From contig DAHUXD010000016.1 of the NCBI GenBank assembly GCA_027307335.1, positions 1-40,371 of the forward strand: 40,371 bases of DNA, read 5' to 3'. How positions within the stretch are numbered: position 1 is the stretch's first letter; every line of letters begins with the position of its first letter. Source of the DNA: Acidobacteriota bacterium. GTDB lineage: Bacteria; Acidobacteriota; Thermoanaerobaculia; UBA5066; Gp7-AA6. Below, piece after piece: positions 1 to 40,371 of this stretch. The translations under genes were made by a program, and so were the position numbers. Below the pieces are notes generated by a model. That model was not told where the DNA came from, did not search any database, and saw nothing but the letters and a program-made list of their open reading frames with translations.

Positions 1-2
1 CC

Positions 3-179
3 TGCAAGGCCTCCTTCCTGCGGCCCTGCCCCAACACGATGCCCCCGAGCGCCTCGGGCAGCAACAACGGCTGGCACCGCGGCGGCGGCAACACGGGCTC
101 GGGCACCGGCTCCGGCTCGGGCACCTCCCGCGGCAACTCCGCCGGCACCCGCCCGCTCCCGCCCACCGGCGGCCGCTGA
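3..179 (+). CDS. C-terminal tail of an unknown protein (5' end outside window)
   Basis: Frame 3 is open from the window edge to a TGA at 177-179 and gives about 58 residues. The visible part has two cysteines near its start and then a low-complexity tail rich in Gly, Ser, Asn and Thr (G-S-G-T-G-S-G-S-G-T) ending in P-P-T-G-G-R. A strong hairpin terminator follows 27 bases later, which supports this as a true gene end. No domain can be recognised. The tail looks like a flexible extracellular or surface linker, but that is inference. Confidence 0.5.
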   Translation, partial: CKASFLRPCPNTMPPSASGSNNGWHRGGGNTGSGTGSGSGTSRGNSAGTRPLPPTGGR

Positions 180-206
180 TCCCCTCTCCCCCCTCCGTCC
201 TCCTCC

Positions 207-237
207 GCCGCCCGGCACAAGCCGGGCGGCTTTGTTT
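207..237 (+). terminator. Rho-independent terminator
   Basis: There is a perfect 10-bp GC-rich stem (207-216 pairs with 221-230), a 4-nt ACAA loop, and then TTTGTTT on the plus strand. It sits just after the stop codon at 177-179, so it terminates the partial upstream gene and insulates the next operon. Confidence 0.85.
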
Positions 238-243
238 CGACGT

Positions 244-282
244 CACCCCTCTCCCTCCGGGAGAGGGGGCAGGGGTGAGGGG
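244..282 (+). repeat. Dispersed palindromic repeat, copy 1
   Basis: A perfect 9-bp stem (247-255 pairs with 259-267) encloses a 3-nt loop, flanked by a CAGGGGTGAGG tail. The reverse complement matches a second copy at 21562-21602, sharing the complete palindrome and a CCTCACCCC flank. It lies between a terminator and the MFS gene, so it is intergenic. This resembles the REP-like elements that occur in many GC-rich genomes; that assignment is from general knowledge. Confidence 0.75.
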
Positions 283-325
283 CGCCCTACTGCGACCCTC
301 TCGGGCGCCTGGCCGTCTCACCACT

Positions 326-331
326 TACAAT
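326..331 (+). promoter_or_regulatory. Candidate -10 box for the MFS/acyltransferase operon
   Basis: TACAAT matches the sigma-70 -10 consensus and lies 44 nt before the chosen ATG at 376. No convincing -35 hexamer is visible 16-18 bp upstream, so confidence is limited. Confidence 0.35.
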
Positions 332-375
332 TCCCGAATCGACCGGACGCCGGCAGCCCTCCCTCAGGCCGCGGC

Positions 376-1734
376 ATGACCGCCGAGCGCGCGCGGCCCG
401 CGCTGGTCCTGCTCCTCCTGATCAATCTCTTCAACTACGTCGATCGCCAGGTGCTCGCCGCGGTGGTGCCGTCCGTCGAGCGCAGCTTCTTCGGCGGCGC
501 GGGCAAGGGCTCCGCGGCGCTCGACGCGATCCAGGCCTGGTGCCGGACGCATCTCGGATTCCAGCCGGAGCTCGCGCTGATCGGCGTGCTCTCGATGGCC
601 TTCATGGTGCTCTACATGGCGGGGGCGCCGGTCTTCGGACGGCTCGCGGAGCGCCACTCCCGCTGGGCGCTCGTCGGCGTGGGCGTCGTCTGCTGGAGTC
701 TCGCGAGCGGCGCCTCCGGTCTCGCGACGACGTTCCTCGGACTTCTGCTGACGCGCTGCGCGGTCGGCATCGGCGAGGCCGCCTACGGCCCGGTCGCGCC
801 GACGATCCTCTCCGACCTCTACCCCGTCGAGGCCCGGGGCCGCGTGCTCGCCTGGTTCTACGTCGCGATCCCCGTCGGAAGCGCCCTCGGTTACGTCCTC
901 GGCGGCGGCGTCGCGGGCTCGGAGATCGGCGCCTGGGGCGCGCACGTTCTCGGCATCCACGCGGAGAGCTGGCGCTGGGCCTTCTTCCTCGTCGTCCCGC
1001 CGGGGATCCTCCTCGGCCTGCGCGCGTTCTTCATGAAGGACCCGCCGCGCGGGAGGGCGGACGGCGTCGCGGAAGACCTGCCGGCGCGCGTGCGCCTCCG
1101 CGACTACGGCGTGCTCCTCCGGACGCCCTCGTGGACCCTCTGCACGATCGGGATGACCGCGATGACCTTCGCGATCGGGGGGATCGGTTTCTGGATGCCG
1201 TACTACCTCTCGCGGAAGCCGGGCGCGCCCGCCGCGGCGACCGTGATCTTCGGCGCGATCACCTGCGTCGCGGGCCTCGCCGCCACGCTCCTCGGCGGCA
1301 TGGCCGGGGACCGCTTCCGCTCGCGCTTTCCCGGCTCCTACTTCCTCGTGTCGGGCATCGCGATGATCGTCGGCTTTCCCTTCATGGTGCTGACGCTGTC
1401 CGCGACCTTTCCCCTCATCTGGCTCTGGGTCTTCCTGACGTGCTTCTGCCTCTTCTTCAACACCGGGCCGACGAACACGATCCTCGCGAACGTCAGCCAT
1501 CCGTCGATTCGCGCCGCGGGATTCGCGCTGAACATCTTCGTGATCCACGCGTTCGGCGACGTCCTGTCGCCCGTGGTCATCGGAATTCTGGGCGACCGCT
1601 GGAACATGGATCGCGCGTTCCTCGTCGTCGGCGCGATGTTCCTCGCGGCCGGCGTGCTCTGGCTCGTCGGCGCGCGCCACCTCGAGCCCGACACCGCGCG
1701 GGCGGCGCGCTCGCTCGGCGGTTCGGCGGCATGA
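376..1734 (+). CDS. Spinster-like MFS transporter
   Basis: A 452-residue polytopic inner-membrane protein of the major facilitator superfamily. It opens with L-I-N-L-F-N-Y-V-D-R-Q, a signature of the Spinster (Spns) branch, and has a G-R-L-A-E-R motif in the loop after the second helix, with roughly 11-12 hydrophobic segments. The frame is open further upstream, but those codons run through the palindromic repeat, so ATG 376 is preferred. It overlaps the next gene by ATGA (1731-1734), implying translational coupling with a lipid acyltransferase. Animal Spns proteins move sphingosine-1-phosphate or lysophospholipids. A lipid substrate here is inference from family and context; a carboxylate or drug substrate is also possible. 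Confidence 0.85.
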   Translation: MTAERARPALVLLLLINLFNYVDRQVLAAVVPSVERSFFGGAGKGSAALDAIQAWCRTHLGFQPELALIGVLSMAFMVLYMAGAPVFGRLAERHSRWALVGVGVVCWSLASGASGLATTFLGLLLTRCAVGIGEAAYGPVAPTILSDLYPVEARGRVLAWFYVAIPVGSALGYVLGGGVAGSEIGAWGAHVLGIHAESWRWAFFLVVPPGILLGLRAFFMKDPPRGRADGVAEDLPARVRLRDYGVLLRTPSWTLCTIGMTAMTFAIGGIGFWMPYYLSRKPGAPAAATVIFGAITCVAGLAATLLGGMAGDRFRSRFPGSYFLVSGIAMIVGFPFMVLTLSATFPLIWLWVFLTCFCLFFNTGPTNTILANVSHPSIRAAGFALNIFVIHAFGDVLSPVVIGILGDRWNMDRAFLVVGAMFLAAGVLWLVGARHLEPDTARAARSLGGSAA

Positions 1735-3104
1735 GCGAGCCTCCCGGTTCCGGCTACGTCCTCGTCCGCGGTCTCTCGCGGCTCCTGCTCGGCCTGTTCT
1801 ACCCGTCGATCGAGGTCGTCGGCCGCGAGAACGTGCCCGATTCCGGGCCCCTGATCGTCGCGGCCAACCACCACAACTCGATCGTCGACGCGATGATCCT
1901 GATGGCGGCGTTCGACCGTCCGCTGCGCGTGCTCGCCAACGCCCCGCTCTTCCGCCACCCGCTCATCGGCCCCTTCCTGCGCGCGATCGGCGGCCTCCCC
2001 GTCCACCGGCGCCAGGAGGCCGGCGACGATCCCGAGAAGAACCGGGAGCTCTTCGCCGCGACGACCGAGGCGCTCGGGCGCGGCAGCGCGATCGCGCTCT
2101 TTCCGGAGGGCCGGACTCAGCCCGAGCCCGCGCTCCAGCCGGTCAGGACCGGAGCCGCGCGCATGCTTCTGGCGGCGGAGGCCGCGCACCCCGACGGCCC
2201 GCGCGTCGTCCTGCTGCCGGTCGGGCTCGTCTTCGATCGGCCGGGGACGTTTCGCGACGGGCGTGCGCTCGTGGGAATCGGGCCGCCGGTGCCGGCCGAC
2301 GGCCTCCCGGGCGAGAGCGGCGAGCCGCTCGCTCCTGCGCGGCGCCTCACCGAGCGCCTGCGCGAGGCCCTCCGCGCCCAGATCGTCGAGGCGGACGACC
2401 GCGCGACGCTCCGGCTCCTCCGGCTCGCCGAGGAGATCTGGCGGGACGAAGAAGGAAGGAGCGACGCGACCGCTCGCACCGAAGCCGACCGCGTGCGCTG
2501 GCTGCAGGACGCGATCCGCGCCTATCGCGCTCTGCGGCGGACCGATCCGGAACGGGTCGAGGCCTTCCGCCGCGAGCTCGAGGAGTACGACCGCGACGCG
2601 GAATGGTCCGGGTCCGGAGACGACCGCTCCGGCCGGCGTTACTCCTGGACGGGGGTCGCGCGCTTCGTGATCGCCGAGAGCGTCTCCCTGCTCGTCGCGA
2701 CGCCGCTCGCGCTCGCGGGTCTCGTGCTGCACGGCATTCCGTACAACCTGACGGCCTTCGCCGTCCGCCGGATCCCGCACACCGACGAAGAGGAGGCGAC
2801 CGACAAGATCGCCGCCGGGCTCGTGATGTACCCGCTGTGCTGGCTGGCCGAGGGTGTTCTCGCGTTCGCCCTCGGCGGCGTCCGCGCGGTCGCCGTCTTC
2901 CTCCTGGCACTTCCCGTGACCGGGTTCTTCGCGCTCGCGTGGTGGGAGCGCCTCGGCCGCGTAGCGAGCGAGGCGCGCGCCTTCGCCCGCTTCCTGGGAG
3001 ACCGGGACCTCCCGCTTCGGCTGCGTCGGCGCCGCGAGGCGCTCGGCCGCGAGCTGCGCGCGCTCGCCGGGCTCGAGACCGCGCGCACCGGAGCGGCCCC
3101 GTGA
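1731..3104 (+). CDS. PlsC-type lysophospholipid acyltransferase with C-terminal membrane extension
   Basis: A 457-residue protein. The N-terminal half is a PlsC/LPLAT domain, with the catalytic H-x4-D motif at H48-D53 (N-H-H-N-S-I-V-D), G-G-L-P-V-H-R at 87-93, and F-P-E-G-R at 124-128 where E-G-T is commoner. The C-terminal ~200 residues are longer than in typical PlsC (about 240 aa) and contain two or three hydrophobic stretches near the end. It probably transfers acyl chains to a lysophospholipid or glycerol-phosphate at the inner membrane. The start at 1731 overlaps the MFS stop, and its TGA overlaps the GTG of the next gene, so the three genes are coupled. Substrate preference cannot be read from the sequence. 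Confidence 0.85.
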   Translation: MSEPPGSGYVLVRGLSRLLLGLFYPSIEVVGRENVPDSGPLIVAANHHNSIVDAMILMAAFDRPLRVLANAPLFRHPLIGPFLRAIGGLPVHRRQEAGDDPEKNRELFAATTEALGRGSAIALFPEGRTQPEPALQPVRTGAARMLLAAEAAHPDGPRVVLLPVGLVFDRPGTFRDGRALVGIGPPVPADGLPGESGEPLAPARRLTERLREALRAQIVEADDRATLRLLRLAEEIWRDEEGRSDATARTEADRVRWLQDAIRAYRALRRTDPERVEAFRRELEEYDRDAEWSGSGDDRSGRRYSWTGVARFVIAESVSLLVATPLALAGLVLHGIPYNLTAFAVRRIPHTDEEEATDKIAAGLVMYPLCWLAEGVLAFALGGVRAVAVFLLALPVTGFFALAWWERLGRVASEARAFARFLGDRDLPLRLRRRREALGRELRALAGLETARTGAAP

Positions 3105-3757
3105 GCGCCCCCGTCTGGGCCCTGCGCGCCGGAGTGATCGGCGTCGGACTGGCGGGCTGGTACGTGACCCAGGCATGGATCGCGCGCCGCGCGTTTCCGG
3201 AGGGTTCGATTGGCGACCGCGTGCACGACTGGACGGCGCCGCTCCACCGCTCGCTCCTCGAGCACCCGCGGCGAGCGAACGCGCTGCTCGTCGCGACGTC
3301 CGCCGTGATCGACCTCCTCGGTCTGTTCCTCGTCGTCCGATCGATTCTCGGACCGAGCCTGCGCCCCTTCCTCGGTCTCGCGATCCTCTTCGCGCTGCGC
3401 CAGGCCTGTCAGGGACTCTGCGCGCTGCCGGCGCCCGAAGGCATGATCTGGCGGGACCCCGGGTTCCCGTCGCTGCTCGTCACCTACGGGACGGCGTCGG
3501 ATCTCTTCTTCTCGGGGCACACGGCGATTGCGGTGTATGGCAGCCTCGAGCTCGCGCGCTGGGGCGGACCGCCCGCCGCGGCGCTCGGCGTCGCGATCGC
3601 GCTCGTCGAGGCGGCGACGGTCCTCGTGCTCCGCGCCCACTACACGATGGACGTCTTCGCCGGCGCCGTCGCGGCGTTCGCGGCGTTCGGCGCGGCCGCG
3701 GCCCTGGCGCCCCACGCCGATGCGTGGCTCGCCGCCCTCGCCCGCGCGAGCGTATGA
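3101..3757 (+). CDS. PAP2_C-like membrane phosphatase/phosphotransferase
   Basis: A 218-residue membrane protein starting at GTG 3101, which overlaps the preceding TGA (GTGA). It carries F-F-S-G-H-T (S138-G139-H140) and H-Y-T-M-D (H180 to D184), the paired catalytic motifs of the PAP2 superfamily in the form found in the C-terminal domain of sphingomyelin-synthase-related proteins. About five hydrophobic helices are visible. The family hydrolyses or transfers phospho-head-groups on lipids. Acting in one operon with a transporter and an acyltransferase, it probably modifies a lipid phosphate. The specific reaction is unknown. Confidence 0.75.
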   Translation: MSAPVWALRAGVIGVGLAGWYVTQAWIARRAFPEGSIGDRVHDWTAPLHRSLLEHPRRANALLVATSAVIDLLGLFLVVRSILGPSLRPFLGLAILFALRQACQGLCALPAPEGMIWRDPGFPSLLVTYGTASDLFFSGHTAIAVYGSLELARWGGPPAAALGVAIALVEAATVLVLRAHYTMDVFAGAVAAFAAFGAAAALAPHADAWLAALARASV

Positions 3758-3793
3758 TCTCCGCGCCGCCGCCGAGCCGGCGCTGCGCGCGCG

Positions 3794-5254
3794 ATGAACA
3801 CCGCTGACCGCGACACGGACATCCTGATCGTCGGGGCCGGTCCCGTCGGCCTCTTCCTGGCGAACGAGTGCGCGCGGCGAGGGATCCGCTTCCGGCTCAT
3901 CGAGACGCGGAACGCCCAGTCCGAGCACTCCAAGGCGCTCGCCATCTTCCCGCGCACGCTCGAGGCCTTCGACATGGCAGGGCTCGTCGGACCCTTCCTC
4001 GACGCCGCCAACCGCGTCACCGCCGTCGCGGTCATCACCCACGGCCGCCGCCTCGCGCACATGCGCTTCGAGCCCGAGCAGAGTCCCTATCCCTTCGTGG
4101 CGATGGTTCCCCAGAACGTCACGGAGCGGCTCCTGCTCGAGGCGCTGCGCCGCCGCGGCGGCGACGTCGAGTACGGCTCGACCTTTCTCTCGGCCGAGCC
4201 CGGCGGCGGCGGCGTGCGCGCCGACGTCGATCGGTCCGGAACGCGCGTTTCGCTGCGTGCCGCGTTTGTCGTCGGCTGCGACGGCGCCCACAGCGCGGTC
4301 CGGCACCTCCTCCACCTGCCTTTCGAGGGAGGCTCCTACCCCGACTCCTTCCTTCTCGCCGACGTCGAAACGAACGAGGGGCTTCCCGGCGACGAGCTGC
4401 AGCTTTGCCCGAGCGAGCGAGGTCCGCTCGCGATTTTCCCGATGAGCGCCACGCGGCGCCGCATCGTCGCCACGATCGCCGCGCCCGAGGGCGACGCGCC
4501 GTCGCTCGACCTCGTCCGGCGCGTCCTGGCCGAGCGCGCGCCGCGCGAGATCGAGGCGCTCTCGCTGCACTGGAGCAGCTACTTCCGGATCCATCACCGC
4601 CACGTCGGGAGCCTCCGCAGCGGCCGGTTCTTCGTCGCGGGCGATGCCGCGCACATCCACAGTCCGTTCGGCGGACAGGGGATGAACACCGGGCTCCAGG
4701 ACGTCTGGAACCTCGCGTGGAAGCTCGACCTCGCCCTGCGGAACCACGCGGGCGAAGCGCTTCTGGAAAGCTACGGCGCCGAGCGGCTCCCCGTCATCCG
4801 GACCGTCATCGGAACGACGGACCTCATGACGCGCGCGATGGGGACGCCGAGCCGGATCGCCCAGGCGCTCCGCGACGCGATCATTCCGATGGTCTCGCGG
4901 CTCGCCCCCTTCCAGCACGCCTTCGTCGAGCGGTTGTCCGAGCTCGGCATCGCGTACGCGGGAAGCCCCATCGTCGAGGGGCCCGGGCGGCGTTACTGGG
5001 ACGACTCGCTGCGCGGCGGCGCCGGGATCCGCGAGCGCTACCTGCTGATGACCGGGGAAACCGAAGACGCTCCCACCCGGCGGGCCGCCGAGTCGCTGCT
5101 GGCCCGCTTCCCCGACGTTTTGGAGGCGAGGAGTCCCTCGACCACCGGAATCGTCCTCGTCCGTCCGGACGGCTACGTGGCCTTCGAGAGCCCCGAGGTG
5201 GACGCCGCCGCGCTCGACCACGTCCGCTCGCTCCTCGAGCGGCAGATCGCGTGA
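3794..5254 (+). CDS. FAD-dependent monooxygenase (PheA/TfdB-type)
   Basis: 486 residues. An N-terminal Rossmann dinucleotide site (I-V-G-A-G-P-V-G-L) lies near residues 12-20, a D-G motif (C-D-G-A-H-S-A-V-R) in the middle, and the GD motif G-D-A-A-H-I-H-S-P-F-G-G-Q-G-M-N binds the FAD ribityl chain. These are features of group A flavoprotein hydroxylases, which hydroxylate aromatic substrates with NAD(P)H and O2. A C-terminal thioredoxin-like region of the kind seen in phenol hydroxylases is plausible in the last ~100 residues. It lies 36 nt after the PAP2 gene on the same strand and converges with a kinase gene 10 nt downstream. No other aromatic-degradation gene is nearby, so the substrate is open. 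Confidence 0.85.
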   Translation: MNTADRDTDILIVGAGPVGLFLANECARRGIRFRLIETRNAQSEHSKALAIFPRTLEAFDMAGLVGPFLDAANRVTAVAVITHGRRLAHMRFEPEQSPYPFVAMVPQNVTERLLLEALRRRGGDVEYGSTFLSAEPGGGGVRADVDRSGTRVSLRAAFVVGCDGAHSAVRHLLHLPFEGGSYPDSFLLADVETNEGLPGDELQLCPSERGPLAIFPMSATRRRIVATIAAPEGDAPSLDLVRRVLAERAPREIEALSLHWSSYFRIHHRHVGSLRSGRFFVAGDAAHIHSPFGGQGMNTGLQDVWNLAWKLDLALRNHAGEALLESYGAERLPVIRTVIGTTDLMTRAMGTPSRIAQALRDAIIPMVSRLAPFQHAFVERLSELGIAYAGSPIVEGPGRRYWDDSLRGGAGIRERYLLMTGETEDAPTRRAAESLLARFPDVLEARSPSTTGIVLVRPDGYVAFESPEVDAAALDHVRSLLERQIA

Positions 5255-5264
5255 TCCCGCGCGC

Positions 5265-7835
5265 TCACCGCAGACCGTCCACCAGATAAAGGTCGGAGAG
5301 GCGCTGGGCGTACGTGAAGACGAGCGTCTTCCCGTCCGGCGTCGCGGCGGACCCGCTGATGCGGCTGATTCCGGTCGGGTCCCTCAGGCTGAATTCCTTC
5401 CACAACTCTCGACGCCCCGTCGCGAGCTCCACGCGATGGATCCGGGCGACGATCGTCTCCCGGACGTCGCGGGCGACGAACAGAAACCGCTGGTCCTCCG
5501 ACCATCGCAGCGGCTGGTCGTTCGGATCGAGTCCCTCGACCGAACGCGGCGGGCCGCCGTCGACCGGATAGACGGCAACCTTCTGGTCCGGCCCGCGAGA
5601 GACGATCCATTTCCCATCCGGCGACAGCACCGACCCCACGACTCCCTCCGGCGTGATGGGCCTCACCTTTCCTCCGTCGAGATCCTCGATCCAAGCGCGG
5701 CGGCCATGGCCGGGCTCGCTTCCGGTGAAGACGACACGCCGGCCGTCGGGCAGGAAGGCCGCGTCGACGGAGTCGTGGTTGATCGAGTCCTTGGGCAAAG
5801 GCCTCGGCTCTCCGATGCCGGTCGGGAGCAGGACCAGAGAGGCGGGCCTCTGCGCCACGAGCGCGGCGAGAACCCATTTGCCGTCGGGGGACAGGGCGAG
5901 GCCCTCGCCTTCTCCGAGCCGGAGCGCCGGGGAGCCGTCCGTCTTACGGAGGTAGACGGAATAGCCGTTGCCGCCTCCCTCTCCCTCCTCCGTGAAGACG
6001 AGCGTCTGGCCGTCCGCAGAGAGCAGAGGGGCACGGGACCAATCGAACCACGACAGGTCGTGCTCCTTCCCGTCCGCGGTCAGAGCAACCATGCCGATCC
6101 GCTCGTTGGACTGAGTCAGCAGGACACGCCCGTCCGCTGAGATGTCTTCGAGCGTCAGAATTCCGGGGGACTTCACGACAACACGACGCCGCCCCGAACG
6201 CGTGACGGCGTAGAGGGCGCGATTGCTCCCGCTCTCGGATGCGGTGAACCAGATTTCGTCGCCCGAGGGCGCCCAGGCCAGACCCTGGGCGGTCGAGAAC
6301 CCGTCCGCCAGCGTCGTCTTCCTGCCACTGCGATCGACGAGGGCGACGGAGCCGGCGTCATCGCCGAACTGAGGATGATCCAGAACGGCGACAACGTCTC
6401 CCCGGCTCGACACGCGAGGATGACTGATCCATCCCGCGGTCTCGTAGAGGACCTTTCCCGCCGGGAACTCCAGACGGTGACGCCATCCCGGAGCTCGCAC
6501 GAGCGCCACGCTCTTCGCGTCGGGGGCCCAGTCGGCGGCGACGACGTCCTCGGCGACGTCGCGCGCCGCGCCGCCCGACAGCGGCGCCACGCGCAGGAGT
6601 CCACGATGAGCGTATCCGACGGAAAAGAGAACGTCCGACAGGACCAGCATCTGACCCGATGCGGAGACCGACTCGACGCTGCCGCTCGGCAAGTCCAGGA
6701 GGAGGGCGCCGGGATCGTCGAGGCGGGCGGTGAATAGTTGAGGTTTCTCCGCTCCCTCCCAGTTCGCCGCGAAGAAAACCGTATGCCCGTCTGGCCCGAA
6801 ACGAGCGCTGCGAATGTATCCGCGGCGGAACGTCAATCGGTGAAACGTCGACGACGAGATTTCAGGCGCCTTCCCGATCCGGCGGCCCACGAGAAGGCCC
6901 CCGAGGGCGATCGCGATGGCCGCGGCCGCGAGGAGGAAGAGTCGGCGAGGTCGATCGAGCGTCGCCGGCGCGGGCGCGCTCGGAACGGAGATGCCGGAGA
7001 GCGCCTCGAGGTCGAACGCGATGTCGGAAGCGGACTGGAACCGGCGTTCCGGATTCTTCTCGAGGCAGTGCCGCACGATCCGGTCGAGACCCGGAGAGAT
7101 GTTCTGGTTCGTCACCGAGAGGTCCGGCGGGTCCTCCTTGAGGATCGCGGCCATCGTCTCGCCCGGCGAGTCGCCCCGGAAGGCGCGCTGCCCGGCGAGC
7201 ATCTCGTACAGAATCGCGCCGAGCGCGAAGATGTCGCCGCGCGCGTCCGCCGGCTTGCCCTTGACCTGTTCCGGCGACATGTAGCCGATCGTGCCCATGA
7301 CGACGCCGGGCTCGGTGGCCGTCGGCAGGTTGGTCGCGTTCGCCGATGCCGCGGTCTCCGTCAGCTTCGCGAGGCCGAAGTCGAGGATCTTGACGCGGAC
7401 GTCCTTCGTCACGAAGACGTTCTCCGGCTTCAAGTCGCGGTGCACGATCCCCTTCTCGTGCGCCGCGGCGAGTCCCTGCGCGATCTGCACGGCGTACTCG
7501 ATCGCCTTGCGCGGCGAGAACCGGCCGCCCGAGAGCTCCGCGCGGAGCGTCTCTCCCTCGAGAAGCTCCTGGACGACGTAGGGCGCGCCGTCGTGGGTGC
7601 CGAGGTCGTGAACGGCGGTGATGTTGGGATGGTTGAGGATGCCCGCCGCGCGGGCCTCCTGTTCGAAACGCTTCAGGCGGTCCGGGTCGCTCGAGAAGGA
7701 GGCCGGGAGGACCTTGACGGCGACGTCGCGTCCGAGGCGCGGATCCTTCGCCCGGTAAACCTCGCCCATCCCGCCGGCGCCGAGGGGCGACAGGATCTCG
7801 TAAGGGCCGAGCCGGCTTCCCGCCTGCAGAGTCAT
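5265..7835 (-). CDS. Membrane Ser/Thr protein kinase with PD40/TolB-like beta-propeller (kinase A)
   Basis: 856 residues. The kinase domain (about 12-275) is complete: Gly-rich loop G-A-G-G-M-G, K41, alpha-C E60, H132-R-D134-L-K-P-E-N, D152-F-G, and M-S-P-E-Q in the activation segment. One transmembrane helix lies near residues 300-320, followed by a long C-terminal region of repeated S-x-D-G-K/R strands typical of PD40 propellers, predicted outside the cytoplasm. The family is thought to couple an external sensor to cytosolic phosphorylation. The C-terminus (L-Y-L-V-D-G-L-R) closely matches that of kinase D at 31078-33675, so they are paralogues. It converges with the monooxygenase 10 nt away. 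A TAGAAT box lies 18 nt before the ATG. Confidence 0.9.
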   Translation of the reverse strand: MTLQAGSRLGPYEILSPLGAGGMGEVYRAKDPRLGRDVAVKVLPASFSSDPDRLKRFEQEARAAGILNHPNITAVHDLGTHDGAPYVVQELLEGETLRAELSGGRFSPRKAIEYAVQIAQGLAAAHEKGIVHRDLKPENVFVTKDVRVKILDFGLAKLTETAASANATNLPTATEPGVVMGTIGYMSPEQVKGKPADARGDIFALGAILYEMLAGQRAFRGDSPGETMAAILKEDPPDLSVTNQNISPGLDRIVRHCLEKNPERRFQSASDIAFDLEALSGISVPSAPAPATLDRPRRLFLLAAAAIAIALGGLLVGRRIGKAPEISSSTFHRLTFRRGYIRSARFGPDGHTVFFAANWEGAEKPQLFTARLDDPGALLLDLPSGSVESVSASGQMLVLSDVLFSVGYAHRGLLRVAPLSGGAARDVAEDVVAADWAPDAKSVALVRAPGWRHRLEFPAGKVLYETAGWISHPRVSSRGDVVAVLDHPQFGDDAGSVALVDRSGRKTTLADGFSTAQGLAWAPSGDEIWFTASESGSNRALYAVTRSGRRRVVVKSPGILTLEDISADGRVLLTQSNERIGMVALTADGKEHDLSWFDWSRAPLLSADGQTLVFTEEGEGGGNGYSVYLRKTDGSPALRLGEGEGLALSPDGKWVLAALVAQRPASLVLLPTGIGEPRPLPKDSINHDSVDAAFLPDGRRVVFTGSEPGHGRRAWIEDLDGGKVRPITPEGVVGSVLSPDGKWIVSRGPDQKVAVYPVDGGPPRSVEGLDPNDQPLRWSEDQRFLFVARDVRETIVARIHRVELATGRRELWKEFSLRDPTGISRISGSAATPDGKTLVFTYAQRLSDLYLVDGLR

Positions 7836-7853
7836 GAGCGCCGCGCGCCGGAG

Positions 7854-7859
7854 ATTCTA
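7854..7859 (-). promoter_or_regulatory. -10 box of kinase A
   Basis: TAGAAT on the minus strand with 18 nt between it and the ATG at 7835. It is the same hexamer as found before four other genes in this window. No clear -35 is seen. Confidence 0.45.
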
Positions 7860-7906
7860 CGCTCGCGCGACGAGGCGCCGCGCACGGAAACGATGCCTCC
7901 GCTTCA

Positions 7907-7935
7907 TTGCCTCGCGGGCCCTGTTGCCATAGAGT
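7907..7935 (+). promoter_or_regulatory. Sigma-70-type promoter of the GloVer/SLH gene
   Basis: TTGCCT (7907-7912) and TAGAGT (7930-7935) are separated by exactly 17 bp. A transcript start near 7942 would give a leader of about 39 nt to the ATG at 7981, which has its own ribosome binding site. Confidence 0.6.
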
Positions 7936-7980
7936 CGCGGCGCGATGGGGGCCATCCTTCGGCCCCTCGAGGAGTTCGAG

Positions 7981-9963
7981 ATGATCGCGTCGCGTCGATC
8001 CCTCCTGTTCCTCGGCGTTCTCGTGTCCGCGGCTCTGACTTCCCGGGCGGCGCTCGCGCAGGGATTCAAGGTCATCCACGTCGCCGCGCAGGAGGACGCG
8101 GGACCGCACACGCTCATCCAGAACCCCAACGACGGGTTCTTCTACGGCACCTGCCAGACCGGCGGCGATCACAGTCCGAACGGCTGCGTCTTCAAGATGG
8201 ACGCGACGGGCGTGGTGACGGTCATCCACTCCTTCGGAGGCGCTCCCTCCGACGGCGGCCGGCCCCTCACCGCGCTCTTCCTCGACGACGACGGGCTCCT
8301 GTACGGCACGACGACCAGGGGCGGCGCCAACGACCAGGGAACGGTGTTCAAGCTGGATCCCTCGGGCGGTTCCTACGCCTTCTCGTCGCAGCCGGCGCCA
8401 TGCGCCTCCACCGGTGCGGACCCGGAGGCGAGCCTCTTCAAGGCGAACGACGGAAGCTTCTACCTGCCGCTCGCGGCCTGCGGAGGCACGGCCGAGGTCG
8501 GCACCGTCGACCGGGTCGACCCGTCGCTGTCGGAAACGAGGATCGCCGGCTTCAACGGACTCACGAGCCCGCTGCTGTCGCCGCACGGGCACCTGATCCA
8601 GGGCGCGGACGACAAGCTCTACGGCACGGCCCTCGGGAACACCAACATTCCCGGCAAACACGGCGGCGTCTACCGCGTCGCGCTGGGCGGCGGGCTCGTG
8701 GAGACGGTGCACTCCTTCGTCAACGGCGAGGGGAACAACACCACGGTCTCGGCTCCCCTTCTCCTCGCGAGCGACGGGAATTTCTGGGGAACGACGAAGC
8801 TCGCGACGAATTCCTCGGGCGTCTCGCTCAACACCGGCACGATCTTCCGCGTCGGCGCGGACGGAACGTTCCAGACCATGCACACGTTCACCGGCCCCGA
8901 CGGCCGGCTGCCGGTGGCGGGTCTCATCGAGGCGTCCGACGGATACCTCTACGGCACCACCCTGCAGGGAGGGACGCTCAACCGCGGCGTCATCTTCCGC
9001 ATCGACCTCTCCGGAAACTTCACGCTGCTCGCGAACGTCGCCGATGCCGGGATGGGGCTCGGCCCGTGGAGCGAGCTGCTCGAGGCGTCCGACGGCAAGC
9101 TCTACGGGACGACGCAGATCGGCGGCGGTCTCTTCGGTTTCGGCACCACCTACACGATCGACTTCACGCAGTCGATCGCCGACATCGTGCCGAACTCCGG
9201 ACCGTCCGCCGGCGGCACGCCCGTCACGATCGACGGCACGGGCTTCATTTCGGGCGCGAGCGTCTTCATCGGCATCAGCAAGGCGACGGCGATTTCGGTG
9301 GTGGGCAGCACCCTCATCCACGCCACCACGCCGATCGGCGACCCCGGCACGATCGTCAACGTGAAGGTCACTCTTCCGGACACGACGGTGATCCTCCTGA
9401 ACGACGGCTGGATGTACGACTTCCTCGACCTCCCGACGGGCGCGCTCTTCCACGACGACGTGCGCACGCTCCTCGCGAACGGCATCACCGCGGGTTGCGG
9501 CGGCGGCGACTACTGCCCCGCGGCCCCGGTGCTCCGCAAGCAGATGGCGGTGTTCGTGCTGAAGTCGAAGTACGGCTCCACCTACCAGCCGCCTCCCGCC
9601 GTGGGCATCTTCACGGACGTGCCGGTCTCCGATTCCTTCGCGCCGTGGATCGAGGCGCTCTACCATCTCGGCGTCGTCGCCGGATGCGGCCCGGGACCGA
9701 CGTATTGCCCGGACGACGCCGTCCTCCGGCAGCAGATGCCGGTCTTTCTCTTGAAGACTCTCCTCGGCTCCGCTTACGTACCGCGCCACTGCACGGGCCT
9801 CTTCGCCGACGTTCCCTGTCCGAGCCTCTTCGCCGACTGGATCGAGGACGTCGCGACCCGCGGCATCGCGGCGGGCTGCGGCGGCGGGAACTTCTGCCCG
9901 GCGAATCCGACGACGCGCGGCCAGATGGCGCCGTTCCTGGTCCATACGTTCGGCCTGCAGTAA
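7981..9963 (+). CDS. Secreted GloVer-repeat protein with IPT/TIG and three S-layer homology domains
   Basis: 660 residues. A signal peptide (about 1-27, ending A-L-A-Q) precedes six or seven GloVer repeats, each with L-Y-G-T-T-x-x-G-G followed by G-x-V-F-K/R, spanning about residues 30-390. An IPT/TIG Ig-like domain follows (I-V-P-N-S-G-P-S-A-G-G-T-P-V-T-I), then three SLH domains in the last ~190 residues. Each SLH carries a C-G-x-G-x-x-C-P pair. The protein is probably anchored at the cell surface, with the GloVer part folded as a propeller. The start at 7981 is preferred over ATG 7945 because of the GAGGAG before it and the good signal peptide; 7945 remains possible. No partner gene is evident. 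Confidence 0.85.
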   Translation: MIASRRSLLFLGVLVSAALTSRAALAQGFKVIHVAAQEDAGPHTLIQNPNDGFFYGTCQTGGDHSPNGCVFKMDATGVVTVIHSFGGAPSDGGRPLTALFLDDDGLLYGTTTRGGANDQGTVFKLDPSGGSYAFSSQPAPCASTGADPEASLFKANDGSFYLPLAACGGTAEVGTVDRVDPSLSETRIAGFNGLTSPLLSPHGHLIQGADDKLYGTALGNTNIPGKHGGVYRVALGGGLVETVHSFVNGEGNNTTVSAPLLLASDGNFWGTTKLATNSSGVSLNTGTIFRVGADGTFQTMHTFTGPDGRLPVAGLIEASDGYLYGTTLQGGTLNRGVIFRIDLSGNFTLLANVADAGMGLGPWSELLEASDGKLYGTTQIGGGLFGFGTTYTIDFTQSIADIVPNSGPSAGGTPVTIDGTGFISGASVFIGISKATAISVVGSTLIHATTPIGDPGTIVNVKVTLPDTTVILLNDGWMYDFLDLPTGALFHDDVRTLLANGITAGCGGGDYCPAAPVLRKQMAVFVLKSKYGSTYQPPPAVGIFTDVPVSDSFAPWIEALYHLGVVAGCGPGPTYCPDDAVLRQQMPVFLLKTLLGSAYVPRHCTGLFADVPCPSLFADWIEDVATRGIAAGCGGGNFCPANPTTRGQMAPFLVHTFGLQ

Positions 9964-10015
9964 GGCCCGAGTGGACTTGCTGGGAGAGAGTCCGGCTCGA
10001 CGTTCCCTGTGACGT

Positions 10016-10042
10016 TGGTTGGCCCGCGCAGCGGGCCACCAA
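10016..10042. other. Inverted repeat beside the tRNA-end repeat
   Basis: GGCCCGC (10021-10027) pairs perfectly with GCGGGCC (10031-10037), and the stem extends to about 12 bp with one bulged T. It lacks a T-run, so it could be a weak terminator for the GloVer gene or part of a recombination site, because it directly abuts the direct repeat at 10043. Confidence 0.5.
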
Positions 10043-10059
10043 GAATCTGGCTGGGAGGC
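10043..10059. repeat. Direct repeat, distal copy (att-like, tRNA-Gln 3'-end fragment)
   Basis: GAATCTGGCTGGGAGGC is identical to 12321-12337. In the second position it covers the last 12 nt of tRNA-Gln (part of the acceptor stem, discriminator base and CCA) plus 5 nt downstream. Similarity stops at both ends, as expected for an integration core or a displaced tRNA end. Confidence 0.6.
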
Positions 10060-10080
10060 CGAGTGCCGGGCCTCAGATCC

Positions 10081-12258
10081 ATGAGCCGTGCCGAGACCGC
10101 AGGAAACGCCTCCCGCTCCGAGGGTTTCCGTCCGGACATCGAGGGCCTCCGGGCGGTCGCGGTGGGTCTCGTGCTCGCCTATCACGCGGGCGTGCCGGGA
10201 GCGACCGGCGGCTTCGTCGGGGTCGATGTCTTCTTCGTCGTGTCGGGCTTTCTGATCACCGGACTGCTGCTGCGCGAGCGGGCGAATACGGGCACGGTTT
10301 CGTTGAGCGCCTTCTATGCACGCCGTGCCCGGCGGCTCCTCCCGGCCGCTGCGCTGGCCATCGTGCTCACGGTCATCGCCTCGGCGCTCGTCCTTCCACC
10401 GTTGCGAGCCGCCGACGCCGCGGCGGATGGTGTCGCGGCCGGCCTCTACGCATCGAACATCCGCTTCGCCCTCAGGGCAACCGACTACCTGCAGGCGGAG
10501 CTGGCCCCGTCGCCGCTCCTCCATCTGTGGTCGCTGGGCGTCGAGGAACAGTTCTACCTCTTCTGGCCCGCGCTCCTGCTCGTCGCCACGCGGGCCCGGG
10601 CCGACGTCGTCCGGCGCGCAGGATGGGTGATCGCGGCGGTGAGCGTCGCCTCGTTTGGCCTCTCGGTCTGGTTGACGTCCGTCGCGGAGCCGTGGGCGTT
10701 CTTTTCCCTGCCGACGAGAGCGTGGGAGCTGGGGCTCGGGGCGGTTCTGGCCGTCGGCGCGGGCAGACTCCCGCGCCTGCCGGGGATGCTTGCGGTGAGC
10801 GCCGGCTGGATCGGGCTGGCGATGATCATCGCGTCGGCGGTCGTCATCGACGCGAGCACCCCCTTCCCGGGAATCGCCGCCCTGCTGCCGACCGTGGGCA
10901 CCGCTCTGACTCTCCTTCCCGGCATGCGGAACCAATCCAGCGCTCCGGTCCGCCTGCTCGGCTGGTCGCCGATGCGCTTTCTGGGTCGCATCTCGTACTC
11001 CGTCTATCTCTGGCATTGGCCCCTCATCGTCCTGCCCCTCGCGGTGGCCAACCGCCTGCCGCTCGCGGTGCGCGTCGGTCTCGCGGTGCTGGCAATCGTG
11101 GTGGGCTGGGCCAGCGAACGATGGGTGGAGGCTCCAATCCGCCGCGGGAGGTTCGTGAGTATTCGGCCAGGCCGGAATCTCGCTCTCGCGGGAATGACGT
11201 CCGCGGCCCTGGTCGTGGGGTCTCTCGGGGTGCGCTCCATGGTTCTGGCGCCGATCCGGTCGCACGCCGCGTCCGTGACCGGATCGATCAACGCGGACGA
11301 CTTCCCGGATCCGTTCGGTTCGCCCGAGCCCTCCGCCGCACGCTGGTCGCCGGGTTCGCCGGGCTCATCCGCGCCATCGCCGGCGACGACTCCGCCGGCC
11401 ATCTCCGGCGGGCCGTTGCCCCTGGATCTGACGCCGTCCCTCGTGGCGGCCCGGGACGACGTCCCTCGCACCCTCAGCGACGGATGCAACCAGAACGCGC
11501 TGAGCACGACGATTCCAGAGTGTGCATACGGCGACACGGGATCCGCAACCACCGTCGTCTTGTTCGGCGACTCGCACGCCAACCAATGGTTCCCGGCAAT
11601 CGAGTGGCTGGCGAAGAAACGCGGGTGGAGGCTCGTCTCGCTCACCAAGAACGCCTGCACCCCCGCGTCGATGACCGTCTGGAACTCGCGGATGAAGCGC
11701 GCATACGCCGAGTGCGACCGCTGGCGCGAGAGTGCCTTCCAGCGGATCGCCATGGAGCATCCGGCTCTCGTGATCGTGGGCAGCAGCCGCTCGTATCAGC
11801 CCGCGGGAACTGAAGGGCCGTCCGCGCCAGTCGGAGGCCGGCCGCTGCAGGTGGCGCTCGAAACCACCCTGGCGCGGCTCGAAGGGTTGGCCGGTGCCGT
11901 TGTCCTGTTGGGCGACACGCCAAATCTTGTCGGTGACCCGCCCGAATGTCTGTCACAGCACCGCGACGACGTCCGTGCTTGTGCCCAGCCGCGCGATCAG
12001 GTGACGAACCCGGCCTGGACGAACGCCGAGCGCGAAGCGGCGTCCCGTGCAGGGGCGTCGTATATCGACACGGCCGGCTGGGCCTGTCCGTCCGCCCCCT
12101 GCCCGGTCGTCTTCGGACGTTACCTGGTGTTCCGCGATTGGCACCACCTCTCGACGCCGTTCGTCCTGGCCCTGCGCCACCGCCTCGCGGACGCCCTGAC
12201 GAACGCCCTCAACGCGACCGTCGCCTCGCCGCCCGCTTCCGCAGCACCTCAGGAGTGA
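10081..12258 (+). CDS. OafA/YrhL-type acyltransferase with C-terminal SGNH domain
   Basis: 725 residues from ATG 10081. An earlier in-frame ATG at 10009 would run through the inverted and direct repeats and is less likely. The N-terminal ~370 residues are an acyltransferase-3 domain: R-P-D-I-E-G-L-R-A-V-A-V with active-site H35, F-V-G-V-D-V-F-F-V-V-S-G-F-L-I, and about ten membrane helices. A Pro/Ser-rich linker follows, then a periplasmic SGNH domain with G-D-S-H (496-499) and D-W-H-H (686-689) as catalytic Ser and Asp/His motifs. Such fusions O-acylate surface glycans (O-antigen, exopolysaccharide, peptidoglycan). The gene is the only one between two copies of the tRNA-Gln 3' end, suggesting transfer as a unit. 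Confidence 0.9.
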   Translation: MSRAETAGNASRSEGFRPDIEGLRAVAVGLVLAYHAGVPGATGGFVGVDVFFVVSGFLITGLLLRERANTGTVSLSAFYARRARRLLPAAALAIVLTVIASALVLPPLRAADAAADGVAAGLYASNIRFALRATDYLQAELAPSPLLHLWSLGVEEQFYLFWPALLLVATRARADVVRRAGWVIAAVSVASFGLSVWLTSVAEPWAFFSLPTRAWELGLGAVLAVGAGRLPRLPGMLAVSAGWIGLAMIIASAVVIDASTPFPGIAALLPTVGTALTLLPGMRNQSSAPVRLLGWSPMRFLGRISYSVYLWHWPLIVLPLAVANRLPLAVRVGLAVLAIVVGWASERWVEAPIRRGRFVSIRPGRNLALAGMTSAALVVGSLGVRSMVLAPIRSHAASVTGSINADDFPDPFGSPEPSAARWSPGSPGSSAPSPATTPPAISGGPLPLDLTPSLVAARDDVPRTLSDGCNQNALSTTIPECAYGDTGSATTVVLFGDSHANQWFPAIEWLAKKRGWRLVSLTKNACTPASMTVWNSRMKRAYAECDRWRESAFQRIAMEHPALVIVGSSRSYQPAGTEGPSAPVGGRPLQVALETTLARLEGLAGAVVLLGDTPNLVGDPPECLSQHRDDVRACAQPRDQVTNPAWTNAEREAASRAGASYIDTAGWACPSAPCPVVFGRYLVFRDWHHLSTPFVLALRHRLADALTNALNATVASPPASAAPQE

Positions 12259-12320
12259 AGAAGGGGAGAGAGCATCACCCGGTGGGTATGCAGCGGAGGA
12301 ACCTGCCGGCGTTTCCGAAG

Positions 12321-12337
12321 GAATCTGGCTGGGAGGC
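12321..12337. repeat. Direct repeat, tRNA-proximal copy
   Basis: The same 17 bp as 10043-10059. Positions 12326-12337 belong to the intact tRNA-Gln, and 12321-12325 lie just beyond its CCA end. The offset between the copies is 2278 bp. Confidence 0.6.
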
Positions 12338-12399
12338 AGGGACTCGAACCCCGATTCACTGGTCCAGAGCCAGTTGTCCTACCATTGAACGACCTCCCA
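12326..12399 (-). tRNA. tRNA-Gln (anticodon CTG)
   Basis: 74 nt including an encoded CCA. The 7-bp acceptor stem TGGGAGG/CCTCCCA is perfect, the discriminator base is G, the anticodon stem is ACTGG/CCAGT around the loop CTCTGGA (anticodon CTG, reading CAG), and the T-arm contains GTTCGAGTC. It lies alone between the acyltransferase and the pterin dehydratase genes, on the opposite strand to both. Confidence 0.95.
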
Positions 12400-12417
12400 G
12401 TCGCTCGAGGGACGCGG

Positions 12418-12447
12418 ATTATCGAGGATCGACGCCGCCGCCGTCAA
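12418..12447 (-). promoter_or_regulatory. Promoter of tRNA-Gln
   Basis: On the minus strand TTGACG (12447-12442) and GATAAT (12423-12418) are spaced by 18 bp, with 18 nt from the -10 box to the tRNA 5' end. This is the best consensus promoter in the window, as expected for a stable RNA gene. Confidence 0.75.
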
Positions 12448-12471
12448 ATAGGCGCCGCGGCCTCGCTCGCG

Positions 12472-12477
12472 TAGGAT
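12472..12477 (+). promoter_or_regulatory. -10 box of the pterin dehydratase gene, leaderless spacing
   Basis: TAGGAT with only 8 nt before the ATG at 12486. Transcription would start at or next to the start codon. No Shine-Dalgarno sequence precedes the ATG. Confidence 0.45.
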
Positions 12478-12485
12478 TCCCGACC

Positions 12486-12845
12486 ATGGTCGACGACATG
12501 GAGGGGCTGGCGGGGAAGTCCTGCGCGCCGTGCCGGGGCGGCGTCCCGCCGCTCCCCCCGGACGACGCCGAAGAGCTCCTGCGTCAGACGCCGGGCTGGA
12601 CGCTCGCGGAGGACGGGACGCGGCTGCGCCGGAGCTTCGAGTTCCGCGATTTCGTCGCGGCGATGCAATTCGTCAATCGGGTGGCCGATCTCGCGGAAGA
12701 GCAGGGCCACCATCCCGACATCGCGATCCACTGGAACCGCGTCGAGCTCACGCTCTGGACGCACAAGATCGGCGGACTGCACGAAAACGACTTCATCCTC
12801 GCGGCGCGGGTGAACCGGCTGCTCGAAAGGCGGAATCGCGCGTGA
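12486..12845 (+). CDS. phhB: Pterin-4a-carbinolamine dehydratase
   Basis: 119 residues, normal for the PCD/DCoH family. The motif E-E-Q-G-H-H-P-D-I (72-80) holds the catalytic histidines, followed by T-L-W-T-H-K-I-G-G-L at 89-98. The N-terminus K-S-C-A-P-C-R-G-G matches the usual bacterial start; a second ATG at 12498 is possible. The enzyme dehydrates 4a-hydroxytetrahydropterin formed by aromatic amino acid hydroxylases, but no such hydroxylase is present here. Its TGA overlaps the GTG of the next gene (GTGA). Confidence 0.92.
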   Translation: MVDDMEGLAGKSCAPCRGGVPPLPPDDAEELLRQTPGWTLAEDGTRLRRSFEFRDFVAAMQFVNRVADLAEEQGHHPDIAIHWNRVELTLWTHKIGGLHENDFILAARVNRLLERRNRA

Positions 12846-13903
12846 AACACGGAGTCTGGTCCCTCGGGCTCGCGATCGTCGTGACCCTCCCCCTCTCCGC
12901 CCTCGCGGGAAGCAGGGCGGACAACCCTGCGGAAGAGCACGGGAAGAAAAGCGCGGAAGATCCGCTGACGCGATCTCTCGAGAAGCGCCTGAAGAAGGGG
13001 TCGAGCCTCGACGACGTGATGATCGACGTCCGATGGCGCTTCGAGGGCGAGTACGTCTCCGTCCGGCTCTTCGGCAACGGCGTGGGAATCTGGAAGCGCG
13101 AGGTCCTCTTTCGCATCCCGCCCGCCGACGCGCGAAACCTCATCCGTAAAGTGGCGGCGGCGAAGTTCGGCGCTCTTCCCGACACGCTCGGCGAAGAGGA
13201 GGCGCGCGTCCTCACGGGGCGGGTGATCGTCGTCTCCGGGGCCGTGAGGAAGACGGTCTCCCAGGAGGCGGACGGGCCGCAATCGGCTCCGGTCACGGAC
13301 ATCGCCCGGAGCCTGCTCCAGGCCGGCAAGGCCGCCGCGGCGAAGGACGGCGTCCGCGCGTCGAGTTTCGCCGAGGGCTTCGGCGCCCTGGGCGACGGCC
13401 GGCTCGCGCCGGAGGCGCTCGACCTCTTCGTTCGCCGAAAGACGCTCCAGACGGCGGGAGAAGCTGCGGAGGACTGGGACCTCCGCCTGCGCGCAGGCCG
13501 GGTCTTCGACCGGGTCATCGGTGCCGCCGGGCACGGCGTGACGCGCGTGCTGGTGCTTTCGCCCGGCGAATTCGAGGCCCTCGCGCGCGAGCTCGCCGCG
13601 GCCGACCTCGCGACGCTGCCCTTGAACCTCTACTCGCCGACCTACACCGACCTCGAGGTCACGCTTCTCAACCAGAGCCGGAAGATCCAGGCGCGGCAGT
13701 TCGCCGGGATGACCGCCGCGACCCACGGTGTGAAGCAACAGGCGTTCGATTCCCTCATGACGGCCATCGCGGCGCTGCACGCGCGCGCCGTGAGGGCGGG
13801 CCGCGTGGTCGAGGCCGTCGACGTGGTCAACGCCGTTCGCGAGAAGGAGTCCCGGGAGCGCGAGGGGAAGGACGGGGAGAAGGGGCGGGAGGAGGACGAC
13901 TGA
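12842..13903 (+). CDS. Secreted protein of unknown function
   Basis: 353 residues from a GTG that overlaps the phhB stop, so translation is likely coupled. An N-terminal signal peptide (hydrophobic core ending L-A-G at about residue 23) is followed by two related halves. Each pairs a beta-rich stretch with an F-G-A-L-P/L-A-T-L-P-type segment (I-R-K-V-A-A-A-K-F-G-A-L-P and A-A-A-D-L-A-T-L-P-L-N-L-Y), which suggests an internal duplication. The C-terminus is a highly charged K/E/R/D tail. I do not recognise a family. It is probably periplasmic. Confidence 0.65.
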   Translation: MKHGVWSLGLAIVVTLPLSALAGSRADNPAEEHGKKSAEDPLTRSLEKRLKKGSSLDDVMIDVRWRFEGEYVSVRLFGNGVGIWKREVLFRIPPADARNLIRKVAAAKFGALPDTLGEEEARVLTGRVIVVSGAVRKTVSQEADGPQSAPVTDIARSLLQAGKAAAAKDGVRASSFAEGFGALGDGRLAPEALDLFVRRKTLQTAGEAAEDWDLRLRAGRVFDRVIGAAGHGVTRVLVLSPGEFEALARELAAADLATLPLNLYSPTYTDLEVTLLNQSRKIQARQFAGMTAATHGVKQQAFDSLMTAIAALHARAVRAGRVVEAVDVVNAVREKESREREGKDGEKGREEDD

Positions 13904-13949
13904 CGGCGGATGGAGCCGAACGAAACTTCTGCTCGGGCTCGGCCGATTC

Positions 13950-14123
13950 CTAGGAGTTCTCGGGCTTTCCCGGCAGGACGATGAACACGATGCCCATCAC
14001 CGCGATGCCGAGCAGCGCCCATCGCGCGTCGTCCCATCCGCGCCCGGGCTCTGAGGCCACCTGCGAGGCGAGGAGGAATCCCGCGAGCCCCAGGGCGACG
14101 AGGACGAGGCCGACGCGGCGCAT
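13950..14123 (-). CDS. Small two-helix membrane protein
   Basis: 57 residues, ATG at 14121-14123, TAG at 13950-13952. Two hydrophobic segments (V-G-L-V-L-V-A-L-G-L-A-G-F-L-L and L-L-G-I-A-V-M-G-I-V-F-I-V-L) flank a short polar loop containing W-D-D-A-R-W. It lies 39 nt after the moeB stop on the same strand, so it may be co-transcribed. No family assignment. Confidence 0.5.
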   Translation of the reverse strand: MRRVGLVLVALGLAGFLLASQVASEPGRGWDDARWALLGIAVMGIVFIVLPGKPENS

Positions 14124-14162
14124 CGGCGGCTCAGGAAGTCCGACCGAAACGGCGGCGCAACG

Positions 14163-15347
14163 TCAGTACTTCGGGAGCGTCGGGTCGATCCGCTCGGCCC
14201 AACGAAGGATGCCTCCGGCGAGATTCTTCGCCTTCTCGTATCCCGCGCGCTGCAGGAACTGGACGGCATTGCCGCTGCGCGCGCCGCTCCGGCAGTAGAC
14301 GACGATCTCGTCGTCCTTCGAGAGCTTGCCGAGATTCTGCGGCAGCGTGCCGAGCGGGATCTTGACCGAATCCGGCAGGTCGGCGATCGGCCACTCGTGC
14401 GCCTCGCGCACGTCGACGAGGACGAAGCGATCGCCGCGCTCGCGCATCGCCTTCAGCTCCTCGACGCTGATCTCGGGGACGCGGCCGAACATCGGCGGTG
14501 ACGATACCAGAGCTCCGTCGGCCGCGGGCGGCGCCTCGCCGCAGAACGACTCGTAATCGATCAAACGCGTCACGGTCGGCCGCGTTCCGCAGACCGCGCA
14601 GTCGGGATTCTTCTTCACCCTCAGCTCGCGGAATCGCATGGCGAGGGTGTCGACGAGAAGGAGCCGGCCGATGAGCGGATCGCCCGCGCCGAGCACGAGC
14701 TTCAGCACCTCGGCGGCCTGCATCGTGCCGAGGAGTCCCGGCAGGACGCCGAGCACGCCGCCCTCGGCGCAGGAGGGAACCAGACCCGGCGGGGGCGGCT
14801 CCGCGAAGAGGCAGCGATAGCAGGGCCCCTTCTCGGCCCAGAAGACCGACACCTGCCCCTCGAAGCGGAAGACCGAGGCGTACGCGTTCGGCCGGCCCGT
14901 CAGCACGCACGCGTCGTTGACGAGGTAGCGGGTGGGGAAGTTGTCCGTGCCGTCCGCGATCACGTCGAACCGGCGCACGATCTCGAGCGCGTTTTCGGAG
15001 GTCAGCCGCTCCTCGAAAGGCTCGATCGAGAGATGGGGATTGACGCCGCGGAGCCGCTCCGCGGCCGCCTGCAGCTTGGGCCTCCCGACGTCCGACGCGG
15101 CGAAGAGGACCTGGCGATGGAGGTTCGAGGCGTCCACCGCGTCGAAGTCCACGAGGCCGAGCGTGCCGACGCCCGCGGCCGCGAGGTAGAGCGAGGCCGG
15201 CGCGCCGAGCCCGCCGGCGCCCACGACGAGCACGCGCGCGGCCTTGAGCTTCCGCTGTCCCTCGAGGCCGACCTCGGGGAGGACGAGGTGGCGGGCGTAG
15301 CGTTGGAGCTCTTCCCTCGACAGATCGTCCCGACGCGGGTCGGCCAT
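14163..15347 (-). CDS. moeB: ThiF/MoeB-type adenylyltransferase fused to rhodanese
   Basis: 394 residues. The N-terminal E1-like domain has the ATP site V-V-G-A-G-G-L-G-A-P-A, S-N-L-H-R-Q, and D-G-T-D-N-F-P-T-R-Y, plus zinc pairs C-Y-R-C and C-A-V-C. A C-terminal rhodanese domain holds the persulfide loop C352-R-S-G-A-R-S. MoeB/MoeZ-type proteins adenylate the C-terminus of a MoaD- or ThiS-like carrier and transfer sulfur for molybdopterin, thiamine or cysteine synthesis. The carrier gene is not nearby, so which pathway it serves is unclear. A TAGAAT box 7 nt before the ATG implies a leaderless message. The gene begins 10 nt after the methyltransferase stop. Confidence 0.9.
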   Translation of the reverse strand: MADPRRDDLSREELQRYARHLVLPEVGLEGQRKLKAARVLVVGAGGLGAPASLYLAAAGVGTLGLVDFDAVDASNLHRQVLFAASDVGRPKLQAAAERLRGVNPHLSIEPFEERLTSENALEIVRRFDVIADGTDNFPTRYLVNDACVLTGRPNAYASVFRFEGQVSVFWAEKGPCYRCLFAEPPPPGLVPSCAEGGVLGVLPGLLGTMQAAEVLKLVLGAGDPLIGRLLLVDTLAMRFRELRVKKNPDCAVCGTRPTVTRLIDYESFCGEAPPAADGALVSSPPMFGRVPEISVEELKAMRERGDRFVLVDVREAHEWPIADLPDSVKIPLGTLPQNLGKLSKDDEIVVYCRSGARSGNAVQFLQRAGYEKAKNLAGGILRWAERIDPTLPKY

Positions 15348-15354
15348 CGTGCGG

Positions 15355-15360
15355 ATTCTA
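15355..15360 (-). promoter_or_regulatory. -10 box of moeB, leaderless spacing
   Basis: TAGAAT on the minus strand, 7 nt before the ATG, overlapping the stop codon of the upstream methyltransferase. This gives moeB its own transcript start despite the apparent operon arrangement. Confidence 0.5.
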
Positions 15361-16005
15361 CTTTCGGAGCTCGAGGCGGAACGTCGAGCCGGAGCGCTCG
15401 ACGTGCAGGGCGCCGAACGGCGTCTTCGCGGCGACGGGCGCGACCGTCATCTCGACTTCCCGCCGCGAGAACCCGTGCCCGCGGGCGAGCCGCCGGTGGA
15501 GTGCGGGGGGAACCGGGAGAAAGCCGAACAGCGGCACCGAGTCGGCGCGGATCTCGGCGTCGCTTGCCTCGGGGTTCTGCTCGTAGATCCAGAATCGGCC
15601 GCCCGCCTTCAGAGCCCGGTGGACGCCGGCGAGATCCGACTCGGGCTCCTCCCAGTGGTGGAAGGAGAGGACGGAGAGCGCGAAGTCGAACTCGTTCTCG
15701 ATCGCGAGGGATGCCGGACTGCCCCGCCGGAACAGCAGGTTTGGCAGACGCGGCGCGCGGCGCGCCTGGCGGATCATGTCGGCGGAGAGGTCGAGTCCCG
15801 TCACGAGGAGACGCGGGTGCCTCTCGGCGATCGCCCGCGTGAGGCGCCCGGGGCCGCAGCCGACGTCGAGCAGGCGCCCCTCGTCGACCGGCACCTCCGC
15901 GGCGATGCGCGCGTGCAGCGCCGACAGCGCCGGCTCGGCCCAGAGCCGATAGAAGAAGGCGGCGATCGTTCCGAACTTCTCCGGCCGGCCGCCCTTCAGG
16001 TTCAC
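15358..16005 (-). CDS. Class I SAM-dependent methyltransferase
   Basis: 215 residues from GTG 16005. Motif I L-L-D-V-G-C-G-P-G-R-L, motif II G-L-D-L-S-A-D-M-I, and a motif IV/V region F-D-F-A-L-S-V-L-S-F-H-H-W (a UbiE/type-11-like pattern) are clear, followed by G-G-R-F-W-I-Y-E-Q-N. The substrate is unknown. The start is uncertain because no ribosome binding site is visible and the reading frame stays open upstream. The gene is divergent from the P5C dehydrogenase across about 54 bp. Confidence 0.8.
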   Translation of the reverse strand: MNLKGGRPEKFGTIAAFFYRLWAEPALSALHARIAAEVPVDEGRLLDVGCGPGRLTRAIAERHPRLLVTGLDLSADMIRQARRAPRLPNLLFRRGSPASLAIENEFDFALSVLSFHHWEEPESDLAGVHRALKAGGRFWIYEQNPEASDAEIRADSVPLFGFLPVPPALHRRLARGHGFSRREVEMTVAPVAAKTPFGALHVERSGSTFRLELRK

Positions 16006-16032
16006 GCGGAAAAGTCTGTCACGGAGCTTTGA

Positions 16033-16051
16033 TAGATTGCGCCCCCGGAGG
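16033..16051 (+). promoter_or_regulatory. -10-like box and strong ribosome binding site of the P5C dehydrogenase gene
   Basis: TAGATT (16033-16038) is followed by GGAGG (16047-16051), 8 nt before the GTG at 16060. The Shine-Dalgarno sequence supports GTG as the true start. Confidence 0.5.
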
Positions 16052-16059
16052 TCTCGAGA

Positions 16060-17607
16060 GTGCTTCCCGAATTTCGCAACGAGCCGTTCACGGACTTCTC
16101 GGTCGAGGGCAACCGCAGCGCGTTCAAGACGGCGCTCGCGCAGGTCGAGAAGCGCCTCCCGATCCAGGGCAGCAACCGCATCGGCGGCAAGGGCTTCGGC
16201 GCCTCGAAGCACTTCGAATCCGTCAATCCCTGCGACTTCCGGCAGGTGATCGGGCGATTCCCCGAGGGCACGCCCGCCGACGCCGAACGCGCCATCGAGG
16301 CCGCCACGAAGGCGTTCCCGTCGTGGAGCCGGCTCCCCGCGGCCGAGCGCGCGGCGTTCGTGCTGCGGGTCGCCGCGATCCTCCGCCGCCGCAAGCACGA
16401 GTTCTCCGCGATGATGGTCCTCGAGGAGGCGAAGGCCTGGTCCGAGGCCGACGCCGACACGGCCGAGGCGATCGACTTCTGCGAGTTCTACGCCCGCGAG
16501 ATGGAGCGGCTCGACCTGCCGCAACCCCTCACGCCGTACCCCGGCGAGGAGAACGAGCTCCGGCACATCCCGCTCGGCGTCTGCGTCGTCATCCCGCCGT
16601 GGAACTTCCCGCTCGCGATCCTCTGCGGCATGACGACCGCCGCGCTCGTCGCCGGCAACACGGTCGTGCTGAAGCCCTCCTCCGACGCCGCCGGCATCGC
16701 CACGATGTTCTTCGACGCGTGCGAGGAGGCGGGCGTGCCCGACGGCGTCCTCAACTTCCTGACCGGCGGCGGCTCGACGGTCGGAAACGCCCTCGTCGAG
16801 AGCCCGAAGTCGCGCCTGATCGCCTTCACGGGTTCCCGCGACGTCGGGATCCAGATCAGCGAGAAAGCGGGACGCGTCGTGCCCGGACAGATCTGGATCA
16901 AGCGCGCCATCCTCGAGATGGGCGGCAAGGACTTCATCCTCGTCGACGAGACCGCCGACCTCGAGGACGCCGCGAACGGCATCGTGTCGGCGGCCTTCGG
17001 CTTCCAGGGCCAGAAGTGCTCGGCCTGCTCTCGGCTGATCGTGCACCGGAAGGTGCACGCCGATCTCCTCGAGCGCGTCGTCGAGAAAACGCGCGCCCTG
17101 ACGGTCGGCGACGTGCGCGATCCGAAGAACGTCGTGGGCGCCGTCATCAACGCGCGAGCGCAGAAGACGATCCTCGACTACGTCGCGGTCGGAAAGAAGG
17201 AGGGCCGCGTCGTCGCCGGCGGCAAGGCCGGCCCGAAGCAGGGCTACTTCGTGATGCCGACGATCGTCGACGGCGTTCGCCCGAAGGCGCGCCTCGCCTG
17301 CGAGGAGATCTTCGGCCCGGTGCTCGCCGTCCTGAAGGTGCGGAGCTTCGAGGAGGGCGTCGCGGTGGCGAACGACAGCGAGTACGGGCTGACCGGCTCG
17401 CTCTACTCCCGCGACCGCGAGCGCCTGCTCGCCGGCAAGCGCGATCTCCACGTCGGCAACCTCTACCTGAATCGCAAGTGCACGGGCGCGCTCGTGGGCG
17501 TCCACCCGTTCGGCGGCTTCAACATGTCCGGCACGGACTCCAAGGCGGGCGGCCGCGAGTACCTGTATCTGTTCACGCAGCAGAAGGCGATCTCGGAGAA
17601 GCTCTGA
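16060..17607 (+). CDS. L-glutamate gamma-semialdehyde (1-pyrroline-5-carboxylate) dehydrogenase
   Basis: 515 residues, starting at GTG. This is the aldehyde dehydrogenase superfamily in its RocA/PutA form: P-P-W-N-F-P-L-A, N-T-V-V-L-K-P-S-S-D, F-T-G-S-R-D-V-G, L-E-M-G-G-K-D with the general-base Glu, and G-Q-K-C-S-A-C-S-R with the catalytic Cys. The enzyme oxidises P5C semialdehyde to glutamate with NAD+, the second step of proline breakdown. The typical N-terminal extension of about 40 residues before the ALDH core is present. No proline dehydrogenase lies within the window. Confidence 0.9.
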   Translation: MLPEFRNEPFTDFSVEGNRSAFKTALAQVEKRLPIQGSNRIGGKGFGASKHFESVNPCDFRQVIGRFPEGTPADAERAIEAATKAFPSWSRLPAAERAAFVLRVAAILRRRKHEFSAMMVLEEAKAWSEADADTAEAIDFCEFYAREMERLDLPQPLTPYPGEENELRHIPLGVCVVIPPWNFPLAILCGMTTAALVAGNTVVLKPSSDAAGIATMFFDACEEAGVPDGVLNFLTGGGSTVGNALVESPKSRLIAFTGSRDVGIQISEKAGRVVPGQIWIKRAILEMGGKDFILVDETADLEDAANGIVSAAFGFQGQKCSACSRLIVHRKVHADLLERVVEKTRALTVGDVRDPKNVVGAVINARAQKTILDYVAVGKKEGRVVAGGKAGPKQGYFVMPTIVDGVRPKARLACEEIFGPVLAVLKVRSFEEGVAVANDSEYGLTGSLYSRDRERLLAGKRDLHVGNLYLNRKCTGALVGVHPFGGFNMSGTDSKAGGREYLYLFTQQKAISEKL

Positions 17608-17694
17608 GCTCGCGGCGAGAGAACGCCGCGTCGGAGGCGGGACCGAGCGAAGCGAGGACCCGGCTCCGAAGAAGGAAAAACGGAGGAGGCGAAC

Positions 17695-17874
17695 ATGTTC
17701 CGACTGCTCGGAATCCTGGTCTTCGTCCTCGACATCATCGCGATCGTGTCGATCCTCAAGAGCTCGGCGGACGGCACCACGAAGATCCTCTGGATGCTCC
17801 TCGTGATCCTTCTCCCCTTCATCGGCATGATCCTGTACTTCGCGATGGGACCCGGCCGCCGTTCCGTGGTCTAG
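17695..17874 (+). CDS. PLDc_N-like small membrane protein
   Basis: 59 residues with a good GGAGGAGG ribosome binding site 5-6 nt before the ATG. Two hydrophobic helices (I-L-V-F-V-L-D-I-I-A-I-V-S-I-L and I-L-W-M-L-L-V-I-L-L-P-F-I-G-M-I-L-Y-F) match the PLDc_N pattern, in which a K-x-L-W-x-x-x-V-x-x-x-P-x-x-G-x-x-x-Y-F core is typical. The function of stand-alone copies is unknown. The gene is 87 nt after the P5C dehydrogenase and 7 nt before the aminotransferase. Confidence 0.75.
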   Translation: MFRLLGILVFVLDIIAIVSILKSSADGTTKILWMLLVILLPFIGMILYFAMGPGRRSVV

Positions 17875-17881
17875 GCCGGCG

Positions 17882-19072
17882 ATGAGCGACGGTTCCTTTC
17901 CCCGACCCGCGCGGCGCTTCGACAGCGTCGGCTTCTCGGAGATCGTCCGCGTCCGGAATCGCGTGATGGAGCTCCTCGCCGCCGGGCAGAAGGTGTGGCG
18001 GTTCGAGGGCGGCGAGCCGTACATGAACACGCCCGACGCGGTGAAGGCCGGCATGACGGAGGCCCTCGCCCGCAATCAGACCCGGTACGCGCCGTCCTCG
18101 GGGATTCCCGAGCTGCGGAAGGCGATCCTCTCCAAGGTGCGCGACCGCAACGGCATCCCGGCGGACGACGAGAGTCCCGTCGTCGTCAACGGCGGCATGC
18201 ACGGGCTCTTCGCGGCGTTCGCGACCCTGCTCGAGCCCGGCGACGAATGCCTGATGCTGTCGCCGTACTGGACGCCGATCGTCGACCTCATCGCGTACCA
18301 CGAGGCGAAGGCGGTGCTCGTGCCCACGGAAGAGGCCCGCCGCGACGGGCTCGCCGCGGCGTTCGCGCGGCGGGTCACGCCGAAGACCAAGGTCCTCTAC
18401 TGGAACAACCCCGCCAACCCCACCGGCGACGTTTTCTCGCGCGCCGAGACCGAGGCGGCCGCATCGTTCGCCCGCGACCGAGGCCTCGCCGTCATCTCCG
18501 ACGAGGCCTACGAGGACCTCGTCTACGAGGGCGAGCCGACGACCGCGATCGCGTCGCTGCCGGGCATGTACGAGCGCACGATCACCGCGTACACGCTGTC
18601 GAAGAGCTACTCGATGACGGGCTGGCGCCTCGGCTACGTGATCGCACCGAAGCACTACCAGTCTCCGGTCAAGACCGTGATCCTCTACTCGACCAACGGC
18701 GTCTCGACGCCGACGCAGTGGGCCGCGGTCGAGGCGCTCGCCCGCGGCACCGAGTACGCGGCGGGCTGGAAGGCAGGCTACCGCGCGCGGCGGGACCGAC
18801 TCGTCGCGGGACTCCAGGCGGCGGGCTTCGGGATCGAGCCGCCGCGCGCCGCGCTGTACCTCTTCCCGAAGCTGCCGGCGTGGCTCCCGCAGGACTCGCG
18901 CCAGGCGGCGCGCACGCTCCTCGACGAGGCGAAGATCGCGACCGTGCCCGGCGTCGTCTTCGGCCCCCACGGCGAGGGCCACCTGCGCTTCTCGTTCTCG
19001 GTCCCGGAGCAGATGATCGCCGGCGGCGTCGAGGCGCTCGCCGCGTTCGCATCCGCCGCGGCCGGCCGCTGA
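17882..19072 (+). CDS. PLP-dependent class I/II aminotransferase
   Basis: 396 residues. Fold-type I signatures: N-N-P-A-N-P-T-G, S-D-E-A-Y-E-D-L-V-Y, and the PLP-lysine motif S-K-S-Y-S-M-T-G-W-R-L-G-Y. The C-terminal L-R-F-S-F-S-V-P supplies the expected carboxylate-binding Arg. It resembles the aspartate/aromatic aminotransferase group, but the substrate cannot be fixed. It starts 7 nt after the small PLDc_N gene, so the two probably share a transcript with the upstream P5C dehydrogenase. Another aminotransferase of a different subgroup lies at 21543-22739. Confidence 0.88.
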   Translation: MSDGSFPRPARRFDSVGFSEIVRVRNRVMELLAAGQKVWRFEGGEPYMNTPDAVKAGMTEALARNQTRYAPSSGIPELRKAILSKVRDRNGIPADDESPVVVNGGMHGLFAAFATLLEPGDECLMLSPYWTPIVDLIAYHEAKAVLVPTEEARRDGLAAAFARRVTPKTKVLYWNNPANPTGDVFSRAETEAAASFARDRGLAVISDEAYEDLVYEGEPTTAIASLPGMYERTITAYTLSKSYSMTGWRLGYVIAPKHYQSPVKTVILYSTNGVSTPTQWAAVEALARGTEYAAGWKAGYRARRDRLVAGLQAAGFGIEPPRAALYLFPKLPAWLPQDSRQAARTLLDEAKIATVPGVVFGPHGEGHLRFSFSVPEQMIAGGVEALAAFASAAAGR

Positions 19073-19374
19073 AGCGCGCCGGCGCGCGCGCCGGCGGCCC
19101 GACTTGAGCAACCGCCGAGCAGGTCAACTCGGGCCGCGGGAGCGCGCCGAGCGTCCACACGAATCGAGTCGGCGCCCGAGCCGAAAGCTGATGTGATCGG
19201 ATCTTTCCCGCTCCCGGCTCGTCGACGACCATCCCAGGGTCGGCCCCTGGCGGCCGAGCCGACAGAACAGGCGGGTGCGAGATGACCAGTCCAGCACTCC
19301 GGATCCGATCGCCCTTCCCTCGTCCCCGCGTTCAGACTTCAGGCTCCATGAGGCGTCGCCTGGGGAGGACTGCC
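19073..19374. other. Intergenic region with a long inverted repeat
   Basis: This 302-bp stretch holds no convincing gene. Its main feature is a 13-bp inverted repeat with one mismatch: CGGCCCGACTTGA at 19095-19107 against TCAACTCGGGCCG at 19124-19136, around a 16-nt loop. It directly follows a GC-rich GGCGCGCGCGCCGG run. No T-run follows, so a factor-dependent terminator or a protein-binding site are both possible. GGGGAGGA at 19362-19369 is the ribosome binding site of the next gene. Confidence 0.5.
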
Positions 19375-19910
19375 ATGAAGCGAAGCATCATCATTCTCGC
19401 GACCCTTTCGGCACTGTTGGGAACCGCGACCCTGACCGGGCAGACGGTCGCCACCGGCGAGGCCGTCGTCTCGGAAAACGAATACCGCTCGCCCATGACT
19501 CTCGAGATGCCGTTCGTCCTGGCCGATCCTGCCCGGTGGAATGACAAGTGGTCGGCCGACACCGACTACGCAGACCTGGCGAAGTACTGCTGCGAGAGGG
19601 TCTTCGTCGAGTCTCTCAGGATGCGGGCGCGGAGGGTGGCCGGCGACGCCGTGGCGATCACGATCAAGACGAAGCTCAGAAACCCGAACGGAAATCACGA
19701 CAAGCGCGTCTTTCTCACCGTCGAGCTGCAGAACGATGGCGTCGCGGTCGGGATGTCGCGCCGAAGCGCCCCGCTCCCGCCGTCGACAAGGGAATCGATC
19801 TCGAGGAAAGCGACTCCTCGACGAAGACGACCGTCCTCACCGTACGGGCGGATGCTCTCAAGCCCACGACGGTCCTCAAGATCACGATGTCTCTACGGAA
19901 CGAGGACTGA
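19375..19910 (+). pseudogene. Secreted protein of unknown function, interrupted by a 1-base frameshift
   Basis: The first frame starts at ATG 19375 after GGGGAGGA, with a signal peptide (M-K-R-S-I-I-I-L-A-T-L-S-A-L-L-G...). It stays protein-like through F-L-T-V-E-L-Q-N-D-G-V-A-V-G, then turns into Arg/Ser-rich nonsense. The frame one base earlier continues sensibly as D-V-A-P-K-R-P-A-P-A-V-D-K-G-I-D-L-E-E to L-R-N-E-D and a TGA at 19910. Restoring one G in the GGG at 19750-19752 joins the halves into a 178-residue protein. Either the assembly lost a base in a homopolymer or the gene is newly broken. Without repair the first frame runs to 19956 (193 aa). No family is recognised. Confidence 0.7.
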
Positions 19911-20053
19911 ACGACGACGCGCACGACCCGCCACGATGCGACCTCTTCGGGGATGAAAGCCCTCGAACCTCGGCGCGGCCGAGCGGCCTCGGAGCCGCTT
20001 CGACGGGCCGTTCAGGCTTGCCGACGGATCGCGGTAGAGGCCGCCCGGTCCGT

Positions 20054-20716
20054 TCAGAACCGGAACGTCGCTCCCGCGCGCACGTCCACCTGCTGGAGGT
20101 AGCGGTCGCCGGTGTTCCAGCAGCCGCCGTAGTCGAAGCAGAGATCCGTGCCGTTGCCGGTGTTGTACAGGAACATCGGCGTGTAATGCGCCTCGGCGCG
20201 CCACCCGACGTGGTCGCTCGGATATCCCTTCACTCCCAGCGAGATGCCCGGCGTGAACTTGACGGTCTCGCCGACGTCTCCCGTCGTGTTCAGAACGGTC
20301 GCGCCGAGGAGAAGCTCGAAGTACAGGCGCACGCGTGCCTCGGGTTCGGACAGGTAGGCCATGATGCCGGCCTGAAACTCGTGCATGCCGATGTCGAAAC
20401 CGGCGCCGGCCCCTCCGGGAGCGCCGGACACGGGGGTCGCCGGCGCGCTCGCGTAGCTGTAGTTGATCTCCGTCTCGAAAGTCGGATTCAGGTTGTAGCC
20501 GAGGCTGAAGGCGAACGTGTAGGTGTTGTCCACCTCGATCCTCGGGACGTCGACGTCGCCCAGCGGGTGCAGGGTTCCCTCGAAGCGATAACCGCCGAGG
20601 ACCGCCGCCTCCCACCTCGGCCAGCGCTCCGGCGCAGGCGCTTCCTGAGCGGCCGCGTTCCGGAACACGAGGAGCAGCGCCACGAGCGCGAACGACCACC
20701 GAACGACTCCGCGCAT
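20054..20716 (-). CDS. Outer-membrane beta-barrel-type protein
   Basis: 220 residues with a signal peptide ending A-A-A-Q near residue 24. The rest is alternating amphipathic strands rich in aromatic residues and Gly (G-G-Y-R-F-E-G, Y-T-F-A-F-S-L-G-Y-N-L, G-I-M-A-Y-L-S). The terminal residues A-G-A-T-F-R-F end in Phe, the usual signal for barrel insertion. Size and pattern fit an 8-stranded OmpA/OmpW-like barrel. Two cysteines in C-F-D-Y-G-G-C may form a loop disulfide. It follows the nitrilase gene by 59 nt on the same strand. Confidence 0.7.
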   Translation of the reverse strand: MRGVVRWSFALVALLLVFRNAAAQEAPAPERWPRWEAAVLGGYRFEGTLHPLGDVDVPRIEVDNTYTFAFSLGYNLNPTFETEINYSYASAPATPVSGAPGGAGAGFDIGMHEFQAGIMAYLSEPEARVRLYFELLLGATVLNTTGDVGETVKFTPGISLGVKGYPSDHVGWRAEAHYTPMFLYNTGNGTDLCFDYGGCWNTGDRYLQQVDVRAGATFRF

Positions 20717-20746
20717 CCTCGGGACCAGCGTCGCGCAGGAACCGGG

Positions 20747-20765
20747 CGAACGCCAGATGCGTTCG
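20747..20765. other. Hairpin between the nitrilase and barrel genes
   Basis: CGAACGC (20747-20753) pairs perfectly with GCGTTCG (20759-20765) around a 5-nt loop. It lies 10 nt past the nitrilase stop and lacks a T-run. It could attenuate readthrough or mark a processing site. Confidence 0.4.
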
Positions 20766-20775
20766 GATCAGGCGG

Positions 20776-21546
20776 CTAGCGCCGGTACGCCTCCGGCCGG
20801 CGGTCGGCCAGCGCCGGGAACTTCTCGCGGGCGTCGCGCACGGCCGCGGGATCGATCTCGGCGTAGAGAATCTCCTCCTTCGCGCCACCCTCCGCAAGCA
20901 CCTCTCCCCAGGGCGACACGACCGCGGAACCGCCGTCGTAGCGGAGCCGACCGCCCTCGCCGACGCGGTTGACCCCGGCGACGTAGCAGAGGTTCTCGAT
21001 CGCGCGGGCGCGCAGGAGCGTCGACCAGTGCGCGCGACGCGCCTCCGGCCAGTTCGCGACGAGCGCGAAGAGATCGGTGTCGTCGGCGGCGAACCGGAAC
21101 GGCTCGGGGAAGCGCAGGTCGTAGCACACGAACGGCGTCACGCGGATTCCTTCGAGCGTCACCGTCACGACCCGATCGCCGCCCGAGTAGACGCGATCCT
21201 CGCCACCGAAGGAGAAGGGATGGATCTTCGCGTACCGCGTCGCATCGCCCTCGGGCGAGGCGAGAATCGCCATGTTGCTCGGCCTTGGCTCGCCGCACTG
21301 CGGGATGCTCGCGAGGACCCAGAGGCCGAGCTCCTGCGCCGCCGCGAGCAGGAACGACTCGGAAGGCCCGCCCCGCGGCTCGGCGATGCGCTCGGCCTCC
21401 ATCGAGAAGCCGGTCGAGAACATTTCCGGCAGAAGCGCGAGACGCGCGCCGGCCCGCGCCGCCCCCTCCAGGTGCCGTCGAGCGCGCCGGTGGTTCTCGG
21501 CCGGGTCCTCCCAGGCGAGGTCCATCTGGATGAGCGCGATCTTCAT
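20776..21546 (-). CDS. Carbon-nitrogen hydrolase, omega-amidase (YafV/Nit2-like) type
   Basis: 256 residues, a single nitrilase domain with the catalytic triad E41 (L-L-P-E-M-F-S-T-G-F), K107 (Y-A-K-I-H-P-F) and C141 (F-V-C-Y-D-L-R-F-P-E). The E-M-F-x-T-G-F and C-Y-D-L-R-F-P forms are typical of omega-amidases, which hydrolyse 2-oxoglutaramate or 2-oxosuccinamate to 2-oxo acids and ammonia. Its ATG overlaps the stop of an upstream aminotransferase (ATGA), a pairing that fits a transaminase/omega-amidase route. Cytosolic. Confidence 0.88.
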   Translation of the reverse strand: MKIALIQMDLAWEDPAENHRRARRHLEGAARAGARLALLPEMFSTGFSMEAERIAEPRGGPSESFLLAAAQELGLWVLASIPQCGEPRPSNMAILASPEGDATRYAKIHPFSFGGEDRVYSGGDRVVTVTLEGIRVTPFVCYDLRFPEPFRFAADDTDLFALVANWPEARRAHWSTLLRARAIENLCYVAGVNRVGEGGRLRYDGGSAVVSPWGEVLAEGGAKEEILYAEIDPAAVRDAREKFPALADRRPEAYRR

Positions 21547-22739
21547 GGTGGCGAAACTTCCCCCCTCACCCCAACCCTCTCCCGGAGGGAGAGGGAGTTG
21601 AGGCGCTCGACCGCCATTCGCAGCGTCTCCTTCTTCTTGCAGAAGGCGAAGCGCACGTACGACCGGCCGTGCTCCGGGTGATCGTAGAAGACGGACGGGG
21701 GGATCGCCGCGACCCCGGCTCGTTCCACGAGGTGCCGCGCGAAGACGCGGTCGTCGTCGAAGCCGAACGGCCGGAAGTCGGCGCAGAGGAAGTACGTACC
21801 CGCGGGCGCCCGGACGCCGAAGCCGACGCGCGAGAGCTCCGCCGCGAGGTAGTCGCGCCGCTCGCGGTAGGCGGCGAGGAGCCCGGTGTAGTACTCGGGA
21901 CCGGCGGACAGCGCGGCGGCCGCGCCGTGCTGCAGCGGCGTGGCCGTGGCGAACGTGATGAACTGGTGCGCGGCGCGGACCGCGGCCGCGAGCTCGGGCG
22001 CCGCGCAGGCCCAGCCGATCTTCCAGCCCGTCAGGGAGAACGTCTTGCCGAAGGACGAGATCGTGATCGTGCGCTCGCGCATGCCGGGCAACGACGCCAT
22101 CGGGACGTGCCGACCGTCGTACACGAGATGCTCGTAGACCTCGTCGGTGATGCAGAGGACGCCGCGCTCGCGGCAGAGACGCGCGATCGTCTCGAGCTCC
22201 TCCCGCGAGAAGACCTTCCCGGTCGGGTTGTGCGGCGTGTTGAGGAGCACCGCGCGCGTCCGGTCGCCGAACGCGGCGGCGAGCGCGGCCGGATCGAACG
22301 CCCAGTCGGGAGAACGCAGCGTCACGACCCGCGGCACCGCGCCGGCCATGCGGACGCTCGCCTTGTAGGAGTCGTAGTACGGCTCGAAGAGGACGACCTC
22401 GTCGCCGGCCTCGCAGACGCCCTGGATCGAGGCGAAGATGGCCTCGGTCGCGCCCGACGTGACCACGATCTCGGAATCCGGCGCGAACTCGAGACTCCAG
22501 TCGCGCCGGTACTTCGCCGACAGCGCGCGATGGATCTCGGGAATTCCGCTCATGCGCGCGTACTGGCCGTGACCGGCGCGGATCGCGGCGATCGCGGCCT
22601 CCTTGACGAACTCCGGTCCGTCGAAGTCGGGAAAGCCCTGCGCCAGGTTGATCGCGCCGTGCTCGTTGGCGAGGCGCGTCATCTCGGTGAAGATCGTCGT
22701 GCCGAACTCCGCGAGCCGGGACGACAGCGCGGGCCGCAT
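21543..22739 (-). CDS. PLP aminotransferase (methionine/glutamine transaminase type)
   Basis: 398 residues from ATG 22739; the frame is open above this, but the TACTAT box 6 nt upstream fits this start. Motifs: I-N-L-A-Q-G-F-P-D-F near the N-terminus, N-T-P-H-N-P-T-G-K, D-E-V-Y-E-H-L-V-Y, and S-F-G-K-T-F-S-L-T-G-W-K-I-G-W with the PLP lysine. These match the KAT/YbdL group, which transaminates methionine, glutamine or kynurenine with 2-oxo acids. The last residues (S-L-S-L-R-E-R-V-G-V-R-G-E) are encoded by a dispersed palindromic repeat, and the stop overlaps the start of the amidase gene. Confidence 0.88.
   Translation of the reverse strand: MRPALSSRLAEFGTTIFTEMTRLANEHGAINLAQGFPDFDGPEFVKEAAIAAIRAGHGQYARMSGIPEIHRALSAKYRRDWSLEFAPDSEIVVTSGATEAIFASIQGVCEAGDEVVLFEPYYDSYKASVRMAGAVPRVVTLRSPDWAFDPAALAAAFGDRTRAVLLNTPHNPTGKVFSREELETIARLCRERGVLCITDEVYEHLVYDGRHVPMASLPGMRERTITISSFGKTFSLTGWKIGWACAAPELAAAVRAAHQFITFATATPLQHGAAAALSAGPEYYTGLLAAYRERRDYLAAELSRVGFGVRAPAGTYFLCADFRPFGFDDDRVFARHLVERAGVAAIPPSVFYDHPEHGRSYVRFAFCKKKETLRMAVERLNSLSLRERVGVRGEVSPP
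21562..21602 (-). repeat. Dispersed palindromic repeat, copy 2 (inside coding sequence)
   Basis: The 9-bp palindrome arms (21575-21583 and 21587-21595), 3-nt loop and CCTCACCCC flank match copy 1 at 244-282 in opposite orientation. Here the element is read through as the C-terminal end of the aminotransferase, 16 nt before the start of the coupled amidase gene. Confidence 0.8.
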
Positions 22740-22745
22740 CGGCGC

Positions 22746-22767
22746 ATAGTATCGGTCTTGATATCCT
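22746..22767. promoter_or_regulatory. Compact divergent promoter region (aminotransferase / trxB)
   Basis: Only 37 bp separate the two start codons. On the minus strand TACTAT (22751-22746) lies 6 nt before the aminotransferase ATG. On the plus strand TATCCT (22762-22767) lies 9 nt before the trxB ATG. Both imply leaderless or nearly leaderless transcripts. The plus-strand box is the weaker match. Confidence 0.4.
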
Positions 22768-22776
22768 CCCGGCGCC

Positions 22777-23727
22777 ATGGCCCCCAACAAGGAGCACTAC
22801 CGGATCGCGATCATCGGTTCGGGTCCCGCCGGCTGGACGGCCGCGCTCTACGCCTCGCGCGCCGAGCTCTTCCCCGTCGTCTTCGAGGGCCCTCAGCCGG
22901 GCGGACAGCTGACGATCACGACCGAGGTCGAGAATTATCCCGGCTTCCGCGACGGGATCCAGGGCCCCGAGCTGATGGAGATCTTCCGGGAGCAGGCGAA
23001 GCGCTTCGGCACCGAGGTCGTCCTCGACACGGTCGTCGACGTGGACTTCACCGGGCACCCGTTCCGCCTGATGCTCGACGGCGGCAGTGCGATCACCGCC
23101 GACGCCGTCATCGTCTCCTCCGGCGCCTCCGCCAAGCTCCTCGGCATCGAGGCCGAGAAGAAGCTGATGGGCCACGGGGTCTCCGCCTGCGCCACGTGCG
23201 ACGGGTTCTTCTTCAAGAACAAGGAGGTCGTCGTGGTCGGCGGGGGCGACACCGCGATGGAGGAGGCCACCTTCCTGACGAAGTTCGCCTCGAAAGTCAC
23301 GGTCGTTCACCGCCGCGAGGAGTTCCGCGCCTCGAGGATCATGCTCGACCGCGCCCGGATGAACCCGAAGATCGCGTGGCGGTTGAACGCCACGATCTCC
23401 GGCATCCAGGGCGGTCCCGGCGGCGTTACGTCGGTCACTCTCGAGGACACGCGGACGGGCGAGAAGTCGCCCTTCCCGACCCAGGGGGTCTTCGTCGCGA
23501 TCGGCCACTCCCCCAATACGGCGGTGTTCCGCGGCAAGCTCGAGTTGAACGACGTCGGCTACGTCCGCGTGAAGCACCCCTCGACCTACACCTCTGTCGA
23601 GGGCGTCTTCGCCGCCGGCGACGTCGCGGACCCCACGTACCGGCAGGCCGTCTCCGCGGCCGGCGAGGGCTGCAAGGCCGCGATCGACGCGGAGCGCTGG
23701 CTCGCGTCCCGCGGCATCCATGGCTGA
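22777..23727 (+). CDS. trxB: Thioredoxin-disulfide reductase
   Basis: 316 residues, the standard length. FAD site G-S-G-P-A-G (14-19), redox pair C138-A-T-C141, NADPH site G-G-G-D-T-A (155-160), and C-terminal [15 protein letters not shown]. It reduces thioredoxin with NADPH in the cytosol. It is divergent from the aminotransferase and its stop overlaps the start of a tiny membrane-protein gene. Confidence 0.95.
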
Positions 23728-23869
23728 CGGGCAGCCGCCGCCTCCCCCGCGGCCGGAGGACGATCCCCGCCACACACCTTTCCTCGCGATCCTCGCCTAC
23801 GTGCTCGGATTCATGGGAGCGCTGGCGATCCTCGCCTGGATTCTCGCCCGCCTCCTGCGGCACGGCTGA
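23720..23869 (+). CDS. Tiny single-helix membrane protein
   Basis: 49 residues, ATG 23720 inside the end of trxB (overlap 8 nt), TGA at 23867-23869. A Pro-rich N-terminus (P-P-P-P-P-R-P) with acidic residues is followed by one hydrophobic helix ([23 protein letters not shown]) and a basic end. The coupling and coherent helix support it as real, but no family is recognised. Confidence 0.45.
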
Positions 23870-23907
23870 GAACTTCCGCAGCCAGAAGGCCGTACCAACT
23901 CTGTCCC

Positions 23908-25179
23908 ATGCTCAAGTACTGGAAAGGCGTCGGCGACCTGCCCCGCCCGGTCTGGGTCGTCTGCGCATCGACGCTCGTCAACCGCGCGGGCTCGATGGTG
24001 CTCTCCTTCCTCGTGCTCTATTTGACCCGCGAGCGCCAGCTTTCCGCAGAGCGCGCCGGCTTTCTCCTCTTCTTGTACGGGGCGGGGGCGATTGTCGCGG
24101 GGCCGATCGCGGGACGCCTCGCGGACCGGTGGGGCTCGGCGCCGCTCATGCGGGCCTCGCTCTTCGGCTCCGGCACGATGCTGCTCCTCTATCCCTTCGC
24201 GCATTCGCTGGCCGCGCTCGTCGCCGTGACGGTCGTCCTCGCGATGGTGACCGAGTCGTTCCGGCCCGCGGCGATGTCTTTCTTCGCCGAGACCGTCGAG
24301 CCGAAGCGGCGCAAGTCGGCGTTCTCCGTCTACCGCCTCTCCATCAACCTCGGCATGGCGGTCGGGCCGGCCGTCGGCGGAGTCCTCGCCACGTACTCGT
24401 TCCGCTACCTTTTCCTCGCGGACGGCGCGACGTCGATTCTCGCCGGACTGGTCCTCGCCGTCGCCGCGCTTCCCCGGCGCTCCCATCCCACCGCCGTTCC
24501 CGCCTCCGCTCCCGCCCCCACGACCGCGACGCGCCTGCGCCTCTCGACCGCGGCGCACACCGATCCGCGCTTCCTCTTCTTTCTCGCGAGCGTCCTGCCG
24601 GTGTGCATCGTGTTCTTTCAGCACATGTCGACGATGCCGCTCTTCGTGGTGCGCGACCTCGGCTTCTCGCCGCGCACGTTCGGGCTCCTCTTTTCGCTCA
24701 ACTGCCTTCTGATCGTGCTGCTCGAGGTGCCGCTGAACGCCGCGACGTCGCACTGGCCGCACCGCCGCACGCTCGCGCTCGGGGCGCTCCTCTCGGGCGC
24801 CGGCTTCGGCGGCATGGCATTCGCGCACGGCCTCGTCTCCCTCGCGGTGACGGTCGTGATCTGGACCTTCGGCGAGATGCTCTTCTTCCCGGCGTCGGCC
24901 GCCTACGCGACCGACATCGCGCCCGACGCCCGCCGCGGCGAGTACAGCGGCCTCTACGCGATGATGTTCTCGATCGCGTTCGCGATCGGGCCGTGGGCGG
25001 GGACCGTCGTGCTCGAGCGGATCGGAGCCCGGTCGCTCTGGGGCATCACCGCCATCCTCGGCGCCGCGGCCGCGACGATGCTCCTCCGGATGCCCGAGCC
25101 CGGGGTGCACCACGAGGAGCTCACGGAGCCCGTGATCCCGGAGACGCCGGGGTCTATCGCGCCGGCGGAGCCCAGTTGA
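23908..25179 (+). CDS. MFS transporter (DHA1-like)
   Basis: 423 residues with about 12 transmembrane helices. Motif A is present as G-R-L-A-D-R-W-G-S in the first cytoplasmic loop, and an N-R-A-G-S-M sequence lies in helix 1, as in YdeE/MdtH-like exporters. Probable proton-coupled efflux of small molecules; substrate unknown. It starts 38 nt after the small membrane gene. Its last 26 nt overlap, tail to tail, the end of the kinase gene on the other strand. Confidence 0.85.
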   Translation: MLKYWKGVGDLPRPVWVVCASTLVNRAGSMVLSFLVLYLTRERQLSAERAGFLLFLYGAGAIVAGPIAGRLADRWGSAPLMRASLFGSGTMLLLYPFAHSLAALVAVTVVLAMVTESFRPAAMSFFAETVEPKRRKSAFSVYRLSINLGMAVGPAVGGVLATYSFRYLFLADGATSILAGLVLAVAALPRRSHPTAVPASAPAPTTATRLRLSTAAHTDPRFLFFLASVLPVCIVFFQHMSTMPLFVVRDLGFSPRTFGLLFSLNCLLIVLLEVPLNAATSHWPHRRTLALGALLSGAGFGGMAFAHGLVSLAVTVVIWTFGEMLFFPASAAYATDIAPDARRGEYSGLYAMMFSIAFAIGPWAGTVVLERIGARSLWGITAILGAAAATMLLRMPEPGVHHEELTEPVIPETPGSIAPAEPS

Positions 25180-27793
25180 CGATCACGTCGAGCGGCAGTG
25201 TGGAGGGATCGACCTCCGGGACGACAGCGAGGATGCGTTTTCCGTCCGGCGTCACGTCGAAGGACGTCCACGCCTTTCCCTCGGGAAACGTGAAGAGGTC
25301 CACCGGGCTCCCGACCTGAAGGGAAGGATCGGTCCGAATCGGAACCGTGACGAGGCGGGCATCCTGGGAGACGAAGAGCAGTTCGCCGGTCCGGATCCAC
25401 CGCAGCGCCTCCGCTTGCCGCGGGAGAAGGCGCACTCTCTCCCCGGGCCCCGGGAAAGGCGTCACGTAGATCGCCCCCGAGCCATCCTCGACGGAGAGAT
25501 AGGCCACGTAGCGGCCGTCGGGCGAGAAACGGGCGGCGACCTTGTTGAACGGCGACTTCACGAAGAGAGTCGGCGGGGCTTTGTCGGCGAGCGCGAGAAC
25601 CCACAGGTCGAAGATTCCCTGATCGCCCCGCTGGCGAAACAACAGCCACTTACCGTCGGGCGAGACGTTCTCGGCGGTCTGGAACACTCCGAACGGCAGC
25701 ATCTCCTCGACGCGCCCGGTCGCGAGGTCCTGGCGAACGAGCTGGGGCGAGCGACCCCGGACCGCCGCGTACACGAGCGTGTTTCCATCCGGAAGCAGAA
25801 TAGGCCAGATCTCCGTGTCTGGCCCGGGCGACACCGGCGACTCCGCCGACGTCTCAGGATCGATCGACCCGATGCCGAATGCGCCCGTCGCGGGCCGGGC
25901 TCGGGTGAAGAAGACGCGCTTTGCGTCCGGGGAAAACGTCACGTCGAGATAGTTCCCGGGCGGCCCGAGGACGCCGAGCCGTTTCCCGGAGCGGTCGAAC
26001 CACACGAGGCGGCTCACGTCCGAGTGTGACTGAAAGGCCAAAGCTCCGCCCTTGCCGATGGTGAAGGCGGCGTAGCCGGAGGACGCGAAGTAGGACAGAC
26101 GGGGGACCACCGGTACTGCCTCGCCCGTGACTCGGCCGCTCGCCGCATCGAACGGCCTCGCCAGCAGGGACGCGTCTCGAGCGAAGAAGAGAAATCCGGG
26201 CTCCGCATACTCGACGCGCGACGCCTCGGCCATCACCTTCGCGGGCGGGCGGCCCGGCTCGTAGAGCATGACCGTGGACTTTCCGTCGAGGCTCCGGGCG
26301 AGATAGAGGAGCCGCCGGCCGTCCGGTAGGAACGTCGGCCAGTTGAATCGTCCCTCGCCGCGAGCGCGATCGGGCTCGAGCATTTTCACCGCGCTGCCTC
26401 CCGCCGCGGCGACCCGATAGAGGGCCTCTCCCTGTACGCTCGCAAACACGATGTCCCCGGCAGAGCTCCAAGTCGCCGAGATGCCGGTCTCGCCGGGAAC
26501 TTCGCAGATCGTGACCGCCGAACCCCCATCGCGTCCGACTCGTCGGAGCCGGTTGCCGGCCGCAAAGCCGATCGTTCCGCTGTCCGGGGACCAGAACACC
26601 GTCCGTGCATCCTCGGTACCGGCGACCGGCTTCGGCTCGGACTCGGAGAGAGGTCGCAACCAGATCCGCCGCCCCTCCTTCCCCGCAGCGATGAACGCGA
26701 GCACTCTGCCGTCCGGCGAGAATGCGTAGACCGAATTCTCGACCGTCTCGCTCTGGAAGGACTCGCCCGCGGGTGGCGGGACCGAGAAGTGGATCGGCGC
26801 CAGGGGCGCCGGCTGTTGACGGTTTCCTCGCAGGAGCACGGCAGCCGCGACGATGCCAGTGATTGCCGCGACGGCCCACGGCACGACCGCGCGGCGCGGC
26901 GCCCGGGGCGAGACCGCGGCCGGTATCGCCGATGCCCCGCTTCCGCCGACCGCGCGCAGCTGCAGCTCGACGTCGTGCGCCGACTGCCAGCGCTCGGGCG
27001 GATCCTTCGCGAGGCACGTGCGAACGAGTCGATCGAGCTCCGGGGGCGTGACGGGCTGGATCGACGAGACCGGCGGGGGGTCCGCCGTCAGGATCGCGGA
27101 GATGACGGTCGCCTGAGTCGCGCCCGTGAAGGCCTTCTTCCCCGTGAGCATCTCGTACAGCAGGGCGCCCAGCGCGAAGATGTCGGTGCGCGCGTCCGCT
27201 TCCCTGCCCTGGAGCTGCTCGGGCGCCATGTAGGCGACGGTCCCGACGATCACACCATCCGCCGTGAGCGGGGCGATCGTCGGCGCCTCGGTCAGCCCCC
27301 CGGCGGCGCCCGCGCCCTGAAATCCCCGCGCCAGGCCGAAGTCGAGGAGCTTGACGCCCTCCTTCGTCAGCATGACGTTGCCGGGCTTCAGGTCCCGGTG
27401 CACGATGCCGCGCCGGTGCGCCGCGTCGAGCGCGGACGCGATTTCCGCGCCGTAGCGGAGCGACTGAGAGAGCGCCAACGGCCCGCGGCCGAGGCGGTCG
27501 CCGAGCGTCTCTCCCTCGAGGAGCTCCATGACGAGGTACTCGGTCTCGCCGTCGCGGCCGACGTCGTGCAGGATGCAGATGTGCGGATGCGTCAGCTGCG
27601 AGATGGTTTTTGCCTCGCGCTCGAAGCGCTCCCGCGCCTCCGGCGTGGGCGGGCGGTGGGACGGCAGGATTTTGATCGCAACCTCGCGTGCGAGCCGCGG
27701 GTCGCGCGCCCGGTAGACCTCCCCCATGCCCCCCGCGCCCAGCGACGCGAGGATCTCGTAGGGGCCGAGCTTCGTACCCGGGACCAAGGCCAT
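25154..27793 (-). CDS. Membrane Ser/Thr protein kinase with PD40 propeller (kinase B)
   Basis: 879 residues. Complete kinase domain: K41, E60, H132-R-D134-L-K-P-G-N, D151-F-G, and M-A-P-E-Q. The stretch between DFG and A-P-E is long and rich in Ala, Gly and Thr. A membrane helix near residue 300 (A-V-V-P-W-A-V-A-A-I-T-G-I-V-A-A-A-V-L-L) is followed by PD40-type repeats (F-S-P-D-G-R, W-S-P-D-S-G, F-L-P-D-G-R). The C-terminus (D-V-I-V-N-W) matches that of kinase E (V-V-V-L-N-W), marking a second paralogous group distinct from kinases A and D. A TAAAGT box lies 12 nt before the ATG. The 3' end overlaps the MFS gene. Confidence 0.9.
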   Translation of the reverse strand: MALVPGTKLGPYEILASLGAGGMGEVYRARDPRLAREVAIKILPSHRPPTPEARERFEREAKTISQLTHPHICILHDVGRDGETEYLVMELLEGETLGDRLGRGPLALSQSLRYGAEIASALDAAHRRGIVHRDLKPGNVMLTKEGVKLLDFGLARGFQGAGAAGGLTEAPTIAPLTADGVIVGTVAYMAPEQLQGREADARTDIFALGALLYEMLTGKKAFTGATQATVISAILTADPPPVSSIQPVTPPELDRLVRTCLAKDPPERWQSAHDVELQLRAVGGSGASAIPAAVSPRAPRRAVVPWAVAAITGIVAAAVLLRGNRQQPAPLAPIHFSVPPPAGESFQSETVENSVYAFSPDGRVLAFIAAGKEGRRIWLRPLSESEPKPVAGTEDARTVFWSPDSGTIGFAAGNRLRRVGRDGGSAVTICEVPGETGISATWSSAGDIVFASVQGEALYRVAAAGGSAVKMLEPDRARGEGRFNWPTFLPDGRRLLYLARSLDGKSTVMLYEPGRPPAKVMAEASRVEYAEPGFLFFARDASLLARPFDAASGRVTGEAVPVVPRLSYFASSGYAAFTIGKGGALAFQSHSDVSRLVWFDRSGKRLGVLGPPGNYLDVTFSPDAKRVFFTRARPATGAFGIGSIDPETSAESPVSPGPDTEIWPILLPDGNTLVYAAVRGRSPQLVRQDLATGRVEEMLPFGVFQTAENVSPDGKWLLFRQRGDQGIFDLWVLALADKAPPTLFVKSPFNKVAARFSPDGRYVAYLSVEDGSGAIYVTPFPGPGERVRLLPRQAEALRWIRTGELLFVSQDARLVTVPIRTDPSLQVGSPVDLFTFPEGKAWTSFDVTPDGKRILAVVPEVDPSTLPLDVIVNWAPPAR

Positions 27794-27805
27794 CGGAGCC
27801 AGGCA

Positions 27806-27811
27806 ACTTTA
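27806..27811 (-). promoter_or_regulatory. -10 box of kinase B
   Basis: TAAAGT on the minus strand with a 12-nt gap to the ATG at 27793, the same short spacing as the TAGAAT boxes of kinases C and E. Confidence 0.4.
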
Positions 27812-27859
27812 CCCTCGCGCATCGCTTTCGGGATAAAAGGCATTCCAAGGAGGCCCCCC

Positions 27860-28267
27860 ATGGGTATGTTCGACCAGCTCCTCGGAGGCGTCGTGGGCCA
27901 GCTCGGCAACGCGCAGCAAAAGGGATCGTTGATGGACCTCGCGACTCAGGTCATCCAGAGCCAGCCCGGGGGGCTGTCGGGTCTGCTCGCGAAGTTTCAG
28001 TCGGCCGGACTCGGCGGGCACGCCGACTCCTGGGTCGGCACCGGGCCCAATCAGCCCGTCACCGCCGATCAGATCTCGAACGTCCTAGGTTCCGACAAGG
28101 TCGCCGCGATGGCGCAGCGGCTCGGCGTCAATCCGCAGATGGCGAGCACGGCGCTGGCGACGCTCCTGCCGGTCGTCGTCGACCACCTGACGCCGAAAGG
28201 GCAGGTCGACCACGGCGCGGACCTCGGCGCCGCGCTCACCGCGCTGAAGTCGAAGTTCCTGGCTTAG
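27860..28267 (+). CDS. YidB-family (DUF937-like) protein
   Basis: 135 residues, with AAGGAGG (27847-27853) 6 nt before the ATG. The sequence M-F-D-Q-L-L-G...G-G-L-S-G-L-L-A-K-F-Q-S-A-G-L-G-G-H-A-D-S-W-V-G-T-G-P-N-Q-P-V-T-A-D-Q-I is the family signature, followed by a second half with A-x-x-L-G-V-N-P and a V-D-H-L-T-P-x-G motif. The molecular function is unknown. It lies alone between two oppositely oriented signalling genes. Confidence 0.88.
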   Translation: MGMFDQLLGGVVGQLGNAQQKGSLMDLATQVIQSQPGGLSGLLAKFQSAGLGGHADSWVGTGPNQPVTADQISNVLGSDKVAAMAQRLGVNPQMASTALATLLPVVVDHLTPKGQVDHGADLGAALTALKSKFLA

Positions 28268-28274
28268 GCCGGGA

Positions 28275-28739
28275 TCAGGGCCGCGCCGCGGGCGGGAGCG
28301 TCCGCATGTGGATCTCGGTCCCGCCCTTCTCGTACCGCACCTCGTCCATGAGCTGATTGATGAGGTAGATCCCGCGGCCGCCGGTCGAGAAGAGCTGCTG
28401 GCCGAGGATGGGGCTCGGGATCGACGCCGGGTCGAAGCCGGGACCCGGATCGCGCACGACGATCAGCATGCCGCGCGCGTGGTCGCACGCGACGCAGCAC
28501 TGAATCTCCTTCGAGGGATCGTGGCCGCTGCCGTGCTCGACCGCGTTCGCCAGCGCCTCGCGCAGCGCGAGCTCGATCTCGAACTCGCGGCCGGCGGCGC
28601 AGCCCATCTCGGTCACGATGTGCATCACCCTCTCGACGACCGGCGATATCGCGTTGACGTCGCCGGGCAGCTTCAGGTCCGCCTGGACCAGCAGGTCCTC
28701 GCGGTCGAACTCGCAGCGTGCCGGAGCCGGAGCGTTCAT
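28275..28739 (-). CDS. RsbW/SpoIIAB-like ATP-binding regulator (HATPase_c_2)
   Basis: 154 residues. N-box R-E-A-L-A-N-A-V-E-H-G (60-70), G1 box D-P-G-P-G-F-D-P (97-104), and G2-like S-T-G-G-R-G-I-Y-L-I (118-127) define a stand-alone GHKL ATPase like anti-sigma factor kinases. Such proteins phosphorylate an anti-sigma-factor antagonist and bind a sigma factor. Here neither partner is adjacent. The gene starts 28 nt after kinase C on the same strand, which suggests it is the terminal gene of that unit. Several Cys residues lie in the middle (C-C-V-A-C). Confidence 0.88.
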   Translation of the reverse strand: MNAPAPARCEFDREDLLVQADLKLPGDVNAISPVVERVMHIVTEMGCAAGREFEIELALREALANAVEHGSGHDPSKEIQCCVACDHARGMLIVVRDPGPGFDPASIPSPILGQQLFSTGGRGIYLINQLMDEVRYEKGGTEIHMRTLPPAARP

Positions 28740-28767
28740 GAGGGCCTCCTGTCGGCGATGCGTCGTC

Positions 28768-31029
28768 TCACTCGGGCCGGATCTGATCCAGCAGCGTATC
28801 GAAACGCGGGTCGGAGCGCAGCGGGTCGAACGCCTGGTCGTGGCGCAGCCACGCCCACAGGAACGTGTTGCGCTCCTCGAGGGCGCGCGCCAGGAGGGCG
28901 AGCGCGGCGTCGGTCTCGCCGAGCTGCGCCCGGACGAAGGCGAGGTGGACCGGCGGCACGTAGAGGCGTTTCGCGAGGCCCTCGAGCTCCTCGAGGACGC
29001 GGCGCGCGTCGGCCGAGCGGCCCGCCGAGGCGAGGGTCATGCCGAGCATCGCGAGCGCCCACGGCATCTCCCGCTGGCTCTGCGCGGCGAGCCTCTCGAG
29101 CGCCTCGATCCCCTCGTCGTAGCGACCGCCGGCGCGGCAGGCGAGACCGAGCGCGAAGAGCGCATAGACCGAATTCGGATCGACGTGCACGGCCTTGCGG
29201 AAACCGACGATCGCCTCGTCGTAGCGGCGCGCGAAGTAGTACGTCATCGCCGCGTTGACGTGCGTGTTGGCCGACATCGGCTCGAGCTCGACGGCGCGCC
29301 GTCCGAGCTCGAGCGCCTCGTCCTTGCGGGACGTCGTCGAGAGCAGGAGGGCGAGCCAGGAGTAGCCGTCCGAAGAGCGCGGCGCGAGCTCGATCGCGCG
29401 GCGGAAGTGGCGCTCCTCCCGGTCGAGGTCCCACCGGTAGTAGTGATCGAGGATCCCGAGCGCGACGTGAACGTCCGCGGAATCGGGCTCGAGATCGCGC
29501 GCCTTCTCCGCCGCCGCCTGCGCCTTCGCGAAGGCCTCCCGCGTCGGAATCCCTCCGTAGAAGCCGTACGTGCAGTACGAATCGGCGAGGCCCGTGTAGG
29601 CGGCCGCGAAGCCGGGATCGCGCGCGATCGCCGCCTCGAACTCGACGACGGCCTTGGCGGACGCGCGCTGGTTGAAGAAGTAGCGGCCCTTGAGGAAGCG
29701 GTTGTACGCCTCGACGTTCCGGGTGCCCGGCGTGACGAGGGACTCCTCCTCCTCCGGGAGCAGCTTCACCTTCAGCGCGCCGGCGATCGAGCGCGAGATC
29801 TCGTCCTGGACCTCGAAGACGTCCTTCATCTCCCGGTCGTAGCGCTCCGACCAGATGTGGTACCCGCTCGAAACGTCGACGAGCTGCGCGGTGATGCGCA
29901 GCCGCTGGCCCGCCTTGCGGACGCTGCCCTCGAGAACGCTGCGCACGCCGAGCTCGCGGCCGATCTGGCGGACGTCGGTGTCCTTCCCCTTGAAGGCGAA
30001 CGACGAGGTCCGGGCGGCCACGCGCATCGCCGCGATCGCCGCGAGGGCGCTGATGATCTCCTCGGTCATGCCGTCGCTGAAGTACTCGGCGTCCGGGCCG
30101 GCGCTCATGTTGCGGAACGGCAGCACGGCGATCGAGGCCTCGCTCCGCTCCGCGGGACGCGCGCTGCCCGTCGCCGGCGACCGCGGGCCCGACGGCTCGC
30201 GCTCCGCCGCCTGCAGCGCGAACGCGAAATCGCGCGCGGACTGGAATCGATCCTCCGGGCTCTTCTCGAGGCCGTGGGCCAGGATGCCCGTCAGCTCCGG
30301 CGGGACGCCGCGGCCCGCCGTCGGCGACGGCTCGTCCTGGAGGATGCTCATCATGGTCTCGACGGGGTTCTCGCGTTGAAAGGCACGCTTCCCGGTGAGC
30401 ATCTCGTAGAGGATCACCCCGAGCGAGAAGAGGTCGGAGCGGTGATCGACCGGCTTGCCGCGGATCTGCTCGGGGGACATGTAGCCCGGCGTGCCGACGA
30501 CCGTTCCCGAAGCCGTCAGCGACTCCGGGTTCGACCCCTCGCTCGGTCCCTTCGTCTCCCGCGCGATGCCAAAGTCGAGGATCTTGACGATGCCGTCGCG
30601 CGTCAGGAAGAGGTTGTCCGGTTTCAGATCGCGGTGGACGATGCCTCGGTCGTGAGCGGCCGCGAGACCGCGGAGAATCTGCTCGGCGTACTCGATCGCT
30701 TTGCGCGGCGGAATCGCCGACGCCTCCAGGCGCTCCCGCAGCGTCTCGCCCTCGAGCAGCTCGGTCACGCTGTAGACGACGTCGCCGTCGTGGCCGAAGT
30801 CGTGGATCGCCATGATGTTGGGGTGGGACAACGAGGCGACGGCTCGCGCCTCGCGCTCGAAGCGCGCGATGGCCTCGGCGCTGCCCGTCGAGAGCTGGGG
30901 CAGCACCTTCACTGCGACGTCGCGCCCGAGCCGCGAGTCTCGCGCGCGGTAGACCTCCCCCATTCCTCCCGACCCGAGCGGGGACAGGATCTCGTAGGGA
31001 CCGAGGCGGCGGCCCTGGGCGATCGTCAT
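28768..31029 (-). CDS. Soluble Ser/Thr protein kinase with TolB-N-like and TPR domains (kinase C)
   Basis: 753 residues. The kinase domain is complete (K41, E60, H132-R-D134, D152-F-G, M-S-P-E-Q). After a short linker comes a TolB-N-like/FlgO-like domain from about 305 (I-A-V-L-P-F-R-N-M-S...F-S-D-G-M-T-E-E-I; V-L-E-G-S-V-R-K-A-G; H-I-W-S-E-R-Y-D-R), the architecture also seen in some adenylate cyclases. TPR-type helical repeats fill the C-terminal ~330 residues. No transmembrane helix is visible, in contrast to the four other kinases here, so it should be cytosolic. It lies 48 nt after kinase D and 28 nt before the RsbW-like gene. Confidence 0.9.
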   Translation of the reverse strand: MTIAQGRRLGPYEILSPLGSGGMGEVYRARDSRLGRDVAVKVLPQLSTGSAEAIARFEREARAVASLSHPNIMAIHDFGHDGDVVYSVTELLEGETLRERLEASAIPPRKAIEYAEQILRGLAAAHDRGIVHRDLKPDNLFLTRDGIVKILDFGIARETKGPSEGSNPESLTASGTVVGTPGYMSPEQIRGKPVDHRSDLFSLGVILYEMLTGKRAFQRENPVETMMSILQDEPSPTAGRGVPPELTGILAHGLEKSPEDRFQSARDFAFALQAAEREPSGPRSPATGSARPAERSEASIAVLPFRNMSAGPDAEYFSDGMTEEIISALAAIAAMRVAARTSSFAFKGKDTDVRQIGRELGVRSVLEGSVRKAGQRLRITAQLVDVSSGYHIWSERYDREMKDVFEVQDEISRSIAGALKVKLLPEEEESLVTPGTRNVEAYNRFLKGRYFFNQRASAKAVVEFEAAIARDPGFAAAYTGLADSYCTYGFYGGIPTREAFAKAQAAAEKARDLEPDSADVHVALGILDHYYRWDLDREERHFRRAIELAPRSSDGYSWLALLLSTTSRKDEALELGRRAVELEPMSANTHVNAAMTYYFARRYDEAIVGFRKAVHVDPNSVYALFALGLACRAGGRYDEGIEALERLAAQSQREMPWALAMLGMTLASAGRSADARRVLEELEGLAKRLYVPPVHLAFVRAQLGETDAALALLARALEERNTFLWAWLRHDQAFDPLRSDPRFDTLLDQIRPE

Positions 31030-31043
31030 CGGCTCACGGACGG

Positions 31044-31049
31044 ATTCTA
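31044..31049 (-). promoter_or_regulatory. -10 box of kinase C
   Basis: TAGAAT on the minus strand, 14 nt before the ATG at 31029, inside the 48-nt gap after kinase D. It gives kinase C and the RsbW-like gene a promoter of their own. Confidence 0.45.
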
Positions 31050-31077
31050 TGCGGGAGCTAAATGTCAGGGGTGTGGA

Positions 31078-33675
31078 TCAGCGCAACCCTTCGATGACAT
31101 AGAGCTGCCCGAGGGTCCGGCGGCCCTCGACGGTCCAGGCGTCGCCGCTCGTCGTCATTCGCACCCGAATGCCCTCGATCGAGTTGTCGTATGCGAACTC
31201 CTTCCAGAGGTGGCGCTGCCCGGTAGTGATGTCGTAGAGCGCCACCTTCTGGGGCCGCTCCCCACGCCGGTAGGTGTAGAGATACCGGGAGTCCCTGCTC
31301 CACTGCTGGATCCGGTCGTCCGGCGTCGACAGCCCCGGAAGGACCCGGTCGGCACCGGCACCGTCGAGCGACACCAGATGCACTTCTCCGCGCCGGACCG
31401 CAACGGCGAACCTGCCGTCGGGCGACACCGGGTTGGTCCAATCTTCGAGGATCAGGCGCTCGGAGCCGATCGCCCGTGGCTGGCCTCCACGGACCGCCTG
31501 GACGAAGAGACGCATGGTTCCCTCCTTGCTCTTCGCCGAAAAAACGATCGAATTGCCGTCGGGCAGGAAGGAGCCCCACGAGATGTCGGAGAGGTTTCCC
31601 GTGGCGAGCTCCGTCGGCTGGCCGGGACCCGTCGGAAGGAGGGAAAGCCCCGGCGGCTTCCCGCCGGAGGGCGGGATCCATGCCAGCACCCACTTACCAT
31701 CCGGAGAAAGAGACCAGGCGTAACCCTCGCCGAGCTTGACCGCGGGCGAGCCGTCGGTGGAGCGGAGGTACACGACGGGCCAGGCTCCGGCACCTTCGCC
31801 CATCTCGTTCAAGAGAACCGTCCTCCCGTCGGCGGACAGGTCGGCGACGCTCGACCCGTCGAGCCACGAGACCTCGCGCTCGACCGGGGCCGACACTGAG
31901 GCAAAGCGCACCGACTGAGCGACGGTGGCGTACCCGACGAGCGCTCTCCCGTCCCTCGCAATGTCGTCGAGCTCGATGGTCTCCGGCGCGCGCATCACGA
32001 GCCGGCGCTTGCCGGACAAATCGACCGCCCAAAGACCAGGGGGCTGGCCAAGATGCTCGTTCGCCGTGAACCAGACCTCGTGCCCATCCGCGCTCCAGCA
32101 CGGGACCCCCTGCAGGTTGATCCAACCGGACGAGAGAACCCGCTTGTCCCTGCCATCCCGGCCGATGACCGACACGGCATTGGACGTATCGCTCACGGCC
32201 TCCCAGAACGACACGAGACTGCCGTCTCGCGAGACGCGCGGATTCGACGCATTCTTCTCGACGAGAATCTTTCCGATGGGGAACTCGACGCGCGATTGGC
32301 CGTCGACGACGTGGGAGACGGCCAGATCCTTCCCGTCGGGCGAGAAGTCGGCTCCGGCGTAGTCCACGTCCTCGAGCACCAGCCGGGGCGTCCCTCCGGA
32401 CATCGGGACGCGTGCGAGGGTCCCGAGCGGCCGTGTCAAGGGCGTCTGAAGGATCGCCAGCTCGTTCGAGACCGAGATCGCGAGAACGTCGCCTCCGAAG
32501 TCGAACGCGGCCGACTCCGGACTTCCGACCTGGGTACGGTAGAGCCGCGTGCCTGGCGGATCCCCGTTCCATCGCGCGCCGTAGACGACCGCTTGCCCGT
32601 CCGGCGTGAAACGGGCATTGCTCACCGGGCCCTGCCGGAAGGTCAGCCGAGTGAAACGCGGGGTCGGGGGCGGTGCGACGAGGCGCCCCCGAAGAAGCCA
32701 CCCGGCGACGCCCGCCGCCGCGGCAACGAGCACGACACCGACGGCGAGGACCGGCACGCGGCGGCGCGCCTTCGGCGTGGACGCGAGCGCGGCCTCGGCG
32801 CCGCTCGAGACCTCCGAGATGTGGTCGCGGACGCTCGCGAGGTCCCGCGCGAGGTCCCGCGTCGAGGCATAGCGCTCCTCAGGCTCCTTGGCCAGACACC
32901 GCTCGAGCATCCAGCGCAGCGAAAGCGGCAGCTCCGGGCGGAGCTTCCCCACCGGCTCCGGATCGTCCCGGATGATCGCCGACATCGTCTCGGCCGCCGT
33001 CTTCTTCTGAAACGCTTTCTGGCCGGTCGCCATCTCGTACAGGATCGAGCCGAAAGAGAACTGGTCCGACCGGAAGTCGAGCGGCTCGCCGGACGCCTGC
33101 TCCGGCGACATGTAGCTGACGGTCCCCATCACGGTCCCCGGGCGTGTCTCCCCCTCGGTCATGGTCGGCATCACCGAAGCGGCTCCCGACTCCGGCTCGA
33201 CGAGCTTGGCCAGCCCGAAGTCGAGGATCTTCACGAACCCGTCCTTCGAGACCATCACGTTTTCGGGTTTCAGATCCCGGTGCATGATGCCGGCGGCATG
33301 CGCCTTGGCGAGCCCGTCGGCGATCTGCGCGGCGACCGGGAGGATCCGGCGCAGCGGCATCGGGCCGGACACGCAGAGGTCCCGCAGCGTCTTGCCGTCC
33401 ACGAGCTCCATGGCGAGGTAGGCCGTCTCCTCCTCGCGGCCGACGTCGTGGATCGTCACGATGTTCGGATGATTCAGCGCCGAGGCCGCGCGCGCCTCCC
33501 GCTCGAACCGGGAGAGGCGATCGCGGTCCTGCGCCAGCGACTCGGGCAGCACCTTCAGCGCGACCTCGCGACCGAGCCGCGAATCCCTCGCCCGGTACAC
33601 CTCTCCCATGCCGCCCGCGCCCAGCGGCGAGAGGATCTCGTACGGACCGAGGCGGCTCCCCGCCGACAACGTCAT
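31078..33675 (-). CDS. Membrane Ser/Thr protein kinase with PD40 propeller (kinase D)
   Basis: 865 residues. Kinase signature residues are intact (K41, E60, M-H132-R-D134-L-K-P-E-N, D-F-G, M-S-P-E-Q). A helix near residue 310 (V-P-V-L-A-V-G-V-V-L-V-A-A-A-A-G-V-A-G-W-L-L) precedes the PD40-type propeller (R-F-T-P-D-G-Q, L-S-P-D-G-K, F-L-P-D-G-N). The C-terminal L-G-Q-L-Y-V-I-E-G-L-R matches kinase A, so these two are the same subgroup although 25 kb apart. Its ATG overlaps the stop of kinase E (ATGA, 33672-33675), implying co-translation. Confidence 0.9.
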   Translation of the reverse strand: MTLSAGSRLGPYEILSPLGAGGMGEVYRARDSRLGREVALKVLPESLAQDRDRLSRFEREARAASALNHPNIVTIHDVGREEETAYLAMELVDGKTLRDLCVSGPMPLRRILPVAAQIADGLAKAHAAGIMHRDLKPENVMVSKDGFVKILDFGLAKLVEPESGAASVMPTMTEGETRPGTVMGTVSYMSPEQASGEPLDFRSDQFSFGSILYEMATGQKAFQKKTAAETMSAIIRDDPEPVGKLRPELPLSLRWMLERCLAKEPEERYASTRDLARDLASVRDHISEVSSGAEAALASTPKARRRVPVLAVGVVLVAAAAGVAGWLLRGRLVAPPPTPRFTRLTFRQGPVSNARFTPDGQAVVYGARWNGDPPGTRLYRTQVGSPESAAFDFGGDVLAISVSNELAILQTPLTRPLGTLARVPMSGGTPRLVLEDVDYAGADFSPDGKDLAVSHVVDGQSRVEFPIGKILVEKNASNPRVSRDGSLVSFWEAVSDTSNAVSVIGRDGRDKRVLSSGWINLQGVPCWSADGHEVWFTANEHLGQPPGLWAVDLSGKRRLVMRAPETIELDDIARDGRALVGYATVAQSVRFASVSAPVEREVSWLDGSSVADLSADGRTVLLNEMGEGAGAWPVVYLRSTDGSPAVKLGEGYAWSLSPDGKWVLAWIPPSGGKPPGLSLLPTGPGQPTELATGNLSDISWGSFLPDGNSIVFSAKSKEGTMRLFVQAVRGGQPRAIGSERLILEDWTNPVSPDGRFAVAVRRGEVHLVSLDGAGADRVLPGLSTPDDRIQQWSRDSRYLYTYRRGERPQKVALYDITTGQRHLWKEFAYDNSIEGIRVRMTTSGDAWTVEGRRTLGQLYVIEGLR

Positions 33676-36356
33676 TGCGGCTCTCTTGCGGCGAGCACCC
33701 TGGTCCAGTTCAGGACGACGACGGCGTCTTCCGGTTCTGCGTCTGGCGAGCGCCGCACGATGAGAAACCGCTCGCCGTCAGGAGCGGCGTCGTAGGAGCG
33801 GCGAAACCACTCCGCACCCGGATCTCCTCCGATGTCGGCCGCGAAAAGGCGCTGGGGCTCGCCGAACGAGACCCCGTCCGCCTGGAACATTGCCGCGGCG
33901 GCCATCAGGTCTCCGTCGGAAGAGAGGTAGAAGAGCTCCTTGCCGTCCTTGCGCCAGATCGGCGCTTGTCCGCCCCCCACTGATACCACGCGCTTGGGCC
34001 CGCCGGAGACCGGCTCGACGTAGACCTCGGAGCTGCCCGATTCGTCGGAGTTGAACGCGACCCACCGCCCGTCCGGTGAGATCTCCGGGTGGCCTTCGTT
34101 GAATCGGGAGGGGCCTTGCGCTCGGTTCGGAGCACCGCCTTCGGGCAACGTGAGAATCTGGCGCGTGTAACGCACACCCTCGGCGACGTTGAAAAGCAGA
34201 CTCCGGCCGTCCGACGAGAGGCTCGGGACTGTCTTGTCCTGCTTCGTGGTGAGCAGCGACTTCGCCGAGCCGCCTGCGGCCGGGACCTCGTAGAGATCGT
34301 AGAAGCCCGAGCCGCCGCGGTCCGACACGAACACGAGGCGCTCTCCGTCGGGGAACCAGGCCGGCAGGAACTCGTCGCTGCGCTCGGAAGTGACCCGCGA
34401 CGAAGTGCCCCGCGTGGCGTCGAGAACCCACACATCCAGGTTCTGACCGTGGTCGGGGTCGCGTCGAGACACGGCGGCGCGGCGGCCGTCGGCGGAAAGG
34501 CGGACGTCCTCGTAGCAGGCCACCTCGCCGAGCGTCCCGAGCTCGCGGCCACGACGATCGACCCACACGAGCCGCCGCCGCTGGGGCCACGGAAGGTAGG
34601 CGAACCGGCCGGCCGCGGCAGAGGCGGCGAGGCGGTTCTCCTCGGTGCCGTAATGCACGCCCTCGAAGGCGGGCACGGCGTCTCCGGACAAACGCCGGCG
34701 GATCGGGTCGAAGCGCCACGCAAACACCGCGTTGTCCTTGGCGAACAGCAGGTATCCGGGATCGGCGTAGAGCGCAGCCGTGTCCGAACGGAAGAGTGCC
34801 ACCGAACTCTTGTCGTCGAGCGACCCGAGACGGACCTCCGTCTTTTCGGGATCGAGATGCCGCGCGACGAAGACGAAGTGCCGCCCTTCCGGCAGAAAGT
34901 CCGGGAAGAAGTGAGCGACCTCGCCCCGCGCGGCGTCGAGCGTCGTGACAGGCCTCGGAGCGCCACCCGAGGCCGGGACGGCGACGATCGGCGAGCCGAA
35001 CTCGGGCGTGAACAGGATGGTGCCGTCACTGCCCCAGCTGCCGCCGAAACCGCTTCCGCTCTCGCAAATCGTCCTCACCGGCCCGCCGTCTGCGCTCGTC
35101 CTCTTGAGCTTGCCGTCCGCGAAGAAGGCGACCTCGCGGCCGTCGGGCGACCAGAACCCGTAGCGAGCTCCATCCGTGCCAGGCAGACGCCGCATCGCCA
35201 ACGCGTCGAGGGGTCGGACCCAGAGCGCGACACCCGTCTTGTCCCTCAGGACGGACAGGATCCGGCGGCCGTCGGGAGAGAGACTGACCCACCTTGCGTA
35301 CTGCCTTTGCGGCGGAGGAGGGATCGTGAACCGGACGAGCTCGGGTACGCTCGAAGCTGCGCTGGGACGCCACAGGGAAGCCGCGGCGACGATGGCGGCC
35401 AGAACCGCGAGCGCCCAGGCCAACCGTTCCCGGAGCCGGCCATGCGGCCGCGAGGCGCCGGCACCCATGCTCGGCCCCCCGTCCGCCGAGCCCTCCGCGA
35501 TCCACCGCAGCTCGCGCCGCACGTCGGCCGCGCTCTGCCAGCGCTCCTCCGGGTCCTTGGCGAGGCAGGTCCTCACGATCCGGTCGAGGGCCGCGGGCGC
35601 CATCGGCTGGAGCGAGGAGATGGACGGCGGATCCGCGGACATGATCGCCGTGATCAGCGAGGCCTGGCTCGCCGCCGCGAAGGCCTTGCATCCCGTCGCC
35701 ATCTCGTAGAGCACCGCGCCCAGCGCGTGGATGTCCGTGCGGGCATCGGACTCCTTGCCCTCGAGCTGTTCGGGCGCCATGTACTGGAACGTGCCGAGGA
35801 TCGCGCCCTCCTGAGTCAGGCCCTTCTGCTGCTGTTGGGTCGGGAGCGACGTCACGCTCCCCGCTCGGGAATCCGAGGCGGCCATGCCCTTGGCCAGGCC
35901 GAAGTCGAGCAGCTTCACGCCCGTCTTCGTCAGCATCACGTTGGCCGGCTTCAGGTCGCGGTGCACGACGCCCTGGCGGTGCGCCTTGTCGAGCGCGTCG
36001 GCGATCTGCTCGCCGAAGCGGAGCGTCTGCTCGCGCGGCAGCGGCCCCTTCGCGAGGCGATCCGAGAGCGTCTCGCCCTCGAGCAGCTCCATGACGAGGT
36101 ATTCGACGTCGCCCTCGCGGCCGACGTCGAAGAGCGCACAGATGTGCGGATGCGAGAGCTGCGAGATCGTGCGCGCCTCGCGCTCGAACCGCTGCCGCGC
36201 CTCGGGCGAAGCGGCCGTGTGCGCGGGGAGGACCTTCACGGCGACGGTCCGCTCGAGCCGCGTGTCGCGCGCCTTGTACACCTCGCCCATCCCCCCGGCG
36301 CCGAGAAGCGACAGGATCTCGTAGGGACCCAGCTTGGAACCGACGGAAAGCGGCAC
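33672..36356 (-). CDS. Membrane Ser/Thr protein kinase with PD40 propeller (kinase E)
   Basis: 894 residues, starting at GTG 36356. Kinase motifs are complete (K41, E60, H132-R-D134-L-K-P-A-N, D-F-G-L-A-K, M-A-P-E-Q). The activation region carries a polyglutamine insert (T-Q-Q-Q-Q-K). A hydrophobic helix near residue 320 (A-W-A-L-A-V-L-A-A-I-V-A-A-A-S-L) leads to PD40 repeats (L-S-P-D-G-R, W-S-P-D-G-R, W-F-P-D-G-E). It groups with kinase B by its C-terminal V-V-V-L-N-W. It is the first gene of the minus-strand signalling block and overlaps kinase D. A TAGAAT box lies 13 nt before the GTG. Confidence 0.9.
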   Translation of the reverse strand: MPLSVGSKLGPYEILSLLGAGGMGEVYKARDTRLERTVAVKVLPAHTAASPEARQRFEREARTISQLSHPHICALFDVGREGDVEYLVMELLEGETLSDRLAKGPLPREQTLRFGEQIADALDKAHRQGVVHRDLKPANVMLTKTGVKLLDFGLAKGMAASDSRAGSVTSLPTQQQQKGLTQEGAILGTFQYMAPEQLEGKESDARTDIHALGAVLYEMATGCKAFAAASQASLITAIMSADPPSISSLQPMAPAALDRIVRTCLAKDPEERWQSAADVRRELRWIAEGSADGGPSMGAGASRPHGRLRERLAWALAVLAAIVAAASLWRPSAASSVPELVRFTIPPPPQRQYARWVSLSPDGRRILSVLRDKTGVALWVRPLDALAMRRLPGTDGARYGFWSPDGREVAFFADGKLKRTSADGGPVRTICESGSGFGGSWGSDGTILFTPEFGSPIVAVPASGGAPRPVTTLDAARGEVAHFFPDFLPEGRHFVFVARHLDPEKTEVRLGSLDDKSSVALFRSDTAALYADPGYLLFAKDNAVFAWRFDPIRRRLSGDAVPAFEGVHYGTEENRLAASAAAGRFAYLPWPQRRRLVWVDRRGRELGTLGEVACYEDVRLSADGRRAAVSRRDPDHGQNLDVWVLDATRGTSSRVTSERSDEFLPAWFPDGERLVFVSDRGGSGFYDLYEVPAAGGSAKSLLTTKQDKTVPSLSSDGRSLLFNVAEGVRYTRQILTLPEGGAPNRAQGPSRFNEGHPEISPDGRWVAFNSDESGSSEVYVEPVSGGPKRVVSVGGGQAPIWRKDGKELFYLSSDGDLMAAAAMFQADGVSFGEPQRLFAADIGGDPGAEWFRRSYDAAPDGERFLIVRRSPDAEPEDAVVVLNWTRVLAAREPQ

Positions 36357-36369
36357 GATCTGGCTTCGA

Positions 36370-36375
36370 ATTCTA
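36370..36375 (-). promoter_or_regulatory. -10 box of kinase E
   Basis: TAGAAT on the minus strand, 13 nt before the GTG at 36356. It lies within the same 58-bp intergenic region as the oppositely oriented TAGAAT of the DUF481 gene. Confidence 0.5.
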
Positions 36376-36401
36376 TCGCCCGACTTTCACGACCGAGGCC
36401 G

Positions 36402-36407
36402 TAGAAT
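36402..36407 (+). promoter_or_regulatory. -10 box of the DUF481 gene, leaderless spacing
   Basis: TAGAAT with 7 nt to the ATG at 36415, placing the expected transcript start at the start codon. There is no Shine-Dalgarno sequence. Confidence 0.5.
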
Positions 36408-36414
36408 CGCGTCA

Positions 36415-37440
36415 ATGAGGATTCGCACGGCGCTGTCGAGGGCCGCAGTGTGTCTCCTCGCCGCCTCTCCCGCCCTCGCCCAGAAGACCGACCTGATCGT
36501 GCTCTTCAACGGCGACCGCGTCACGTGCGAGATCCGCTCGTACGATGCCGGACGGCTCCAGGTGAAGACCGACATCGCGTCCGACATCGCGGTCAAGTGG
36601 AACAAGATCGTCAGCATCCAGTCGGTCAAGGACTTCGAGATCGAGACGGCGGACGGCTTCACGCACTACGGCAAGCTCGCGCCTTCGGATCCCCCCGGCA
36701 GGCTCCGCGTCGTTTCCGAGGCCGAGACCGAAGACCTCGACTTCATGTCGGTCGTGCGCATCTCGCCGATGTACGAGTCGTTCTGGAGGCGCTGGCAGGG
36801 CTCCGTCAACCTCGGCTTCAACTACACGCAGGCGAACGACTTCGTGCAGTTCACGCTCAACGGCGATGCCGAATTCCGGCGCCCGAGCTTCGAGCTCGCC
36901 GTCAGCCTCTCGGTCTTCTTCACGAGCCAGTCGAACGTGCCGTCCAACCAGCGCGCGAGCTACCTCATGCAGTACGAGAAGTTCCTGAAGGACCGCTGGC
37001 TGGTGGTCGGCTTCGGCGGCATCGACCGCAACATCCAGCTCGGCCTCGACTGGCGCTACTCGCTCGGCGCCGGCTATGGCCGGGACATCATCGACACGAA
37101 CCAGAGCCGGCTGACGGGCGCCGCCGGCCTCCTCGGCATGCACGAGGACCCGGTCTCGGGGACGAGCGCCAACGATCTCGCGGCCATTCTCGTGGCGCAA
37201 TACTCGCACTTCACCTACGATTTCCCGAAGATCACCATCGGGGCCAGCCTCGCGGTCATCCCCTACCTGACGCAGAGCGGCCGCGTGCGTTTGAACTTCA
37301 ACGGCAGCGTCAAACGGGAGATCGCCCGCGACTTCTACCTGACGCTCTCGATCTTCGACGACTTCGACAACAAGGATCCCTCCACCGGCCAGGCGAAGAA
37401 CGACTGGGGACCCGTCCTCTCGATCGGCTATAGCTTCTGA
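36415..37440 (+). CDS. DUF481-family outer-membrane-type protein
   Basis: 341 residues from ATG 36415, chosen because a signal peptide (about 1-23, ending A-L-A-Q) begins there and a TAGAAT box precedes it; an earlier in-frame start at 36334 would lie inside the divergent promoter. A small beta-rich domain (about 25-110, D-L-I-V-L-F-N-G-D-R-V-T-C-E-I) precedes the DUF481 barrel-like region, with aromatic amphipathic strands and an S-F terminus. The role is unknown; the family is thought to sit in the outer membrane. It ends 2 nt before the ClC gene. Confidence 0.82.
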   Translation: MRIRTALSRAAVCLLAASPALAQKTDLIVLFNGDRVTCEIRSYDAGRLQVKTDIASDIAVKWNKIVSIQSVKDFEIETADGFTHYGKLAPSDPPGRLRVVSEAETEDLDFMSVVRISPMYESFWRRWQGSVNLGFNYTQANDFVQFTLNGDAEFRRPSFELAVSLSVFFTSQSNVPSNQRASYLMQYEKFLKDRWLVVGFGGIDRNIQLGLDWRYSLGAGYGRDIIDTNQSRLTGAAGLLGMHEDPVSGTSANDLAAILVAQYSHFTYDFPKITIGASLAVIPYLTQSGRVRLNFNGSVKREIARDFYLTLSIFDDFDNKDPSTGQAKNDWGPVLSIGYSF

Positions 37441-37442
37441 AC

Positions 37443-38750
37443 GTGGAGCCCCGGGAACGGATCGGCGAGGCCCCGTCCGCGATCGTCGTCGGCGTGCTGG
37501 TCGGCCTCGTCGGAACGGCCTTCCGGGAGGCGGCCAGGCGCGGTTACGAAATCTTCGGCGAGATACTCGGAGCCGCGGACACGCGCGGCATACCGGGATG
37601 GGCGGCGGGAGCCCTCGGGGGCGCCATCCTCGTCGGAGTCAGCGCCGCGTTGACCCGCCGGGTTGCCCGCGAATCCGCGGGCAGCGGGATCCAGGAGGTG
37701 GAGGGCATCCTCGCGGGCTCGCTTCCGCCGATCCGCTGGCGCCGTGTTCTCCCGGTGAAGTTCTTCGGCGGCCTGCTCTCGCTCTCGTCCGGACTGCTTC
37801 TCGGGCGCGAGGGACCCACGATCCACATGGGCACCGCCATCGCCTCCGCGGTCGCCGAGCGCTCGCGCGCGCCTCGCGAGCGACTCCACATCCTCCTCGG
37901 CGCGGGAGCGGCGGCCGGTCTCGCCGTGGCGTTTCGCGCCCCGCTCGCCGGCATCCTGTTCGCCCTCGAAGAGCTCCGGCGCGAGTTCCCGCCGACGCGG
38001 CGGTCGATCCGTGCGGTCTCTCTCGCGACGATCACGGCGGTCCTCGTCGGGATCGCCCTGGCCGGACCTTCGCCGCTGCTGCCGCTCCCGCCGGCCCGGA
38101 GCCCGAGCGCGCTCGAGCTCGGGCTCGTCGTTCCGTTCTCGATGCTCGTGGCCGTCCTCGGCCTCGCCTTCAACGCCGCGCTCGTGGCGTCGATCGGCTG
38201 GTCGCGGTCCGTCGCGCGAAGGGGCGGCGCACTGCCGCTCGCGCTCGTCGTCGGCGCGGGCATCGGCGCGCTGGCTTGGATCGCGCCGCCCTTCACCGGC
38301 GGCGGCGAGGAGCTGGCGGTGCGGCTGGTCGCGGCGGCCCCGGCCGCGGGACTGCTCGCGCTCCTCCTCGTCGGACGATTCGTTCTCTTCGACGCGAGCT
38401 ACGCCACCGGCGTGCCCGGCGGGATCTTCGCGCCGCAGCTCGCGCTGGGTGTGTGCGCCGGGCTTCTGGCGGTGGTGGCCGGCGCGAAGCTCGCGCCGGC
38501 CCATGGCTTCTCGATCGTCCTCTGGTCGATCGCCGGCATGGCGGCTCTTCTCGCCGCCACCGTCCGCGCTCCCCTGACGGGCGTCGCCCTCGTGATCGAG
38601 ATGACCGGCTGCCTTCCGGCGGGGCTGATGGCCCTCGTCGCTGCGATCACCGCCGACGTCACGGCACGCGCCCTGGGCGGCCGACCGATCTACGAGGCGC
38701 TCATCGAGCCTCAGAGTGCCGGGCCGGGCGGCGAAGACTCGAGGACCTGA
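37443..38750 (+). CDS. ClC-family chloride/proton antiporter or channel
   Basis: 435 residues from GTG 37443. The three selectivity motifs are present: G-S-G-I-Q (80-84), G-R-E-G-P (121-125, gating Glu E123) and G-V-P-G-G-I-F-A-P (323-331). F-A-L-E-E-L-R (174-180) retains a glutamate in the position of the internal proton-transfer Glu of E. coli ClcA, which favours an antiporter rather than a channel. It is an inner-membrane protein, possibly for acid stress or pH balance. It is 2 nt after the DUF481 gene, and its last 40 nt overlap the RND gene tail to tail. Confidence 0.88.
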   Translation: MEPRERIGEAPSAIVVGVLVGLVGTAFREAARRGYEIFGEILGAADTRGIPGWAAGALGGAILVGVSAALTRRVARESAGSGIQEVEGILAGSLPPIRWRRVLPVKFFGGLLSLSSGLLLGREGPTIHMGTAIASAVAERSRAPRERLHILLGAGAAAGLAVAFRAPLAGILFALEELRREFPPTRRSIRAVSLATITAVLVGIALAGPSPLLPLPPARSPSALELGLVVPFSMLVAVLGLAFNAALVASIGWSRSVARRGGALPLALVVGAGIGALAWIAPPFTGGGEELAVRLVAAAPAAGLLALLLVGRFVLFDASYATGVPGGIFAPQLALGVCAGLLAVVAGAKLAPAHGFSIVLWSIAGMAALLAATVRAPLTGVALVIEMTGCLPAGLMALVAAITADVTARALGGRPIYEALIEPQSAGPGGEDSRT

Positions 38751-40371
38751 CCCGCGGGACTCGTTGCGCTCCGCCGCTCCGACCAGCCGCGGATCACGAC
38801 GAAGAAAGCGGGCACGAAGAGCACTGCGAGGCAGGTCGACGCGAGCATTCCGCTCGCGACCGCGAGGCCGAGCGACTTCCGCGCGGAGGCTCCCGCGCCG
38901 CTGGTGGTCAGGAGCGGCAGCACGCCGAGGATGAACGTGAACGACGTCATGACGATCGGCCGGAAGCGCACCTCCGACGCGTGGACGGTCGCCTCGACGA
39001 GCGACTGGCCCGCCGCGCGTCCCTCGAGTGCCATCTCGACGATGAGGATCGCGTTCTTCGCGGACAGCGCGATCAGGAGGACCAGCCCGATCTGCACGTA
39101 CAGGTTGTTCGCGACGCCGAGGCCGAGCAGCGCGCTGACGGTGCCGAAGAGGGCGAGGGGCACGCCGAGGATGACCGCCGCCGGGGTCACCCAGCTCTCG
39201 TACTGGCCCGCCAGGACGAAGAAGACGAGGAGGATCGCGAGCGCGAAGATGAAGTAGGTCGAGCTCCCGACGAGCTTCTCCTGGTACGACATCGCGGTCC
39301 ACTCGTACGACATGCCCGGCGGCAGCGTCCGCTTCGCGATCGCCTCCATCGCCTGGATCGCCTGCCCCGAGCTGAACTTCTCGTTGGCCGCTCCGTTGAT
39401 CGTGGCCGAGGGATACAGGTTGTAGAGCGTGATCAGCGACGGTCCCTGCGCGCGTTCGAGGCGCGCCACGGTGCCGAGGGGGACCATGGTCCCGGCGTTC
39501 GTCCGGATGAAGTACCCGTCGATGTTGTCCGTCTGGCGGCGGAAGGGCGCGTCCGCCTGCGCGTAGACCATGTACTGGTGGCCGAAGAGCGTGAACTGGT
39601 TGACGAAGCTCGACCCGAGGTACGCCTGGACGGTGCTGTAGACGTCGGAGACGTTCAGCCCGAAGGTGCTCGCCTGGGTCTTCTCGACGTGGATCGTGAT
39701 CTGCGGGACGGAGGCGCGCAGCGGCGTCAGCGCGAGTCGGATCGCGGGGTCGCGCCGGGCCTCGGCGACCACCGCGTCGGCGGCGGCCTGGAGGCGCGCG
39801 AAGTCGAAGCTGCCGTCGGTCAGCTCGAGCTGCATCTGGAAGCCGCCGGAGAGTCCGAGGCCCTGGATCGGCGGCGGCACGAGCACCATCGTCCGCGCGT
39901 CGGGATAGCTCTCGAGGCGCGCGGCGAGATCCGCGTAGATCGAACGGAGGTCCTCGCCTTTCTTGCGGAGGCTCCAGTCCTTGAACATCAGGTAGACGAT
40001 GCCGGCATTGGCGAGCGAGGCGTTGTTGTCGAGCGGCGAGACGCCGCCGATCATGATCGTCCGCTCGATCGCCGGATTCCGGCGGCAGACGTCCGCGACC
40101 GCGTCCATCACCCGCTGGGTCCGCTCGAGAGACGCGCCGTCGGGGAGCTGCACGGTGACCATGGCGTAGCCCTGGTCCTCGGTGGGGATGAAGCCGGTCG
40201 GGACGCGGGTCAGACCCCAGATCGCGAGGCCGATCAGGACGAGGGCGATGGCGGCCATGCGGTGGCTGCGCTCCACCATGAACCGGATCACCCGCACGTA
40301 CCGCTTCTCCAGCGGCTCGTACACCGCGTTGAACCCCCGGAAAAACCAGTTCTTCTTCTTTCCCGGTTCCC
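38711..40371 (-). CDS. RND efflux transporter permease, HAE1 family (C-terminal half; 5' end outside window)
   Basis: About 553 residues are visible, of the ~1050 typical for AcrB-type pumps. The frame stays open to the window edge (E-P-G-K-K-K-N-W-F-F-R-G-F-N before Y-E-P-L-E-K-R-Y), so this is the C-terminal half. It covers periplasmic loop 2 (G-F-I-P-T-E-D-Q-G; F-G-L-N-V-S-D-V-Y) and the last transmembrane block, with L-A-A-Q-Y-E-S-W-like A-G-Q-Y-E-S-W, I-G-L-V-L-L-I-A-L-S-A-K-N-A-I-L-I-V-E and R-F-R-P-I-V-M-T-S. It exports hydrophobic compounds with a periplasmic adaptor and TolC-type channel, probably encoded upstream. Confidence 0.95.
   Translation of the reverse strand, partial: EPGKKKNWFFRGFNAVYEPLEKRYVRVIRFMVERSHRMAAIALVLIGLAIWGLTRVPTGFIPTEDQGYAMVTVQLPDGASLERTQRVMDAVADVCRRNPAIERTIMIGGVSPLDNNASLANAGIVYLMFKDWSLRKKGEDLRSIYADLAARLESYPDARTMVLVPPPIQGLGLSGGFQMQLELTDGSFDFARLQAAADAVVAEARRDPAIRLALTPLRASVPQITIHVEKTQASTFGLNVSDVYSTVQAYLGSSFVNQFTLFGHQYMVYAQADAPFRRQTDNIDGYFIRTNAGTMVPLGTVARLERAQGPSLITLYNLYPSATINGAANEKFSSGQAIQAMEAIAKRTLPPGMSYEWTAMSYQEKLVGSSTYFIFALAILLVFFVLAGQYESWVTPAAVILGVPLALFGTVSALLGLGVANNLYVQIGLVLLIALSAKNAILIVEMALEGRAAGQSLVEATVHASEVRFRPIVMTSFTFILGVLPLLTTSGAGASARKSLGLAVASGMLASTCLAVLFVPAFFVVIRGWSERRSATSPAGQVLESSPPGPAL

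Follow-up and report, generated by a model that had tools for sequence, protein, structure and literature searches.

Cassettes of additive flexible genomic islands located at tRNA genes have been described in Actinomarinales (PMC7771536), in the island fGI-2 of Methylopumilus (PMC10872708), and in Alteromonas (PMC5217437). The additive islands of Methylopumilus have 1 to 63 genes, and their repeats correspond to the final 20 nt of tRNA-Lys (PMC10872708). The Islander islands (PMC4383910) combine an intact tRNA gene with a displaced 3' fragment of it, which is found downstream and in the same orientation; a length of 2–200 kb and an integrase gene between the two sites are demanded. Tycheposons, known from Prochlorococcus and Methylophilaceae, range from 4 to 200 kb, contain a tyrosine recombinase, and have a tRNA at their border (PMC10872708).

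A unit of 2,278 bp was analysed here which lies in a stretch of 40,371 nucleotides from an Acidobacteriota bacterium of soil type (this whole stretch is called the window). It resembles the cassettes of the additive flexible genomic islands of marine and freshwater bacteria, but it is found in another phylum (Acidobacteria) and at another tRNA (Gln), is single and known from one strain, and its repeat contains 12 nt of the tRNA and not about 20. With the Islander islands it has in common an intact tRNA, a displaced 3' fragment which lies downstream of this with the same orientation, and a length within their range. Between the sites, however, there is only an AT3-SGNH gene and no integrase, and Islander would reject the unit because an integrase gene is required inside. 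Like the tycheposons it is bounded by a tRNA and carries cargo, but a tyrosine recombinase is not found within the element. The O-antigen acetylase morons of phages (PHROG 6705) belong to the same AT3-SGNH fusion family, a cargo which is often phage-borne; the unit, in contrast, has no phage gene, and the phage homologues are about 30–43% identical. The unit is an integrase-less example of the known insertion at tRNA 3' ends, in another phylum. It illustrates how one gene for surface modification can come to lie next to a tRNA while the two junctions remain legible, and in this little-studied class of Acidobacteria units of this size would escape tools that demand an integrase.

The 17-mer GAATCTGGCTGGGAGGC is present in two exact copies (Table 1), which are the only ones in the whole 4.37-Mb genome when up to two mismatches are allowed. 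An earlier note on this DNA had described the pair and had read the right copy as the CCA end and part of the acceptor stem of an intact tRNA-Gln plus 5 nt. Both statements hold, and frequent occurrence of the 17-mer elsewhere in the genome, named there as an argument against an insertion, does not apply. ARAGORN and Rfam agree on the tRNA gene, a tRNA-Gln(CTG) on the minus strand with encoded CCA. Twelve of the 17 nt form its 3' end, comprising CCA, the discriminator base, the entire 3' strand of the acceptor stem, and one base of the T-stem, and 5 nt lie outside the gene. An ARAGORN tmRNA call at 11705–12418, which overlaps the acyltransferase and tRNA genes, was treated as a false positive.

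Table 1. Features of the tRNA-Gln locus (positions in the window)
Feature	Position	Strand	Evidence
Left neighbour, IPT/TIG and SLH-type surface protein, outside the unit	7945–9963	+	Pfam
Strong hairpin just past the displaced 3' end	10017–10042		-19.1 kcal/mol
Direct repeat, left copy (17 bp), displaced tRNA-Gln 3' end, far junction	10043–10059		
OafA-type membrane O-acyltransferase fused to SGNH esterase domain, 725 aa	10081–12258	+	Pfam, PHROG
Direct repeat, right copy (17 bp), tRNA-side junction	12321–12337		
tRNA-Gln, anticodon CTG, CCA encoded	12326–12399	-	ARAGORN; Rfam RF00005, 59 bits
Sigma-70-like promoter match just 5' of tRNA-Gln	12418–12447	-	TTGACG-18-GATAAT, 10/12
Right neighbour, pterin-4a-carbinolamine dehydratase	12486–12845	+	PF01329, 4e-35

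The best explanation of the 2.28-kb unit is that it stems from DNA which integrated site-specifically at the tRNA-Gln(CTG) 3' end and was reduced to one cargo gene, and a probability of about 0.75 is assigned to this reading. An element with a tyrosine recombinase and its own version of the tRNA-Gln 3' end would have integrated at this gene, the presumed target, and the copy brought by the element would have restored the tRNA which now occupies the right end of the unit (12326–12399). The original 3' end together with its flank, and probably with the terminator hairpin, would thereby have been displaced to 10043. Later loss would have left the two junctions and one selected gene, an O-acyltransferase, the recombinase having been lost or never having been part of the unit. 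The unit is probably a decayed remnant of such an integration. The repeat itself speaks for integration: it is exact, unique in the genome, located precisely at the tRNA 3' end, and oriented as predicted.

As the earlier note had seen correctly, the unit holds a single gene and no integrase; a recombinase gene is not present inside the unit, nor a tyrosine recombinase gene anywhere in the window. The encoded protein shows the order of OafA-type AT3-SGNH fusions, Acyl_transf_3 followed by SGNH, with both domains above their curated cut-offs (PF01757, 5.5e-28, 98.4 bits, cut-off 31; PF19040, 1.6e-30, 107 bits, cut-off 27), and PHROG 6705 matches it over nearly the full length at 6e-134. The gene looks intact because the SGNH nucleophile block GDSH and the late DWHH block are present when the translation is read by eye. 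Its product likely acylates a cell-surface glycan, the presumed substrate. Solved structures matching the protein by sequence were not found. Among the 149 class genomes, 13 (host included) have the acyltransferase or a relative, the relatives being at most 43% identical; the other 136, both family mates among them, lack it. This sporadic occurrence and the affiliation to a phage moron family argue for integration. No homologue elsewhere in the class lies within 1.5 kb of a tRNA. A point against integration is the ordinary composition of the unit (GC 0.70, tetranucleotide distance at the 42nd percentile); as a sign of transfer composition was set aside as uninformative.

The inverted repeat which had been noticed next to the left copy is real. 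It forms a hairpin of about 11 pairs which begins 6 nt past the displaced copy, and with -19.1 kcal/mol it is stronger than the best hairpin past the intact tRNA-Gln, which reaches only -7.6 kcal/mol. This difference favours the integration reading, in which the hairpin is likely to be the original tRNA-Gln terminator, an argument of modest weight. A bias of the stronger hairpin toward the displaced copy is seen in most other genomes but not in all, and a tRNA-Pro island of the host shows the opposite. In one further class member (G042) a T run accompanies the hairpin found past the displaced copy.

The class was scanned with the last 17 nt of tRNA-Gln as the query, allowing at most one mismatch in the 149 genomes. 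On the contig of the tRNA 13 extra truncated tRNA-Gln 3' ends were found in nine other genomes (G019, G034, G037, G055, G058, G063, G064, G065, and G105), all 13 on the same strand and downstream of tRNA-Gln, at distances of 99 to 12,528 bp. The query read backwards as a control yielded 15 hits, which were scattered over the whole 149-genome set, and this difference counts in favour of integration. Two further genomes are more complex: in one (G020) a second complete tRNA-Gln gene is found 2.09 kb from the first, and another (G060) has several tRNA-Gln 3' copies with the contig end inside one of them. Exact 3'-end copies of at least 15 nt within 10 kb were also surveyed, with known tRNA genes masked, at 71 tRNA-Gln sites, the window among them; some of these sites had been picked for showing copies. 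On the strand of the tRNA 10 copies were downstream and two upstream, the latter pair in one locus of G060 in which the tRNA has a second copy; the opposite strand had none. What the site carries differs across the class. In G063 (L181) VapBC (Phd/PIN) is alone between the tRNA-Gln ends, the toxin stop codon being 4 nt before the fragment, and in G019 (L176) VapC (PIN) is alone between them. G058 carries a nucleotidyltransferase-like gene, assigned by reading only and with no Pfam match, and G020 a multihaem cytochrome with TPR repeats. In G034 two to three fragments form a short serial array. tRNA-Gln is a recurrent integration site in this class of Acidobacteria.

In most of the relatives the common block consists of 15–22 nt of the tRNA and ends 0–2 nt from CCA, and blocks of this kind fit T-stem attachment sites (PMC4383910). 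The block in the window, with 12 nt of tRNA and 5 nt beyond, is unlike these, which weighs against integration; it may reflect a different enzyme or decay. Also against it stands that a displaced copy was not seen in the other examined genomes of the host's order. In G064, G065, and G058 the duplicated block runs 25–60 nt past the tRNA, and in the first two of these a mere 160 bp or so separates the copies; these blocks may be local duplications. Fragments in G023 (L186), G037 (L179), and G019 (L176) have a common upstream motif similar to GTTCGAACTTC, and three fragments in G034 (L171, L185) have the motif GTTAGATAA in common. The motifs suggest related elements with a common end. In G034 the attachment site reads GTTAGAT, like an integron core site, but this likeness was dropped, as the other genomes read GTTCGAA at this place. 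The junction of the unit in the window is accounted for by the tRNA.

Integrases are found beside tRNA-Gln 3' ends in two genomes of the class. In G055 an integrase remnant follows directly past tRNA-Gln and a displaced 3' end lies 3.5 kb away; this remnant is 61% identical to an intact integrase of G042 (L190, 8550–9884), the frame of which runs across a tRNA-Gln 3' fragment. From the remnant and the intact gene it therefore follows that integrases using tRNA-Gln probably exist in the class. The fragment at the G042 integrase is off the tRNA-Gln contig and has a terminator-like hairpin next to it. The host has six tyrosine recombinases, two of which adjoin other tRNAs (Gly and Pro) and two of which look Xer-like. 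On contig C38 (51632–67456; L157, L195) a 15.7-kb island at tRNA-Pro(GGG) contains an integrase, a gene weakly matching a tail tape-measure protein, and an exact copy of the tRNA 3' end in displaced position; because of this island, which served as a positive control, the host is seen to carry ordinary tRNA islands, and this too counts in favour of integration. On contig C57 (L156) an intact integrase of 399 aa lies directly past tRNA-Gly(CCC) at 9680–9754; a displaced tRNA-Gly 3' end was not found in the 50 kb scanned.

The unit might instead be a live minimal cassette, excised and inserted in trans by an integrase encoded elsewhere and drawn from a class-wide pool of tRNA-Gln cassettes, which is considered unlikely. 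Such a pool would fit several class members in which tRNA-Gln ends enclose just a gene or a toxin-antitoxin pair (VapBC in G063, VapC in G019, the nucleotidyltransferase-like gene in G058, and the two to three fragments in G034), and it would also fit the element-end motifs beside the tRNA part which fragments in four genomes have in common. The window junction, however, lacks the motif of the other fragments, an identical cassette was found nowhere else, and neither junction pattern has a match in the viral contig collection. An integrase elsewhere in the genome targeting tRNA-Gln, as envisaged by the earlier note, did not emerge either: none of the six host tyrosine recombinases belongs to the tRNA-Gln-associated family. 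From the alternatives offered there, a minimal unit mobilised in trans or the remnant of a larger island, the bounded unit stands, with an intact tRNA at one side and a displaced 3' end at the other. It is backed by the downstream, same-strand 3' ends in other families of the class and by the integrases beside tRNA-Gln 3' ends in two of these genomes. The remnant is favoured and mobilisation in trans is not. The broader idea that tRNA-Gln 3' ends anchor an integron-like cassette system, in which genes and toxin-antitoxin pairs are gained and lost serially in trans and which includes the unit of the window, is likewise held to be doubtful. If it were true that the cassettes move in trans, tRNA-anchored cassette exchange would extend from the marine and freshwater bacteria cited above to this group.

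Coincidence or some other selection is an improbable origin of the repeat. According to this explanation the left copy would be the leader of the acyltransferase gene, with a GGGAGG that merely resembles the acceptor stem. The left copy is indeed a candidate ribosome-binding site, because its GGGAGG lies 4 nt 5' of a GTG at 10063 in frame with the acyltransferase, and it may, to judge from this spacing, serve as such in addition. Unrelated 17-mer repeats also occur among the coding genes of the window. A ribosome-binding site, however, explains only about 6 of the 17 bases, and the match ends where the tRNA scars of the relatives end, within 5 nt. An order-3 Markov model trained on 241 kb of the host genome gives an expectation for a 17-nt match of 3e-7 per 5 kb on one strand and of 6e-4 per genome, in line with the earlier statement that an identity of 17 bp at this place is unlikely by chance. 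As an empirical control 2 of 1,500 random 30-mers had a 17-nt match within 5 kb, in a genome rich in coding paralogues. Several kinase-like reading frames of the window (5265–7835 and 27592–36404) have 17-mers in common, and the first of these encodes, according to Pfam, a protein kinase that also contains WD40-like repeats. A local event of slippage or recombination which duplicated the tRNA 3' end without a mobile element, the acyltransferase having come separately, is hardly credible, as the copies in the window are 2.28 kb apart, have only 5 nt in common past the tRNA, and enclose a gene missing from the family mates, even though the long blocks of G064, G065, and G058 and the closely spaced copies in the first two would suit such a process.

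For a comparison of the flanks one genome of the genus, the host itself, and three of the family (host, G001, and G002) were used, the nearest relatives being metagenome-assembled genomes labelled Acidobacteria, group 7 type. G002 agrees with the window in having tRNA-Gln next to the pterin dehydratase gene, and an MFS-like gene is found there past the tRNA 3' end. In G001 tRNA-Gln is in another context, inverted and 7.7 kb from the pterin dehydratase gene. The 3' flank of tRNA-Gln thus differs in all three genomes, those of G001 and G002 being non-homologous to that of the window, and in three divergent genomes such differing flanks are compatible with an insertion site. The predicted empty-site junction, in which the flank up to 10042 is joined to the tRNA 3' end, would read ...CCACCAAGAATCTGGCTGGGAGGCAGGGACTCG....

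A gap of 79 bp separates the left neighbour from the left copy of the repeat. This neighbour belongs to a huge lineage-specific expansion of IPT/SLH-type proteins with 98 matched stretches in the host genome, and as a member of this expansion it is unusable as a synteny anchor. Three weak matches occur in one family mate and none in the other. The displaced tRNA-Pro end of the host also has a relative of this protein nearby, at a distance of about 230 bp (C38:67684–67851).
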